A stretch of DNA of 56,236 nucleotides from Denitromonas ohlonensis. GTDB taxonomy: Bacteria; Pseudomonadota; Gammaproteobacteria; Burkholderiales; Rhodocyclaceae. The translations under genes and the position numbers were made by a program. This document shows positions 1 to 56,236 of this stretch, in pieces; the stretch's first letter is position 1; each line of letters starts with the position of its first letter. The notes under the pieces were generated by a model, which searched no databases, was not told the DNA's origin, and worked only from the letters and a program-made list of their open reading frames with translations. The stretch covers positions 1-56,236 of the forward strand of contig NZ_VMNI01000011.1 in NCBI RefSeq assembly GCF_007625205.1. Reading direction: 5' to 3'.

Positions 1-795
<795 letters not shown>

Positions 796-802
796 TCTGA
801 GG

Positions 803-832
803 CTCTCCGGGTTGAGGCGCTGGGGGAGAGTC
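803..832 (-). promoter_or_regulatory. Predicted SD-sequestering expression platform of the TPP riboswitch
   Basis: The thiC Shine-Dalgarno GGAGAG (minus strand, 808-803) can pair with CTCTCC (830-825), forming a hairpin that would hide the ribosome site. The same anti-SD strand, GACTCTC (832-826), is also complementary to GAGAGTC inside the aptamer core (plus positions 904-910). This gives two mutually exclusive folds and suggests control of translation start rather than termination; no U-run follows a stem here. The pairing is seen in the sequence; the mechanism is inferred. Confidence 0.6.
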
Positions 833-862
833 GGAACGGGCGCCGGCAGGGCGGCCGGCACG

Positions 863-939
863 TCGTTTCCCTTCGCCGGCATGACCCGGATCAGGTTCCA
901 AGGGACTCTCTCAGCCACGTATCGCGGCACCCCCAACGA
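863..939 (-). ncRNA. TPP riboswitch (THI element) controlling thiC
   Basis: On the minus strand the conserved blocks GGGGTGCC, GGCTGAGA, CCTGATCCGGGT and CGAAGGGAA occur in the right order. A closing P1 stem can be drawn from TCGTT (939-935) to AACGA (867-863). The element lies in the leader of thiC, and its ligand thiamine diphosphate is the end product of that pathway. The downstream expression platform is described separately. Confidence 0.95.
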
Positions 940-1047
940 ACCCCGCCAAGGTAAAGGAAAAGTGCGTGTCCGGCAACTGTGGCTCAGGGCATCCTTGGCT
1001 TTCATGTCGGGCGTGCGGGCGCGAACGATTCGCGCGCCTGTCAATCG

Positions 1048-1902
1048 CTAGCTCTGGTGCGGCGTGCCGTGCTGCCACAAGGCATGAAAGTGATGCACTG
1101 GCCCATGGCCTTTGCCGACGCCGAGTTGGCCGGACTGGGCGATGGCGCCGAGCAGGTAGCGGCGGGCGTCAAGCACCGCTGCGTCGACCGGGCGGAACTC
1201 TCGCGTGCGCTGCGGCAGCAGAGCGGCGATGGCAGATGAGAGGGTGCAGCCGGTGCCGTGGGTGTTGGGGGTGTCGATGCGCGGCGTGGGCAGTTTGACC
1301 ATGCGGTCACCATTGAAGAGCAGGTCGACCAGTTCGTTGCCGGGCAGGTGGCCGCCCTTGAGCAGCACCCAGCGCTCGCCGCTGTGCGGCAGCATCTCGC
1401 GCAGGCGCTCGGCGGCGCGGGTCATTTCCTTGACCGACTCGGGCGCGCGGGCATCGAGCAGCACGCCGGCTTCGGGCAGGTTGGGGGTGAGCATGAACAC
1501 TTGCGGCAGCAAGGCCTCCTTGAGCATGGACACGGCCTCGCGGGCGAGCAGGTGGTCGCCGCTCTTGGCGACCATCACCGGGTCGAGCACGACGTTGTCG
1601 GGCTGGTAGCGCGCGAGGCCTTCGGCCACGGTGCGCACGATGCCTGCGGTGCCGAGCATGCCGATCTTGACGGCGTGAATCGCCACATCGTCGAACAGCG
1701 TGTCGATCTGCAGTTTGAGGAAGTCGGTTGGTGGGGTGTGGATGCCGGTGACGGCGGTGGTGTTTTGCGCGGTGAGCGCGGCCACCACGCCGCAGCCGTA
1801 GGCGCCAAGCGCCGAGAAGGTTTTCAGATCGGCGAAGACACCGGCGCCGCCCGAGGGGTCGATGCCGGCGATGCTCACTACATTGGGGATACGCGATGTC
1901 AT
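1048..1902 (-). CDS. thiD: Bifunctional hydroxymethylpyrimidine kinase/phosphomethylpyrimidine kinase
   Basis: This 284-aa protein phosphorylates HMP and HMP-P, the step after ThiC in thiamine synthesis. Seen are the ribokinase-fold substrate site SIAGIDPSGGAG near the N-terminus, VVLDPVMVAKSGD around residue 105, LTPNLPEA near 140 and the anion-hole motif NTHGTGCTLSSAIAA near 215. The length is slightly above the 260-270 aa typical of ThiD, with a short C-terminal extension. ATG 1902 is preceded by AGGA at good spacing. It lies upstream of the riboswitch and thiC on the same strand, so the riboswitch acts on thiC only unless thiD is part of a read-through transcript. Confidence 0.95.
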   Translation of the reverse strand: MTSRIPNVVSIAGIDPSGGAGVFADLKTFSALGAYGCGVVAALTAQNTTAVTGIHTPPTDFLKLQIDTLFDDVAIHAVKIGMLGTAGIVRTVAEGLARYQPDNVVLDPVMVAKSGDHLLAREAVSMLKEALLPQVFMLTPNLPEAGVLLDARAPESVKEMTRAAERLREMLPHSGERWVLLKGGHLPGNELVDLLFNGDRMVKLPTPRIDTPNTHGTGCTLSSAIAALLPQRTREFRPVDAAVLDARRYLLGAIAQSGQLGVGKGHGPVHHFHALWQHGTPHQS

Positions 1903-1997
1903 GCGGTGTCCTCGGTCACGGGTTCAAGAATTCGGCGCATTTGCCGAAAACCGGATTATCCCCTTTATGCAAGGGCGAGTTGTTCGGAGATCAGGTC

Positions 1998-3626
1998 ATG
2001 AAGCATCGCATCCTCTTTACCGTGATGGCGCTGGCAGTTGCATTGCCGGCCGCCGCCGCCGATTGGGCGATGATCGTCAAGGACAAGACGCGGCGGATCG
2101 AGATTGACCGCGACAGCGTGCTGCAGTCGGACCCCGGCACCAAGGTGGCGTGGGGGCGCATCGTGCTGTCCGCCCAGGATGCTGATGAGGCGGGTTATGC
2201 GACGGTCAAGGCGCTGAACCGCTACGACTGCAAGCGCCGCAATTTTTCGACCATCAAGCGGGTTTATCTGGATGCCGCCAACCATGTGATCCGTGAAGAG
2301 CGGGTGACCGAAGAGCGCGTCATTGAGGTCAATCCGCGCAGCGTGGATGAAGGCCTGTGGCGAGAAGTGTGCAAACCACCCGCCGCGATGGACGTAGCCT
2401 CGCTGGCCGAGGCGGCGAGCAAGGCCGCACAAAAGACAAGGCCAGAAAAGAACGCCCCGGAAGCGGCGTCCGTGCGGCACGCCGATCAGACGCGCGCGGC
2501 CGATCAGCAGCCGACCAAGACGCAGGTGGCAGATTCGCATGCCGCCGCGCCTCAGACTCCGGCCCCTGCCGTCGAGCACGCGGCGCCGGCGGCCAAAGCC
2601 CCGCAGACAACCGCACTGCCGGCCGACCAAGTGGAAGTGCAAACGCTCGGCAAGGGCCAGTCCCTGCTTCCCCCCATTCCCAGTTTTGGTCCCAAAACGC
2701 CGGCCGCACCCGTGGCCGAGTCGCCAGAGGCCAAGCCGGCGATGCCTGAAGTGGTGGCCGCACCCACGCCGGCACCCAAGCCTGCGCCGGTGGTGGTTGC
2801 GGCACCCGTGGTGAAGCCAGCGCCGCCGGTGATGCGCGCGGCGCCAAAACCCGCACCGAGAGTGGTGCGCGCGCCGCGGCCCAAGCCGGCCGCGATCAAG
2901 GTCGCCATGCTTGAAGAAAAGCATGAACCGAGCACGGTGGATGTTCACAAATCGATTCACTGGGATTACGAAGGGGTGGGCGGTCCGGCCCGTTGGGGGC
3001 AGCTCAATCCGGCGTGGAAGACCTGCGACACCGGCAAGCGGCAATCGCCGATCGATATCCGCGATGGCATCCGGGTCGATCTCGAGCCGATCAAGTTCGA
3101 CTACGTGCCGACTTACTTCCGCATCCTCAACAACGGGCATACGGTGCAGGTCAGTGTTGGGCCGGGCAACACCATGTCGGTGATGGGGCGGACCTTCGAT
3201 CTGGTCCAGTTTCACTTCCATCGGCCGTCCGAAGAGCGCATCAACGGCCGCGGCTTCGATATGGTGGCGCATCTGGTGCACAAGGATCTGGATGGCCGCC
3301 TGGCCGTGGTGGCGGTGCTGATCGAGCGCGGTGAATCGCACCCGCTGGTGCAGACGCTCTGGAACAACCTGCCGCTGGAGAAGCACCACGACTATGCGCC
3401 GGCGGTGTCCGTCAATGCCGCCGAACTGCTGCCGCAAGCGCCCGAGTACTACACCTACATGGGGTCGCTGACCACGCCGCCGTGCTCGGAGGATGTGCTG
3501 TGGATGGTGATGAAAGAGCCGATCAAGCTGTCGTCCGAACAGATCGCGATCTTCCAGCGCCTGTACCCGATGAACGCGCGGCCGGTGCAAGCCGCCAACG
3601 ATCGCCTGATCAAGGGCTCGCGGTAA
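1998..3626 (+). CDS. Secreted two-domain protein: adhesin-like N-terminal domain, Pro/Ala linker, alpha-carbonic anhydrase
   Basis: The 542-aa product begins with a Sec signal (MKHRILFTVMALAVALPAAAA). Residues about 22-130 resemble the small 'surface-adhesin-like' domain (DWAMIVKDKTRRIEIDRDSV ... YDCKRR) often seen in exported betaproteobacterial proteins. A long Ala/Pro-rich, presumably disordered linker covers roughly 130-315. The C-terminal ~225 residues are an alpha-class carbonic anhydrase: QSPIDI, the zinc-ligand strand FHFHRPSEE, MVAHLVH with the third His, and GSLTTPPCSEDV. It should catalyse CO2 hydration in the periplasm or at the cell surface. ATG 1998 was chosen over the upstream TTG 1896 because GGAGA lies seven bases before it and a signal peptide follows directly. 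Confidence 0.9.
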   Translation: MKHRILFTVMALAVALPAAAADWAMIVKDKTRRIEIDRDSVLQSDPGTKVAWGRIVLSAQDADEAGYATVKALNRYDCKRRNFSTIKRVYLDAANHVIREERVTEERVIEVNPRSVDEGLWREVCKPPAAMDVASLAEAASKAAQKTRPEKNAPEAASVRHADQTRAADQQPTKTQVADSHAAAPQTPAPAVEHAAPAAKAPQTTALPADQVEVQTLGKGQSLLPPIPSFGPKTPAAPVAESPEAKPAMPEVVAAPTPAPKPAPVVVAAPVVKPAPPVMRAAPKPAPRVVRAPRPKPAAIKVAMLEEKHEPSTVDVHKSIHWDYEGVGGPARWGQLNPAWKTCDTGKRQSPIDIRDGIRVDLEPIKFDYVPTYFRILNNGHTVQVSVGPGNTMSVMGRTFDLVQFHFHRPSEERINGRGFDMVAHLVHKDLDGRLAVVAVLIERGESHPLVQTLWNNLPLEKHHDYAPAVSVNAAELLPQAPEYYTYMGSLTTPPCSEDVLWMVMKEPIKLSSEQIAIFQRLYPMNARPVQAANDRLIKGSR

Positions 3627-3693
3627 TCGGAGGGGGGGGGGCGGCTTTGCCGTCGCCCTCACAACAGGCTGTCGCGTAACGTCGTCGGTTGTC

Positions 3694-3862
3694 GGGTGGG
3701 CAACTCGCCGCCCACCATCGTGAATCAAGACAAACCTCGCTTGGCAGGCCTCTCGCTCCAAACGCCTCAAAGCCGGGGTGTCGTAGGGTGGTCAGCTTCG
3801 CTGCCCACCATCGAGAATCACGACAGACGCTGCGTGGTGGGCAGCAAAGCTGACCACCCTAC
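3694..3862. repeat. REP-like palindromic cluster
   Basis: A 28-nt arm at 3783-3810 (GTAGGGTGGTCAGCTTCGCT...) is matched at 27 of 28 positions by its reverse complement at 3835-3862, with a 24-nt loop. Just upstream, GGTGGGC (3695-3701) and GCCCACC (3710-3716) form a smaller hairpin, and the text after it (CATCGTGAATCA) recurs in the large loop (CATCGAGAATCA), so this is a degenerate tandem of one unit. It sits between two convergent genes and fills most of the 285-bp gap. No U-run is seen, so it is not a classical terminator. Confidence 0.75.
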
Positions 3863-3911
3863 GGGGTGAGTGCGCCGATTTGAAGCGAGGTCGGAGGCGG
3901 CCGCGACGGCG

Positions 3912-5315
3912 CTAAATCGCCGAAAACTGCTCTCCCAGAAACCGCTCCAGCCGCGGGTCGTCTGAAAACGCCACATTGAAGCGTATCCATGGGCTCGCCT
4001 GCATCTGCGGCCGAAACACCTTGCCCGGCGCCAGCATGATGCCGACGTTCGCGGCACGGGTGGCCAGCGGCGCCGTGTCTTCGAGCGCCGGCTGGCGCGC
4101 CCACACGAAGATGCCGCCGCGCGGCTCGTGATACACCGCCATGTCCAGCCGATCGAGCATGCGCAGCGTCCGTGACGTGGCCTGCTGGATGCGCCCCTGA
4201 AGGCGCTCGACATACTTGCGGTAGTGGCCGTCGGTGAGCATCTGGTAGACCAGTTGCTCGTTGAATTCGGAGCTGCTCACGCAGGTGAGCGTCTTCACAT
4301 CGGTGAACTCGGCTGCCAGGTCGGGCCGGGCGGCAATGAAGCCGACCCGCAAACTGCCCGACAGCGTCTTGCTGAAGCTGCCCACGTAGATCACCCGGTC
4401 GAGCTGGTCGAGATTGGCCAGACGGGTCGTCGCGCGTGGGTGCAGGTCGGCGTAGGTATCGTCCTCGATGACCAGAAAATCGTGCTTGGCCGCCAGCTGC
4501 AGCACGCGGAAGGCATTCGGTGGCGACAGGTTGGCACCGGTCGGGTTGTGCAGCACGGAGTGGGTGAAGAACACCCGCGGCTTGTGATCGACCAGCAGCG
4601 CTTCAAGCGCCTCGGTGTCGGGGCCGTCGGCGTTGCGCGGCACGCCCACCAGCTTGGCGCCAAGCAGGCGCAGATTGCCGAAGAAATTGAAGTAGCCCGG
4701 GTCGTCCACAAACACCGTGTCGCCGGGCTTGATCAGGTGCCGCGCGACGGTGTCGAGTGCCTGCGTGGCGCCATGCGTCAGCACGATCTGTTCGGGCGGT
4801 GCGCCGATGCCGAATTCGGCCAGCCGGATCTGTAACTGCTGGCGCAGCGGCAAATAGCCCTGCGCCGTGCCGTAACCCGTGACGCGCGCATCCGCACGGC
4901 GCCCCAGCGCACGCAGGTGGCGGCGCAGGCCTTCCTGGTCGAGCCAGATCGAGGGTAGCCAGCCCGCGCTGGCCTTGAGGATGTCGGGTGAGTCATCAAG
5001 CGCCCGACGCATCAGCCAGGCCACGTCGACCGCGCGGTCTGGGACGACCGGGCGCTTTTCGCTGGGCGCGGCGGCGCGTGGCGCGACATAGAAACCCGAG
5101 CCGCGACGCGAATGCAGATAGCCCATGGCGACCAGTCGGTCGTAAGCCTCGACCACCGTGAAGCGGCTGACCTGCTGCATCTGGGCCAGGCGGCGAATCG
5201 GCGGCAGGCGCATGCCGGGGCGCAGGATGCGGTCGTCCACCTGGTGGCGGATCGCGTCAACGATCTGCTCGACCAGTGGCGTGGATTGGTCGGGGTCGAT
5301 ACTGAGCTGAAGCAT
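3912..5315 (-). CDS. MocR-type regulator: GntR-like wHTH fused to fold-type I aminotransferase
   Basis: The 467-aa protein has an N-terminal GntR winged helix (residues about 1-75: PLVEQIVDAIRHQV, LPPIRRLAQ, RFTVVEAYDRLVAMGYL, RRGSGFYV) and a C-terminal PLP-binding aminotransferase-like domain (LTHGATQALDTV, DDPGYFNF, IEDDTYADL, SFSKTLSGSLRVGF with the likely PLP lysine). MocR proteins regulate genes tied to PLP, GABA, taurine or related amines, and often their own promoter; the target here is unknown. ATG 5315 is chosen because AGGAGA precedes it; a longer frame to 5441 has no ribosome site. Its neighbours (carbonic anhydrase, TetR) give no clue to the ligand. Confidence 0.92.
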   Translation of the reverse strand: MLQLSIDPDQSTPLVEQIVDAIRHQVDDRILRPGMRLPPIRRLAQMQQVSRFTVVEAYDRLVAMGYLHSRRGSGFYVAPRAAAPSEKRPVVPDRAVDVAWLMRRALDDSPDILKASAGWLPSIWLDQEGLRRHLRALGRRADARVTGYGTAQGYLPLRQQLQIRLAEFGIGAPPEQIVLTHGATQALDTVARHLIKPGDTVFVDDPGYFNFFGNLRLLGAKLVGVPRNADGPDTEALEALLVDHKPRVFFTHSVLHNPTGANLSPPNAFRVLQLAAKHDFLVIEDDTYADLHPRATTRLANLDQLDRVIYVGSFSKTLSGSLRVGFIAARPDLAAEFTDVKTLTCVSSSEFNEQLVYQMLTDGHYRKYVERLQGRIQQATSRTLRMLDRLDMAVYHEPRGGIFVWARQPALEDTAPLATRAANVGIMLAPGKVFRPQMQASPWIRFNVAFSDDPRLERFLGEQFSAI

Positions 5316-5412
5316 CGGGGTTCTCCTGGGGCGGGGCGCGCATTGCGGCGACGGGCGCTTGAATGCCTGAATCCGGGTGGGTCTCGGCCCGGGTTTGATC
5401 GAGTGTCCATGA

Positions 5413-5441
5413 AGTATTGCTGAAGTGTCTGTAATTGTCAT
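5413..5441 (-). promoter_or_regulatory. Candidate sigma70 promoter of the mocR-like gene
   Basis: On the minus strand, ATGACA (5441-5436) and AATACT (5418-5413) are separated by exactly 17 bases, matching 5/6 and 4/6 of the -35 and -10 consensus. It lies about 95 bases before the chosen start. No experimental support. Confidence 0.35.
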
Positions 5442-5672
5442 GCCTGTTGTGCCGAGCTGTCGCCCCGGCGGCGTTCGCCAGCGCGGCTTGACCAGGCTGC
5501 GGGGCTTGCATGGCCGGCCAGAGAAAAGGGTGCAGCGGAGGCGGCAGCCCGTTTGCCAAACTGCGGCCGACGAGACATGCCACGGGTCGGTGGGTGGGCT
5601 GTCGCGGATCGGCTTGATGCCGAGGCCGTTGGTCGGCGCGCGCGCTTTTCTCTTGCCAGGCGAAGGGTGTTT

Positions 5673-5701
5673 TTGTAAATTACTGACCAGTCAGTTATTA
5701 A
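5673..5701 (+). promoter_or_regulatory. Promoter with embedded TetR-type operator upstream of the tetR-RND operon
   Basis: TTGTAA (5673-5678) and TATTAA (5696-5701) are 17 bases apart, a plausible sigma70 promoter. The spacer holds the perfect 14-bp palindrome ACTGACCAGTCAGT (5682-5695), with partial symmetry reaching outwards to AATT/ATT. This is the usual arrangement for autoregulation by a TetR repressor of an RND pump. The rest of the 489-bp gap 5316-5804 shows no gene. Confidence 0.65.
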
Positions 5702-5804
5702 CCGTGGCGCTGAAATGTTTTTCGCCCACGCATGGGTTTCTGAATCCGACACGGGGCGCGGCGCTGACGCGCCGAACCGCCGGGATGGCACAGAGGACTG
5801 GGTT

Positions 5805-6458
5805 TTGACCGATCACGTAGAGAAGAAAGCGCCGGTGCGCCGTCGCAAGGAGGCGCGTCCGCAGGAATTGACGGCGGCGGCCTTGTCGCTGTTTGTCGAA
5901 AAGGGCTTTTCCGCTACGCGTCTGGATGAGGTGGCGGCGAGGGCGGGGGTGTCGAAGGGCACGCTGTATCTGTACTTCGACAGCAAGGAGGCCTTGTTTC
6001 TGGCGGTGATTCGTGAGGGCATCGTGCCGATCATTGAAGAGGGTCGCAAGTTGCTGGTGGCGCATGCCGACGACCCGGTGCGCATGCTGCGTGAATACCT
6101 GTTTGGCTGGTGGGCCTTGTTTGGCGACACCGAACTCGGTGGCGTGCCGAAGTTGATGACCTCGGAGGCGCAAAATTTTCCCGAAGTTGCGCAGTACTAC
6201 GTGCGCGAAGTCATCCAGCCGGGCAAGGCGTTGATGCGCGAAGTGCTCGATCGCGGGGTGGCCAAGGGCGTGTTCCGTCAGACCAACAGCGAGTTGGTGA
6301 CTCACATATTGATGGCGCCGCTGCTGCATCTGGCGCTGTGGCGGCACTCGTTTGCGGTGTGCTGTCAGGTGCCGGATATGGATCCGGCAGCCTATCTCGA
6401 GAGTTTTTTTGATCTGGTATTGAAAGGTCTGGCCGTGACGCCGGAAGGGGGCAAGTAA
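5805..6458 (+). CDS. TetR/AcrR-family repressor of the adjacent RND pump
   Basis: The 217-aa product starts LTDHVEKKAPVRRRKEARPQ and has a typical TetR N-terminal HTH (residues about 20-65: ELTAAALSLFVEKGFSATRLDEVAARAGVS-type sequence, followed by KGTLYLYFDSKEALF). The C-terminal half is a helical ligand domain. The start is uncertain: TTG 5805 has GAGG eight bases upstream and gives a standard length, whereas ATG 5715 in the same frame lacks a ribosome site and adds 30 residues of unusual composition. The stop overlaps the next start (TAATG), so it is translationally coupled to the pump genes, which it probably represses through the palindrome upstream. Confidence 0.9.
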   Translation: MTDHVEKKAPVRRRKEARPQELTAAALSLFVEKGFSATRLDEVAARAGVSKGTLYLYFDSKEALFLAVIREGIVPIIEEGRKLLVAHADDPVRMLREYLFGWWALFGDTELGGVPKLMTSEAQNFPEVAQYYVREVIQPGKALMREVLDRGVAKGVFRQTNSELVTHILMAPLLHLALWRHSFAVCCQVPDMDPAAYLESFFDLVLKGLAVTPEGGK

Positions 6459-7552
6459 TGCAGCGTGCTGTGGTGGTTTCCTTGTTGGTCGGCGTGGCGC
6501 TGGCCGGATGCTCTGCTCCCGAGTCCGAGCCGCTGCCCCCGGCCACGGTGCTTGTTCAGACGGTGGCGCCCGAGGCGGTGCAGGCCGGGCGATATTTTAC
6601 CGGTGAAATCGTGCCACGCCATGCGACCGACCTGGGCTTTCGGGTGGGCGGCAAGCTGATTGCCCGCGCGGTGGATGTGGGCAGCGTTGTTAAGAAAGGA
6701 CAGGTCCTGGCCCGGCTGGATGCCGAAGACACGCGCCTCGGTGCCAGTGCTGCACAGGCGCAGCTCGCGGCGGCGCAGTCGGAGCTGTCGCTTGCTCAGG
6801 CGGAACTGGCACGGGTGAAGGCCTTGCGCGCACAGAATTTTGTGAGTGACTCGGCCGTCGATACCCGGCGAACCACTCAGGCGGCGGCTGCGGCACGGGT
6901 GAAACAGGCCAGTGCGCAGGCGGTGCTGGCGGCAAATCAAAATGAGTACACCACCCTGGTGGCGGATGTAGACGGCGTGGTGACCGCAGTGCGTGGCGAA
7001 CTCGGCCAGGTGCTGGCGGCCGGTCAGCCGGTGCTGACGCTGGCGCAGGATGGCGCGCGCGAAGTGAAGATCGCGGTGCCGGAGGGCCATGTGGCGCAGA
7101 TGCCGGTGGGCACGCCGGCACGGGTCGCGCTGTGGGCCGATCAGAAGACCGCGCTGCCGGCCGTGGTGCGCGAGGTGTCACCGGCGGCGGACCCGCAGAC
7201 GCGGACGTATATGGTCAAGGTCGAGGTCAAGGCCGAGGCGGCGAATCTGCCGCTGGGCGCGACGGCCACCGTAGCGCTGGCCGGCGACGCGGCGCCGGGC
7301 GTGGTGCTGCCGTTGCGGGCAGTGGGCGAGCGTGAGGGCCAGCCGGTGGTGTGGGTGTTTGATGTGGCGACCGAGTCCGTGTCGCCCGTGCCCGTGACCG
7401 TGACGCGTTTCGATGAACGCGGCGCGCATGTGGCCGCTGGCGTGGCGCCGGGTGCGCAGGTGGTGGTGGCCGGGGTGCATCTGCTGCGTCCGGGGCAGAC
7501 CGTCAAATCCAAAGCGGTGACCGACGCCGTGACGCTGGATGCCAAGCGATGA
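6458..7552 (+). CDS. RND efflux periplasmic adaptor (membrane fusion lipoprotein)
   Basis: The 364-aa protein carries a lipoprotein signal ending in the lipobox LAGC (Cys 18), so it is likely anchored to the inner membrane. The order is a first lipoyl half (FRVGGKLIARAVDVGSVVKKGQVLARLD), a short coiled-coil hairpin rich in Ala/Gln/Glu, the second lipoyl half (YTTLVADVDGVVTAVRGELGQ), and beta-barrel/membrane-proximal parts. It links the inner membrane transporter to an outer membrane channel. Start overlaps the tetR stop, and its own end overlaps the transporter start (ATGA). Confidence 0.94.
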   Translation: MQRAVVVSLLVGVALAGCSAPESEPLPPATVLVQTVAPEAVQAGRYFTGEIVPRHATDLGFRVGGKLIARAVDVGSVVKKGQVLARLDAEDTRLGASAAQAQLAAAQSELSLAQAELARVKALRAQNFVSDSAVDTRRTTQAAAAARVKQASAQAVLAANQNEYTTLVADVDGVVTAVRGELGQVLAAGQPVLTLAQDGAREVKIAVPEGHVAQMPVGTPARVALWADQKTALPAVVREVSPAADPQTRTYMVKVEVKAEAANLPLGATATVALAGDAAPGVVLPLRAVGEREGQPVVWVFDVATESVSPVPVTVTRFDERGAHVAAGVAPGAQVVVAGVHLLRPGQTVKSKAVTDAVTLDAKR

Positions 7553-10500
7553 GGCACTTCAATCTCTCCGAATGGGGCCTGCGCCATCAGACGATGGTGC
7601 TCTATTTCATGTTGATGCTGACCCTGATTGGTTTGCTGGCCTACAAAGGTCTGGGCCAATCAGAGGATCCGCCGTTTACTTTCAAGGTGATGGTGGTGCG
7701 CGCCGAATGGCCGGGCGCAACGGCGGCGGAAATGGCCGAGCAGGTGACCGACCGCATCGAGAAGAAGCTGCAGGAAGTCACCCAGGTGCACTACATCCGC
7801 AGCTACTCCAAGCCGGGTGAGGCGCTGATTTTCTTCGCCGCCCAGGATTCGACGCCGCCGGATGAGATGGACGGCATCTGGTATCAGGTGCGCAAGAAAA
7901 TCGGTGATATGCGCCACACGCTGCCGAGTGGCGTGATCGGACCGAGTTTCAATGATGAGTTTGGCGACACCTTTGGCAATGTGTTCGCGCTGCATGGCGA
8001 GGGCCTCGGCTACGGCGAACTCAAGCGCTATGCGGAAGCCGTGCGGGCGGAGTTGTTGCAGGTGCCCGATGTGGCCAAGGTGAGCTTCATCGGCGAGCAG
8101 TCGGAGCGGGTGTTCATCGAATTGTCGAACACCAAGCTGGCGACTTTCGGGCTGAGCTTGAACGATGTGACCGGTGCGCTGGCGCAGCAAAACGCCAAAA
8201 CCAGCGCTGGCTTTTTCGAGACGGATGAGGAGCGCATCTATTTGCGCCCTGACGGCGACTACGCCGATCTGGACGCAATCCGCGCGACGCTGATTCGCGC
8301 CGGGGGGCGGAGCTTCCGCCTTGGCGACGTGGCCGAGGTGAGTCGTGGATTTCAGGATCCGCCGGGCGACCGCATGCGCTTCATGGGCAAGCAGGCCTTC
8401 GGTATCGGGGTGTCGATGCGCGCAGGCGGCGACATCATCGCGCTGGGCCGGCATCTGGATGAGGCGGTGGCGCGGATCGAGTCGCAACTGCCGGTGGGCG
8501 TCGAGCTGGCGCGGGTGGCTGACCAGCCGCGCGCGGTGCAGCGCTCGGTCAATGAGTTCGTCAAGGCGCTGGCCGAGGCGGTGATCATTGTGCTGGTGGT
8601 GAGTCTGGTCAGCCTCGGGCTGCGCACCGGCATCGTGGTGGTGGTGACCATCCCCGTGGTGCTGGCGATCACCTTTTTGTGCATGCGCGAGTTTGATATC
8701 GGGCTGCACAAGATTTCGCTCGGCGCGCTAATCCTGTCGCTTGGTTTGCTGGTGGACGACGCGATCATCGCGGTCGAAATGATGGCGACTAAGATGGAGC
8801 AGGGCTGGGATCGGGTGCGCGCGGCGAGCTATGCCTATACGTCTACGGCCAAGCCGATGCTGTCGGGCACGCTGGTGACGGCGGCCGGCTTTTTGCCGAT
8901 CGCCACGGCCGCGTCGAGTACGGGCGAGTACACCCGCTCGATCTTTCAGGTGACGGTGATCGCACTGCTGATTTCTTGGGTGGCGGCGGTGGTGTTCGTG
9001 CCGTATCTGGGCTTTCATCTGCTGCCCGATTTTTCGAAGAAAAAGCAGGCGAAGGAAGGGCGCTTCGCGCGTGCCATTGGCCGTGTGTGGCCGGCAGCCG
9101 GGCGCCGGTTGGCAGCGCGAGCGACCGCTGCGCCGGCGCATCATGACGAGTACGCGATCTACCACACCGCCTTCTACAACCGATTTCGCAAGCTGGTGGA
9201 CGCCTGCGTGCGCCGCCGCTGGTGGGTGATCATTGCCACCTTGGTGATCTTTGTCGGCTCAATCGGCGTGTTCCGCCATGTGCCACAGCAATTCTTCCCC
9301 GACTCCACGCGGCCCGAGCTGCTGGTCGATCTGGAGTTGCGCGAGGGCGTGTCGCATACGGCGACGGATGCCGTGGTGCGCGATCTCGAAGCCCTGCTCG
9401 ACACGTCCGACGGCATCGAAAACTATGTCGCCTACGTGGGCGCCGGCAGCCCGCGCTTTTACCTGCCGCTGGACCAGAAGCTCGCCCAGACCAACTTCGC
9501 GCAATTCGTGATTCTGACGACCGGGCCGGAGGCGCGAGAGGCGCTGCGCAGCCAGTTGATCGACCATTTTGCCAAGGACCCCTCGGGCATGGTGGCGGTG
9601 GTCAAACGACTGGAGAACGGTCCGCCCGTGGGCTTCCCGGTGCAATACCGGGTGAGCGGGCCGGACTTTGCCAAGCTGCGTGAGATCAGCCATCAGGTGG
9701 CCGATCGCCTGCGTGAGCAAAGCGCCTTGTCGAATGTGCATCTGGACTGGGAGGCGCCGTCCAAGGTCGTGCGTCTGCGCATTGATCAGGATAAGGCGCG
9801 CCTGCTGGGCCTGTCGTCGGCGCAGATCGCCAGTTTTCTGAGCACCTCGCTGCATGGCATGACCGTCACCGAGTACCGCGAGGCGACCGAAACCATCCAG
9901 GTGCGCTTGCGTGGTGCAGCGGCGGAGCGCACGCATCTGTCGTCGCTGCCCGATCTGGCCATTCCCGTGACCGGCGGGCGCTCGGTGCCCTTGGCGCAGG
10001 TGGTGACGCCGGAGTACGGATTTGAAGATGGCGTGATCTGGCGTCGCGACCGGGTGCCGACCGTGACCGTGCGCTCGACCTTGTATGGTACGCGTCAGCC
10101 GGCGCAGCTTGTGGCGGCCCTGGCGCCCGCGATGGCCGAGATTGAAGCCACGCTGCCGCTGGGCTACCGGATTGCGGTGGGCGGCGCAGTCGAGGAAAGC
10201 GCCAAGGGCGGCGCCTCGGTGGCCGCCGGCATGCCGCTGTTTCTGGTGGTGGTGATCACCGTGCTGATGATTCAGCTGCAGAGCTTCTCGCGGGTGGCGA
10301 TGGTGCTGCTGACCGCGCCGCTGGGCCTGATCGGTGTGACCGCGTCGCTATTGCTGTTCAACAAGCCCTTCGGCTTCGTGGCCATGCTCGGCACCATCGC
10401 GCTGTCGGGCATGATCATGCGCAACTCGGTGATTCTGGTGGATCAGATTCGTCAGGACATGGAGGAGGGGCGCACGCCCTGGGATGCCATCGTTGAATCC

Positions 10501-10701
10501 ACCGTGCGCCGCTTCCGACCGATCATGCTGACCGCCGCGGCGGCCATTCTGGCCATGATTCCGCTCACCCGCAGCGCCTTCTTTGGCCCGATGGCGGTGG
10601 CGATCATGGGCGGGCTGACCGTGGCGACCGCGCTGACGCTGATCTTCCTGCCTGCGCTGTATGCCGCGTGGTACCGCGTCAAGCCGGAGCCGGCCGCATG
10701 A
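7549..10701 (+). CDS. RND-family efflux transporter, inner membrane subunit
   Basis: The 1050-aa length, the first TM near the N-terminus, the two large periplasmic loops and the 12-TM pattern are those of AcrB/MexB-like HAE or related RND pumps. TM4 holds the paired acidic residues of the proton relay (LGLLVDDAIIAVE). The N-terminus lacks the canonical FFIxRPIF motif of HAE1 pumps and instead reads FNLSEWGLRHQTMVLYFM, as in the shorter-annotated cluster often paired with TetR and a single adaptor. Substrate is unknown. The TolC-family gene 1.1 kb downstream is a possible partner channel. Confidence 0.94.
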   Translation: MRHFNLSEWGLRHQTMVLYFMLMLTLIGLLAYKGLGQSEDPPFTFKVMVVRAEWPGATAAEMAEQVTDRIEKKLQEVTQVHYIRSYSKPGEALIFFAAQDSTPPDEMDGIWYQVRKKIGDMRHTLPSGVIGPSFNDEFGDTFGNVFALHGEGLGYGELKRYAEAVRAELLQVPDVAKVSFIGEQSERVFIELSNTKLATFGLSLNDVTGALAQQNAKTSAGFFETDEERIYLRPDGDYADLDAIRATLIRAGGRSFRLGDVAEVSRGFQDPPGDRMRFMGKQAFGIGVSMRAGGDIIALGRHLDEAVARIESQLPVGVELARVADQPRAVQRSVNEFVKALAEAVIIVLVVSLVSLGLRTGIVVVVTIPVVLAITFLCMREFDIGLHKISLGALILSLGLLVDDAIIAVEMMATKMEQGWDRVRAASYAYTSTAKPMLSGTLVTAAGFLPIATAASSTGEYTRSIFQVTVIALLISWVAAVVFVPYLGFHLLPDFSKKKQAKEGRFARAIGRVWPAAGRRLAARATAAPAHHDEYAIYHTAFYNRFRKLVDACVRRRWWVIIATLVIFVGSIGVFRHVPQQFFPDSTRPELLVDLELREGVSHTATDAVVRDLEALLDTSDGIENYVAYVGAGSPRFYLPLDQKLAQTNFAQFVILTTGPEAREALRSQLIDHFAKDPSGMVAVVKRLENGPPVGFPVQYRVSGPDFAKLREISHQVADRLREQSALSNVHLDWEAPSKVVRLRIDQDKARLLGLSSAQIASFLSTSLHGMTVTEYREATETIQVRLRGAAAERTHLSSLPDLAIPVTGGRSVPLAQVVTPEYGFEDGVIWRRDRVPTVTVRSTLYGTRQPAQLVAALAPAMAEIEATLPLGYRIAVGGAVEESAKGGASVAAGMPLFLVVVITVLMIQLQSFSRVAMVLLTAPLGLIGVTASLLLFNKPFGFVAMLGTIALSGMIMRNSVILVDQIRQDMEEGRTPWDAIVESTVRRFRPIMLTAAAAILAMIPLTRSAFFGPMAVAIMGGLTVATALTLIFLPALYAAWYRVKPEPAA

Positions 10702-10774
10702 AGTTTGCCCAGCTGAAGCCGCGCGGCAGCGCAGCAACTGCGCTAAAATGCCAGCGTTTGCGCCTATCTCATAA

Positions 10775-10794
10775 ATTAGTATGTGCTAATATAC
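10775..10794 (+). promoter_or_regulatory. AT-rich dyad with -10-like element before pcm-like gene
   Basis: ATTAG (10775-10779) and CTAAT (10786-10790) form a dyad with a six-base spacer, overlapping TAATAT (10787-10792). The symmetry resembles MarR/SlyA-type sites. It lies about 20 bases upstream of the next gene in an otherwise GC-rich gap. No good -35 box is seen at normal spacing. Confidence 0.3.
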
Positions 10795-10810
10795 GCACAG
10801 GGAGCCGATG

Positions 10811-11464
10811 ATGGATTTTGAACGCGCGCGCTTCAATATGGTTGAGCAGCAGGTACGTCCATGGGACGTGCTGGATCAGGACGTGCTTGAATCGATGATG
10901 ACCGTCAAGCGCGAGGAGTTCGTGCCTGCCTCGCACAAGGCCTTGGCGTTTTCCGAGGCGCTGATCCCCATCGGTTGCGGTCAGGCCATGTTGTCGCCGG
11001 TCATCGAAGGCAAGGTGCTTCAGGCGCTTTCGCTGAAGCCGACAGACAATGTGCTGGAAATCGGCGCCGGCTCGGGCTACTTCGCCGCCTTGCTGGCGTC
11101 GCGTGCCGACTGGGTGCGCAGCATCGAGATCGAACCCGAACTCGCCGCGCTGGCCGCGGCCAATCTCAAGGCCGCTGGCGTTGAGAACGCGGTGGTTGAA
11201 GAAGGTGACGGCGCCGAAGGCTGGCCCGCACGTGCGCCCTACGATGTGATCGTGGTGTCAGGTGCCATGCCGGAAATGCCCGCCGCGCTCAAATCGCAAT
11301 TGAAAGTCGGTGGTCGCCTGTTTGCCTTCATTGGTGAGGGACAGATGATGGTTGGCCGCCTGGTGACCTGTATTGGCGAAGGTCAGTACGAGACGGTCGA
11401 TGTGTTTGAAAACGTGGTGCCCGCGTTGCGCAATGCGCGCCGGGCCGATGCCTTCCGCTTCTGA
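10811..11464 (+). CDS. Protein-L-isoaspartate O-methyltransferase family protein
   Basis: The 217-aa protein reads MDFERARFNMVEQQVRPWDVLDQDVLE-type N-terminus followed by EEFVP, QAMLSPVIEGKVLQAL and the SAM-binding motif I VLEIGAGSGYFAALLA (about residues 79-94), then SIEIEPELAALA. PCMT enzymes repair isoaspartyl damage using S-adenosylmethionine. This betaproteobacterial subgroup commonly precedes a rhodanese and tolC, as here, so its physiological substrate may differ. Start 10811 is preferred over 10808 because the GGAG at 10801 is then six bases away. Confidence 0.88.
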   Translation: MDFERARFNMVEQQVRPWDVLDQDVLESMMTVKREEFVPASHKALAFSEALIPIGCGQAMLSPVIEGKVLQALSLKPTDNVLEIGAGSGYFAALLASRADWVRSIEIEPELAALAAANLKAAGVENAVVEEGDGAEGWPARAPYDVIVVSGAMPEMPAALKSQLKVGGRLFAFIGEGQMMVGRLVTCIGEGQYETVDVFENVVPALRNARRADAFRF

Positions 11465-11473
11465 GGACACGCC

Positions 11474-11797
11474 ATGCGCCAGATGCTCCCGACCGAACTC
11501 AAGGACTGGCTCGACGATCCGGCGCGAGTGGCGCCGGTGTTGCTGGACGTGCGCGAGCCCTGGGAGTTTGAGCTGTGTCATCTGGCGGGTTCGCAGCTGA
11601 TGCCGATGTCGTCCGTGCCGGCCCGTATCGACGAGCTCGACGCCACCGCTGACATCGTGGTGATCTGTCATCACGGCGGCCGCAGCATGCAGGTGGCCAT
11701 GTTTCTGGCGCAACGCGGCTTTGGTCAGGTCATCAACCTGGCTGGCGGGGTTGCTGGCTGGGCGGCGCAGATCGATCCGGCCATGCCTCAGTACTGA
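11474..11797 (+). CDS. Single-domain rhodanese-like sulfurtransferase
   Basis: The 107-aa protein is one rhodanese domain: LLDVREPWEFELCHLAGSQ near residues 23-41 and the active-site loop ICHHGGRS with the catalytic Cys near residue 62, followed by NLAGGVAGW. Such proteins carry sulfane sulfur as a cysteine persulfide. It sits between the pcm-like gene and the tolC-like gene with 9- and 24-base gaps, a common three-gene arrangement. Confidence 0.92.
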   Translation: MRQMLPTELKDWLDDPARVAPVLLDVREPWEFELCHLAGSQLMPMSSVPARIDELDATADIVVICHHGGRSMQVAMFLAQRGFGQVINLAGGVAGWAAQIDPAMPQY

Positions 11798-11821
11798 ACA
11801 AGCCTCATCACGGAGAATTGC

Positions 11822-13129
11822 ATGAAGCGCACCCTGAGTGTTCTGTTGGTCAGTCTCGCATCTGCCTCGGCCTGGGGCGCGGATCTGATGTCGGTGTATC
11901 GCGACGCGCTGGAATACGATGCTCGTTTCGCCGCCGCCAAAGCGCAACGCGAGGCGGGGCTGGAGAAAACCGTACAGGGGCGTGCGGGCGTGTTGCCTGG
12001 GATTGGCATGTCGGCCAGCACGACCTGGAACGACAACACTTACACCGGCGTCGATCGCAGCTTCAACAGCAATAGCTATGGTGCTGAATTGCGTCAGCCG
12101 CTGTTCAATCGTGCGGCCTGGACGCAATACGAGCAGGGAAAACTGCAGACGACGCTGTCGGATACGCAGTTTGAGCTGGCGCGCCAGGATCTGATCCTGC
12201 GGGTGTCGGAAGCCTATTTTGCGGTGCTCAACGCGCAGGACGCGGCGGAGGCGCTGCGCGCCTTGCGCACGGCGGCCACGCAGCAACTTGAGCTGGCCAA
12301 GAAGAGTTTCGAAGTGGGCACGGTGACCGTGACTGATGTGCACGAAGCGCAGTCGCGGTTTGACCTCGCCTCGGCACGTTTGATTGCGGCCGAGAACGCG
12401 CTTGAAGTGGCGCGCCAGAGTCTGGCCCAGATTGTCGGCAAAGAACCGGAAGGCGTGGCGGGTTTGCGCGCGGGCGCCGAGCTCGGTCGGCCGCAGCCGG
12501 ACGACATGCGTCAGTGGGTGAGTGCCGCCGAGCAGGACAGTTACAGCGTACAGATTCAGCAGATCGCCACCCGTATCGCCGATCGCGAAGTGACGCGCAA
12601 TGCTTCTGGCCACCTGCCGACGCTGGATGTAGTTGCGCGCTACAACCAGTCCGATTCCGGCGGCAGCAGCTTCGGGAGTGGCCGCAGCGAAAACACCATT
12701 CGTACGATTGGCCTGGAGTTGAACGTGCCGATCTATCAGGGCGGCGGCGTGTCATCGCGCACCCGTGAGGCGGCGGCACTGCTGACCAAGTCCGAAGCCG
12801 ATCTGGATGATGCGCGCCGCAGCGCGGCACTGGCGGCCCGCCAGGCCTATCTTGGCGTGACCAGTGGTCTGGCGCAGGTGAAGGCGCTGGAGGCGGCGGA
12901 AGTGTCATCCCGTTCGGCGCTGGAGGCCAACCGACTGGGCTATGAAGTGGGCGTGCGGATCAACATCGATGTGTTGAACGCGCAAAGCCAGTTGGCCGAC
13001 ACTCAGCAGCAGCTGGCCAAGGCGCGCTACGACACGCTGATCGCCCAGTTGCGTCTGTCGGCTGCGGCCGGCACCTTGGGTGAAGAAGAAGTGGCGCGCC
13101 TGAATACGCTGCTGACCTCGGCCCCTTGA
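11822..13129 (+). CDS. tolC: TolC-family outer membrane channel protein
   Basis: The 435-aa product has a Sec signal (MKRTLSVLLVSLASASAWGA) and two OEP repeats of Ala/Gln/Leu-rich helices. Seen are LMSVYRDALEYDARFAAAKAQ, SYGAELRQPLFNRAAWTQYEQGK and, in the second half, NVPIYQGGGVSSRTREAAALL. TolC trimers form the outer membrane duct for type I secretion and RND pumps. GGAG lies before the ATG. Its closeness to the RND genes 1.1 kb upstream suggests, but does not prove, partnership. Confidence 0.93.
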   Translation: MKRTLSVLLVSLASASAWGADLMSVYRDALEYDARFAAAKAQREAGLEKTVQGRAGVLPGIGMSASTTWNDNTYTGVDRSFNSNSYGAELRQPLFNRAAWTQYEQGKLQTTLSDTQFELARQDLILRVSEAYFAVLNAQDAAEALRALRTAATQQLELAKKSFEVGTVTVTDVHEAQSRFDLASARLIAAENALEVARQSLAQIVGKEPEGVAGLRAGAELGRPQPDDMRQWVSAAEQDSYSVQIQQIATRIADREVTRNASGHLPTLDVVARYNQSDSGGSSFGSGRSENTIRTIGLELNVPIYQGGGVSSRTREAAALLTKSEADLDDARRSAALAARQAYLGVTSGLAQVKALEAAEVSSRSALEANRLGYEVGVRINIDVLNAQSQLADTQQQLAKARYDTLIAQLRLSAAAGTLGEEEVARLNTLLTSAP

Positions 13130-13165
13130 AGCTGTTAGTGGTCTGCTTTGCAATTGTCGCGCCCC

Positions 13166-13213
13166 TGTAGGGCGGGCTTCAACCCGCCATGGTCGGCTAA
13201 AGCCGACCCTACG
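13166..13213. repeat. REP-like double hairpin
   Basis: GGCGGG (13171-13176) pairs with CCCGCC (13183-13188); GGTCGGCT (13191-13198) pairs with AGCCGACC (13201-13208); the pair is bracketed by GTAGGG (13167-13172) and CCCTAC (13207-13212). It lies in the gap between two convergent genes and shares the GTAGGG start and Y-shaped layout of the cluster at 3694-3862. It may also slow or end transcription from either side. Confidence 0.75.
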
Positions 13214-13255
13214 CGGTATCGAGAGTTCGCAAGCACTGCACTAGCGTTCGCCGGC

Positions 13256-14521
13256 TCAGTCGTCTAGCAGCGGCGTGAGCAGGGCAACGGTGCGCGCCGT
13301 CGCGCCGCCGTGTTGCCGGGCAAACCGGCTTCCGGCCTCGCCCATGGCCTTGCGCCGCAGCGTGTCGCCGACCAACTCGAAGGCCTCGCGCATGGCGTCG
13401 GGCACGGTGCCGAAACGCAGACCCGCTCCGGCGTCCAGCGCGGCGTCGCTGGCGTCGCTGAAGTTGTAGGTGTGCGGCCCGAGCAGCACGGCCCGGCCGG
13501 TAGCGCAGCATTCAATCAGGTTCTGCCCACCAAAGGGCAGCCAGGTGCCGCCCATCAGCACCACATCGGCCAGGGTGTAATAGGCCGCCATTTCCCCCAT
13601 TGAATCGCCCAGCCAGACTTGGGTATCCGGCGTGGCCGGTGCAGTCTCGCTGCGTTTCGCCACGCTTAGCCCAAGCGCGCGCGCCTGGGTGGCGACGGCG
13701 TCAAAGCGCTGCGGATGGCGCGGCACGATGACCAGCAGGGCGGTGTCGCGATCCGGATGGGTGTTGAAGGCGTCGAGAATCAGCGCCTCTTCCCCCTCGC
13801 GTGTGCTGGCGGCCAGGATGACCGGCCGCGCGCCCATCGTCTCGCGCCAAGACGCGCCCAACGCCAGCGCCGCCGCTGGCAGTGTCATGTCGAACTTGAT
13901 GTTGCCGGTGACGATGGGGTGTGTGGCGCCGATCGATTTCAGGCGGGCGCCGTCGGCTTCGCTTTGCGCGGCAATGATCGAAAATCGGGAGAAGGTTTCG
14001 CGCGCCAGCGTGATCAGCTGCAGGTAGCGCCGTTCTGACCGGGCCGAGAGGCGGGCATTGACCAGCGCGCAGGGCACGTCGAGTGACGCGCAGGCCGCCA
14101 TCAGATTGGGCCACACCTCGGTTTCCATGACGATGCCGAGCTGCGGCTGAAAGTGGCGCAGAAAGCGACGCTGCAGCCAGGGCAGGTCATAGGGCAGATA
14201 CACCGACAGCAGGCGATCGCCATAACGGCTGAACACGGCTTGCGCGGTTTCTCGTCCGGTGGGCGTCATGTGGGTGAGGACAAAACGGTGCGCCGGAAAG
14301 CGCTCGGCGAGTGCGTCGATCAGCGGTTGCGCGGCGCGGGTTTCGCCCACCGACACGGCATGCACCCACAGAATCGGCCCTTCGGCGGTTTGGGTATAGC
14401 GACCAAAGCGCTCCGCGATGCCCGATCGATAGCCCGGTTGCAGGCGGCCGCGCCACAGCAGCCGGAGCATCACGGCGGGCAGGGCGATGATCCACAGCAG
14501 GGTGTAGAGCAGGCGGGGCAT
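13256..14521 (-). CDS. waaA: 3-deoxy-D-manno-octulosonic acid (Kdo) transferase
   Basis: The 421-aa protein has an N-terminal membrane anchor (LYTLLWIIALPAVMLRLLWR) and a GT-B fold of family GT30: WVHAVSVGETRAAQPLIDAL, LTHMTPTGRETA, YLPYDLPW, METEVWPNL with the conserved acidic pair, NARLSARS, and GGQNLIE near the C-terminus. It adds Kdo from CMP-Kdo to lipid A precursor on the inner leaflet. Typical WaaA length is 420-430 aa. It faces the tolC-like gene tail to tail. Confidence 0.96.
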   Translation of the reverse strand: MPRLLYTLLWIIALPAVMLRLLWRGRLQPGYRSGIAERFGRYTQTAEGPILWVHAVSVGETRAAQPLIDALAERFPAHRFVLTHMTPTGRETAQAVFSRYGDRLLSVYLPYDLPWLQRRFLRHFQPQLGIVMETEVWPNLMAACASLDVPCALVNARLSARSERRYLQLITLARETFSRFSIIAAQSEADGARLKSIGATHPIVTGNIKFDMTLPAAALALGASWRETMGARPVILAASTREGEEALILDAFNTHPDRDTALLVIVPRHPQRFDAVATQARALGLSVAKRSETAPATPDTQVWLGDSMGEMAAYYTLADVVLMGGTWLPFGGQNLIECCATGRAVLLGPHTYNFSDASDAALDAGAGLRFGTVPDAMREAFELVGDTLRRKAMGEAGSRFARQHGGATARTVALLTPLLDD

Positions 14522-14544
14522 GGGCGTTGCCGGGCAAACGAAAA

Positions 14545-14550
14545 ATTATA
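14545..14550 (-). promoter_or_regulatory. -10 element of a likely waaA promoter
   Basis: A perfect TATAAT on the minus strand lies 24 bases before the waaA ATG in a GC-rich setting. The -35 position (TCGGTG) is poor, so only the -10 box is convincing. Confidence 0.4.
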
Positions 14551-14656
14551 CGATGCAACGCGCCGGCCACCGATGCCGAAATGCGTCCGGGCGATGCCTC
14601 ATGACGCGAGGCTGTGAGACAATACCGGCCTGAATTTCGGATCTGGGATGTGGGCG

Positions 14657-15664
14657 ATGAAGGTATTGGTAACGGGCGCAGCCGGCTTTATCGGCATGCA
14701 CGCCTCAGAGCGTTTGCTGGCGCGGGGCGACGAAGTTGTTGGCTTGGACAATCTCAACGATTACTACGACCCGCAGCTCAAGCGCGACCGTCTGGCGCGC
14801 ATCGAACCGCACCCGAACTTCCGCTTTGTGAAGATGGACGTCGCTGATCGCGAAGGCATCGAAAAGCTCTTCGCCGAAGAAAAATTCGACCGCGTCATCC
14901 ACCTGGCCGCCCAGGCCGGCGTGCGCTACTCCATCGAAAACCCGCACGCCTACATCGACAGCAACGTCGTCGGTTTCATGAACATCCTGGAAGGCTGCCG
15001 CCACAACAAGGTGCAGCACCTGGCCTACGCCAGCAGCTCCAGCGTGTATGGCGGCAACACCAAAATGCCGTTCTCCGAGCACGACTCGGTGGACCACCCC
15101 ATCAGCATGTACGCGGCCACCAAGAAAGCCAACGAGCTGATGGCGCACACCTACAGTCACCTGTTCGGCGTGCCGACCACCGGCCTGCGCTTCTTTACGG
15201 TGTATGGCCCCTGGGGGCGCCCGGACATGGCACTGTTCCTGTTCACCAAAGCCACCCTCGAAGGCCGCCCGATCGACGTGTTCAACCACGGCAAGATGCA
15301 GCGCGACTTCACCTATGTGGACGACATCGTCGAAGGCGTCATCCGCGTGCTCGACCACACCGCCGAGTCCGACCCCGAATTCAACGCCGATCAGCCGAAC
15401 CCCGGCCGCAGCAAGGCCCCGTTCCGCGTCTTCAATATCGGCAACCACAGCCCGGTTCAGCTGATGGACTACATCGGCGCCATCGAATCCGCGCTGGGCA
15501 TGGAAGCCAAGAAGAACTTCCTGCCGATGCAGGACGGCGATGTGCCGGCCACCTACGCCGATACGTCCGAGCTCAATGCCTGGACGGGCTTTCAGCCGGA
15601 TACATCGGTCAAGGATGGTGTGGCGCGGTTTGTTGCGTGGTATCGCGGGTATTTTTCGGTTTGA
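14657..15664 (+). CDS. NAD-dependent epimerase, UDP-glucuronate 4-epimerase type
   Basis: The 335-aa extended SDR begins [21 protein letters not shown] with the GxxGxxG nucleotide motif, then [38 protein letters not shown], the active-site triad region ASSSSVYG and [13 protein letters not shown], and [16 protein letters not shown]. These match the capsular 'protein CapI' class that interconverts UDP-glucuronate and UDP-galacturonate. ATG 14657 gives the usual [11 protein letters not shown] start and length; an in-frame ATG three codons earlier (14648) is possible. It opens the plus-strand nucleotide-sugar gene group before gmd and fcl. Confidence 0.88.
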
Positions 15665-15699
15665 TGAAAAAGGGCCGGATGGCCGGTCGGGGAAATTGA

Positions 15700-16827
15700 A
15701 TGTCGAGTCACAAGCCCAAAGTCGCACTCATCACCGGCGTGACCGGGCAGGACGGCGCGTATCTGGCGGAGTTTCTGCTCAAGAAGGGCTACGAAGTGCA
15801 CGGCATCAAGCGGCGCACCTCGCTCTTCAACACCGACCGGATCGACCACCTGTACCAGGATCCGCACGTCGACAACCGCAACTTCATCCTGCACTACGGC
15901 GACCTGACCGATTCCACCAGCCTGGTGCGTGTCATCCAGAAAGTGCAGCCTGACGAAATCTACAACCTCGCCGCCCAGTCGCACGTGGCCGTCAGCTTTG
16001 AAGAGCCTGAATACACCGCCAACGCCGACGGCATTGGCGCGCTGCGCATTCTCGAAGCCATCCGCATTCTCGGGCTCGAGAAGAAAACACGCTTCTATCA
16101 GGCGTCCACCTCCGAACTCTACGGACTTGTGCAGGAAATCCCGCAGAAGGAAACCACCCCCTTCTACCCGCGCAGCCCCTACGCAGTGGCCAAGCTCTAC
16201 GCCTACTGGATTACGGTCAACTACCGTGAGGCCTACGGCATGTACGCCTGCAACGGCATCCTGTTCAACCACGAATCTCCGGTGCGTGGCGAAACCTTCG
16301 TCACCCGCAAGATCACCCGCGCCATCTCGCGCATTGCCCTCGGCCTGCAAGACTGCCTCTACCTCGGCAACATGAGCGCGCTACGCGACTGGGGGCATGC
16401 GCGAGACTATGTCGAGATGCAGTGGCTGATGCTGCAGCAGAATGTGGCGGAAGATTACGTCATTGCGACAGGCGTTCAGCACAGCGTGCGCGACTTCGTG
16501 CGACTCGCTGCGGCCGAACTGGGCATCGGTGTGCGTTTCGATGGCGATGGTGAGCAGGAGGTTGGCGTCGTCGAGTCGGTTTCAGGCAATGCTCCCAATT
16601 GCAAGGTCGGCGATGTGATCGTGAGGGTTGATCCCCGATACTATCGGCCTACCGAGGTCGAAACCTTGCTCGGTGACCCGAGCAAGGCGCGAGAGCGCCT
16701 TGGCTGGTCACCCACCACCAGCCTCGCGGAACTCGTGAAGGAAATGGTGTTGTGCGACTACACGGCAGCCAAGCGGGATGCGCTGGTCAAGAATGCCGGG
16801 TTCCAAGTGTATGACTATCACGAGTGA
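15700..16827 (+). CDS. gmd: GDP-mannose 4,6-dehydratase
   Basis: The 375-aa SDR carries [73 protein letters not shown] and [20 protein letters not shown], and [19 protein letters not shown], all diagnostic of GMD. It converts GDP-mannose to GDP-4-keto-6-deoxymannose, the first step to GDP-fucose, GDP-rhamnose or GDP-perosamine. The downstream fcl gene points to GDP-L-fucose. The length is the family norm. Confidence 0.97.
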
Positions 16828-16871
16828 GGCTGAAAAGGCTGATCTCGACGACACGATGGAAGTGAACTTTG

Positions 16872-17834
16872 ATGGCTGAAGCGCAACGCATTTTCGTTGC
16901 GGGCCACCGCGGCATGGTCGGTGCGGCTATTGTCAGGGCGCTGGAGGCGCGCGGTGAGTCCGACGTCGTGACGCGCACGCATGCTGAACTGGATCTGACC
17001 GATCAATCGGCGGTGCGTCGCTTTTTCGATGAGCAACGTCCCAGCCAAGTGTATCTGGCCGCAGCCAAAGTCGGCGGAATCCACGCCAACAACACGTATC
17101 CTGGGCAGTTCATCTACGAAAACCTCATGATCGAGGCCAACGTGATCGATTCTGCGTACCGCGCCGGGGTAAGCCGGTTGCTGTTTCTCGGTTCGAGTTG
17201 CATCTATCCCAAGTTGGCAGCCCAGCCCATGGTGGAGGGGGCATTGCTGACTGGTGCGCTGGAGCCGACCAACGAGCCCTACGCCATCGCCAAAATCGCT
17301 GGCATCAAGTTGTGCGAAAGCTACAACCGGCAGTACGGCACCGACTTCCGCAGCGTGATGCCGACGAACCTGTACGGACCGGGCGATAACTATCACACTG
17401 AGAATTCTCATGTCATTCCTGCCCTGATCCGCCGGTTTCATGAGGCCAGACATGCAGGGCTACATGAGGTGTCGATCTGGGGGACAGGAACGCCAAGGCG
17501 GGAGTTTCTCTATGTCGACGACATGGCCAGTGCCTCCGTACATGTCATGTCGCTCGATCGTTCCGTGTACGCGCAGAACACCGAACCCATGCTCAGCCAT
17601 ATCAACGTTGGGTTTGGGGCGGACATTTCGATTCGCGACGTGGCGGAGATGATTGCCCGCACGGTGGGCTATCAAGGCAAGATCGTGTTTGACACTTCCA
17701 GGCCCGACGGCACGCCACGAAAGCTGATGGACAGCAGCCGCCTCATTCGTCTCGGCTGGCAGGCACAAGTCTCTCTCGCGGATGGGCTGGCGCAGGCCTA
17801 TCGGGATTTCTGCGCATCGGACGACAATATATAA
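16872..17834 (+). CDS. fcl: GDP-L-fucose synthase
   Basis: The 320-aa SDR has [68 protein letters not shown] and [13 protein letters not shown], the signature of the bifunctional 3,5-epimerase/4-reductase that makes GDP-L-fucose from the GMD product. ATG 16872 is the start; an in-frame TTG lies one codon earlier. The 3' end overlaps the convergent minus-strand glycosyltransferase gene by 37 bases. Confidence 0.96.
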
Positions 17835-18580
17835 CGAGAAAGATATTCGAGCAGCTTGGCCGGGTATTTCGACAGAATCTTGAGCATGTTGGTGTCAATG
17901 CCGTTCTCGCGGCAGGCGCGCAGAACTTCGCGATTGAGCTGAAGTTTGGCCTTGATGCCCGCGGTACTGGCCCCCCCCGTCTGCATGTGGACGAGAATCT
18001 CGGGCAGATGCCGATAGCGCAGCTCGGGGCGGGAGAAAAGACGAATGATCATTTCGTAGTCTCCGGCAATCCGGTAGTCGGTCGCGAAACGACCGGTTCG
18101 AACATACTCCGCCCGACGAACGAACAGCCCCGGATGCGCTGGCATCCAGCCATAGGCCAGTCGGGCGGGCGTGAAGCGATCAGAGCGGTAGCGCCGGATG
18201 ATGCGTTCCGGCGACTTCGGGTCAAAGAAAGCGACATCGCCAAGCACAGCATCCACGTGATGGCGTTCGAAGGTATCGACGACACTCGAAATCGCGTCGG
18301 CCGATGCGTATCGATCGTCCGAATTCAGAAAGGCGATGACATCGCCTGTTGCGCGGGCCAGCCCCTTGTTCATGGCATCGTAAATGCCCTTGTCGGGTTC
18401 GGAGACAAGGGTGTTCACGCGGTCTGCGTGTTCGCGAATGATCTCCAGGGTCGCGTCTTTCGACGCGCCGTCGATGACGATGTGTTCGATATTGGGGTGG
18501 CGCTGGTTAGCGACGGACTGAAGTGCCGCGCCAATGGTCTGTGCGGCGTTGTAAGCGACCGTGATGATCGAAATCTTCAT
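17798..18580 (-). CDS. Glycosyltransferase family 2 (WcaE-like)
   Basis: The 260-aa GT-A protein begins [20 protein letters not shown], with [30 protein letters not shown], and the acidic FLNSDD motif. This pattern resembles GT2 enzymes of colanic acid-type loci, including WcaE, a fucosyltransferase candidate, which fits with gmd-fcl next door, though the acceptor and donor are not shown by sequence. The start overlaps the stop of the upstream gene (ATGA). It is the last gene of the long minus-strand array; its end overlaps the fcl end tail to tail. Confidence 0.85.
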
Positions 18581-19305
18581 GGAGGAGTATTCCGGATGAT
18601 CGAAGGGGCTCGCAGCCTGCGTTTGGCCAGTTGAACGAGCAGATAAAGGCGCCAGCGCAGACGGACGTGAAGGGGGAATGTCGACTTCTCGCCGCTGATG
18701 CTCGCGTTGCCACCGTGGCGTCGATAAAGGCTCAGAGGGGTATCGATAAAGCGAACACCGCCCGTCATCTGTCCGACAAGCCCCAGCCACCAATCGTGCA
18801 TGGGCAGGTGCGACGGAAATGGCAGGGCAGTGGAGAGCAGCTCACGACGAAACGCCATGCAGCAGCCGAGATAACCGTTCTTCAGCAGATTTCTGATAAA
18901 CCCGGGGCGCGAGCCATTGAGCGCAAAGAACGAGGGATGAACGAGGTTCAGCGAGTCGTCGACCACCCGGCAGTCGCTGACTGCAAGCATGGCTATGTCG
19001 AGCTCAATCGCCATGCGCTCGACTTTGTCTGGCAGCCAGAGATCGTCCTGGTCGCAGAGAAACACCAAGTCGCCACGGGCATTCCCCAGCGCATGCTCGA
19101 AATTCCGGATCAGGCCTTTCCGGGGGCCGTCGATCAGACGGATCCGGGTGTCGGCGATCGCCGCCACGAGATCGCGCGTGGCGTCGGTCGAACCGTCGTC
19201 CGAAATGATGAGTTCGTCAGCCGCGCTCAGTTGCGACAGGATGCTGTCGATTTGCTGACGAATGTGAGCAGCGCCGTTGTATGCGGCCAGGCAAACCGAA
19301 ATCAT
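18577..19305 (-). CDS. Glycosyltransferase family 2
   Basis: The 242-aa protein starts MISVCLAAYNGAAHIRQQID, with IISDDGSTDATRDL, LVFLCDQDDLWLPDKVERM and the MHDWWLGLVG stretch typical of GT2 rhamnosyl-type transferases in O-antigen loci. It should transfer a sugar from a nucleotide donor at the cytoplasmic face of the membrane. It is coupled by ATGA overlaps to both neighbours. Donor and acceptor cannot be assigned. Confidence 0.85.
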   Translation of the reverse strand: MISVCLAAYNGAAHIRQQIDSILSQLSAADELIISDDGSTDATRDLVAAIADTRIRLIDGPRKGLIRNFEHALGNARGDLVFLCDQDDLWLPDKVERMAIELDIAMLAVSDCRVVDDSLNLVHPSFFALNGSRPGFIRNLLKNGYLGCCMAFRRELLSTALPFPSHLPMHDWWLGLVGQMTGGVRFIDTPLSLYRRHGGNASISGEKSTFPLHVRLRWRLYLLVQLAKRRLRAPSIIRNTPP

Positions 19306-20147
19306 CGGGACAGAACGCGTCCGTAAACCCGCCGCGCAAGACGATAGAGTGATGAAGGTAGCAGGCGCTTGGCGGCCCGGTTCAGCCGCATCATCGGCGT
19401 GACCCGGGGGGCATCCGGCGAATGATCGATCAAGGATATCTCCGCCCCCTGCGTTGCAAAAGGCACGGCCTTGATGACCGTCTGATACACCTTGGCGAAC
19501 GGATTCTGCTCAATGGCGGCTTTCAGGTCGGACGGCGCAGCGCGCCAGACTGCGGCGTATTCCGTGTCTTCCGGTTCGCGGCAAACATGCATCACATCGA
19601 TGATCTTGAGGCCAGCACTATTCATCAATGCTTGCATGTTGCGGATACCGAAGAAGCGGATATGAGTCCGGTCAAGCAGTCCCCAGCTCTGGTAGGCGAA
19701 ATCCTCGTTCATCAGACATGCATGGATGACGCAGTGGCCGATATGGGGGAGGGAGACCACTACGGCACCGTCCGTGCTCAGGTGTTGGCTGGCGGCATCC
19801 AGGGTGGCCTGTGGGTCTCTCAGATGCTCGAGTACGTCGCCCGCGATAATCAAGTCGTATTGGATGTCGCTGCCTACGGCGTCCGACCAGGATGGATCAT
19901 CCAGATTGGCTTGGACGACCCGGGTGCAGTGAGGCGACAGGTGAGGCAGGAACTCGTCCATGAGTTCAACCGCCGTCACTTTGCACCCGGCTTCCGTGCT
20001 CAGTCGCCGCGTCACTGAACCGGGGCCTGCGCCCAATTCCAGCACATTCTGGTGGCCCTGAGCCATCGCCACAATGAAATCCGAAGCGTGCTCGCCCTGT
20101 CCCTTGAGTTTGGTGTAGGCGTAGTTTGAAGGCTGGTCAGCGGCCAT
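19302..20147 (-). CDS. Class I SAM-dependent methyltransferase
   Basis: The 281-aa protein has motif I VLELGAGPGSVTRRL near residues 36-50, the post-I acidic TAVELMDEFLPHL, and LIIAGDVLEHLRDPQATL with the IADVLEH-type motif of UbiE/Methyltransf_11-like proteins. The context suggests methylation of a sugar in the glycan. It overlaps the downstream GT2 by four bases and the upstream gene by eleven. A role in capping or decorating the chain is inferred only. Confidence 0.82.
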   Translation of the reverse strand: MAADQPSNYAYTKLKGQGEHASDFIVAMAQGHQNVLELGAGPGSVTRRLSTEAGCKVTAVELMDEFLPHLSPHCTRVVQANLDDPSWSDAVGSDIQYDLIIAGDVLEHLRDPQATLDAASQHLSTDGAVVVSLPHIGHCVIHACLMNEDFAYQSWGLLDRTHIRFFGIRNMQALMNSAGLKIIDVMHVCREPEDTEYAAVWRAAPSDLKAAIEQNPFAKVYQTVIKAVPFATQGAEISLIDHSPDAPRVTPMMRLNRAAKRLLPSSLYRLARRVYGRVLSR

Positions 20148-21096
20148 TCGAGTTCCTGTTTCGACGGATCAAGCGCTTGAGTGTCGTGGGCAGCAAGCGA
20201 TAAAGGGCGTTGATGTATCTTAGCCGACGGCTGCGGCAAAAGAAGCGGTTCAGCGCATGATGGAATGCTGGCGCAATGTCCATCGGGATCGACGTCACTT
20301 CAATCGGCGCGTCGGAGAGCTGCACCGCAAACGGATCGATCAGCCACTCATTGCAATGCACGCCGGTACCGTCGAGACCGATGTTGCTGATCAGAGAGCG
20401 GGCGGGCGCCAGCGACCTGCGTTCGGCCAAGAAGAGGGATGCGTGCCAGCGGATAAACCACGAGTTGTTCTGGCCTGCAATCTGGCCGCGCAGCATGCGC
20501 TCAAAGCCGCCGGGGCCGAGCGAATCGAATCGATGGAGTTGCCCGGTTTCCTTCAGACGCTGAAGCAGGTGTTCCCCGCTCACGTCGAACAGGGCCCAGC
20601 GATCCGCCCATGTCGCCCAACCCCAGCTCATCGGATGTTCCAGCATGACCGTGTCCGAACCGGCGCCAGAACTATCGATCGGGTACATGTAGGCGGAGAT
20701 GGAGCCGACCTGCGGTGTGTCCCGGTAGCGATCGAGCGCATCATTCATATAGGTCAGGAATGTCGGCGCTGTCAGCAGGTCGTCTTCAAGGACGATCACC
20801 TGTCCATATTGGCGGCACAATTGCGTCGCGCCGTCGATGATGGATGCTGCCAGCCCCATGTTGCATTCGCGTTCGACGATCGTCACCGAGGCGAAACCCT
20901 CGGCCGCCCGGATTGCTTCGCGCACCTGTTGGACAGCGGTGCCGTCCCAGTCATCTCGCGGCGCATCCGAGAAAATGTGCAGTGGGGTTGCTTCGGCGAG
21001 CGCGTTGAGCCGAAGCGCCTCCAGCGTACGCCGGGTGTGTTCTGGGCGATTGAACACAAACAGGGCGACCGGTGCATGGTGCGGAACCGAGGTCAC
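20137..21096 (-). CDS. Glycosyltransferase of the HlpA-like / GT2-related sugar transferase group
   Basis: The 319-aa protein starts VTSVPHHAPVALFVFNRPEHTRRTLEAL from GTG 21096. It shows HIFSDAPRDDWDG, the metal-binding VLEDDLLTAPTFLTYMNDAL and the group hallmark MSWGWATWADRWALFD, followed by NNSWFIRWHASLFLAER. GTG 21096 overlaps the TGA of the upstream gene (GTGA) and has AGGAG upstream; a longer frame to 21576 merely overlies that gene. Donor and acceptor are unknown. Confidence 0.82.
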   Translation of the reverse strand: MTSVPHHAPVALFVFNRPEHTRRTLEALRLNALAEATPLHIFSDAPRDDWDGTAVQQVREAIRAAEGFASVTIVERECNMGLAASIIDGATQLCRQYGQVIVLEDDLLTAPTFLTYMNDALDRYRDTPQVGSISAYMYPIDSSGAGSDTVMLEHPMSWGWATWADRWALFDVSGEHLLQRLKETGQLHRFDSLGPGGFERMLRGQIAGQNNSWFIRWHASLFLAERRSLAPARSLISNIGLDGTGVHCNEWLIDPFAVQLSDAPIEVTSIPMDIAPAFHHALNRFFCRSRRLRYINALYRLLPTTLKRLIRRNRNSNGR

Positions 21097-22094
21097 GAAG
21101 CGCTCCTGGTCATGAATGTTCGCAGGCGTCGCTTGAGCCCGACAAGGGTGTAGAGCGCACTGCTCACGAATCGTGGGCTGTGGACGAGAGCGCTGAACAG
21201 GCGTGCCAGTGTCGGGCTGACCGCCTTGAGCAGCGCCTGAGTGTCCTCCACGAGACCGGTGTCGAGCGAAAAACCCTTGTGACGCCAGAGAATGAGTGCG
21301 TAGATCAGCCGCCGGCCCTGTTTCAGGCAAAGACCTGCCCAGCGAGCATCGGCCACGCCAATCGCGCGTGCACGTGCACGCCACAACATGGCAAAGTGAC
21401 CCAAGGCAATGCGGGTGTATGCGGCCGCGTTGCTTTGCCAGCCATCGAGCGGCTGAAGCCCAGTGACATGGGTCCCGGGAAAGTGATACCAGTGCAGCGC
21501 CTCGGGCTGTTCGAGAAACACACCCACCTGGCAATAGCAGGTCCCGAGGTAGTTCTCGATGCTCACTGCGTTCCACCGCGATCGCTTGATCAGGTAGGTG
21601 GGCAGAAAGGTAGGCAGAAGGTTGCCGGTATGCTGGAGAAACGACTCTACTCCGAAGCCTTCAACACCCTCTTCTGTGGCTGGCCCTGGAGTCAGAGTCT
21701 CCCCTTCCGCGGTTAGCTCGCGTTTGGCGTGATTCATGAAGACGAAATCGATACCGGGGTCCGAGTCGAGGGCGGCCATGACGCGCTCGATGCCTTCAGG
21801 TTCGATCATGTCATCCTGACCGCACAGCCAGACATAGTCTCCCTTGGCCAACTGCACGGTGCGCGCAAAGTTGCGGTCCATGCCGACGTTCTGGGCATTG
21901 CGTTCGACCCTGAGCCGCGGGTCCTCCACCGCGCGTCGGGAGACGATCTGCCAAGTGTCGTCGCTTGAGTTGTCGTCCGAAATAACGACCTCAAGGTCTT
22001 CCCGCTTCGAGGCAAGCAGATGGTCGATGAGCGACCGGATGGACTGCTCGCCGTTGTAGGAGGGAATGCAGATGGACAATCGAGGTTGAGACAT
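21093..22094 (-). CDS. Glycosyltransferase family 2
   Basis: The 333-aa protein begins MSQPRLSICIPSYNGEQSI, with VVISDDNSSDDTWQI and DYVWLCGQDDMIEPEGIERV, the nucleotide-binding and acidic motifs of GT2 enzymes. The remaining two thirds form a helical C-terminal part without recognised motifs. It starts three bases after the stop of the CDP-alcohol phosphotransferase gene. Specificity unknown. Confidence 0.84.
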   Translation of the reverse strand: MSQPRLSICIPSYNGEQSIRSLIDHLLASKREDLEVVISDDNSSDDTWQIVSRRAVEDPRLRVERNAQNVGMDRNFARTVQLAKGDYVWLCGQDDMIEPEGIERVMAALDSDPGIDFVFMNHAKRELTAEGETLTPGPATEEGVEGFGVESFLQHTGNLLPTFLPTYLIKRSRWNAVSIENYLGTCYCQVGVFLEQPEALHWYHFPGTHVTGLQPLDGWQSNAAAYTRIALGHFAMLWRARARAIGVADARWAGLCLKQGRRLIYALILWRHKGFSLDTGLVEDTQALLKAVSPTLARLFSALVHSPRFVSSALYTLVGLKRRLRTFMTRSAS

Positions 22095-22097
22095 CGG

Positions 22098-22814
22098 TCA
22101 GGGCTTGGGAAGGCTCATGAGGCGCCGGATACGCGCGGCAGACCCGCTCAGACTGATAAGGGTCAGGTAGATCAGCGCGACTGCAATGGGAACCGGGGCA
22201 AACGGCAGTGCAAAAAAAATCAGTAGCGTGTGTCCGTTGAGGGTTCCGAAGATTGCGTAAATGATGCGCACGGCACTTGGCATGCGGGACTGGAGGCCGG
22301 CGGCAGCGGCTGTCGCTGCATTCGCTTCTGACTTCCGATCGAATTGGGTTTGTGCGTATTTCAGTTCCTGGCTTAGCACAGCGTAGTACAGAAACGAAAA
22401 GAGGGCGATACTGCACAGGCTCCACAGTGTGATCGAATCGTGACGAATGCCGGCCGCGATCAGAATCGCGGAGATTTTGGCCAGATCGCTCATGTGATCA
22501 AACCGGAAGGCGTTCCTGGAGACCTTCGACGCCATGCGTGCGACGGTGCCGTCGCAGAAATCAAGCAGGACGGAGAGCGCCCAGAGAAGACAGAACAGCA
22601 CGGCGCCTTCGCGCGTGGCCAGCGCGATAGCCGCGGCGAGAGTGGTCAGGCACGAAAGGCCGGTCAGCAGGTTTGGGCTGAATCCCAGACGGTTGAATGC
22701 GGCCGCGGCGGGGTAGGCAGCCCGATACATGCCGAGCAGCAGCAGGTTGTTCCCGATCGTCTTGTGGTTGGCGTGGGCATCGGAAAAGACCCGGCTGAAC
22801 CAGGAACTGGTCAT
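22098..22814 (-). CDS. CDP-alcohol phosphatidyltransferase family membrane protein
   Basis: The 238-aa polytopic protein carries the family catalytic signature at residues 85-110: D85-F-C-D88-G89-T-V-A92-R93, eight residues, then D106 and D110. The usual Gly ahead of the third Asp is Ala102. These enzymes release CMP from a CDP-linked donor and pass the phospho-group to an alcohol. It starts two bases after the stop of a cytidylyltransferase gene, so the donor is probably a CDP compound made in this block. Given the phosphoramidate-type genes upstream it could transfer phosphoramidate from its CDP carrier, or a separate CDP-alcohol; both are inference. ATG 22814 starts the frame. Confidence 0.87.
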   Translation of the reverse strand: MTSSWFSRVFSDAHANHKTIGNNLLLLGMYRAAYPAAAAFNRLGFSPNLLTGLSCLTTLAAAIALATREGAVLFCLLWALSVLLDFCDGTVARMASKVSRNAFRFDHMSDLAKISAILIAAGIRHDSITLWSLCSIALFSFLYYAVLSQELKYAQTQFDRKSEANAATAAAAGLQSRMPSAVRIIYAIFGTLNGHTLLIFFALPFAPVPIAVALIYLTLISLSGSAARIRRLMSLPKP

Positions 22815-22816
22815 GC

Positions 22817-23578
22817 CTACAGCGCTCTGGCAATTTGTCGCAGGCGTTTATGCGTGACGGTCGATTCCAGGTCGGACACCGTGTCAACCTCGACCCAGCC
22901 ACCATGGATGCCGACGGCCTTCAGGGCGTGGCCGCTGTCGATGAGCAATTGAAGCAGATCCGTCATATAAGCTGATTCGGCGGGTTTGCCACGAATACTG
23001 CCCCCATCCCTGGCACGATGAAACTCGGACTTGAGCTGTTCGATTCCTTTCGCGTTGAATTTCATCAGACCCATGTATTGCCCCTGGATCTCGGCCAGCG
23101 ACCTAGGCGGTTGCCCGATCTCTGTCAGATTGCCATCGGCGTCGATCTTGAGCGTTTCTGCATCGTCCAGCGGATTTTCTGCACGTGCGCGCCAGTAGGC
23201 TTCCCAGTCGTGGTCGATGGTCACGGCAATATCGTGATCGTCCGCCAGCAATGCACGAAGGATGTCTGCAGAATAGACTATGTCCCCATAGGCGATGATG
23301 ATGTCGCCTTCCAGATCCGCCTCGGCGCAGAACAGGGTCCAGACCATGTTGGTTTCGAAATATCGCGGGTTTGTCCGGATAGTGATCCCTTTCGATGGGA
23401 GCATGTCCGCTCGATAGCCGCCGATGAGTGTGATGTCGTCGAGACCGCAGGCGTGGAGCACTGCCAGTTGCCGCTCCAGCAGGGAAGTACCGTCGACGGT
23501 AACCATGCATTTAGGGCGCTCAAGCGTGTAGGGGCGAAGCCGGGTGCCTTCACCGGCAGCAAGAATGATGACCTTCAT
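22817..23578 (-). CDS. Sugar-nucleotidyltransferase-fold cytidylyltransferase, CTP:phosphoglutamine type (Cj1416-like)
   Basis: The 253-aa protein has the nucleotidyltransferase start MKVIILAAGEGTRLRPYT and RPKCMV (residues 1-26), NPRYFETNMVWTLFCAEADL near 70-89, and the metal-binding YGDIVYSADIL with Asp99. The TNMV-x-TLFCA block is shared by LicC-like cytidylyltransferases and Campylobacter Cj1416. In C. jejuni, Cj1416 joins CTP with L-glutamine phosphate to give CDP-L-glutamine. Assignment here rests on this similarity plus neighbours of the other three pathway types (GATase, kinase, glutamine kinase). A phosphocholine or inositol-phosphate cytidylyltransferase role cannot be excluded from the sequence alone. 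Confidence 0.8.
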   Translation of the reverse strand: MKVIILAAGEGTRLRPYTLERPKCMVTVDGTSLLERQLAVLHACGLDDITLIGGYRADMLPSKGITIRTNPRYFETNMVWTLFCAEADLEGDIIIAYGDIVYSADILRALLADDHDIAVTIDHDWEAYWRARAENPLDDAETLKIDADGNLTEIGQPPRSLAEIQGQYMGLMKFNAKGIEQLKSEFHRARDGGSIRGKPAESAYMTDLLQLLIDSGHALKAVGIHGGWVEVDTVSDLESTVTHKRLRQIARAL

Positions 23579-24213
23579 GACGTTCCATCCAGACCGAATA
23601 GGCGACGCGCCTCAGCGTGGTCCTGTTGAGAAAACTCGGTTTCGCGCTCCGGATGCCACATCCACCCTTTCCATGGCAGTGAGGCGTGACGAATGGCTTC
23701 GATCCCTTCGTCCTCCGAGCAGGCCGAGACCTTAAATTGTGCCGGGCATGATCGCAAGCGCCAGTCGTGGTAACTGTTGACCTCGCGGGATTGTCGCTCG
23801 CACGTGAACTTGACGAGGTGCCGCGTACCGGCGTGGTTCTTGACAGGTTCGAGTTCGGCGCCAGCAAAGACGCCCATCATTTGCATGCCGCGGCAAATGC
23901 CGAGCAGGGGCAGGCGTCGCCCTTGCGCCATGGTCAGTAGCATCGTTTCGGTCTGATCCCGGTCGGCCATGGCACCGATGTCATTACCGCCGGAGAGCAC
24001 AATCCCGACAGGATCATGGCGTTCAACCCAAGCGCGCAGGATGCCACTGGCACACAGATTGTTCGGGACGGGCACGGGGAGAGCACCGAGCGAAGCGATC
24101 CACGCCACCATGCGCTGGTCGAGCGCGTCGCGCCGCTCGCCGCGATCATGAATGACGTCGATTCGCTGGCTGACCAGGATGACTGGCGCGATGTCGGTGG
24201 GTCCGTCCGTCAT
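23575..24213 (-). CDS. Class I glutamine amidotransferase-like hydrolase (gamma-glutamyl-CDP-amidate hydrolase, Cj1417-like)
   Basis: The 212-aa protein has a GATase triad: nucleophile Cys107 in LLGICRGMQM, and His187 and Glu189 in MWHPERE. Also seen are VLSGGNDIGA around 72-81 and REVNSYHDW near 147-155. Automatic annotation would likely say gamma-glutamyl-GABA hydrolase. In C. jejuni the homologous Cj1417 cleaves CDP-L-glutamine to L-glutamate and cytidine diphosphoramidate. It overlaps the cytidylyltransferase start (ATGA), which supports a joint pathway. Confidence 0.82.
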   Translation of the reverse strand: MTDGPTDIAPVILVSQRIDVIHDRGERRDALDQRMVAWIASLGALPVPVPNNLCASGILRAWVERHDPVGIVLSGGNDIGAMADRDQTETMLLTMAQGRRLPLLGICRGMQMMGVFAGAELEPVKNHAGTRHLVKFTCERQSREVNSYHDWRLRSCPAQFKVSACSEDEGIEAIRHASLPWKGWMWHPERETEFSQQDHAEARRLFGLDGTS

Positions 24214-24998
24214 GGTTTCGTGGCGATCAGGACATAGATGTTGCAGAACTGATCGGGAAAATAGCGCATCATGAAACGCTGCAACAGGCTGCCCAGTGGG
24301 GACAGACGGTAGCCTTCCTTGCGCGCCAGGTTTTCATCGAAGCGCTTGTGATGGCGGGCCCTGAAGAACGCGAACTTATACAGGATCGGCATATTCTCGA
24401 CCGGGTCGATCGAGTCCACCATGAAGCCGACCCGCTCGAACAAGGCCCGAAACTCCCGTTTGGTGAGATTCATCTTGTGGAAAGCCTTGCCGCTCGAGGA
24501 ACCGGTTTGCCGTGACTTGCGATTCGCCAGCCAGTCGACGAGGCGAGTCTGGATATTGTCGGCACGAAACGAGGCGCAGACCCGGCCGCCCGGCCTCAGG
24601 ACGCGATAAGTTTCCTCGACTGCCCGCTCAAGCCCGTCCTGGAGATTGTGAAACAGACCGAAGGCCAGCACATAGCCGAATTGTGCGTCTGCAAATTCGA
24701 GTGCCGTAATGTTGCCGGTGTCGACCTTGAGGGTGGCATCCACATCGCGCAATTTGTCGATGGCAACTTGAATGTAATCGATGCCGGTAATGTCATAGCC
24801 GAGCTGGTGGTAGTACCTGAGGATTCGGCCAGCCCCGCAACCTGCCTCGAGAATGGGTGCGTCGCGATCGGTAATCGCTGCCTGCGCGTACTTGAGCGGA
24901 TAGACTGAGGTATTGGTCATCGCCTCGTCCGCCGGAATTTCGCTCCAGCGGCGCTCCCAATAGTCTTTGACGTCCTGATTTCTGTAGGTTATGCGCAT
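24210..24998 (-). CDS. Class I SAM-dependent methyltransferase (possible Cj1419/Cj1420 counterpart)
   Basis: The 262-aa protein starts MRITYRNQDVKDYWERRW, followed by TNTSVYPLKYAQAAI, motif I ILEAGCGAGRILRYYHQLG, then GIDYIQVAIDKL and VLAFGLFHNLQDGLERAVEE. The NQDVKxYWxxRW opening is like the methyltransferases of Campylobacter phosphoramidate loci as I recall them. There, two methyltransferases are linked to forming the O-methyl group of MeOPN; only one is adjacent here. ATG 24998 is used; a longer frame to 25247 only overlies the upstream gene. Confidence 0.78.
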   Translation of the reverse strand: MRITYRNQDVKDYWERRWSEIPADEAMTNTSVYPLKYAQAAITDRDAPILEAGCGAGRILRYYHQLGYDITGIDYIQVAIDKLRDVDATLKVDTGNITALEFADAQFGYVLAFGLFHNLQDGLERAVEETYRVLRPGGRVCASFRADNIQTRLVDWLANRKSRQTGSSSGKAFHKMNLTKREFRALFERVGFMVDSIDPVENMPILYKFAFFRARHHKRFDENLARKEGYRLSPLGSLLQRFMMRYFPDQFCNIYVLIATKP

Positions 24999-25008
24999 GG
25001 TTGGTGAT

Positions 25009-25770
25009 TCAGTCCCGATGCCGTTCCGATTGGCCGAGGATGGCCAGATGCTTGAGCACCGGATGAATGATGTAGTACGTCTCTCCCCCGGTACTGGCCG
25101 GTAGTTCGACGGTCCAGTGGCCGCATTTGCGCCAGGCCTTGAGGGTGTCAACCAGTACGCTGGCGCGGGTGGCTGCATCATACACATGGTCGATGCGTGT
25201 TCGGTCACCCGGCGCCGGGAAGCGGCGCCGGGTGATGACCGGGCCACTGTCGATCTCGGCGGTCAAGAACAGCGATGATGCGCCCATCTGACCTTCCGCC
25301 AACAGACTGTAGTAATTCGTCGTACTGCCTTTGAAATCGGGCAGGTACCCGCCATGCACATGGAGAAACTGCTTGCCTGTGCGCAGGACGGCGTCACGCA
25401 GCAGCGCGCCACCAAACCCGGAGAAAACCAGAACCTCCGGCGTGCATGCCGCGATTAACCCGATGGTTTCCGGCGCATTGATGTCCGCAACCGGACTCAC
25501 GTCGTATCGGATGCCGAGCCGATCTAGCCAAGGGCGCAAAGGCGCGGTCGGATCGAATGCGCTTTCGGGCCATGCCGGATCGCAGGCGACCGCGTTGCTT
25601 ACAGAGGCGGCCTGGCCCGGTCGGGATTCGTCCTGGTGGGTTTCGAGCAGTAGCACCCACGTCGGGAGCAGGTCGTTGCGTTCGAGCGCACTGAGATAGG
25701 CTCGCGTGCGCGACGTGTCAGCGGCAATCATGCCGAATTCAGTCGTGCCCAAGGCGAATCCCCTGTTCAT
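25009..25770 (-). CDS. Formyltransferase-domain protein (Formyl_trans_N-like)
   Basis: The 253-aa protein has the folate-dependent formyltransferase site: LHVHGGYLPDFKGSTTNYYSLL near residues 138-158 (the HxGxLPxxxG motif) and a downstream SSLFLTAEIDSGPVI segment with the conserved Asp. It is too short for a tRNA formyltransferase and lacks the C-terminal OB domain. Such enzymes in glycan loci formylate amino sugars with N10-formyl-THF. Here it is embedded in the phosphoramidate-type block, so the substrate could be an amino sugar or an intermediate of that path. The start may be ATG 25731 instead of 25770, which overlaps the upstream gene by 32 bases; neither has a strong ribosome site. Confidence 0.8.
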   Translation of the reverse strand: MNRGFALGTTEFGMIAADTSRTRAYLSALERNDLLPTWVLLLETHQDESRPGQAASVSNAVACDPAWPESAFDPTAPLRPWLDRLGIRYDVSPVADINAPETIGLIAACTPEVLVFSGFGGALLRDAVLRTGKQFLHVHGGYLPDFKGSTTNYYSLLAEGQMGASSLFLTAEIDSGPVITRRRFPAPGDRTRIDHVYDAATRASVLVDTLKAWRKCGHWTVELPASTGGETYYIIHPVLKHLAILGQSERHRD

Positions 25771-26428
25771 TGGCTAGGCGTGTGATGGCATTCAGCTCAG
25801 TGGCGACCGAGAGGCGCACACCGTCGGCCGGAAAGGCGTTGGTCAGGCGCTCTGGCGGCAGTGAAAGAAGCAGATCGTTGAGCTTGAGCAGCGTGCTCAG
25901 ATGCTGAAGCTGCGGCTGCACGTGCCAGGCCAGCGCCAGGGTGAGCGAAAACAGGGCGTAGAGACGGATGTCGTCGTTCGGACCATCGCCCTTTCTGAAA
26001 CCGGGCGGATAGCGCTGGTACAGCTTTTTGCTGACTTCGAATCGCTGCGTGAGCCGTCGTAGCCAGAACGCCCGGGCGGCCTCGTCGCGCTGGGCAAACT
26101 GGGCATCAAAAAGAGCTTCGAGCAGTTCGGATGTCTCGATCGTGGCGTCAACCGAAAACGAGTCGAGTGGCCGGAGGTCTGCGGATGGTTTGTCTTGGCC
26201 CGCCGCGTCCGGCGCAATCCGGATGCCGAGGTTCGATAGTGCAGGGTCTTGCAATGCCCCTGTCACGCGAGCGGCGTCGTCCCCGCCTGGGGCGGATCCG
26301 GGCAGAGCATCGCAGCGCGCGCGGCGATCGGCCATGTACGCGGTGAGAAAGGCTTTTCCGCCGAACCGGGCGTACATGTATTTGTGAGGCTGCTCGAGGC
26401 GGTCCTCGGCGGTGTAGTCGTAATTCAT
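25739..26428 (-). CDS. Unrecognised 229-aa protein in the phosphoramidate-type block
   Basis: The product begins MNYDYTAEDRLEQPHKYMY and shows no family motif I recognise. There is no signal peptide or membrane segment. The N-terminal 110 residues hold a low-complexity stretch (LPGSAPGGDDAARV), and the C-terminal half is predicted helical by eye (LFDAQFAQRDEAARAFWLRRL, LYALFSLTLALAWHVQPQLQHL). It is coupled to the kinase upstream by an ATGA overlap and overlaps or abuts the formyltransferase gene. The tight packing implies a role in the same pathway, but none is assigned. Confidence 0.8.
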   Translation of the reverse strand: MNYDYTAEDRLEQPHKYMYARFGGKAFLTAYMADRRARCDALPGSAPGGDDAARVTGALQDPALSNLGIRIAPDAAGQDKPSADLRPLDSFSVDATIETSELLEALFDAQFAQRDEAARAFWLRRLTQRFEVSKKLYQRYPPGFRKGDGPNDDIRLYALFSLTLALAWHVQPQLQHLSTLLKLNDLLLSLPPERLTNAFPADGVRLSVATELNAITRLANEQGIRLGHD

Positions 26429-26937
26429 GGCTGCGGCTCGAATCGGTCCGCGATGCTGGGGGCATGCGCCAGCAGCTGCGCCAGCGTTCCCGAGTTGTCG
26501 ATGTAGAGGTCAGGGTTTTCAGGGGCAGGGAATTCCAGGTCCAGGCCTGCGACCTCCTTGATCTCACCGCGCATATAGCGCGCGTAGAGTCCTTTCGAGT
26601 CCCGATCGGCGAGTGTCTTGATCGGGGTGTCGATGAACACTTCGAAGTAGTTGCTCAGATGGTCCCGACACCAGCGGCGGGATTCCGGGAATAGCGAAAG
26701 AATGGCGCAAACCACGTCGATGCCCTGAGCGTCGAGAAAATCGCACAGGCGGCAGATACGGTCGGCATTTGTCTTGCGATCGGCCAGGCTGTGTCCCAGG
26801 TCGTTGCCATACAACTCACGGATTCGGTCGCCATCTAGGATGACGATTGGACGGCCTCGCTCGCGCACGTCCTGAGCGATTCTCTCGGCAAGGGTGGTCT
26901 TGCCGGCACCGGAGAGGCCAATCAACCAGACAACCAT
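26425..26937 (-). CDS. APS-kinase-like P-loop kinase (cytidine diphosphoramidate kinase, Cj1415-like)
   Basis: The 170-aa protein reads MVVWLIGLSGAGKTTLAERI with the P-loop at residues 7-15, then VILDGDRIRELYGNDLGHSLADR and VCAILSLFPESRRWCRD, closely like adenylylsulfate kinase. In C. jejuni Cj1415 looks the same but phosphorylates the ribose of cytidine diphosphoramidate, a step that mirrors PAPS formation. No sulfate assimilation genes (cysD, cysN, sulfotransferases) are nearby, while the other phosphoramidate enzymes are. ATG 26937 has GGGAG upstream, eleven bases after the glutamine-kinase-like stop. Confidence 0.83.
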   Translation of the reverse strand: MVVWLIGLSGAGKTTLAERIAQDVRERGRPIVILDGDRIRELYGNDLGHSLADRKTNADRICRLCDFLDAQGIDVVCAILSLFPESRRWCRDHLSNYFEVFIDTPIKTLADRDSKGLYARYMRGEIKEVAGLDLEFPAPENPDLYIDNSGTLAQLLAHAPSIADRFEPQP

Positions 26938-26948
26938 GTTTCTCCCGT

Positions 26949-29318
26949 TCAGTGTAGGGGGCGGATCAGTCCGGCCGCGCAATCGAGGGTAATTCGCGAA
27001 GCATGGCTGAAGGCTTCGAAGCGTTGCTCGCCGCATCCGATGGCAGCGGGAATGCCGAACTCGGCGCAGCGAATCGCCATATGCGAGTTTGCGCCGCCGT
27101 ACTTGGTCATGAGCCCCGCGATACGCTGCGAAAAGATCCAGTCGAAGCCGGGGTCAGCATTTTCGATGAGAACAATCTTGCCGTCCAGTGAAACCATGGC
27201 ATCGTGGGTGCCGAGCAGCACCACTTCGGCCGATGTCTGTTTGGCAGTAATGAAGTTCGGCTGGCTGACCTGGAACGGGATCACGTGCACCCCGGCCTCG
27301 TCAAAAAGGACCTGAGGTAGCCGGATGGCGGTGGTAAGCACGTGACGTTCGGCTTCGGCCTCTGAGATCGTCCGTAGCCGTTCTTCGATCGATTGTTCCG
27401 CGCTGCAGATGGTCGATTCCAGGATGTACTCAATGGGGATGTGCGACATTTCCTCGCGACTCAAGCCGTGCTGTTCACCGAAGCCGGCGATGATCTCAAG
27501 AATGGCGCTAACCGAGCGGGTAAAGACGAATTTGCCGTATTCTCGGCCGGCGATGGCGTCGGCACAGTAATCGAGCAACGTGTTGGCCGATACGCCATCG
27601 AGTTGCTCGGATCGGAGGAGTCCTTCAAGAGCGTCTCGTTGTGAGGGACCGAGTTGAAAGGGCGCGGGCGCCGCGTCCATCTTGGGGGGCGGGGTCGTCT
27701 GACCAACGGAGAAATCCTGCATCTGGTCGTACCTTGGCGACAGAACGTCGTAGGTGCCCGGGCGCAGGTGGCCGTAGCGTTCCATGAACCACGAGTAATC
27801 GCCTTCGCCCGCCTGCAGCTTGCGCATGTCGTCCACCAGGTCGCCAGCAATGGTCTTTACGCTTGATTGAAAACGCGCCACATCGCACTCGGAGAAAATG
27901 CCGCGTTCGGCCAGCGAGAGAAGTATGGTGCGGGCGATGAACCCGTGTCGGGCGAGGACAGCGAAAGGCACTGTGCCGAATTGAATGCAGTCCTCAATCA
28001 GCTTGTTCAGGCCCATGGCACTTCCGTCCACCTCCGGCATCGTGCGTTCGGAAAGGCGTTGGATGCTGGCCAGAGCGGATGGAATGCTTCCGGGGCCTTC
28101 TCCCCGCAGAAGGGGTAGCGTCATCGCTTTGACGCTCTCGCGAAACTGCACACGTTGTTGGGGCGTCAGCGCATCGGCCACGAGTCGGTCCAGCTTGTCG
28201 TCCAGATCAAAGCTGAAAGTGGTGATGGCGACGTCGAATTCGATCTTGTCGTGTAACTCGGGATGCGCTCGAAGTTTGTCCGTCCATGCGTTGACCAGTG
28301 ACATGGCGATCACGTCCGGAAGGTCCGCCGGCAGGTACGAATGAAAACTCAGGCGGGTGTCTATGAAAGGCTGTCCGGCCAGAGAGACCATCAGGGGCTG
28401 GCCGTCGGGGATCGCATATCCCATCAGTTGTCTCGCTTGCCGCCACGCACTGTCGGTAATCAGGCGTCGGTAGAGCGAGAAGGAGAGCGCACGGGGTGCG
28501 CGGCCGATCATCTCGGCGGGATTCCAGTCGGGCATCTGTCCGAGGACCGAGCGTTCACCAAAGACGCCAGCGCAGGGCCTGAAGCGCTCTCGTACGAAGC
28601 GGGTGATGCCCGCGAGGGCCTGGTCGATGCGTCGGGTAACGGCGCGGTTCCAGTTCGGCTGGGTCGTGATTGCCCTGACCTGGAGCAGGAACGGCTTGAG
28701 GCCCGCGCCGAGGGCGAACTCGATGTCGAGGAACTGGCTATTCATGACCTGCTCGAGTTCCTGGACAGCATCGAGTAAGGTGTTGAAGCGTTCTGATCTG
28801 AGCGATCCGGTCGCCCCGCGGTGGATGTAGAGTGTGCGGTTAGCGTATTCACCATCTCCGCCGGTCACCGTGTTCGTCAGTCCCGAGACGTCGTCGTAGT
28901 TGATGACAAAGTAGGGCGCGCCGGTGTTCAGGTCGTGGGTGAAAATGACGCCACTCATGGTGGTGTCGCACAACATGATCTGGACGATGATTTCGTCCTC
29001 GGTGGCGTTGCGCTTGTTGGGCTTGTAACTGGCGACGACCGTATCGAGTGCACGACGGATTTGCTCGGCGTCTGTTGAATCGACGTTGAGCACCGAGTCA
29101 TAAGCGCCGGCGTTGGATTGCTCTGCGCCATCCTCGTCAGAGGCTGATGAGCGAATCACCAGCATGACCTCGCCGAACTGCTTCTGAATCAGGGCCAGCA
29201 CCGACGATGACGAACTCTGGTATTCCTTGACGGTGACGCTGAGAAAATCGGGTATGTCGAACTTCGAAATTCCGCCCTTCAGAGATATCAGCGTTTGCGC
29301 CTTGGAGGTTTTTTTCAT
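26949..29318 (-). CDS. PEP-synthase-like ATP-grasp phosphotransferase (L-glutamine kinase, Cj1418-like)
   Basis: The 789-aa protein has an N-terminal ATP-grasp domain similar to PEP synthase/pyruvate phosphate dikinase (LVIRSSASDEDGAEQSNAGAYDSVLNV near 50-78, SGVIFTHDLNTGAPYFVINYDD near 128-149), and a C-terminal swivelling domain with the phospho-accepting histidine near residue 746 in KYGGANSHMAI followed by EFGIPAAIG. The PEP/pyruvate-binding TIM barrel is absent, so it is not PEP synthase. C. jejuni Cj1418 of this build phosphorylates the amide nitrogen of L-glutamine. It leads the phosphoramidate-type block. Start GTG 29321 is possible one codon upstream; no strong ribosome site is seen. 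Confidence 0.84.
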   Translation of the reverse strand: MKKTSKAQTLISLKGGISKFDIPDFLSVTVKEYQSSSSSVLALIQKQFGEVMLVIRSSASDEDGAEQSNAGAYDSVLNVDSTDAEQIRRALDTVVASYKPNKRNATEDEIIVQIMLCDTTMSGVIFTHDLNTGAPYFVINYDDVSGLTNTVTGGDGEYANRTLYIHRGATGSLRSERFNTLLDAVQELEQVMNSQFLDIEFALGAGLKPFLLQVRAITTQPNWNRAVTRRIDQALAGITRFVRERFRPCAGVFGERSVLGQMPDWNPAEMIGRAPRALSFSLYRRLITDSAWRQARQLMGYAIPDGQPLMVSLAGQPFIDTRLSFHSYLPADLPDVIAMSLVNAWTDKLRAHPELHDKIEFDVAITTFSFDLDDKLDRLVADALTPQQRVQFRESVKAMTLPLLRGEGPGSIPSALASIQRLSERTMPEVDGSAMGLNKLIEDCIQFGTVPFAVLARHGFIARTILLSLAERGIFSECDVARFQSSVKTIAGDLVDDMRKLQAGEGDYSWFMERYGHLRPGTYDVLSPRYDQMQDFSVGQTTPPPKMDAAPAPFQLGPSQRDALEGLLRSEQLDGVSANTLLDYCADAIAGREYGKFVFTRSVSAILEIIAGFGEQHGLSREEMSHIPIEYILESTICSAEQSIEERLRTISEAEAERHVLTTAIRLPQVLFDEAGVHVIPFQVSQPNFITAKQTSAEVVLLGTHDAMVSLDGKIVLIENADPGFDWIFSQRIAGLMTKYGGANSHMAIRCAEFGIPAAIGCGEQRFEAFSHASRITLDCAAGLIRPLH

Positions 29319-29425
29319 CACGGTTTGATCGGGGACTTCACTCGTTGTGTCTGTCTTCCGTAAAAGCCACCTGTGCGATCAGCGGTTCGATTACGGCAGG
29401 GCCTTGATTTTTCACTCGGTTGCGA

Positions 29426-30472
29426 TCAGCCAGAACCCGGCTTGACGAGCCGCTGCAATGCTTTGGTCGCCAAACGCAAGTATAAGCCGCTGGCTACGTC
29501 CATGTTCTGCCCCAGCGAAGCAAACAGTGCCTTGCGCACGAACCCAGACGTCGAACTTGCGTTCAGGCCAAGGTAGTTCTCGATCATCGCGCGCTGTTCC
29601 GTCGTGACTGAATCAGCGGGATTGGCGAGCAAGCGATGCAGACACATATAGCGGTCGATGTCCTCTTCATCGCCGTAGTCCCGCAGATCCTGCGCACCGT
29701 CGCATACCGCATCCGATCCCTTGATCATGTATGTAGGAGGCTGCCCGTAAAGGAAGAAGGGGATGCCAGCTTCCATCAGATAGTAGGTGTGCGAGCCGAT
29801 GGTAGGGGAGCAGGCGTACCGGAACTGCCTGCTTATGGTGTAAAACCGGTCCACGAAGCGAGTCGAGTTTGATGCACCCGCAGTGACAAGTGGAAAACAA
29901 TACTGGCGAAGCTGTTTGTGTGTGCCCTTTCGAATGTCATGAAACGACAGGCAGATAACAATGGGATGAAACTGTCGGGGCAGTGCGCGAAGTTCATCCA
30001 TGTAAGCGTCGAGCGATTCGAATACGGGCGTCGTTTTTGCATTCGAATGGGTGAAGAACACGATCGTCCCCGCCCTGTTTTCGGGAAGAGATGGGAAATA
30101 TGCTCTGCGATACGCGACCCACGGGTGAGGGATAAATATCGCGTTTCGCCCATGGCGCTCGCGCATCAGGCGTGCCTTTTTCTCGTTCCAGCTCAGAAAT
30201 AACTGGAACTGAGACTCGATCTCGTTAGGCCAGCAGCGCGATTCCCAATGAACGCCGTGATCTGAGCTTGCACAGATTGGCAGCCAAGACGGGTAATTGA
30301 GCCACCAACGGAGTGTCTTTCCAAAGCTCGAATTTTCGCTTTCCCATGAGGCCCATGGCGCGTGGCCCGCCTCGGACTTTCGCGTCAGAGTAGTCAATGT
30401 TTGGAGCGTAGTGTCGCTAAACCCCTGGAGCGCTGCCTGAGCCAATGTTTGTTCGTTTACCTTTGTCAGCAC
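29426..30472 (-). CDS. Unassigned 348-aa protein, possibly a GT-B-like transferase
   Basis: No family is clearly recognised. The sequence has an order of blocks seen in some capsule transferases: LPICASSDHGVHWE near 64-77, FIPHPWVAYRRAYFP near 113-127, TIVFFTHSNAKTT near 137-149, and TIGSHTYYLMEAGIPFFLYGQPP near 223-245, the last like the nucleotide-binding G-S-x-x-x-E-A loop of GT-B or glycerophosphotransferase folds. There is no signal or TM segment. It overlaps the end of the upstream amidotransferase by seven bases and is followed by a 107-base gap before the glutamine-kinase-like gene. Base composition is visibly less GC-rich than the flanks. Confidence 0.8.
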   Translation of the reverse strand: MLTKVNEQTLAQAALQGFSDTTLQTLTTLTRKSEAGHAPWASWESENSSFGKTLRWWLNYPSWLPICASSDHGVHWESRCWPNEIESQFQLFLSWNEKKARLMRERHGRNAIFIPHPWVAYRRAYFPSLPENRAGTIVFFTHSNAKTTPVFESLDAYMDELRALPRQFHPIVICLSFHDIRKGTHKQLRQYCFPLVTAGASNSTRFVDRFYTISRQFRYACSPTIGSHTYYLMEAGIPFFLYGQPPTYMIKGSDAVCDGAQDLRDYGDEEDIDRYMCLHRLLANPADSVTTEQRAMIENYLGLNASSTSGFVRKALFASLGQNMDVASGLYLRLATKALQRLVKPGSG

Positions 30473-31710
30473 GGCCAGCCTTTGCCAATCGTGATGAACT
30501 TGTCGCCCGCATCGAGTCCGCGTGTGTGCGTCGCGATGAATGCTGCAGAGGAAGACGGAGTGCGCGGTGCGCCATTGTCATGGGGAATGTGTTGTCGCGC
30601 ACTCCAGCCGTTGAAAACCCAATGTCCTGACGATTCTTCATGCCAGTAGTCCGGGTTGCGGTGTTGATCCAGTATGAAGCGCAGGGCGGTCGGTTGCAAA
30701 CCCAGCCATTCGCAAAACAGGTCCACATGTTCAGGCGCCTTCTGTTCGTGATGTCTGACCAAATCAAGGCCCTGTGCTCGCGTGAGCCGCCCGTGCCGAA
30801 TTTCTCGCGTGGCATGATCCGTAACCTTGGAATACCCGTGTTTGAATAATTTGAGCTGATCATGCAGGTCCATGTAGCTGAAACACTCCACATGGTCATA
30901 GGTGTCAAATGTTCTCTCGAAACGGGCTGACGCATAGTTGTAGAGCGAGATCATGTCTTCATGCTGAGCCTTCGGATCCCAACGAACGAAATTGCCAATA
31001 TAGATACCTCGCACACCCACAGAACTGAGTGCTTGATCATTGGGATAGCGAAACTGACTAATATCGCGCTGTTTTAGCGTATCGAACACCGAGGGCAAAT
31101 CGTCCGCCTCATAGCCCATAAGATCGTGGTCCTTTCGATATCTCCGTGTCATCTCGACTTCGTGCAGGTGGGAGAACATGCCGACCTGCTCAAGACCCTG
31201 GTGCGCGCCCCAGATGATCAAGGGGATTCGGTAGCGAACAGCCGTTTGTACAGGAAATACGCTTTGACCGGCCAGAATGGGCCAGAACATGCTGCCAAAA
31301 CGGCGCAGGGTGCTCCTGACGATACGACGCACGGATTCCGGATTGACGTTCTGATAAAGAATGTCGCAGTTGAGTCGGATGCGCAGATTGGCAAGATTGC
31401 GAATGCCCAGCGGGGTATTGAAGTAACGGTTGTATGTAACGAGCAAGGGATTGAGTCCCAAGCGTTTCTTGACGAGATGTACTATGTAATAGGAGTCGTT
31501 GGCTCCAGTCACCGGGACCACGCAATCGTAATTGCTGCCGTTTGGATTGCGGTAGGGTTCGACCAGTTTCTCCAGTCGTGACCACCGTTCTTGCCAGTCC
31601 AGCTGATCCTTTTCTTGATGTACCCGGCAGCCCGAGCAGATTCCGTCTTGGTCTATGGTCAGGCCGAGGGGGTGAGCTGTCGTATACAGGCAGCGCTTGC
31701 AAAACTCCAT
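30466..31710 (-). CDS. N-acetyl-sugar amidotransferase family protein with atypical PP-loop (WbpG/PseA-like)
   Basis: The 414-aa protein starts MEFCKRCLYTTAHPLGL with CxxC pairs at 4/7 and 25/28 (CSGC) as in this family, then EPYRNPNGSNYDCVVPVTGANDS. The PP-loop that normally reads SGGxDS is TGANDS at residues 68-73. Family members (WbpG, PseA) activate an N-acetyl sugar with ATP and, with ammonia from a HisH-like partner, form an acetamidino group. The HisF/HisH-like genes and a second copy with a normal loop lie directly upstream. The C-terminus extends some 35 residues beyond the usual 375-380. Confidence 0.85.
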   Translation of the reverse strand: MEFCKRCLYTTAHPLGLTIDQDGICSGCRVHQEKDQLDWQERWSRLEKLVEPYRNPNGSNYDCVVPVTGANDSYYIVHLVKKRLGLNPLLVTYNRYFNTPLGIRNLANLRIRLNCDILYQNVNPESVRRIVRSTLRRFGSMFWPILAGQSVFPVQTAVRYRIPLIIWGAHQGLEQVGMFSHLHEVEMTRRYRKDHDLMGYEADDLPSVFDTLKQRDISQFRYPNDQALSSVGVRGIYIGNFVRWDPKAQHEDMISLYNYASARFERTFDTYDHVECFSYMDLHDQLKLFKHGYSKVTDHATREIRHGRLTRAQGLDLVRHHEQKAPEHVDLFCEWLGLQPTALRFILDQHRNPDYWHEESSGHWVFNGWSARQHIPHDNGAPRTPSSSAAFIATHTRGLDAGDKFITIGKGWPC

Positions 31711-31713
31711 GCC

Positions 31714-32493
31714 TCAGAATTCCTTGCTTGTGCTGGCGCCGACGTAGGCTGCGGGTCGAATCAAATCGCTTTCTACTTCACGCTTGTACATTTGATACGC
31801 ATGTTCCCGATAGGTAAACAGGTTGCCCACAGCGACCGCAGCGACGGCCGGGTGTTGGTAAAACCGGCGAGTTGTCGTGGGATCTGAAAAGCCGCCAAAG
31901 AGAATAAGTGGTACCTGAGGGATCGGCAATGGGTCAAGTTGTTCGGGCGTCAGGTGGGTTTCCCCACCATCGTGCTTCCAATCGATGAGTACGAGTTCGG
32001 AAATGACTCGCTGTGAGATAAGTCCAGGGATCACATCACCAAAGGGCCTTTCCTGCTGGGTGACATAGTCCAGCCGCCGGAGGCCTTGGCTGAAGTTTAT
32101 TGGGACGGCTCCGATGATCGCCTGCGCACCGAGCCTTGCAGACATTTTCCGCACCTCGTCAGTCGCGTGGTGAAGCGCGTAGTCGACACAGATCCTGTCG
32201 GCTCCCAGCTGGATCGCTCGAGTGGCGTGCTCTTCCGTTGCAATGCCGCCAGCATAAATCAACGGCGTTTCAAGACCGAGTTTCCCGACGCGGGCGAGCA
32301 TGTCGAAATCAGGCCCCATTTCGCCTTTGCTCCGGTCAATGGCTTGCACAAGAATCTCGTCGGCGCCCCATCGGTCGAGGTTTTCGACGAGACACTCCGG
32401 GCGGCCAATGGGCAAATGACGGTTGTATCCAAACGACTGCACCGCCCAGCCGTGGCGTACGGTGACGACACCCACGAGCCGCTTTTTAAGCAT
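31714..32493 (-). CDS. HisF-like subunit of sugar amidotransferase
   Basis: The 259-aa TIM-barrel protein resembles imidazole glycerol phosphate synthase HisF: RLVGVVTVRHGWAVQSFGY replaces the usual RIIPCLDVxxGRVVKG, while GADEILVQAID, TPLIYAGGIAT, GADRICVDYAL and LILFGGFSDP follow the barrel order. In O-antigen loci such as the P. aeruginosa wbp cluster, HisH2/HisF2 feed ammonia to WbpG. The loss of the exact HisF phosphate-site sequence and the absence of his genes argue against histidine synthesis. ATG 32493 has AGGA upstream; the frame overlaps the HisH-like stop by eight bases. Confidence 0.88.
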   Translation of the reverse strand: MLKKRLVGVVTVRHGWAVQSFGYNRHLPIGRPECLVENLDRWGADEILVQAIDRSKGEMGPDFDMLARVGKLGLETPLIYAGGIATEEHATRAIQLGADRICVDYALHHATDEVRKMSARLGAQAIIGAVPINFSQGLRRLDYVTQQERPFGDVIPGLISQRVISELVLIDWKHDGGETHLTPEQLDPLPIPQVPLILFGGFSDPTTTRRFYQHPAVAAVAVGNLFTYREHAYQMYKREVESDLIRPAAYVGASTSKEF

Positions 32494-33097
32494 GGGCAAT
32501 ATCCTGGATCAAGGTTCGCAGGAGAGACGTACCTGCGCGCTGGCTTTTCTCTGGGTGGAACTGGAGGCCAGCGATACGTCCGTGACGAACTGCGGCGGTG
32601 ACGGGGCCCGGAACATGGGTCACGGCCGAGACATGCTCGGATGCCCCATCGAGTGCAAACGAGTGATTGAAGTAGAAGAATTCGCCGTGGCTGCTGTGAA
32701 GCGCTGAGTCAGACATGGTGCATTTGAGGCTGTTCCATCCGATATGCCAGGGTGTGTCACGTAAGGGGATGACTTTTCCGGCAAGGATGCCCAGGCCTTT
32801 CGAATGCCCCATTTCAAAAGACTCTTCCGCCAGAAGCTGCATGCCAAGACAGATGCCGAGGAGCGGCCGATTGGTCTTTGCCGCGTTACGCAAATAGACG
32901 TCAAGGCCAGTGTCCCGCAATTTTTTCATCGCCGATGGAAATGCTCCGACGCCGGGCAGCAACAGGACATCACATGCATCAAGCACCGTCGAATCGCCGG
33001 CGAGGCGCACGCGAAATCCTGCGTCATGGAGCGCGTGGGTGACCGACGTCAGGTTTCCGACGCCGTAGTCCACAAGGCCGACAGTGAGGCGGTTCAT
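32486..33097 (-). CDS. HisH-like glutaminase subunit of sugar amidotransferase
   Basis: The 203-aa class I glutaminase has VGLVDYGVGNLTSVTHAL, LLLPGVGAFPSAM, nucleophile Cys83 in LLGICLGMQLL, the WHIGWNSL oxyanion/tunnel region and the C-terminal LQFHPEKS with the His/Glu pair. It would release ammonia from glutamine for amidination of an N-acetyl sugar. It overlaps both neighbours (ATGA with the amidotransferase upstream). Confidence 0.92.
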   Translation of the reverse strand: MNRLTVGLVDYGVGNLTSVTHALHDAGFRVRLAGDSTVLDACDVLLLPGVGAFPSAMKKLRDTGLDVYLRNAAKTNRPLLGICLGMQLLAEESFEMGHSKGLGILAGKVIPLRDTPWHIGWNSLKCTMSDSALHSSHGEFFYFNHSFALDGASEHVSAVTHVPGPVTAAVRHGRIAGLQFHPEKSQRAGTSLLRTLIQDIAHA

Positions 33098-34221
33098 AGT
33101 CCCACGCCCACGCGGAATCGGCGCTTTATGCTTCCATCGCTGCCAATGTCAAACAAGTCGCGGTTGGTCGAGGCATGAACGTGCAACCAGAACTGATCGG
33201 TGGAAATGCCTATGAAATCACAGAAGCTCTTAATGTAGCGCGGCGAGCACCGACCATCGTAGCGCTCGACCAGATCCACAGCCGTGGCTCGATCCACTGT
33301 GCCGGCGCGCATGGCTTCATTGACATACTCAGTGGTTTTGCCGAAACCGAATTTCAGATATTTCACCATCTGATTCATGTTGTGCCAGTCCTCGTCAAGA
33401 TTGCTCAAGCCGAGAAGGTCCCCGGTCTCACCTGGATGTTCGTTACGAATACCGAGCCCATGTGAGCATGCGTAGCCGGCGTTGTTGACAAGGCTCCAGT
33501 CGCCGAGAAACCAACCCAGGAACACGATCTGGATGTTGGCTGAATCAAACTCCGATTCACCCGGGTAAATGTACGGAATAATGTCTTGAGCCGCGTAGCC
33601 CCCGCTCAGCATCCAATCGTGGCCAGAACTCAAGGTGTTGGAGTTGCGCAGATTGTTTCCGTCATATCCGTTTCGCCCCATGGTCTTCAAGTCCCCAACT
33701 TGAAGTGCCGGGTTTTCTCCCCAGAAGATCAAGGGGATTCCATATCGAATCGCCAATTGGGGTACTGAGCTGAACAGGGCAAGCTCTGACGAACGCGCCC
33801 AATTGGAGAACTTCATGAAACTGTCATGCATTAGTCTCCGCCACGTCTCTGGGGCGGGGGACGACAAGACCACATCGAAGCCGAGATTGATCAGGTTGGA
33901 TACGTTGTCGACGCCAAGATCCGAGACCTGTTGCGGTGGGTGACTTAATGAAACAAGCAAGGGGGTCATATCCAGCTTGTCACGCACCCACAATGCTTGT
34001 CTTGTGCTGTCTTTGCCCCCGCTGACCCCGATGATGCAGTCGAAACCGTCGGGGCCTGTACCGCGATAGGGTGCGACGAGGTCTTCGATAATCTCGTGGC
34101 GCTCCTGCCAGTCAATGTCGCGCGCCGTCTCGAAGTAGGCACACGCAGGACACTGACCATCGGGTGTAAAGACGGAGTTGGGGCGCGTGTCGGGCTGCAA
34201 ACAGGTCGTGCAGTATTTCAT
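33094..34221 (-). CDS. N-acetyl-sugar amidotransferase (WbpG/PseA-like), canonical PP-loop
   Basis: The 375-aa protein starts MKYCTTCLQPDTRPN with paired Cys motifs (CTTC, CPAC at 24/27), followed by the ATP-pyrophosphatase loop IIGVSGGKDSTRQA (SGGKDS at residues 67-72). It ends in the usual family length. It should adenylate an N-acetyl group and exchange the oxygen for ammonia, giving an acetamidino sugar such as on pseudaminic acid or ManNAc3NAcA. ATG 34221 is chosen by family start and by ATGA overlap with the upstream methyltransferase; the longer frame to 34377 is an overlay. Confidence 0.92.
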   Translation of the reverse strand: MKYCTTCLQPDTRPNSVFTPDGQCPACAYFETARDIDWQERHEIIEDLVAPYRGTGPDGFDCIIGVSGGKDSTRQALWVRDKLDMTPLLVSLSHPPQQVSDLGVDNVSNLINLGFDVVLSSPAPETWRRLMHDSFMKFSNWARSSELALFSSVPQLAIRYGIPLIFWGENPALQVGDLKTMGRNGYDGNNLRNSNTLSSGHDWMLSGGYAAQDIIPYIYPGESEFDSANIQIVFLGWFLGDWSLVNNAGYACSHGLGIRNEHPGETGDLLGLSNLDEDWHNMNQMVKYLKFGFGKTTEYVNEAMRAGTVDRATAVDLVERYDGRCSPRYIKSFCDFIGISTDQFWLHVHASTNRDLFDIGSDGSIKRRFRVGVGL

Positions 34222-35171
34222 GAGGTGATTGGCTTGCCGAAAGACGATGCCAACACTGCGTGATCGCGGCACAGCAGCGGGATGCCCGATAACACGGGAT
34301 ATACCAAGCCCGTTTCGGCTGACGAAAACGCGTCGGTGGTGCGAGTCAGTGGCGTTTGGGTCAGTGGGCACCGCCATGCCGGCGTTGTTACACTTCGAGC
34401 CTGGCTTTTTTCCAGACAGACGACCCCACTTGGGTTCAGGGGATTCACGTAGAAGTCCAGCAACCGGTAGTCGGTGACGTTACAGCCAAGTCGTTCTGCC
34501 GTTGCCTTAAGGTCGCGAACGTAGCCATGATGCGACATTCGGGCGCGGGCGTCCGCATCGGCTAACTCGTAGATCGGTTCCACAAGAACAACCGCGCGCT
34601 TAGCCACCCTAAGGAGCTCGCTCAGTGCTGCGGTTTCACGCCCTCCGTTTGGCTCAAGTGAGTGTGATGAGTACACCACATCTACGCTCTCGTCCGCGAG
34701 CGGAATGTTGAACAAGTCGGCTACAAACAGCTCTGCCTGTTGATGCTTATGCTTGAGCCATCCATTGCCGTGCGCGCACCGTGACCAACTGATGTCAAAG
34801 CCTAGGGCAACCGTTGGTGGCGCGGGCAGCGCTTCGAGCACGCCGGCGAGCGTTGTTGCCTCCCCTGAGCCAACTTCAAGCAAGGAACCTCCAGGCGAAA
34901 GATGTCGCGAAACCAGCGATGCGAGTTGCTCGCACCACAGTTGCTTTTCAGCGGGGTTCGACAGCGCTTGATTGACATAGGCGCCAGCTTGCAAATCGTA
35001 TGCGATGAGTGTCGCAATCGTGAGGTTGCTGGTTTTTCCGAGCGCCGCGCGAGCAAATTCCATGGCATTGTTGCCTTGCTCGAAAGCCGAACGCATGCCA
35101 ACGAGCAGTCGCCGCAAGTCTTCCGCAGACAGATCGTCGTCATGTTGCGTGAGCGAATTCATTGATTTCAT
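34218..35171 (-). CDS. SAM-dependent methyltransferase with C-terminal Trm112-like domain
   Basis: The 317-aa protein has methyltransferase motif I SLLEVGSGEATTLAGVL near residues 95-111, GFDISWSRCAHGNGWL, and VDVVYSSHSLEPNGGRE. The last ~45 residues (WRCPLTQTPLTR ... LVYPVLSGIPLLCRDHA) look like a Trm112/YcaR module fused to the enzyme, which in other systems supports methyltransferases or binds zinc; only part of the usual cysteine set is present. It sits between pseI and the amidotransferase, so methylation of the nonulosonic acid or its amidino group is plausible. Confidence 0.78.
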   Translation of the reverse strand: MKSMNSLTQHDDDLSAEDLRRLLVGMRSAFEQGNNAMEFARAALGKTSNLTIATLIAYDLQAGAYVNQALSNPAEKQLWCEQLASLVSRHLSPGGSLLEVGSGEATTLAGVLEALPAPPTVALGFDISWSRCAHGNGWLKHKHQQAELFVADLFNIPLADESVDVVYSSHSLEPNGGRETAALSELLRVAKRAVVLVEPIYELADADARARMSHHGYVRDLKATAERLGCNVTDYRLLDFYVNPLNPSGVVCLEKSQARSVTTPAWRCPLTQTPLTRTTDAFSSAETGLVYPVLSGIPLLCRDHAVLASSFGKPITS

Positions 35172-35198
35172 GATTCAACGAAAGTAAGGGATGCCATT

Positions 35199-36254
35199 TT
35201 ACTTGAGAATATCCCACGAGACAGGTGTGCCCCGCGATATAGCGTTGCTGACGCGACGTCCGAGCACCGCGGAGAGCATACCGGGAGCAAGACCCAGGCC
35301 GGGGCGGATGGCGCGGACGTTTTCCAGGCTCAGTACGTCTCCGGGCTTCAAGTCCCTAGTGATGTAGAGCGAGCGCCTGAACTGAAGTGACTTGCGCTCG
35401 GCCTCGGTCGGCCCGTAGCGCACTTGGCCGAGCGCCTCCCAGGCGCGCCCTGTCTCGGTCACCAGCGCGCTCATTTCGGCAGGCTCAAGGGAGAAAGCGC
35501 TATCCACGCCGCCTTCGGCTCGATCGAGGGTGAAATGCTTTTCGATGACGGTGGCACCCATGGCCACACTGGCGACCGCGACGCCGACGCCCATGGTGTG
35601 ATCGGACAGACCGACTTCGCAGCCGAACATGTCTCTCATGTGTGCAATGGTGCGGATGTTCGTGTTGGCCGGGGTGGCCGGATAGGTGCTCGTGCATTTG
35701 AGCAGGACGAGGTGCTTGCAACCCGCCGCGCGTGCTGTGCGGACAGTTTCATCCATCTCTGCCAGTGTGGCCATGCCGGTCGAGATGATGAGGGGCTTGC
35801 CGGTGGCCGCTACCCGCCGGATCAGCGGCATATCCGTATTTTCGAAGGACGCTATCTTGTAGCAGGGCACCTGAAGGGATTCGAGAAAATCGACCGAGGT
35901 GTCATCGAAAGGCGTGCTGAACGGGATCATGCCATGCGACCGCGCACGCTCGAAGATAGGTTGGTGCCACTCCCAAGGGGTGTATGCCTCTGCATAAAGC
36001 GCATATAGTGACGTCCCGGCCCAGAGGCTGTCGGGGTCGTCGATATGAAATTCCCGCTCATTCAAATTGAGCGTCATCGTGTCCGGCGTGTAGGTCTGGA
36101 TCTTGAGTGCGTGAACTCCACTCCGGGCTGCGGCATCGACAATTGCAAGAGCCCTTTCCAGCGACTGGTTGTGATTGCCCGACATCTCGGCGATGACGAA
36201 AGGCGGGGCATCGGCCCCGATTCTGCGGCCTGCGATATGGAATTCGTCAGTCAT
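35199..36254 (-). CDS. pseI: Pseudaminic acid synthase
   Basis: The 351-aa protein has the NeuB-family TIM barrel: FVIAEMSGNHNQSLERALAIVDAAARSG-type start (EMSGNHNQ is typical of PseI rather than sialic acid synthase), ALKIQTYTPDTMT, FSTPFDDTSVDFLE, YKIASFENTDMPLI and SDHTMG. The C-terminal SAF/antifreeze-like domain covers about residues 285-351. It condenses 2,4-diacetamido-2,4,6-trideoxy-L-altrose with PEP to pseudaminic acid. Its start overlaps the PseG-PseH stop. Confidence 0.94.
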   Translation of the reverse strand: MTDEFHIAGRRIGADAPPFVIAEMSGNHNQSLERALAIVDAAARSGVHALKIQTYTPDTMTLNLNEREFHIDDPDSLWAGTSLYALYAEAYTPWEWHQPIFERARSHGMIPFSTPFDDTSVDFLESLQVPCYKIASFENTDMPLIRRVAATGKPLIISTGMATLAEMDETVRTARAAGCKHLVLLKCTSTYPATPANTNIRTIAHMRDMFGCEVGLSDHTMGVGVAVASVAMGATVIEKHFTLDRAEGGVDSAFSLEPAEMSALVTETGRAWEALGQVRYGPTEAERKSLQFRRSLYITRDLKPGDVLSLENVRAIRPGLGLAPGMLSAVLGRRVSNAISRGTPVSWDILK

Positions 36255-37749
36255 CAGTGATCACTCCTTTCGTCAGGATTGTGCGCTCGAAGCGGTAGCC
36301 GTTTGCCAGGAACATCTGGCGGGATTTCGAATTATCGTCCAGAACTTCGGCACGGAATCGTCGAGTCCCTTCGGCCTGTGCCATGAGCCAGTGCTCGGCG
36401 GCGACAAGGAGTTCTCCGCCCAGTCCGGCTCGAGTCTCGTCGGGGCCAAGATAGATGGAGACTTCGGCTTCGTCGCCTTTGATGTCGAATCGAACGACAC
36501 CCACGGGAGCGCCGTCGAGTTCTCCGATCGTGAGTTTTCGGTCGTTCCGGGCGAGCGTGCTTTCAAGCCAGGTCGTGTGCGTTTCAAAAGCAATTGGCTG
36601 CTTGTCTCTGGAGACGCGGCGAACCGTCTCCGAGTTTCGCCATTCGAAAAGCATGGCGCTGTCTGCCTTTGCCGCGGGGCGGATTCTAATACGAGTGCAG
36701 CCCATTTCGCGACACACGCGCTCGGTGCCGCGGCCATCGACCAGATCCAGTCCGGCTTTGGAGAGTCCGATGAGCCAGTGAGGACTCTCCTGTAGGGCAA
36801 GGAGGTGGCGAAGGATGATTTCATCACTATGCGTTGCGCCTTCGGGGGCGTGGAGCAGGCCGGCCGCGGCCGCGCATTCGAGTTGGGCGCGCTGGTTGAA
36901 GGCGGTGGGCCAAGCCAGTGTGGGCAGTCCGCCGCAGCAGCGCTCCCACAGCGCCGTGCCGCCGGTGCCAAGGCTCAGGTCCGCCGAGGCGATGAGCTCG
37001 GCCATGCGATCCGCCTGGATGTGGAGTGTGTGGCCTGATTCGGCGCACTGGGCGACGATAGAATCGCGAGCCGGGTGGGCGGCGCCGATGACCACGTCGA
37101 CCGCGATGCCCAGGGGAAAGGCCCGTGGCAACAATGCCAGGACGCGCCCGGTCTGGTTGTGCGCATCAACACCACCAAAAAACACGAGAATTCGGCGAAC
37201 GCGACCGTCCCTCTCGTGGCGCGGGGTGCGGGAGAATTCGGGCCGTAGCAGGCAGTAGCGCGGGCCCAGCAAGCGCCGGGTCCGGGCCGGGAGCCGGCTG
37301 TCGTAGCGCGTGGCGGTATCGGGCCAAAGGTTTTGGTCCAGGAGAAGGTCGCAGTCATGGTCCCGGTCGGCCAGATCGTCGATCACCAGCAGGTTGCCGA
37401 CCCGGCGACGCACGCGTTTTTCCCATCGCGCGTCCAGCGCGTAATGGTCGACGATCAGCCAGTCGGGCGACGCGTTGGAGACGTGCTCGACGAACTCGCT
37501 CGCATCGGTCTCCTGATCGCCGTCGAGCCAGGCGGCGTGGGGCAGATCGTCGGGCGTCCCGCCGCCTTTGAACCGTTTCACTCCGTGCCCCGCCTCGGTG
37601 AGCCGGGTTTCCATGCCATCCGTCAAATGCCTGCAGTAAAACGTGACGTCGGCGCCGCGTGCCTTGAGTGCATCGGCCAGCGTCTGGCATCGGGCCACAT
37701 GGCCGGTGCCGATCTGGGCCGATGCGTCGGTACGGACGGCGATTTTCAT
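36247..37749 (-). CDS. PseG-PseH fusion: UDP-sugar hydrolase plus GNAT N-acetyltransferase
   Basis: The 500-aa protein joins two pathway steps. Residues 1 to about 340 are PseG: MKIAVRTDASAQIGTGHVARC with His17 at the position of the catalytic base in C. jejuni PseG, LVIDDLADRDHDCDLLLDQN, RRILVFFGG, and SADLSLGTGGTALWERCCGGLP. Residues about 345-500 are a GNAT domain like PseH: RIRPAAKADSAMLFEWRNSETVR, and SIYLGPDETRAGLGGELL with the acyl-CoA loop. PseH acetylates the 4-amino group before PseG removes UDP, so the fusion joins consecutive reactions. The stop of pseF-side gene and the next start overlap as elsewhere in the array. Confidence 0.93.
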   Translation of the reverse strand: MKIAVRTDASAQIGTGHVARCQTLADALKARGADVTFYCRHLTDGMETRLTEAGHGVKRFKGGGTPDDLPHAAWLDGDQETDASEFVEHVSNASPDWLIVDHYALDARWEKRVRRRVGNLLVIDDLADRDHDCDLLLDQNLWPDTATRYDSRLPARTRRLLGPRYCLLRPEFSRTPRHERDGRVRRILVFFGGVDAHNQTGRVLALLPRAFPLGIAVDVVIGAAHPARDSIVAQCAESGHTLHIQADRMAELIASADLSLGTGGTALWERCCGGLPTLAWPTAFNQRAQLECAAAAGLLHAPEGATHSDEIILRHLLALQESPHWLIGLSKAGLDLVDGRGTERVCREMGCTRIRIRPAAKADSAMLFEWRNSETVRRVSRDKQPIAFETHTTWLESTLARNDRKLTIGELDGAPVGVVRFDIKGDEAEVSIYLGPDETRAGLGGELLVAAEHWLMAQAEGTRRFRAEVLDDNSKSRQMFLANGYRFERTILTKGVITDD

Positions 37750-38456
37750 GCGGCGTCCTGGTGGCGCTGTCGCAGGGCGAAGCAGGCCTCGGCCATGGCC
37801 AGGTCTGCCGCGTCATCGATGTCGACTGCGGACGTCCAGTCCATGGGAAAGAAGATGTGGCCGGGCAGGTAGAAGTTCTCGCCGCCAACGAACGCGTCTC
37901 GCTGAGCAAGCCACAGCGCACCTGTCGGGCAATACAGAGACGGCAGATCTTGCGAGCGTGACTGACGCGCCTCCGGGAATACCCAGTCCGGTTGCCCGTC
38001 CGGCGCCAGCTTGACGGCCCACCAGGGGTTCATCCAGCCGAACTTGAAGGCGCTGATCTGTGATGGAGCGCCACTGTCATGGAAATGCGTGACGCCGGCC
38101 CTGACGTCGTCGGCGTTGCGCAGTGGGCAGTTGGCCATCAGTTGCGCCACCACATCGTAGCGTTCGTTCCAGTATGTTTCGGCCTGCTCGAGCGCAATCC
38201 GGGTCGCCGCACTCGACGGTGACTGGTCGTCCGCTGCCCGGTCGCGGAGAAAGGGCACTTCCGCGCCCGCTGCGATCGCTGCCTGGGCGATTTCTTCGTC
38301 ATCAGTTGAAACCAGAACGCGCTGGAAGCAGCCCGAGTCGAGGGCAGCACCGACCGACCAGGCTAGCATCGGGCGGCCGCCAAAGGGCATGACATTCTTG
38401 CGCGGCAGGCGTTTTGATCCGCCGCGGGCAAGGATGATTGCGATGCGTTGTGTCAC
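37746..38456 (-). CDS. pseF: Acylneuraminate cytidylyltransferase family protein (pseudaminic acid cytidylyltransferase)
   Basis: The 236-aa protein has IAIILARGGSKRLPRKN near the N-terminus (the CTP-binding loop), PMLAWSVGAALDSG, VLVSTDDEEIA, LMANCPLRNADDV and CPTGALWLAQRD. It activates a nonulosonic acid as its CMP form. PseF is favoured over a neuraminic or legionaminic enzyme because of pseB, pseC, pseG/H and pseI in the same array. Translation probably begins at GTG 38456, which overlaps the upstream TGA (GTGA) and has GGAG six bases before; GTG 38459 is one codon longer. Confidence 0.87.
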   Translation of the reverse strand: MTQRIAIILARGGSKRLPRKNVMPFGGRPMLAWSVGAALDSGCFQRVLVSTDDEEIAQAAIAAGAEVPFLRDRAADDQSPSSAATRIALEQAETYWNERYDVVAQLMANCPLRNADDVRAGVTHFHDSGAPSQISAFKFGWMNPWWAVKLAPDGQPDWVFPEARQSRSQDLPSLYCPTGALWLAQRDAFVGGENFYLPGHIFFPMDWTSAVDIDDAADLAMAEACFALRQRHQDAA

Positions 38457-39208
38457 CACAGACTCCAGCCGCCGTCAGCCATCATGACATGCCCCGTGAT
38501 GGCGGAGGCGGCCTCCGACAGCAGCAGGTCCACCGGACCGGGCAATTCATCCTCACGGAGCATTCGGCCGGAGGGGCACAGTTCGGCGTATCTGGCCTTG
38601 AATGCCGGATTGACCCGGCCCTCCACCCCGCCAAAAGCCACGCAATTGACGCGGATGTGTTGCTCGGCAAGGCGAACCGCCAGCTCCTTGGTCAGATGCG
38701 CGAGCGCGGCCTTGGCCACACCATAATGAATGGGCGATTGCCGGGCCGGATCTTCATAAAGTTTCAGGTTGGGCGCCACGATCCCGTACTGCGACCCGAT
38801 GTTGACGACCGAAGTCAGGCGAGACCCTTGCATCCGGGCCAGTGCCATCGTCAGTTCGTAGGGCGCAATCACATCGAGCTGGAATTCATTCATGAAATTC
38901 TCGCGACGCACTTGGCCGGAGGATTCGATGCCCAAGAATGAAATGCTGCGCGCATTGTTCACGAGACCATCCGGCGTGAGCTCCATAGTGGACAGGGCGT
39001 CGGTGATGGTCTGGCAGGCGTCGCTCGCCATGAGGTCTGCGGCGATGGTGTAAAGGCGCCCTGCGCGCTGTTGTTTTGAAGCCAGCGCATCAAGCGCTTC
39101 TTGCGAACGGGAGACGGCGATCACCTTATCGGCCTGTGCGAGAAAATGCGCCGTCAGCGTCGAGCCGACCTTGCCGGTGGCTCCCGTGATGAGGATGGAG
39201 CGATTCAC
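38453..39208 (-). CDS. Short-chain dehydrogenase/reductase
   Basis: The 251-aa classical SDR has ILITGATGKVGSTLTAHFLAQ (TGxxxGxG), GLVNNARSISFLG, VVNIGSQYGIVAPN with the catalytic Ser, Y-x-x-x-K as YGVAKAALAHL, and VNCVAFGGVEG. It resembles the oxidoreductases next to CMP-nonulosonate synthetases, such as PtmA in Campylobacter flagellin loci. It probably modifies the nonulosonic acid or a precursor by keto reduction or oxidation. It is coupled to pseF and the Gfo/Idh gene. Confidence 0.85.
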   Translation of the reverse strand: MNRSILITGATGKVGSTLTAHFLAQADKVIAVSRSQEALDALASKQQRAGRLYTIAADLMASDACQTITDALSTMELTPDGLVNNARSISFLGIESSGQVRRENFMNEFQLDVIAPYELTMALARMQGSRLTSVVNIGSQYGIVAPNLKLYEDPARQSPIHYGVAKAALAHLTKELAVRLAEQHIRVNCVAFGGVEGRVNPAFKARYAELCPSGRMLREDELPGPVDLLLSEAASAITGHVMMADGGWSLW

Positions 39209-40104
39209 GATGATCTCCCGAGTTCGATGATTTCAACGACGTCGAGCATCTCTTGCGGGGCTGTGCGCACGTCGCGGGCCCGGGTGCCGTCGACGAAGTC
39301 CTGAAGGGCGGCGCGAAAGGCACGGAAAGTATCGGAAAACTGCAGGTCACAATAACCGGTCGTACCCATGACTCTGAAGCTGATGGGCACTGGAAGTGCG
39401 CCGTATGTGGACACCTGGCACTCAATGCCGGATTCGAACTCGGTGTGAACAACGATCCGGTCGGCGCTTTGCCAGCGGCAGTGCTTGCGTAGTCGACCTC
39501 GCTCTGGCGCTAGGCGAAGCATGGGCTCGATCACATGTACTGCGTATTTGTCCCAGTCCTTTGGAACCGTGGCAGCGACGCAGCGAATTTCACCGATACG
39601 CGCCCGTTGCCCGGCGTCGAGTTGCAGCTCGGGCGCATAGCGCAGGGCTGTGCAGGAAAAGAGCTGGCCGGGGTAGGTTTGCAGATCGATGAGTGCTTTG
39701 GCCTCATCCAGACTCAGTGCCAGCGGCTTGTCCACATAGATTGGCAGGCCGGCCTTGAGAAATGGCGTTGCATACTGCAGATGCGTTTCTGCGTCATCCC
39801 GGGCCAGCAACACGGCATCGACCTGACCGATCAGGTCGTCAGGGTGATCGCAGACAGAGTCGATGCATGCTGCCTTGGCGATCTGGCGCGACAGATCGGG
39901 GTCATGAGTCCAGACATGAGTGACCCGAGCGTTATCGATGCAGTCATCGGGAAAACGCTGTTGCTCCAGATAGCGGGGAATCACGGGAAATCCGCAGGTT
40001 TCCATTGCGGTCGCATCATAGCCATTGAATATTGCGGACCAGGAATAGGGGTGGCCGTTGCCGGGCGACATGCCCATGATGCCAAGTCGAAGCGCCTTGC
40101 TCAT
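39205..40104 (-). CDS. Gfo/Idh/MocA-family oxidoreductase
   Basis: The 299-aa protein begins MSKALRLGIMGMSPGNGHPYSWSAI, a Rossmann N-terminus with an unusual GMSPGNGHPYSW in place of GxGxxG; then AVLLARDDAETHL and the family's EKP-like VDKPLALSLDEAKAL near residue 123. The C-terminal half is the alpha/beta substrate domain with WDKYAVHVIEPMLRL. These enzymes oxidise or reduce sugar nucleotides or free sugars. ATG 40104 overlaps the AKR stop (ATGA) and has GGAAG upstream. Confidence 0.84.
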   Translation of the reverse strand: MSKALRLGIMGMSPGNGHPYSWSAIFNGYDATAMETCGFPVIPRYLEQQRFPDDCIDNARVTHVWTHDPDLSRQIAKAACIDSVCDHPDDLIGQVDAVLLARDDAETHLQYATPFLKAGLPIYVDKPLALSLDEAKALIDLQTYPGQLFSCTALRYAPELQLDAGQRARIGEIRCVAATVPKDWDKYAVHVIEPMLRLAPERGRLRKHCRWQSADRIVVHTEFESGIECQVSTYGALPVPISFRVMGTTGYCDLQFSDTFRAFRAALQDFVDGTRARDVRTAPQEMLDVVEIIELGRSS

Positions 40105-40988
40105 GCCAGCTTCCAACGGCTGGGGTCCAGGAATGCAGGATCATTCGAGGCGAAGGCGGATGCGTCGAAAGAGCGTACGTCGTCGAGTCCGCAAAGACAG
40201 GATTCGAACTGCGCCAGATTCTGGACGCCGATGAGGCAGCGACTCACCTCAGGGTGGTCACATACGAACGCAAGGGCTGCGAGCTGAGGTGGTGTACCCA
40301 TGTCCGCACACGCTTTTTGCCAGGCATCGAGCTTCGACCGCCAAGGGCTGAAGTAGTCAGGGGTCTGACTCGCCGGCGTGAGCAGCAGTCCCTGGAGATA
40401 CGCCGAACGGGCATGTATCTCGACGCCAAGCCTCGCGAGGCGTGAAAGGGTGCCATCGGTAATGAGCCGTTGGTCGAAAACATTGACGGGCAGTTGCACC
40501 AGATCTGGCGTAAAGCGGGCCAGGATGCTGTCAACCTGGGCCGCGGTATACACGGACACGCCGATTCGGCGAACCTTGCCACCCGCCTTGAGGGTGCTGA
40601 GTGCGTCGAGTAGATGTTCGCCGCCCGTTGAAATCAGATTGTCCGCATGGTGGACCAGAAGGCCCGAGACCGATTCGACGCGGAGTCTTTCAAGCGAACG
40701 TTCAAGCGTGGAGCACAGTGCTTCTGCATCCTGCTGGGTGATCGGAGTGTGACCGAATCGCGGGGTCTTGGTGATGACGTTGAATCCGTCGAGGTCATGC
40801 GCGCCCAGAATCGCCTCTGCTTCACCATACAGTGCTGCGGTATCGAGCGTGTCGATGCTTCGCTCTCGTGCTCGACTCAGGATACGGCCGACTTCGTCGG
40901 CCGGTGTCCGCCCGTTTGAATTCGTTACACCATAATCCAGTCCCCACTGGACGGTGCCCAAACCGATGCGTTGGGTGCGTGCGATCAC
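40101..40988 (-). CDS. Aldo/keto reductase family protein
   Basis: The 295-aa TIM-barrel reductase has IGLGTVQWGLDYGVTN, SIDTLDTAALYGEAEAILG with the catalytic Asp/Tyr, NVITKTPRFG, LLVHHADNL with the conserved His, and VRRIGVSVYTAAQV. AKRs of this subgroup turn up in nonulosonic acid and flagellar glycosylation loci. The start GTG 40988 overlaps the pseC stop. Together with the Gfo/Idh and SDR genes it forms a redox trio between pseC and pseF. Confidence 0.86.
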   Translation of the reverse strand: MIARTQRIGLGTVQWGLDYGVTNSNGRTPADEVGRILSRARERSIDTLDTAALYGEAEAILGAHDLDGFNVITKTPRFGHTPITQQDAEALCSTLERSLERLRVESVSGLLVHHADNLISTGGEHLLDALSTLKAGGKVRRIGVSVYTAAQVDSILARFTPDLVQLPVNVFDQRLITDGTLSRLARLGVEIHARSAYLQGLLLTPASQTPDYFSPWRSKLDAWQKACADMGTPPQLAALAFVCDHPEVSRCLIGVQNLAQFESCLCGLDDVRSFDASAFASNDPAFLDPSRWKLA

Positions 40989-42145
40989 GTCACAGCGTCC
41001 TTGAGGATGTCGACCACACGTGTCTGATCGTTGTCCGACAGGTCGGGAAACATGGGGAGACTGATGATCCGGAGGTAGTACGCTTCTGCCGACGGACAGT
41101 GTCCGGGCCTGAAGCCATGCTTGGCATAAAAGGGTTGCAGATACACCGGAATGTAGTGAACGTTGACGCCAATCTGGTGGGATCGCAGCGTTTCGAAAAC
41201 GCGGCGTCGGTCCAGATCCGGATTCAGACGGATCGGATACAGGTGGAGGGCAGAGCGCGATCCCGATGCATCGCTGGGCGGACGTTCAAGCGGCAGGCCA
41301 GCAAGCAGCTCGTCATAGCGTCGGGCAATCCTGTGTCTTGCCGCGATAAATGTTTCGAGGCGGTCCATCTGGCTGAGGCCTAGGGCCGCCTGCATTTCCG
41401 TCATGCGGTAGTTGAACCCGAGCTCGATCTGCTGGTAGTACCAGGGGCCGTCCGGTTCCCCCGTCATCAGCGCAGGATCGCGCGTGATGCCATGACTGCG
41501 AAGGCGGGCCATGCGCTCGGCAATGGCCGGGTCGGCCGTGACGGCGACACCACCTTCGGCCGTCGTGATGATCTTGACCGGATGAAAGCTGAAAACCGTG
41601 ACGTCGCTGTAGCGGCAGCTGCCCACGGGCTGATCGTCATAGTGTGCGCCGATGGCGTGAGAGGCGTCCTCGATGACCGAAAAGCCGAAGCGCTGGCTAA
41701 GTGCTCGAATGGCTTTCATGTCGCATGAGCGGCCGCACAAATGCACCGGAATTACGACCTTGGGTAACTGGCCACCGCGTTGCGCCTGAACGAGGCGTTG
41801 CTCCAACTGCTCAATACACAGATTGCCGGTATCCGGCGCTACATCCACGAAATCGACCGTGGCGCCGCAGTACAGGGCGCAATTGGCGCTGGCAACGAAA
41901 GTGATCGGGCTGGTCCATACGCGATCACCCGGCCCCACCCCCAGCGCCAGACAGGCGATGTGTAGCGCCGAGGTGGCGCTGTTAACGGCCACGGCGTGTG
42001 CCACACTGCAGTGTGTGGCGATCGCCGCTTCAAACGCCGGCACCACCGGCCCCTGGGTCAGGAAGTCGGATCGAAGCACGCGGACGACCGCTTCTACATC
42101 CTCCGCGCGAATCTGCTGGCGACCGTATGGGACAAAGCCGCTCAT
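40985..42145 (-). CDS. pseC: UDP-4-amino-4,6-dideoxy-N-acetyl-beta-L-altrosamine transaminase
   Basis: The 386-aa DegT/DnrJ/EryC1 aminotransferase reads YGRQQIRAEDVEAVVRVLRSDFLTQGP at the start, AVAVNSATSALHIACLALG, VIEDASHAIGAHY, and the PLP lysine (Lys191) in SFHPVKIITTAEGG. It aminates C4 of the PseB product using glutamate. ATG 42145 is used since it gives the standard family start, overlaps the pseB stop (ATGA) and has GGAAGG upstream; the longer frame to 42229 overlies pseB. Confidence 0.95.
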   Translation of the reverse strand: MSGFVPYGRQQIRAEDVEAVVRVLRSDFLTQGPVVPAFEAAIATHCSVAHAVAVNSATSALHIACLALGVGPGDRVWTSPITFVASANCALYCGATVDFVDVAPDTGNLCIEQLEQRLVQAQRGGQLPKVVIPVHLCGRSCDMKAIRALSQRFGFSVIEDASHAIGAHYDDQPVGSCRYSDVTVFSFHPVKIITTAEGGVAVTADPAIAERMARLRSHGITRDPALMTGEPDGPWYYQQIELGFNYRMTEMQAALGLSQMDRLETFIAARHRIARRYDELLAGLPLERPPSDASGSRSALHLYPIRLNPDLDRRRVFETLRSHQIGVNVHYIPVYLQPFYAKHGFRPGHCPSAEAYYLRIISLPMFPDLSDNDQTRVVDILKDAVT

Positions 42146-43140
42146 ATTTTGCCCACCTTCCCACGGTTGGCTGAAATCCAGGCGCGCAGTGATTCGACAT
42201 CCATCCACTCGGCGTTGTTGTCTGAGCAATAGGTGAAGTCATCCGCGACCTTGACGCCGTCGTTGATGCGAATCGGATCTTCGCTCCACTTGTGGATGGC
42301 CGGCAGGATCTTGTAGTGATCCTTGTACTCGTAGGTATGCGGCGCATCTTCCGGGCCGATCATCTGTTCATGGAGTTTTTCTCCCGGGCGGATGCCGACG
42401 ATCTTGTGGCGCGCCTCTGGCGCCACTGCGTGTGCGATGTCGGTGATGCCCATGGACGGAATCTTCTTGACGTAGATCTCGCCGCCAACCATGTCGTCGA
42501 AGGCGTGCCAGACTAGTTCCACCCCCTGCTCGAGCGTGATCATGAAGCGCGTCATGCGGGTGTCCGTGATTGGCAACTCGCCGCTCTTGGCGATCGACAG
42601 GAAGTACGGAATGACCGAACCCCTCGAGCCCATCACGTTGCCATAGCGGACAACGGCAAAGCGTGTGTCATTGCTTCCGGTGTAGGAGTTGCCAGCAACG
42701 AACAGCTTGTCCGAAGCCAGTTTTGTGGCGCCATACAGGTTGGCGGGACTGCTGGCCTTGTCTGTCGACAGCGCAACGACCCGCTTGACGCCCTGGTCGA
42801 TACAGGCGTCGATGAGATTCATGGCGCCATTGATGTTCGTCTTGACGCATTCGAAGGGATTGTACTCGGCGGTCGGAACAATCTTGGTGGCCGCGGCGTG
42901 AACAACGTAGTCCACGCCATGCAGGGCGCGCGCCAGGCGGTCCTTGTCACGAACATCACCGATGAAGAAGCGCACGCGCGGGTCGTCACCGTAAATCTTG
43001 GCCATTTCCCACTGCTTCATTTCGTCCCTGGAAAAAATGACCAGTCGTCTGGGGTTATATCGTTGAAGCGTCATGGGGACGAACGTATGGGCGAACGACC
43101 CGGTACCGCCTGTCACGAGGATTGAGGATTCATTCAGCAT
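42142..43140 (-). CDS. pseB: UDP-N-acetylglucosamine 4,6-dehydratase (inverting)
   Basis: The 332-aa SDR has ILVTGGTGSFAHTFVPMTL (PseB/FlaA1-type), VIFSRDEMKQWEMA, HAAATKIVPTAEYNPFECVKTNINGAMNLID, STDKASSPANLYGATKLASDKL and RYGNVMGSRGSVIP. The 330-aa soluble form without TM helices distinguishes it from the long WbpM/PglF type at 47523-49403. It is the first enzyme of the pseudaminic acid path and the first gene of the tightly packed run. Confidence 0.96.
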   Translation of the reverse strand: MLNESSILVTGGTGSFAHTFVPMTLQRYNPRRLVIFSRDEMKQWEMAKIYGDDPRVRFFIGDVRDKDRLARALHGVDYVVHAAATKIVPTAEYNPFECVKTNINGAMNLIDACIDQGVKRVVALSTDKASSPANLYGATKLASDKLFVAGNSYTGSNDTRFAVVRYGNVMGSRGSVIPYFLSIAKSGELPITDTRMTRFMITLEQGVELVWHAFDDMVGGEIYVKKIPSMGITDIAHAVAPEARHKIVGIRPGEKLHEQMIGPEDAPHTYEYKDHYKILPAIHKWSEDPIRINDGVKVADDFTYCSDNNAEWMDVESLRAWISANRGKVGKI

Positions 43141-43277
43141 GTTTTCGCCATTGGTTCGTTTGTGTCCGATCGAAAGATCGCGATTTTCGATTGCTCTGTG
43201 CTGATGACTGGAGGTCCGCCCCGTGACTTGAAGGGCGAGCGCGAAAATTAATAAGGGCGTCGGATTCCAAGGTTACA

Positions 43278-43283
43278 TTTTAT
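43278..43283 (-). promoter_or_regulatory. Candidate -10 element for the pse array
   Basis: TATAAA on the minus strand within TTGTATAAAATG, in the 198-bp gap between pseB and the ABC transporter, about 140 bases before pseB. No good -35 lies at 16-18 bases. A short dyad CGCC-TGA-GGCG at 43295-43305 lies just upstream. This gap is the only sizeable break in the first part of the array, so a promoter here is likely on position alone. Confidence 0.3.
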
Positions 43284-43338
43284 ACAATGCGCTTCGCCTG
43301 AGGCGGTTTGCAACAGACTCGATGTCCGCGGCAAAGGG

Positions 43339-45108
43339 TCAACTCGCACGCTCCTGCGACGAGATCACCTGATCCGGCGTCCCTTCGGCAACCAGCTGAC
43401 CGCTTTCGAGTCGGAAGATGCGATCGGCGCGCTGCACTGTCGACAGTCGGTGCGCGACGATGATGATGGTCCGTTCCCCACGCATGGCCGAGACCACGTT
43501 CATGAAATCGGCCTCCGTGTCATTGTCTAGAGCACTGGTGGCCTCATCCAAGACGAGCACATCGGGGTTGTGATAGAGCGCGCGAGCGATGCCGATCCGC
43601 TGACGCTGTCCGCCGGACAGGCGCACACCGCGCTCGCCGACGCTGGTGTCGAGCCCTTGAGGAAGGCTGGAGACGAAGCCGTCTAGTTGTGCCGCATGGA
43701 TGGCGCTGCGCACGGCATCTTCGTCGATCCGTTCGTCCGGCACTCCGAATGCAATGTTCCGGCGCAGGCTGTCGTCGGTCAGGAAGATGGACTGGGCAAC
43801 ATAGCCGATCCGGTCTTGCCACGGCCGGAGGGCTTGACGGATATCAACGGTGTTTTCGGTGACGACGCCCTTCCGGGGCTCGAGAAGCCCGAGGATTACG
43901 TCGATCAGGGTGCTTTTGCCCGAGCCGCTGGTGCCGACGATACCGATCGTCTCGCCCGGGTCGATATGTAGCGATACCCCGGACAACGCGGTTGTTTCGG
44001 AATCGGGGTAGGCAAACTCGATATCCCGCAGTTCAATGCGCCCCATGGGGCGACCCGGAGCACCGTATGTGGTGTGCCCGGCCTCTGTCTGAGGCCAGTC
44101 CAATGCCAGTTCAGCCTCCATTGTGTCGACGACCGGCGTGACGTAGCGCAATGTCTGCATGGCCCCCAGCATTCGATTGACGGACGGCATCAACCGGAAT
44201 GCGGCAGCGGCAAACACGCCGATCACGGGCAGGATGGCTTCCATCGGCGTACCGCGAAGGATCATCGTCACGACCAGCAGGGCTAGACCGGCTATCGAGA
44301 GCAACTCCATGGCCAGACGCGGCATTTGCTTGAGCGTCTCCTGGTTGCGGGCCGCATCGGCGCATGCGTCGTTGGGCGTCTCGTATCGAGCCAGGAACGC
44401 GTGTTCCCGCCCGAGCAACTGGGCTTCCTTGATGCCGCCGAGGCCCTGCTGGAGGTGCTGCAGACGCGCGCCTTCATTGGCCTGGCGCGCTTTGCCCCAC
44501 GCAGCGGTGCGTTTCCGCGTGAACCGGAAGAAGGCGACGGCGGCGGCGACCAGCGCGACACCGACGACGGCCGTCCCGATAGGCTCGACGAACAGCAGAA
44601 GCACGGTCAGCGCGATCGAAACAGACCCCTCGGCCACCAGCATGAGCGAGGGCATGATGGCGTGGCTTGCAAAGAGGTTGGCCTCGGTCGTCACGTTTCT
44701 GACCAATTGCGCCGAATTTCTCCCCAGATGAAAGATGTAAGGTTGCATCAGATAACGGTGAAACAACCGGCGCGAAACGTCGGCCTGGATACCGAAGGCG
44801 AAGCGCGCCTGAAAGCGGTAGAGAAACGCAAGATAGATATTCTTGACCGCGTAGATGGCGACCAGCGTCAGCATAGCGGCTACGATCAGCTGCGGCTGTG
44901 TCGGGTTGCCGACCATAACGAAAAGACGCTCGACCATGGGGTGCGGTGTATCGGACTGACTGCCGACGAGAATGCCCATGACGGGAATGACTAGGCCGAC
45001 GCCGAGCAGCTCCAGTGCTGTGCCAATTGTCATGAGGCCAAACAGGACACTCGCGTTGCGCCGCTGCTCTGGAGAAACCAGCTTCAGTAGCTTTGAGAAT
45101 CGAATCAT
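43339..45108 (-). CDS. ABC transporter, fused permease-ATPase (lipid-linked glycan flippase type)
   Basis: The 589-aa half-transporter has six TM helices in the first ~330 residues and an ATPase domain: Walker A GIVGTSGSGKSTLIDVILG, signature LSGGQRQRIGIARAL, Walker B VLVLDEATSALDND, and the switch IVAHRLSTV. This is the MsbA/PglK build. In a glycan locus without a Wzx, it is the natural candidate to flip the undecaprenyl-linked product, as PglK does in Campylobacter. ATG 45108 is preferred over the TTG 45147; neither has a clear ribosome site. Confidence 0.88.
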   Translation of the reverse strand: MIRFSKLLKLVSPEQRRNASVLFGLMTIGTALELLGVGLVIPVMGILVGSQSDTPHPMVERLFVMVGNPTQPQLIVAAMLTLVAIYAVKNIYLAFLYRFQARFAFGIQADVSRRLFHRYLMQPYIFHLGRNSAQLVRNVTTEANLFASHAIMPSLMLVAEGSVSIALTVLLLFVEPIGTAVVGVALVAAAVAFFRFTRKRTAAWGKARQANEGARLQHLQQGLGGIKEAQLLGREHAFLARYETPNDACADAARNQETLKQMPRLAMELLSIAGLALLVVTMILRGTPMEAILPVIGVFAAAAFRLMPSVNRMLGAMQTLRYVTPVVDTMEAELALDWPQTEAGHTTYGAPGRPMGRIELRDIEFAYPDSETTALSGVSLHIDPGETIGIVGTSGSGKSTLIDVILGLLEPRKGVVTENTVDIRQALRPWQDRIGYVAQSIFLTDDSLRRNIAFGVPDERIDEDAVRSAIHAAQLDGFVSSLPQGLDTSVGERGVRLSGGQRQRIGIARALYHNPDVLVLDEATSALDNDTEADFMNVVSAMRGERTIIIVAHRLSTVQRADRIFRLESGQLVAEGTPDQVISSQERAS

Positions 45109-45422
45109 GAATTGGTTGATGGGCTGGGCGTTATCGAACTGCGGCAAATTTCATTGTGTTTGTCGGTCTCGTGAGCGTGGGGCGCAGCGCGCCATGACAG
45201 TCCTGCCGCCCTGTCCGAGCGGGCGGACACCAACGAATCAGACCGGGGATTGTACCGCGAATCCTGTGCTGGACCGTGTATGTGATTCATCAGCCAAACC
45301 TTGGGTGATGACTGTTCGGTCCTCACTACGGCAGGGAGGTCTGTCATACAATGCAGGCGCACACTTGCGCAGCGGCGCTAAGCCAGCATGTGGCATCGAT
45401 TTGACGTTGAGGGGAAACGACT
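45109..45422. other. Intergenic region between divergent transporter and epimerase genes
   Basis: This 314-bp gap holds no convincing gene. It has TACAAT boxes on both strands, at 45347-45352 on plus and 45249-45254 on minus, that could be -10 elements of divergent promoters; the -35 positions are poor. No JUMPstart/ops-like element was seen. Confidence 0.4.
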
Positions 45423-46415
45423 TTGGAGTATCTCACCGCAGCGAACAGGCAAGCACGGGTTGTTGTGACCGGTGCGAGCGGATTCGTCGCGCAAGCGCTC
45501 ATCAGATCCCTGGCCGCGAACGATTCGGTCGAGGTGTGTGCAGCCTCCCGTTCAATTGGTCTGGCGCTGCCCGATGGCGTGTCGTCGGTGAGCGTGGGTG
45601 ATCTGGGGCCGGAAACCGACTGGGCGGAGGCGCTCGATGGTGTCGACGTCGTGGTCCACTGCGCGGCCCGCGTACACATGATGTCCGCGGGGAGGGATGA
45701 TGAGGCGCTTTACAGGCGCATCAACGTGGATGGCACGCTGAGACTGGCGCGCACCGCAAGGTCAAATGGGTGCCGCCGCTTTATCTACCTGAGTTCGATC
45801 AAGGTCAACGGTGAGCGGACCGTTCCGGGTTGCCCCTTCTCCCCGAACGACCCACCCCGGCCAGTGGATGCCTATGGACGCTCCAAGCTCATGGCCGAGC
45901 AGGGGCTGCTTGCGCTGGCCCACGAAACGGGTCTTGAAGTGGTGATCATTCGCCCGCCGCTGGTCTATGGCCCCGGAGTGAAAGCCAATTTCAGGCGCAT
46001 GGCTCACATGGCGTGCCGCGGATGGCCCTTGCCGCTGGGCCGTATTCATAACCAGCGCTCTTTGGTGAATATAGAGAACCTCGTGCACTTGATCGTGACG
46101 TGCCTCGATCACCCCATGGCTCCGGGACACGTGTTCCTCGTTAGCGACGGACAGGATGTCTCGACTTCTGAACTGTTGCGTAAAACGGCTCATGCGCTGA
46201 GTTGCAGGATACGATTGCTCCCCGTTCCTGCCGGGGTGTTGGTATGGGTCGCCCGCATGGTGGGGAAGTCGGCGCTTGCAGACAGGCTGTGTGGCAATCT
46301 TCAGGTGGACATTTCACCGACGCAAGAGGTGCTGAACTGGCGACCACCGCTGACGCTCGACGAAGGCTTGCGTCGATTTGCAACACAAGATGCCGAGTTT
46401 GGTGGGCATGACTGA
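45423..46415 (+). CDS. NAD-dependent epimerase/dehydratase of the O-antigen WbpV/WbpK group
   Basis: The 330-aa extended SDR has VVVTGASGFVAQALIRSL, DVVVHCAARVHMM, IYLSSIKVNGE, Y-x-x-x-K in DAYGRSKLMAEQGLL, and RPPLVYGPGVKANFRRM. The order SDR, WbpL-like transferase, WbpM-like dehydratase is the same as in many Pseudomonas and betaproteobacterial O-antigen loci, where the SDR reduces the 4-keto sugar to UDP-FucNAc or QuiNAc. The start is TTG 45423 with GAGGGG upstream. The end overlaps the next gene by eight bases. Confidence 0.87.
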   Translation: MEYLTAANRQARVVVTGASGFVAQALIRSLAANDSVEVCAASRSIGLALPDGVSSVSVGDLGPETDWAEALDGVDVVVHCAARVHMMSAGRDDEALYRRINVDGTLRLARTARSNGCRRFIYLSSIKVNGERTVPGCPFSPNDPPRPVDAYGRSKLMAEQGLLALAHETGLEVVIIRPPLVYGPGVKANFRRMAHMACRGWPLPLGRIHNQRSLVNIENLVHLIVTCLDHPMAPGHVFLVSDGQDVSTSELLRKTAHALSCRIRLLPVPAGVLVWVARMVGKSALADRLCGNLQVDISPTQEVLNWRPPLTLDEGLRRFATQDAEFGGHD

Positions 46416-47460
46416 ACTGCTTGCCTTCGGACTCGGGCTGTTGGTGCTCGCGTTTGCCTCGTGGGCGCTGACCGGGGTTTTGCGTCGGTACGCGTTGAAT
46501 CGGGATGTGCTCGATCATCCCAATGCACGCAGTTCCCACTCGGTACCCACGCCGCGTGGGGGTGGCCTTGCGATCGTGATCTGCTTTATGGCGGTGTTAT
46601 GCCTGCTGCCGGGGCTCGGCGTCATGCAGGGGAGCGAGGCGATGGCGTTGCTGTTCGGTGGTGCGCTTTGCGCCGGCATTGGATTTGTCGATGATCATGG
46701 CCATGTTTCTGCTCGCTGGAGATTGCTGGCGCACTTTGGCGGGGCAGCCTGTATGGTTGGGTTGTTGTCCGTCTCGTTCGGTTTGCTGGAAGTGTGGGGA
46801 GAGCTGCCTAAGGTGCTCGTCACCAGCTTCATGCTGTTCGGTTCGGTCTGGTTGTTGAACCTCTACAATTTCATGGATGGTATCGATGGCCTCGCTGGCG
46901 CCGAGGCGGTCAGCGTCTGCCTGCTCGGTAGCATGATGCTCTGGGCTACTGGACACACGGAGTCAACCCTGTTGCCCTTGGCGCTCGCGGCGGCTTCGGC
47001 GGGTTTCCTGGTCTGGAATTTTCCTCGCGCTAGGATTTTCATGGGGGACGCGGGCAGTGGCTTCATTGGATTGATGCTCGCCGGCATCATGCTCTGGTTG
47101 TCGCAGTTTGGAGGCAAAATCGCCGCTGCGTGGCTGGTACTGATTGCCACCTTCGTTACCGACGCCTCGGTCACATTGATGCGACGGCTGCTGCGTGGTC
47201 AGCGCGTGTGGGAAGCGCATCGTTCGCACGCCTATCAGCGCCTGTCCCGCCACATCGGGTCGCACGTTCGGGTGACGTTTCTCTACATAGCTGTCAACGT
47301 TTTCTGGCTGGGGCCGCTGAGCGTGCTGACGGGCTTGGGCTATGTGCCGATCTGGGCGGGGCTTTGTATGGCGTACGCACCGCTCGCAGCGTCGGCGTGG
47401 CGACTCGGGGCGGGGCTGCCAGATGATGTGCCAGTCCGCGGTATCGTAAAAGTCCTTTGA
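46408..47460 (+). CDS. Undecaprenyl-phosphate sugar-1-phosphate transferase (WecA/WbpL family)
   Basis: The 350-aa multi-TM protein of the MraY/WecA family has DHPNARSSHSVPTPRGGG near residues 35-52, FVDDHGHVSARWRLLAH, the catalytic LYNFMDGIDGLAG region near 153-165, and the C-terminal cytoplasmic HRSHAYQRLS histidine loop. It starts the lipid-linked oligosaccharide by adding a HexNAc-1-phosphate (probably QuiNAc or FucNAc given the neighbours) to undecaprenyl phosphate. ATG 46408 is the likely start; in-frame ATG 46390 is possible. Confidence 0.92.
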   Translation: MTELLAFGLGLLVLAFASWALTGVLRRYALNRDVLDHPNARSSHSVPTPRGGGLAIVICFMAVLCLLPGLGVMQGSEAMALLFGGALCAGIGFVDDHGHVSARWRLLAHFGGAACMVGLLSVSFGLLEVWGELPKVLVTSFMLFGSVWLLNLYNFMDGIDGLAGAEAVSVCLLGSMMLWATGHTESTLLPLALAAASAGFLVWNFPRARIFMGDAGSGFIGLMLAGIMLWLSQFGGKIAAAWLVLIATFVTDASVTLMRRLLRGQRVWEAHRSHAYQRLSRHIGSHVRVTFLYIAVNVFWLGPLSVLTGLGYVPIWAGLCMAYAPLAASAWRLGAGLPDDVPVRGIVKVL

Positions 47461-47471
47461 ATCCAAGCGGA

Positions 47472-47477
47472 TATAAT
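47472..47477 (+). promoter_or_regulatory. Perfect -10 box before the WbpM-like gene
   Basis: TATAAT 46 bases upstream of the next ATG, in the 62-bp gap. A matching -35 is not evident, so a separate promoter is only possible. Confidence 0.3.
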
Positions 47478-47522
47478 GGCCGCCAAATGTCGCAAACAAA
47501 GGTGGGCTCGCGCCCGAACTGA

Positions 47523-49403
47523 ATGCTCAAGAGATCTGTCCTCGTGGTGCTGTTTGATCTGCTCTCTGCTGCCGCAGCATGGAGTCTAGGGTTTCTCTTG
47601 CGCTTCAATTTCGAATGGCCCGCAGGTTATGAGGTCAAGTTCGCGGCCAGCTTGACAGCACTTATGGGCGTTCATGCGTTGGCCTGCCGCTGGGCCGGGC
47701 TGTATCGCGGCATGTGGGTGTTTGCCAGCCTGCCGGATCTGAAGCGGGTGCTGAAGGCCGTCGGGGTGTCATCGGTGGCCTTGCTGGTGATGTTGGCGGT
47801 TGACCGCACGCTGCCGGGTATCCCGCGCTCGATGGTTGTGCTCTACCCCTTGCTGTTGATCACCATCATGGGCGGCGGTCGTGTGATCTGGCGGATGTGG
47901 AAAGAGCATCGGTTGTATGGTGATTTGCGTGCGGCCGGCAAGCCGGTCGTGGTGGTTGGCGCCGGCACCGGTGGTGCGATGCTGGTGCGTGAGCTGGAGC
48001 GCAGCCCGGACTGGCGGGTGGTGGCGCTGGTCGACGACAACCCCGCCAAGCGCGGCCTTGAGTTGTATGGCTGCCCGGTGGCGGGCACCGTCGACGAGTT
48101 GTCGCAGGTGCTGCAGGACTTCAAGGCCCAGCATGTGATTCTGGCCATGCCCTCGGCGGCGGGTGATGCCCTTCGTCGTGCGGCCGATCTGGCGGTGCGC
48201 GCGGGTGCGCACACCTTTACGGTGCCGGGTCTTGAAGATCTGATGAGCGGCAAGGTGGCGATCAATGCCATGCGTCCGGTCGAGATCGAAGACTTGCTTG
48301 GCCGCGAGGCGGTGTCGATTGACTCCGCGCATGTGCACACCATGGTGGGTGGCAAGACGGTGCTGGTGACCGGCGCGGGCGGTTCGATCGGCAGCGAGCT
48401 GTGCCGGCAGCTGGCCAAGTTTGCGCCGGCGCGGCTGGTGCTGGTCGAAGCCAGCGAGTTTGTGCTCTACACCATCGAGCAATGGTTTGCGAATCATCAG
48501 CCCGACATCGCCATCGTCCCGCTGGCCGGTGACGTCAAGGATGCGCAGCGTCTCGACGAGATTTTTGCCCGGTGGCAACCGGCCCTGGTGTTTCATGCGG
48601 CGGCCTACAAGCATGTGCCGCTGATGGAGGTGGGCAATGCCTGGCAGGCGGTGCGCAATAATGTGTTTGGCACCTTGCAGGTGGCGCAATGTGCCCAGCG
48701 CCACGGCGCCGAGCGCTTCGTGCTGGTGTCGACCGACAAGGCGGTGAATCCGACCAATGTGATGGGCGCGACCAAGCGGCTGGCCGAGATGGTGTGCGAG
48801 GCGCTGCATTCGCAGGGCGGCCAGACGCAGTTCGGGATGGTGCGTTTCGGGAATGTGCTGGGCAGCACGGGCAGCGTGATTCCGAAGTTCCAGGAGCAGA
48901 TCGCCCGCGGCGGGCCGGTGACGGTCACCCACCCTGAGATCACCCGCTACTTCATGTCGATCCCCGAGGCGGCGCAACTGGTGCTGCAGGCGGCGAGCAT
49001 GGGGCGGGGCGGCGAGATTTTCGTGCTCGACATGGGCGACCCGGTGCGCATCGTCGATCTGGCGCGCAACATGATTCGCTTGTCGGGCTATGCCGAGGAT
49101 GAGATCCGCATCGAGTTCAGCGGTTTGCGTCCGGGCGAAAAACTGTACGAAGAGCTGCTGGCCGACGCCGAGGAAACGCGCGAAACGCCGCATCCGAAGC
49201 TGCGCATCGCGCGCTCTCGGCCGGTGGCAAAGGATTTTCTGAGCGTACTTGGCGCCTGGCTGGACACCTGTGGGCCGGTCGCAGATGAAGCGGTGCGTCA
49301 GGGCTTGCTGCGCTGGGTGCCGGAGTATGTGCCGATGCAAGGGCGGCCGGCCTTGAAGGTGGTGGCAGGCGCGCTGGCCGATAGCGACGTCCGTCGGGCC
49401 TGA
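47523..49403 (+). CDS. Membrane-bound NDP-sugar 4,6-dehydratase (WbpM/PglF/CapD family)
   Basis: The 626-aa protein has four N-terminal TM helices (LVVLFDLLSAAAAWSLGFLL onward), a CoA-binding-like Rossmann domain (VVVVGAGTGGAMLVREL, ALVDDNPAKRGLELYG), and the catalytic SDR domain: VLVTGAGGSIGSELCRQL, HAAAYKHVPLMEVG, STDKAVNPTNVMGATKRLAE and RFGNVLGSTGSVIP. It makes UDP-2-acetamido-2,6-dideoxy-4-hexulose from UDP-GlcNAc, the precursor of QuiNAc, FucNAc or bacillosamine. The usual length is 620-660 aa. Confidence 0.95.
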   Translation: MLKRSVLVVLFDLLSAAAAWSLGFLLRFNFEWPAGYEVKFAASLTALMGVHALACRWAGLYRGMWVFASLPDLKRVLKAVGVSSVALLVMLAVDRTLPGIPRSMVVLYPLLLITIMGGGRVIWRMWKEHRLYGDLRAAGKPVVVVGAGTGGAMLVRELERSPDWRVVALVDDNPAKRGLELYGCPVAGTVDELSQVLQDFKAQHVILAMPSAAGDALRRAADLAVRAGAHTFTVPGLEDLMSGKVAINAMRPVEIEDLLGREAVSIDSAHVHTMVGGKTVLVTGAGGSIGSELCRQLAKFAPARLVLVEASEFVLYTIEQWFANHQPDIAIVPLAGDVKDAQRLDEIFARWQPALVFHAAAYKHVPLMEVGNAWQAVRNNVFGTLQVAQCAQRHGAERFVLVSTDKAVNPTNVMGATKRLAEMVCEALHSQGGQTQFGMVRFGNVLGSTGSVIPKFQEQIARGGPVTVTHPEITRYFMSIPEAAQLVLQAASMGRGGEIFVLDMGDPVRIVDLARNMIRLSGYAEDEIRIEFSGLRPGEKLYEELLADAEETRETPHPKLRIARSRPVAKDFLSVLGAWLDTCGPVADEAVRQGLLRWVPEYVPMQGRPALKVVAGALADSDVRRA

Positions 49404-49408
49404 CACCA

Positions 49409-50221
49409 GTGGGCACCTATGTGATTGGCGACGTTCAGGGTTGCCATGATTCGCTTCTCGCGCTGGTCCAGAAAATCGGCTTTCGTCCCAGTCGTGACCG
49501 CCTGTGGTTCGTTGGCGATATCGTCAATCGCGGGCCAAAGTCGCTCGAGACGCTACGCGCCATCCGCGGTTTGGGGGCGGCGGCCACGGTGGTGCTCGGC
49601 AATCACGATTTGTATCTGCTGATGGTCGCCGCAGGCTGGCCCAAACGAGGCAAGGACGACACCGTTCAACCTATCCTCGACGCGCCGGATGTGGACCAGC
49701 TCCTTGGCTGGCTGGCGAGTCGTCCGCTAATGCATGTGGAAGGCAAGTTCGCCATGGTGCATGCGGGGCTGCTGGCGCAATGGACCATCCCGCAGGCGCG
49801 CGAACTGGCCGCGGAGGTCGAGTCGGTGCTGCAGGGGCCGTCGCGACAGGCCTTCCTGGCCGATCTTGCTGGCAATGCGCCAGCGAAATGGTCGGACAAG
49901 CTCAAGGGGCAGGACCGTCTGCGCTGCATTGTGAATGCCATGACGCGGATGCGCTTCTGCTCGCCCGAGGGGCTCATGGAGTTCAAGCACAAGGGGCCGC
50001 CGTCAAACGCCCCCGACGGCGCGGTGCCGTGGTTCAGCGTGCCCAAGCGGCGGCACGCGGGCTACACCATTCTGGCCGGTCATTGGTCGGCGCTGGGCCT
50101 GTGTATCGAGCCGGGCTTTGTCGGCCTCGATACCGGTTGCCTGTGGGGCGGCAAGCTCACCGCCTATCGGCTGGAGGACGGCGAGGTCTTTCAGGTCAAC
50201 GCGGCGGAATCAACCAAGTAG
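49409..50221 (+). CDS. apaH: Bis(5'-nucleosyl)-tetraphosphatase, symmetrical
   Basis: The 270-aa phosphoesterase begins TYVIGDVQGCHDSLLALV (metal-binding GDxxGC), with LWFVGDIVNRGPKSLETLR (GDxxxRGP) and VLGNHDLYLL (GNHD), then MVHAGLLAQW. ApaH cleaves Ap4A to ADP. The start is GTG 49409, giving the family's usual MGTYVIGD. It follows the dehydratase by five bases and runs convergently into the acyltransferase gene with two bases between stops. Confidence 0.96.
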   Translation: MGTYVIGDVQGCHDSLLALVQKIGFRPSRDRLWFVGDIVNRGPKSLETLRAIRGLGAAATVVLGNHDLYLLMVAAGWPKRGKDDTVQPILDAPDVDQLLGWLASRPLMHVEGKFAMVHAGLLAQWTIPQARELAAEVESVLQGPSRQAFLADLAGNAPAKWSDKLKGQDRLRCIVNAMTRMRFCSPEGLMEFKHKGPPSNAPDGAVPWFSVPKRRHAGYTILAGHWSALGLCIEPGFVGLDTGCLWGGKLTAYRLEDGEVFQVNAAESTK

Positions 50222-50223
50222 TC

Positions 50224-51006
50224 TCAGGCCGCTTCGCGCACGGGTGCAATATCGGCGGCGTCCGGTGGATTGACGACGGCGGAAATGGCGGCGTGAGCCT
50301 GGGCGGCGATGTCGCGGCGCTTCGCATCCGTCGTGGCGATGGCCGGCAGCACCGTCAGATGCACCTCGATACGCGGTGTGGCGATGATGGCTTTCAGGCT
50401 GTCGAGCACTGACAGGTCGCCATCGTAGGCGGCGGCGCGGGTGAATTCGCCGTCCGGGGTGCGATAGCATACTGCCAGCGCCTGCACCGGTTGGCCGGCG
50501 GCGATGGCGGGCTGGAGCAGGGCGGCGTGAAAGTGCTGCACATGCGAGCCGTCTGTCGTGGTGCCTTCCGGAAACACTGCCACATGGCGCCCCGCCGCCA
50601 TGCGCGTGGCGATCTCCGCATTGATGATGCGCGCGTGCCCGCGGCTGCCGCGCTGCAGGAACACCGTTTCGTTCATGGCGGCCAGCCAGCCGATGATCGG
50701 CCATTGGCGCACGTCGGCTTTTGACACGAAAGCGCTCGGACTCAGCGTGTTGATCGCGAAAATATCCACCCACGACACATGATTGGCGATCAGCAGCGCC
50801 GGGCGGGCCAGCTCGGCCCCGCTGACGCGCGGCACGATGCCCAGCAGCGCCAGCAGGCCCGTCGACCAGCGCTGGCGAAGACGACCCCGGCGATCGAGCG
50901 ATACCCAGGGAAAGACCAGCGCCGCGGTCAGCACACCTTGCAGCAGGTGCAGGACAAGGCGTGTATAGCGCCAGCCTTGTTGCAGGGAAGAGGTGGTGGG
51001 TTTCAG
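50224..51006 (-). CDS. 1-acyl-sn-glycerol-3-phosphate acyltransferase family protein (OlsA-like)
   Basis: The PlsC-type acyltransferase has LLIANHVSWVDIFAINTL (HxxxxD motif), INAEIATRMAAGRHVAVFPEGTTTDGSHV (FPEGT) and a hydrophobic N-terminus (VLHLLQGVLTAALVFPWVSL). Beside the OlsB-like gene it is most simply the lyso-ornithine-lipid O-acyltransferase OlsA, though phosphatidate synthesis is possible. The start is unclear: no ATG/GTG/TTG in this frame lies near the upstream stop. CTG 51006 would overlap the TGA as CTGA and gives 260 aa; ATG 51123 would overlap the upstream gene by 121 bases. Confidence 0.86.
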   Translation of the reverse strand: MKPTTSSLQQGWRYTRLVLHLLQGVLTAALVFPWVSLDRRGRLRQRWSTGLLALLGIVPRVSGAELARPALLIANHVSWVDIFAINTLSPSAFVSKADVRQWPIIGWLAAMNETVFLQRGSRGHARIINAEIATRMAAGRHVAVFPEGTTTDGSHVQHFHAALLQPAIAAGQPVQALAVCYRTPDGEFTRAAAYDGDLSVLDSLKAIIATPRIEVHLTVLPAIATTDAKRRDIAAQAHAAISAVVNPPDAADIAPVREAA

Positions 51007-51761
51007 TCTTCGCGTCCCATGAAGTGTTTTGCGTATTTGGCGTCCAGCCGGCCCATCGGCATCAGGATGGGCAGATCGGCCACGTTGAAGTCCGGATCCC
51101 AGGCCGGATCGCCGCAGATCCACGCGCCGGCGCGCAGATAGCCCTTGATCAGCGGCGGCGCTTCAGTCTCCAGATCGCTGCGCAGCTTGTCGAGCGGCAG
51201 TGCCGCCCGTGGGAAGACCCGGTATTCCAGCGGCGCCATGTGTTTGTCGCGTAGCTGACTATACAAACTGGCAGCATGGTGGCCGCCGTCGGCCATGCTG
51301 ACCGAGGCGCAACCGATCAGGTAGTCGTAGCCGTTCTCTTGCATGTAACGCGCCAGACCTGACCACAGCAGCGCAATGACCGCGCCGGAGCGGTAGTCGG
51401 CGTCGATGCAGGAGCGGCCGATCTCGACCATGCGATCACGCAGATGGAGCAGGCGGGTGATGTCGAATTCGTTTTCAGAGTAGTAGCCACCCACACGGCG
51501 CGCTGCGTCGGGCGGCAGGATGCGGTAGGTGCCGACGATCTTGCCCTGGTCTTCATCGCGGACGATGAGGTGCTCGCAGAAGGGGTCGTAGATGTCGCGG
51601 TCGACGCCCGGCGTGCGGGTGTTCAGGCGAGCGCCCATTTCATCGGCGAAGACGCGGTAACGAAGCTTCTGCGCCTCGACCACTTCGGTGTCGCAGGTGG
51701 CCAGCCCCACGTGGAGATTGCGGCGGCGGCGTTGGGATGATTCCTGGCGTTTATCGAGCAT
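51003..51761 (-). CDS. GNAT-fold N-acyltransferase, OlsB / hemolysin-acyltransferase type
   Basis: The 252-aa protein has VEAQKLRYRVFADEMGARL, DRDIYDPFCEHLIVRD, GTYRILPPDAARRVGGYYSENEFD-type sequence, EIGRSCIDADYRSGAVIALLW and LIGCASVSM. This is the acyl-ACP-dependent group (Acetyltransf_5) that includes OlsB, which makes lyso-ornithine lipid. Downstream is a PlsC-type gene, and the upstream region holds a Pho-box-like array, both consistent with phosphate-free lipid synthesis. ATG 51761 is supported by GGAG seven bases before; the longer frame to 51845 lacks this. Confidence 0.88.
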   Translation of the reverse strand: MLDKRQESSQRRRRNLHVGLATCDTEVVEAQKLRYRVFADEMGARLNTRTPGVDRDIYDPFCEHLIVRDEDQGKIVGTYRILPPDAARRVGGYYSENEFDITRLLHLRDRMVEIGRSCIDADYRSGAVIALLWSGLARYMQENGYDYLIGCASVSMADGGHHAASLYSQLRDKHMAPLEYRVFPRAALPLDKLRSDLETEAPPLIKGYLRAGAWICGDPAWDPDFNVADLPILMPMGRLDAKYAKHFMGRED

Positions 51762-51816
51762 GGTGTGCTCCGCAGTGACAATGGTCGCCACTGTAGAAAG
51801 GGCAGGTTGCGCTCGC

Positions 51817-51900
51817 GTGACACGGGTTTTACCGGTGTGTGACATGGTAGTGCGGCTGGTCTGTCATGCGAATGTCACGAAATCGTCATTCGGATGTCGC
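51817..51900. promoter_or_regulatory. Pho-box-like direct repeat array between olsB-like and GT4 genes
   Basis: On the plus strand GTCAT (51863), GTCAC (51874), GTCAT (51885) and GTCGC (51896) begin exactly 11 bases apart; the first two make CTGTCATGCGAATGTCAC, close to the PhoB consensus. On the minus strand TGTCAC at 51844-51839 and again at 51822-51817 are 22 bases apart, two helical turns in the same phase, pointing to the olsB-like gene. PhoB binds such 11-bp direct repeats. Regulation by phosphate starvation is inferred. Confidence 0.6.
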
Positions 51901-51923
51901 CCGGTCGCGCGACAGTCGCCGCC

Positions 51924-53138
51924 ATGGACGCGAGCTTACTTTCCTATGTCGAACTGCCCGCCGACGCCGGCCGGCTGCGTGTGGCGGTGGTGACGGAAAC
52001 CTATCCGCCGGAAATCAACGGGGTGTCGCTGACCACCGCGCGGGTGGTCGACGGCCTCGTAAAACACGGCAACAGCGTCATGCTGGTGCGACCGCGGCAA
52101 AATGCCGGCGACGTGGCTGCGCAAGAGGCGCACTACGAAGAGATGCTCTCGCGCGGGCTGCCGATACCGCGCTACCCGCACCTCAAAATGGGCTTGCCGG
52201 CGCGCAGCGCGCTGATCCGGCTGTGGTCGGTCAAGCGACCCGATGTGGTGCTGGTGGTCACCGAGGGGCCCTTGGGCTGGTCGGCGCTGGCGGCGGCGCG
52301 CAAGCTGCGATTGCCGACGATTACCGAGTTCCATACCAACTTCCATAGCTACAGCACCTACTATGGCGTGGGCTGGTTAAAGACGCCGGTCAAGGCCTAC
52401 CTGCGGCGGTTTCATAACAAGGGCGACGTGTGCCTGGTGCCGACGCGCGCGCTTGCTGCGTCCTTGCAAAGGGATGGCGTGCGCCAGATCGAAGTCGTGC
52501 CGCGCGGCGTCGACACGGACTTGTTCACGCCTGCGCGGCGTGACGAAGCCTTGCGCGCGAGTTGGGGGGCCGAGCCTCACACACTCGTGGTGGCCGTGAT
52601 TGGTCGTCTGGCGCCAGAGAAAAATCTCGCGCTGGCCATTCGCGCCTTTGAGGCGATTCAGCAGCGCGTGCCCGAAGCGCGGCTCCTTTTCGTTGGCGAC
52701 GGCCCATCGCGCGAGTCGCTGGCGCGGCGCTATCCGGAGCACAGCTACGCCGGCATGCGCACCGGTGATGATCTCGCTGCGCATTACGCCTCGGCCGACA
52801 TGTTCCTCTTTCCCAGCCTCACCGAAACCTTCGGCAATGTCACCACCGAAGCGCTGGCCAGCGGCTTGCCGGTGGTGTGTTTCGACTATGCTGCTGGCGC
52901 GGAGCGCGTGCGCGAGGGCCATAACGGCGCACTGGCTCCGGTGGCGGACGAGAACGCCTTTGTCGATGCGGCATTGCGCGTCGCGGGCGATCGCTGCGGA
53001 CGGCTGGCGATGGCAAAGGCCGCGCGACAGAGCGTTCAGAACCTCGGTTGGCCCGCGGTGGCCGCTCAGATGGTGCAACTCATGACCGGCATCATCAAGC
53101 AGCATGAAGTCCGAAACGGAGTGTGGGTGGCGGGCTGA
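51924..53138 (+). CDS. GT4 glycosyltransferase (GT-B; glycolipid/SqdX-MgtA-like)
   Basis: The 404-aa protein reads LRVAVVTETYPPEINGVSLTTARVVDGL at the N-terminus, TEFHTNFHSYSTYYGVGWLK, VVPRGVDTDLF, VVAVIGRLAPEKNL, and the donor-site FLFPSLTETFGNVTTEALASGLPVV (EX7E-like). These match GT4 transferases that glycosylate lipids such as diacylglycerol. With olsB/olsA divergent and the Pho-like array upstream, a role in phosphorus-free glycolipid formation under phosphate starvation is plausible. ATG 51924 is used since the upstream ATG 51894 lies inside the repeat array; neither has a good ribosome site. Confidence 0.88.
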   Translation: MDASLLSYVELPADAGRLRVAVVTETYPPEINGVSLTTARVVDGLVKHGNSVMLVRPRQNAGDVAAQEAHYEEMLSRGLPIPRYPHLKMGLPARSALIRLWSVKRPDVVLVVTEGPLGWSALAAARKLRLPTITEFHTNFHSYSTYYGVGWLKTPVKAYLRRFHNKGDVCLVPTRALAASLQRDGVRQIEVVPRGVDTDLFTPARRDEALRASWGAEPHTLVVAVIGRLAPEKNLALAIRAFEAIQQRVPEARLLFVGDGPSRESLARRYPEHSYAGMRTGDDLAAHYASADMFLFPSLTETFGNVTTEALASGLPVVCFDYAAGAERVREGHNGALAPVADENAFVDAALRVAGDRCGRLAMAKAARQSVQNLGWPAVAAQMVQLMTGIIKQHEVRNGVWVAG

Positions 53139-53184
53139 TGCCCCCGGGCGGCGCCCCGGCGGACGTCGCATGGGCCGGGCAGAC

Positions 53185-53190
53185 TATAAT
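53185..53190 (+). promoter_or_regulatory. Perfect -10 box before the PfkB-family kinase gene
   Basis: TATAAT 30 bases ahead of the ATG in the 81-bp gap after the GT4 gene; the -35 position is weak. Confidence 0.4.
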
Positions 53191-53219
53191 CACGGTTTGC
53201 CCTTTGAGCGGAAGCGCCC

Positions 53220-54155
53220 ATGTCTATCCTTGTTTGCGGCTCGGTAGCCTACGACACCATCATGGTGTTTCATGATCGGTTCAAGAATCACATCCTGCCG
53301 GACCAGATCCACATCCTGAATGTCGCCTTCCTGGTGCCCGACATGCGACGCGAGTTCGGTGGTTGTGCCGGCAACATCGCCTACAACCTCAAGCTGCTCG
53401 GTGCCGATCCGTTGATCATGGCCACCGTGGGCGATGACGCGGCGCCGTATCAGGCCCGACTCGATCAGCTGGGGCTGCGCGCCGACTATGTGCGCCAGGT
53501 GCCGGGCAGCTTTACCGCCCAGGCCTTCATCACCACCGATGTGGACGACAACCAGATCACCGCCTTCCACCCCGGCGCGATGAACCATTCGCACCAGAAC
53601 CGGGTCTCAGATGCCAAAGGCGTCAAGCTTGGCATCGTCGCGCCGGATGGCCGGGACGGCATGCTGGGGCATGCCCAGCAGTTCGCCGAAGCGGGGATTC
53701 CCTTCGTGTTTGATCCGGGCCAGGGCTTGCCGATGTTCTCGGGGCCGGAGCTTGAAGCCTGCCTGGAGATGGCCAGTTATTGCGCGCTCAACGATTACGA
53801 AGCGCGCATGTTGAGTGAAAAGACCGGTCGGAGTATCGAAGATCTGGCCAATGACGTGGATGCCCTGGTGGTCACGCTGGGCGCCGAGGGTTCGCAGATT
53901 TACGTCGAAGGACAACGAATCGACATCCCGTGCGTTAAAGCAGAAGCACTGGTCGATCCGACCGGGTGTGGCGACGCCTTCCGCAGTGGCTTGTTGTACG
54001 GCATCGCCAACGGGATGGATTGGGAATCGACCGGGCGGCTGGCGTCGGTGATGGGCAGTCTCAAGATTGCGCAGCGCGGCGGCCAGAATCACCGCCCGAG
54101 CCGGAATGAAATTGCCGAACGTTATGCGGCAGCTTTTGGAGAGAAACCATGGTGA
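53220..54155 (+). CDS. PfkB-family carbohydrate/adenosine kinase
   Basis: The 311-aa ribokinase-fold protein has ILVCGSVAYDTIMVF, the substrate-side GGCAGNIAYNLKLLGA, and the C-terminal PfkB signature DPTGCGDAFRSGLLYG with the catalytic Asp. The NIAYNLKLLG form and length are those of bacterial adenosine kinase-like proteins, but the phosphoryl acceptor cannot be told from sequence. GGAAG precedes ATG 53220. It overlaps the lipoprotein gene by seven bases. Confidence 0.93.
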   Translation: MSILVCGSVAYDTIMVFHDRFKNHILPDQIHILNVAFLVPDMRREFGGCAGNIAYNLKLLGADPLIMATVGDDAAPYQARLDQLGLRADYVRQVPGSFTAQAFITTDVDDNQITAFHPGAMNHSHQNRVSDAKGVKLGIVAPDGRDGMLGHAQQFAEAGIPFVFDPGQGLPMFSGPELEACLEMASYCALNDYEARMLSEKTGRSIEDLANDVDALVVTLGAEGSQIYVEGQRIDIPCVKAEALVDPTGCGDAFRSGLLYGIANGMDWESTGRLASVMGSLKIAQRGGQNHRPSRNEIAERYAAAFGEKPW

Positions 54156-54625
54156 TGGACTGGATTCAACGCAACGGACGGGCGCTGCTGCTGGCCTCGG
54201 TGGCGCTGATTGGCGTGTCGGGCTGCGCGGGCAGTTTGACGGGCGACACCTATTCGCGCGGCGAAGCGCGCCGGGCGATGGTGGTCAAGTTCGGCACGGT
54301 GCAGTCAGTTCGCCTGGTCAAACTCGAGGGCACCAAGAGCCCGGTCGGGACGATCGCTGGTGGCGCGATCGGTGGTATCGCCGGCAGTAGCATCGGTCGC
54401 GGCAAGGGCGCGGCAGTCGGTGCGGTGCTGGGCGCAGTGGCCGGCGGTCTGGCCGGCTCGGCGGTCGAAGAGGGCGTGACACGCTCGCAAGGCGTCGAAG
54501 TGACCGTGCGCATGGATGACGGCCGCTACATGGCGGTGGTGCAGGAAGATGCGGGTGAAGGTTTCCGTGCTGGCGAGCGTGTGCGCATCGTCCAGGACGG
54601 CGGCACCATGCGGGTGACGCGTTAA
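54149..54625 (+). CDS. Glycine-zipper outer membrane lipoprotein (SlyB/PcpY-like)
   Basis: The 158-aa protein has a signal peptide with lipobox GVSGC, then residues 66-108 with a glycine-zipper hairpin (GTIAGGAIGGIAGSSIGRG, GAAVGAVLGAVAGGLAGSAVEE), the 2TM glycine-zipper fold of SlyB-type lipoproteins. The C-terminal ~45 residues form a small beta domain (VEVTVRMDDGRYMAVVQED). Probable role is in envelope integrity. ATG 54149 has GGAGAG at good spacing. Confidence 0.92.
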   Translation: MVMDWIQRNGRALLLASVALIGVSGCAGSLTGDTYSRGEARRAMVVKFGTVQSVRLVKLEGTKSPVGTIAGGAIGGIAGSSIGRGKGAAVGAVLGAVAGGLAGSAVEEGVTRSQGVEVTVRMDDGRYMAVVQEDAGEGFRAGERVRIVQDGGTMRVTR

Positions 54626-54647
54626 GCGCTTGGGCGCTCGGTGCCGC

Positions 54648-55040
54648 TCAGCCGAGCAGCACCAGCGCCCAGATCGCCACCAGATTGATCAGCGCCACCA
54701 GCACCGCGGCGCTGCCGATGTCCTTGGCGCGCTTGGCCAAGGGGTGTCGCGCCAGCGACACCCGATCCACTTCCGCTTCGATCGCGGAATTGATCAATTC
54801 CATCAACAAGACCAGCATCACGCTGCCCACCAGCAGCGCTTTGCCAACGCCGCTGGCCCCGCTCAATAACGCCACCGGAATCAACGCCGCAGCCAGCGCG
54901 CATTCCTGGCGAAAAGCCGCTTCGTGCCGGAAGGCGGCGACCAGGCCCGCGCATGAGTAGCGAAACGCGTTCGCCAGGCGCGCGAAGCCTGCCTTGCTTT
55001 TTTGAGGAGAGGTGTCCGGCGGACCGCCGCTGGACGTCAT
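54648..55040 (-). CDS. dgkA: Diacylglycerol kinase
   Basis: The 130-aa membrane protein has three TM segments and the signature ELINSAIEAEVDRVS with the catalytic Glu and Asn, then AKDIGSAAVLVALI. It phosphorylates diacylglycerol to phosphatidate in the inner membrane. There is a short charged N-terminal extension (MTSSGGPPDTSPQKSK). It begins one base after the stop of the DUF3426 gene and faces the lipoprotein gene. Confidence 0.95.
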   Translation of the reverse strand: MTSSGGPPDTSPQKSKAGFARLANAFRYSCAGLVAAFRHEAAFRQECALAAALIPVALLSGASGVGKALLVGSVMLVLLMELINSAIEAEVDRVSLARHPLAKRAKDIGSAAVLVALINLVAIWALVLLG

Positions 55041-55041
55041 G

Positions 55042-56236
55042 TTACGGATAGAAGGCGTAGAGGCGGTAACCCGACGCGTTCACGTTGTCGGCCGAAAAGG
55101 CGACCCGCGCCATGCGATCGCTTTGCCCCGCAAAACCGGCGGCGTCGTCGGCCGCGGCGCCCAGCCATTCTTTGGGTGAGAACACGCGGCGCACCAAGGC
55201 CTTGTCGCGCAGGTCGGTCAGCGTCAGTTCCAGGTGCGGAAACGCCATGGCGGTGTTCGAGCGGTTGCGAAGTGTGGCGGTGAGCTCAAACAAGGCGTCA
55301 GCATCGGGGAGCCGGTTGAGGTCCGAGGCTTCAATGCCGATCTGGGTCGCGTCCTGCGGCAAGGCCATGTCGCAACCGACGTTGGCGCACAAGGTTTCAA
55401 TGAACGGGCGGGTGGCCGGCAGGATGCTGATCAGTTGCTGGCGGTAGATCAGTGCAATCTGTGCCGCCAAGGCGGCCAGTAGCACACCCACCAGCAAGCT
55501 CATCAGCCACGGATTGCGTTTGCGGGCGATTGGCAGCGCGGCGAGGGCCGGCGCAGCTGGTTCGGGGGCCTGGGGCGTGTCCGCCGTGTCCGCGAGGGGC
55601 GTGCTGGCATCGTCTTCTGCCGGTTCGATATCGGCATCGGCATCGGCATCGGCATCGGCGTCAGTGGATGACGCGTCGTGAGATTTCGGGTCGTCGAAAC
55701 CGTCGTCGGGCTCGAGCGGCTCGAAGGTGATGACGTCGTCTTGTTCAGCGCGGGTTGCGGATGCCGCATTGCTGCCGGACTGCCAGTGTCCGGGCGCGGG
55801 GGCGCTCGGCAGGTCGTCAAAATCCCAGATGGTCTCGGGGCCCGCGCCCGAGTCTCTGTCGGTTTCTGAGGCAATGCCGGTCTCAAGGTCGGATGCAATC
55901 CGGGTATCCGAGTCCGAACTTGTTTCAGGCTCCGACTCAAGCTCGGATTCAATATCCGACTCAATATCTGACTCAAGGTCCGATTCAAGGTCCGATTCAA
56001 GGTCCGATTCAAGGTCCGAGGTCGTGTCGTCGTCTTCCGGCATCCACGTATCCAGATCCTGGAACAGCCGGTTAGGCGTGTCGGCGGGTGCATGGAAACC
56101 GGGGTTTTCGGGCGCAGGTTCGGGCGCAGGTTCGGGCGCAGGTTCGGGCGCAGGTTCGGGCGCAGGTTCGGGCGCAGGTTCGGGCGCAGGTTCGGGCGCA
56201 GGTTCGGGCGCAGGTTCGGGCGCAGGTTCGGGCGCA
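55042..56236 (-). CDS. DUF3426 zinc-ribbon family membrane protein, C-terminal part (cut by window edge)
   Basis: The frame is open to the window edge, about 397 residues. The C-terminal third has one TM helix ([24 protein letters not shown]) and a beta-rich domain ([57 protein letters not shown]) typical of DUF3426. The upstream part is disordered and repetitive: PEPA-type units from 12-nt repeats at the edge, LESD units near 55.95-56.02 kb and an Asp/Ala run near 55.64 kb. The N-terminal MJ0042-type zinc ribbon usual in this family would lie beyond the window. ATG 56043 is inside the repeat-rich part and not the real start. Confidence 0.85.
55962..56020. repeat. 12-nt tandem repeats encoding LESD units
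   Basis: Units of the form AGGTCCGATTCA repeat in the coding frame of the DUF3426 gene, with diverged copies (AATATCTGACTC and similar) to the left. They encode Leu/Ile-Glu-Ser-Asp. Being multiples of three, copy changes keep the frame. Confidence 0.8.
56117..56236. repeat. 12-nt tandem repeat (GGTTCGGGCGCA)n running off the window
   Basis: Ten identical GGTTCGGGCGCA copies are visible, preceded by one diverged copy at 56105-56116. On the minus strand they encode Ala-Pro-Glu-Pro within the DUF3426 protein. The array continues past the edge, so its true length is unknown, and assemblies may collapse it. Confidence 0.95.

Follow-up and report, generated by a model that had tools for sequence, protein, structure and literature searches.

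The closest described system is the Cj1415-Cj1418 pathway of Campylobacter jejuni, which yields 3'-phospho-CDP-phosphoramidate for the MeOPN-modified capsule. In the available text of a 2025 paper, Cj1419 and Cj1420 have no assigned function and could be knocked out in C. jejuni with no apparent change, and no enzyme is named for the MeOPN methyl group (PMC11800397); the methyl step is thus, as far as that text goes, unproven even in C. jejuni. Phosphoramide groups are on record in the lipopolysaccharide of Xanthomonas campestris and Shewanella (PMC3907429, PMC8042644, PMC3210612; available portions). A 2022 review, in its accessible part, describes the glutamine kinase as specific to C. jejuni (PMC9561416).

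Here, we analyse a locus of Denitromonas ohlonensis within a stretch of 56,236 nucleotides, referred to as the window. A sequence-only reading had proposed phosphoramidate biosynthesis by four adjacent genes plus a methyltransferase. The mix of folds that it named (PEP-synthase-like, APS-kinase-like, GATase, NTP-transferase and methyltransferase) is present in full on the minus strand, but the genes are not adjacent: ORFx, FmtL and the methyltransferase separate the kinase from the GATase. The block comprises eight genes, all on the minus strand, in the following order:

26949..29318, minus strand: GlnK, predicted L-glutamine kinase (Cj1418-type); NF004508 at 832 bits, PF01326 and PF00391; alternative start GTG at 29321
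26425..26937, minus strand: APSK, P-loop kinase, predicted cytidine-diphosphoramidate 3'-kinase (Cj1415-type); PF01583 and tree; start chosen among options
25739..26428, minus strand: ORFx, all-alpha protein tied to GlnK loci; no match in Pfam or NCBIfam
25009..25770, minus strand: FmtL, formyltransferase-fold protein with N-x-H changed to H-x-H; PF00551
24210..24998, minus strand: SAM-dependent methyltransferase outside the MT4 family; PF08241
23575..24213, minus strand: GAT, class I glutamine-amidotransferase-like protein, predicted gamma-glutamyl-CDP-amidate hydrolase (Cj1417-type); NF045546 is the best model
22817..23578, minus strand: CTase, LicC-like, predicted CTP:phosphoglutamine cytidylyltransferase (Cj1416-type); closest solved structure LicC 1jyk
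22098..22814, minus strand: CDP-alcohol phosphotransferase family membrane protein, candidate phosphoramidate transferase; PF01066

With the preferred starts, neighbouring genes overlap by at most 32 bases or are separated by at most 11 bases, so the block looks like a single operon. It is surrounded by glycosyltransferases, NeuB, CTP_transf_3, a DegT aminotransferase and WecA/WbpM-like genes, and a pseudaminic-type nonulosonic acid seems to form part of the neighbouring O-antigen or capsule. In line with the earlier statement that sulfate, pyruvate and putrescine genes are missing nearby, a Pfam scan of 34 window proteins showed none.

GlnK scored 832 bits against NF004508 (cut-off 501), a model that carries just the name 'hypothetical protein' and that we take to represent the Cj1418 family, versus 60 bits for the best PEP-synthase model. 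On profile scores, this full-length comparison sets the protein apart from PpsA. GlnK consists of PPDK_N, a middle domain and a swivelling His domain; Pfam detects only PPDK_N (PF01326) and the PEP-utilizers domain (PF00391) and no PF02896, as expected from the earlier description of a PEP-synthase-like protein lacking the PEP barrel. A PpsA-like protein encoded elsewhere in the genome has all three domains, barrel included, in the same search. The swivel-domain His and the Arg, Glu and Gln of the ATP domain are invariant in nine sequences, that of the window included. The kinase does not group with the other APS-kinase domains either, so the cytidine-diphosphoramidate reading withstands the test set for it in the sequence-only reading. 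It falls among 88 GlnK-linked kinases, which one branch with an SH-aLRT of 100 separates from 30 other domains of the APS-kinase type, and the two sets differ nearly throughout at a set of positions. This kinase tree and the GlnK tree used below are quick searches with long branches flagged in both, and among the 30 comparison domains the partner domains were checked for one, that of the genome's own CysNC-like protein, which is encoded separately.

For the window GATase, the best of 18,950 models was NF045546, the NCBI gamma-glutamyl-CDP-amidate hydrolase, at 97.5 bits and thus below its cut-off of 250; all ten GATs scanned, including this one, matched the model at E ≤ 1e-5, and the Cys/His/Glu triad is invariant in ten sequences. 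No specific Pfam or NCBIfam model matched the cytidylyltransferase, in which the likely active-site residues R13, K23, D99 and D232 are invariant (10/10 sequences). At the family level, the GlnK profile, the kinase tree and the separate PpsA-like and CysNC-like proteins support a cytidine-diphosphoramidate pathway, and the block very probably encodes its core. The block would make an activated phosphoramidate that is placed on a surface glycan. GlnK would act as an L-glutamine kinase and pass its product to the cytidylyltransferase, which with CTP would form CDP-L-glutamine; the GATase would hydrolyse this to glutamate and CDP-NH2, to which the APSK look-alike would add a 3'-phosphate. We infer these four steps from family membership and from the available text on the biochemistry of Cj1415-Cj1418 (PMC11800397).

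The scan for GlnK covered one genome per species (84,980 species) and confirmed at least 527 relatives. The best 80 of these span many phyla and include none from Campylobacter; they were ranked by their tblastn match to a single GlnK (L030), a choice biased towards MT4-type loci, and many are metagenome bins. The spread of GlnK relatives is wider than the sequence-only reading had supposed: the window is not an isolated case but holds one of hundreds in many genera, in contrast to the 'C. jejuni-specific' wording in the accessible part of the 2022 review (PMC9561416). Within the same order, GlnK was found in 11 of 399 genomes at E ≤ 1e-50 (10 above the curated cut-off), and the ten genomes other than that of the window carry relatives of the GATase, cytidylyltransferase and kinase within the same stretch of 17.7-19 kb, the GATase of L038 being weak (E 7e-4 in this search, 1.3e-11 by HMM). 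The grouping therefore exceeds what chance would give. A neighbourhood table built with a gene caller overlooked genes in high-GC regions (GlnK did not appear in L037 or L101) and was discarded; partners were instead counted by HMM within a radius of 8 kb, at E limits differing between families. Among 99 GlnK loci, GAT occurs in 95, CTase in 94 (115 matches, which may take in other nucleotidyltransferases) and APSK in 88. Where a locus is short or truncated at the end of its contig, gene absences mean little; contig ends cut some of the 11 loci in which APSK was not detected, whereas the Agrobacterium vitis, Vibrio and Pseudohalocynthiibacter loci lack it without being cut. GlnK stands without other pathway genes in Cupriavidus taiwanensis and Microvirga (L014, L016), so the family may have other uses. 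Neither GlnK nor the CDP-alcohol phosphotransferase had a relative in two scans of viral contigs. Annotated names at GlnK loci include pyruvate phosphate dikinase/PEP-utilizing enzyme, adenylyl-sulfate kinase, gamma-glutamyl-gamma-aminobutyrate hydrolase and phosphocholine cytidylyltransferase.

The loci differ in what accompanies this core. A conserved methyltransferase, MT4, is present in 73/99 GlnK loci (within 1.5 kb of GlnK in 65 of those) and probably acts next on the pathway product in most relatives examined. ORFx is present in 15/99, the window among them, each time with FmtL and never with MT4. This mutual exclusion holds throughout the 99-locus sample with a Fisher value of 3.6e-11 that ignores relatedness; after phylogenetic pairing on the GlnK tree, 2-4 informative independent pairs are left and the opposition is not significant (median p 0.25). 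Among the 399 order genomes, ORFx occurs in five, all of them GlnK genomes (hypergeometric 5.6e-9, again ignoring relatedness), and MT4 in five others, all likewise GlnK genomes, at 325-381 bits with the next best match at 136 bits. The ORFx label requires seven changes on the GlnK tree, at least six of them forced by starred branches, and Pseudomonas-type loci that are otherwise alike carry either APSK-MT4 after CTase (L083, L084) or ORFx-FmtL with APSK at that place (L076-L078). ORFx itself matched nothing in Pfam (three members) or in NCBIfam and the sequences of solved structures (window protein), and one of nine members gave one weak PHROGs match (0.0044); its predicted model (pLDDT 76) has no convincing fold match, with best E values of 0.035 in the PDB and 0.11 in BFVD. 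FmtL matches the fold of the ArnA formyltransferase domain (1.2e-11). All 15 ORFx-linked FmtL proteins show His-x-His...Asp, where GAR transformylase has Asn at the aligned place, the residue of the PF00551 Asn-x-His...Asp motif that we take to be catalytic. The window methyltransferase has close relatives (E ≤ 1e-15) only in L035 and L095 among the other 98 loci. As MT4 is absent from the window, the product is probably not plain MeOPN. ORFx-FmtL suggests that the MT4 step is exchangeable; judging from the swap, ORFx and FmtL, perhaps with the unrelated methyltransferase, on balance take the place of MT4 in tailoring the P-N group.

For the transfer step, the best local candidate is the CDP-alcohol phosphotransferase, to which we give about an even chance; as acceptor, a sugar in the adjoining O-antigen or capsule is probable. 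The protein matches PF01066 at 37.4 bits (cut-off 22), and has five hydrophobic windows (two overlapping); the genome encodes two further PF01066 proteins. Its signature DFCDGTVAR...A...D...D agrees with what we take as the family signature, D-x2-D-G-x2-A-R-x8-G-x3-D-x3-D, except for Gly to Ala, a substitution allowed in the search pattern. A transferase common to all loci was sought and not found. The transferase-like families vary by locus: PF04464 (8/15 ORFx loci by HMM, a name resting on the Pfam match of one member, L076; L088 by Pfam), sulfotransferase-like proteins (L088; L108 below cut-off) and PF01066 (window and A. vitis, whose proteins resemble each other weakly, E 0.002 over 42 residues).

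That the block serves ordinary sulfate or PEP metabolism, with the kinase as CysC and the large protein as PEP synthase, is hardly credible. The Pfam names of both proteins would fit, and cysD/cysN adjoin GlnK in Vibrio alfacsensis, but neither tblastn nor HMM detects an APSK-like gene at that locus, and the kinase tree, the NF004508 score, the missing barrel and the separate CysNC-like and PpsA-like proteins all argue otherwise. It is also quite improbable that CDP-NH2 or CDP-glutamine is supplied for a small diffusible molecule instead of a surface glycan. Such a use is hinted at by the C. taiwanensis GlnK, which lies near nif genes, and by the A. vitis locus (L017), whose annotated neighbours include LysE exporters, an aminoacyl-tRNA-ligase-like gene and a TauD-type dioxygenase but none for glycans; against this, the window block sits inside its glycan surroundings, and other GlnK loci also have annotated glycan genes alongside.

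Closer to the block's own chemistry, FmtL and ORFx could serve the sugar backbone by amino-sugar formylation, their link to GlnK reflecting common descent of the cassettes. Glycan loci of this sort often specify formylated amino sugars, the FmtL fold is that of sugar N-formyltransferases and the pair test is underpowered; still, we find this reading doubtful, given the confinement of ORFx to GlnK genomes (5/5, among 399), the exchange between similar Pseudomonas-type loci, the repeated label changes and the loss of the catalytic Asn in every FmtL. Evenly poised is whether the CDP-alcohol phosphotransferase instead makes an ordinary phosphodiester or lipid, the true phosphoramidate transferase being the protein at 20137-21093, 33094-34377 or 29426-30472. 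These three match no Pfam family, and more than half of the ORFx loci carry PF04464 and not PF01066. Furthermore, the window CDP-alcohol phosphotransferase has no relative in the other 98 loci (HMM, E ≤ 1e-5) and just one weak relative in 299 other order genomes. Its gene, however, begins 2 bases downstream of the cytidylyltransferase gene, and a PF01066 protein follows GlnK-GAT-CTase in A. vitis too. The 29426-30472 protein is the less likely transferase, because its relative sits in G034, a genome outside the 11 GlnK-positive ones.

We read the block as a variant of the cytidine-diphosphoramidate pathway with ORFx and FmtL in place of MT4. A more specific proposal, which we consider speculative and rather unlikely, is that ORFx and FmtL together constitute a novel tailoring enzyme; in place of O-methylation, it would acylate (e.g., N-formylate) the nitrogen of the phosphoramidate or the CDP-activated form, and a CDP-alcohol phosphotransferase would then transfer the modified group. 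If true, natural phosphoramidate glycans would fall into two chemical classes, the second of them made by a pathway that is widespread and has so far been linked with Campylobacter. MT4 itself offers a testable candidate for the MeOPN methyl step. Considering at least 527 GlnK relatives, the best 80 of which were examined, bacterial surfaces may often carry natural P-N bond chemistry whose genes are misannotated.

Compared with Cj1415-Cj1418, the window combines, at a single locus that also holds genes for surface glycans, four enzymes predicted at the family level to be of the same kinds, and adds ORFx, FmtL, another methyltransferase and the CDP-alcohol phosphotransferase. FmtL resembles the N-formyltransferases ArnA, Fmt and GAR transformylase (PF00551) in fold and in its active-site His and Asp, but differs by the His at the aligned catalytic Asn. 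Outside Campylobacter, surface glycans of Xanthomonas campestris and Shewanella likewise bear P-N groups, known there as chemistry, with no genes assigned in the available portions of those reports. With the MT4-type loci of Pseudomonas, Dechloromonas, Aeromonas, Verrucomicrobia and others, the window shares the GlnK-GAT-CTase-APSK core, but unlike them it carries ORFx-FmtL beside APSK and no MT4.

The genes of interest form a minus-strand run of eight that spans window positions 29318 to 22098. Taking the most likely starts, their junctions are overlaps of at most 32 bases or gaps of at most 11 bases. The block is ordered as follows:

26949-29318, minus strand: GlnK, predicted L-glutamine kinase (Cj1418-type)
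26425-26937, minus strand: APSK, APS-kinase look-alike, predicted cytidine-diphosphoramidate 3'-kinase (Cj1415-type)
25739-26428, minus strand: ORFx, all-alpha protein
25009-25770, minus strand: FmtL, formyltransferase-fold protein
24210-24998, minus strand: methyltransferase
23575-24213, minus strand: GAT, GATase (Cj1417-type)
22817-23578, minus strand: CTase, LicC-like cytidylyltransferase (Cj1416-type)
22098-22814, minus strand: CDP-alcohol phosphotransferase, PF01066 (Pfam), signature nearly intact

The sequence-only reading had recognized GlnK, APSK, GAT, CTase and the methyltransferase, all of which stand, and had not named ORFx, FmtL and the phosphotransferase of the same run.

According to the literature, C. 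jejuni Cj1415-Cj1418 produce CDP-phosphoramidate 3'-phosphate, no function is assigned to Cj1419 or Cj1420, whose deletion caused no apparent change (PMC11800397), and Cj1418 was earlier annotated as PEP synthase or PPDK (PMC10971088). Against NF004508 (cut-off 501) the window GlnK reaches 832 bits, compared with 60 bits for the best PEP-synthase model. It comprises the ATP-binding and swivelling-His domains (Pfam) and lacks the PEP barrel, bearing out the earlier description. A separate PpsA-like protein of the same genome does have the barrel (PF02896), together with PF01326 and PF00391, and GlnK aligns with this protein at 33% identity over only 71 residues. Nine sequences, from the window and eight relatives, all conserve the His in motif G-G-x-N-S-H-M-A as well as Arg, Glu, Asp and Gln residues in the ATP domain. 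The closest model of the window GAT is NF045546 (gamma-glutamyl-CDP-amidate hydrolase), with a score under the cut-off; nine GATs of other loci match it as well (10/10 with the window), and the Cys, His, Glu triad is invariant in all ten. LicC is the nearest solved structure to CTase, of which R13, K23, D99 and D232 are kept in 10/10 sequences. We consider it very likely that the window block represents a diversified form of the cytidine-diphosphoramidate pathway.

The kinase was placed in a quick tree of 88 APSK proteins encoded at GlnK loci, the window's among them, and 30 PF01583 domains found at other sites in the order. The latter represent 30 loci among the 41 matches listed and were assumed to be CysC because they score highly, with partner domains checked in one of the 30, the window genome's own. 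Both sets are located on opposite sides of one branch (SH-aLRT 100), in a tree that has few columns and flagged long branches where the sets meet. The sequence-only reading had named a grouping with true CysC as evidence against it; the window kinase falls with the GlnK-linked kinases, apart from the 30 others. Position 97 is Tyr in 88/88 GlnK-linked kinases versus Phe in 30/30 other domains, position 71 is Gln in 85/88 versus Ala in 24/30, and position 129 is Val, Met, Leu or Ile in 86/88 versus Phe in 27/30; a Phe of the latter loop stacks on adenine in APS kinases. One and the same model gives 244 bits for the CysNC-like protein encoded elsewhere in the genome and 132 bits for the window APSK.

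Full-length GlnK occurs in one of ten genomes of the genus, the window's own, and in 11/399 genomes of the order, ten of them over the curated cut-off. Scanning one genome per species (84,980) yielded at least 527 GlnK relatives confirmed by tblastn. The best 80 of these, many of them metagenome bins, were examined and include Pseudomonas, Dechloromonas, Zoogloea, Aeromonas, Marinobacter, Methylobacter and Azospirillum, as well as Prochlorococcus, Opitutales and other Verrucomicrobia, Bacteroidetes, Acidobacteria, Nitrospina, Eubacterium and Treponema. Some GlnK match was present in 64 of 72,556 plasmid records, covering ≥ 80% of GlnK in 14. Eight plasmid loci, ten from the order, the 80 of the species scan and the window make up 99 GlnK loci. 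Within 8 kb of GlnK, GAT is encoded in 95, CTase in 94 and APSK in 88; the 11 loci in which no APSK was detected include some that are cut by contig ends. Of 30 Campylobacter strains, 13 are reported to have MeOPN genes, and phosphoramidate without methyl is on record for the LPS of Xanthomonas and Shewanella (PMC3907429; also PMC8042644, PMC3210612). A 2019 review states that the modification was identified so far only in Campylobacter (PMC6429109), and a 2022 review terms the glutamine kinase C. jejuni-specific (PMC9561416). No description of the pathway genes outside Campylobacter was found among the listed titles and abstract openings of the open-access literature. The pathway is very likely widespread outside this genus.

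Several loci deviate from this pattern. Those of Cupriavidus taiwanensis (L014, on a plasmid near nif genes) and Microvirga lotononidis (L016) lack all three of GAT, CTase and APSK in the 8 kb around GlnK, which perhaps reflects a different use of phosphoglutamine. A Vibrio alfacsensis plasmid (L013:8472-17009) has cysD/cysN next to GlnK-GAT-CTase in divergent orientation, with a PF04464 protein encoded after CTase, and no APSK-like gene was found at the locus. The Pseudohalocynthiibacter GlnK frame (L015:11143-14352) has an N-terminal extension resembling CTase (24.9% over 209 residues), a possible fusion. Two Prochlorococcus contigs (L065, L087) carry GlnK-GAT-CTase, L087 also APSK and MT4 (a methyltransferase family, see below), and GlnK is split over more than one reading frame in L033, L038 and L039.

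The window block is surrounded by a glycan locus (Pfam, NCBIfam) encoding NeuB, a CMP-sialate-type cytidylyltransferase, a DegT aminotransferase, Polysacc_synt_2 dehydratases, a GNAT protein, an ABC transporter, a WecA-like enzyme, GT2 glycosyltransferases, HisF- and HisH-like proteins and a WbuX amidotransferase (NCBIfam). This gene set suggests a pseudaminic-type nonulosonic acid bearing an amidino group. At 30466-43140, WbuX and the HisF-/HisH-like genes adjoin the NeuB, CTP_transf_3, DegT, GNAT and Polysacc_synt_2 genes, along with an aldo/keto reductase, a GFO_IDH_MocA oxidoreductase and an SDR; this stretch perhaps encodes the synthesis of an amidino-type nonulosonic acid, with additional redox enzymes.

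The phosphotransferase gene, one of three encoding PF01066 proteins in the genome, begins 2 bases after CTase. Another PF01066 protein, barely alike, follows GlnK-GAT-CTase and a LysE gene in Agrobacterium vitis, and a PF04464 CDP-glycerol-phosphotransferase-like protein was detected by HMM in 8/15 ORFx loci. Both families normally transfer a phosphate-linked group off CDP, so CDP-NH2 would suit as donor. The 22098-22814 product, a candidate phosphoramidate transferase at about even odds, would transfer phosphoramidate from this donor. The A. vitis locus lies on a plasmid (L017:11902-16991); APSK was not found there, nor any glycan gene among the annotated neighbours, and its product may be a small phosphoramidate. 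Sulfotransferase-like genes also occur near GlnK blocks (L088:14901-15599; L108:3651-4277, below the Pfam cut-off; L012:16845-17939), and a 3'-phosphonucleotide donor would fit a sulfotransferase fold acting as transferase.

The GlnK loci differ in their tailoring genes. MT4, a SAM methyltransferase family tied to GlnK loci (L040:9230-9976 and 72 others) and absent from the window, is encoded in 73/99, within 1.5 kb of GlnK in 65 of those, and is a candidate for the phosphoramidate methylation step without assigned enzyme. ORFx occurs in 15 loci, FmtL-like proteins in 19, and neither MT4 nor ORFx in 11. All 15 ORFx loci encode FmtL, 14 APSK and none MT4; the remaining four FmtL-like proteins sit in MT4 loci and resemble ordinary or distant formyltransferases. 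At genome level within the order, ORFx and MT4 separate cleanly. ORFx is present in 5/399 genomes, all among the 11 with GlnK (hypergeometric 5.6e-9, ignoring relatedness). Strong MT4 matches (325-381 bits), adjoining GlnK, occur in five other GlnK genomes; all other matches in the 399 genomes reach at most 136 bits, including those on other contigs of ORFx genomes G127 and G351. The eleventh GlnK genome (G282) has neither MT4 nor ORFx and carries a window-type methyltransferase. Seven changes of the ORFx label are required on the GlnK tree, at least six forced by starred branches, and MT4 and ORFx thus seem to have been swapped repeatedly. Pseudomonas-type loci are a clear example: APSK-MT4 follows CTase in L083 and L084, and in L076-L078 CTase is followed by f29, a larger methyltransferase, with FmtL, ORFx and APSK on the opposite strand. 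Independent-branch pairs changed in the same direction in 0 and in opposite directions in 2-4 cases, and with so few informative pairs the opposition is not significant (median p 0.25). A further methyltransferase is encoded close by in 8/15 ORFx loci (f29 in six; in L095 and the window, the window type), so this type of locus may have retained methylation.

Searches of Pfam, NCBIfam and solved-structure sequences gave no match to ORFx (229 residues). Its AlphaFold2 model (nine sequences, mean pLDDT 76) is all-alpha, and a fold search with it returned nothing with E below 0.03. The fold of FmtL resembles that of N-formyltransferases (ArnA domain, E 1.2e-11). Three ORFx-type loci (L036:6228-7256, L037:6180-7190, L038:1070-1960) have, directly past CTase, a second formyltransferase-like gene that differs from FmtL. 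No description of an ORFx and FmtL tailoring pair was found in the open-access literature searched. An amino sugar within the same glycan is a possible substrate of the pair; we favour an enzyme of altered chemistry, probably acting on the P-N group or a nucleotide form of it. This reading is based on the comparison with ArnA and GAR transformylase: FmtL shares the fold and the later Asp of these N-formyltransferases, but the Asn of Asn-x-His (aligned to GAR transformylase) is replaced by His in 15/15 ORFx-linked proteins.
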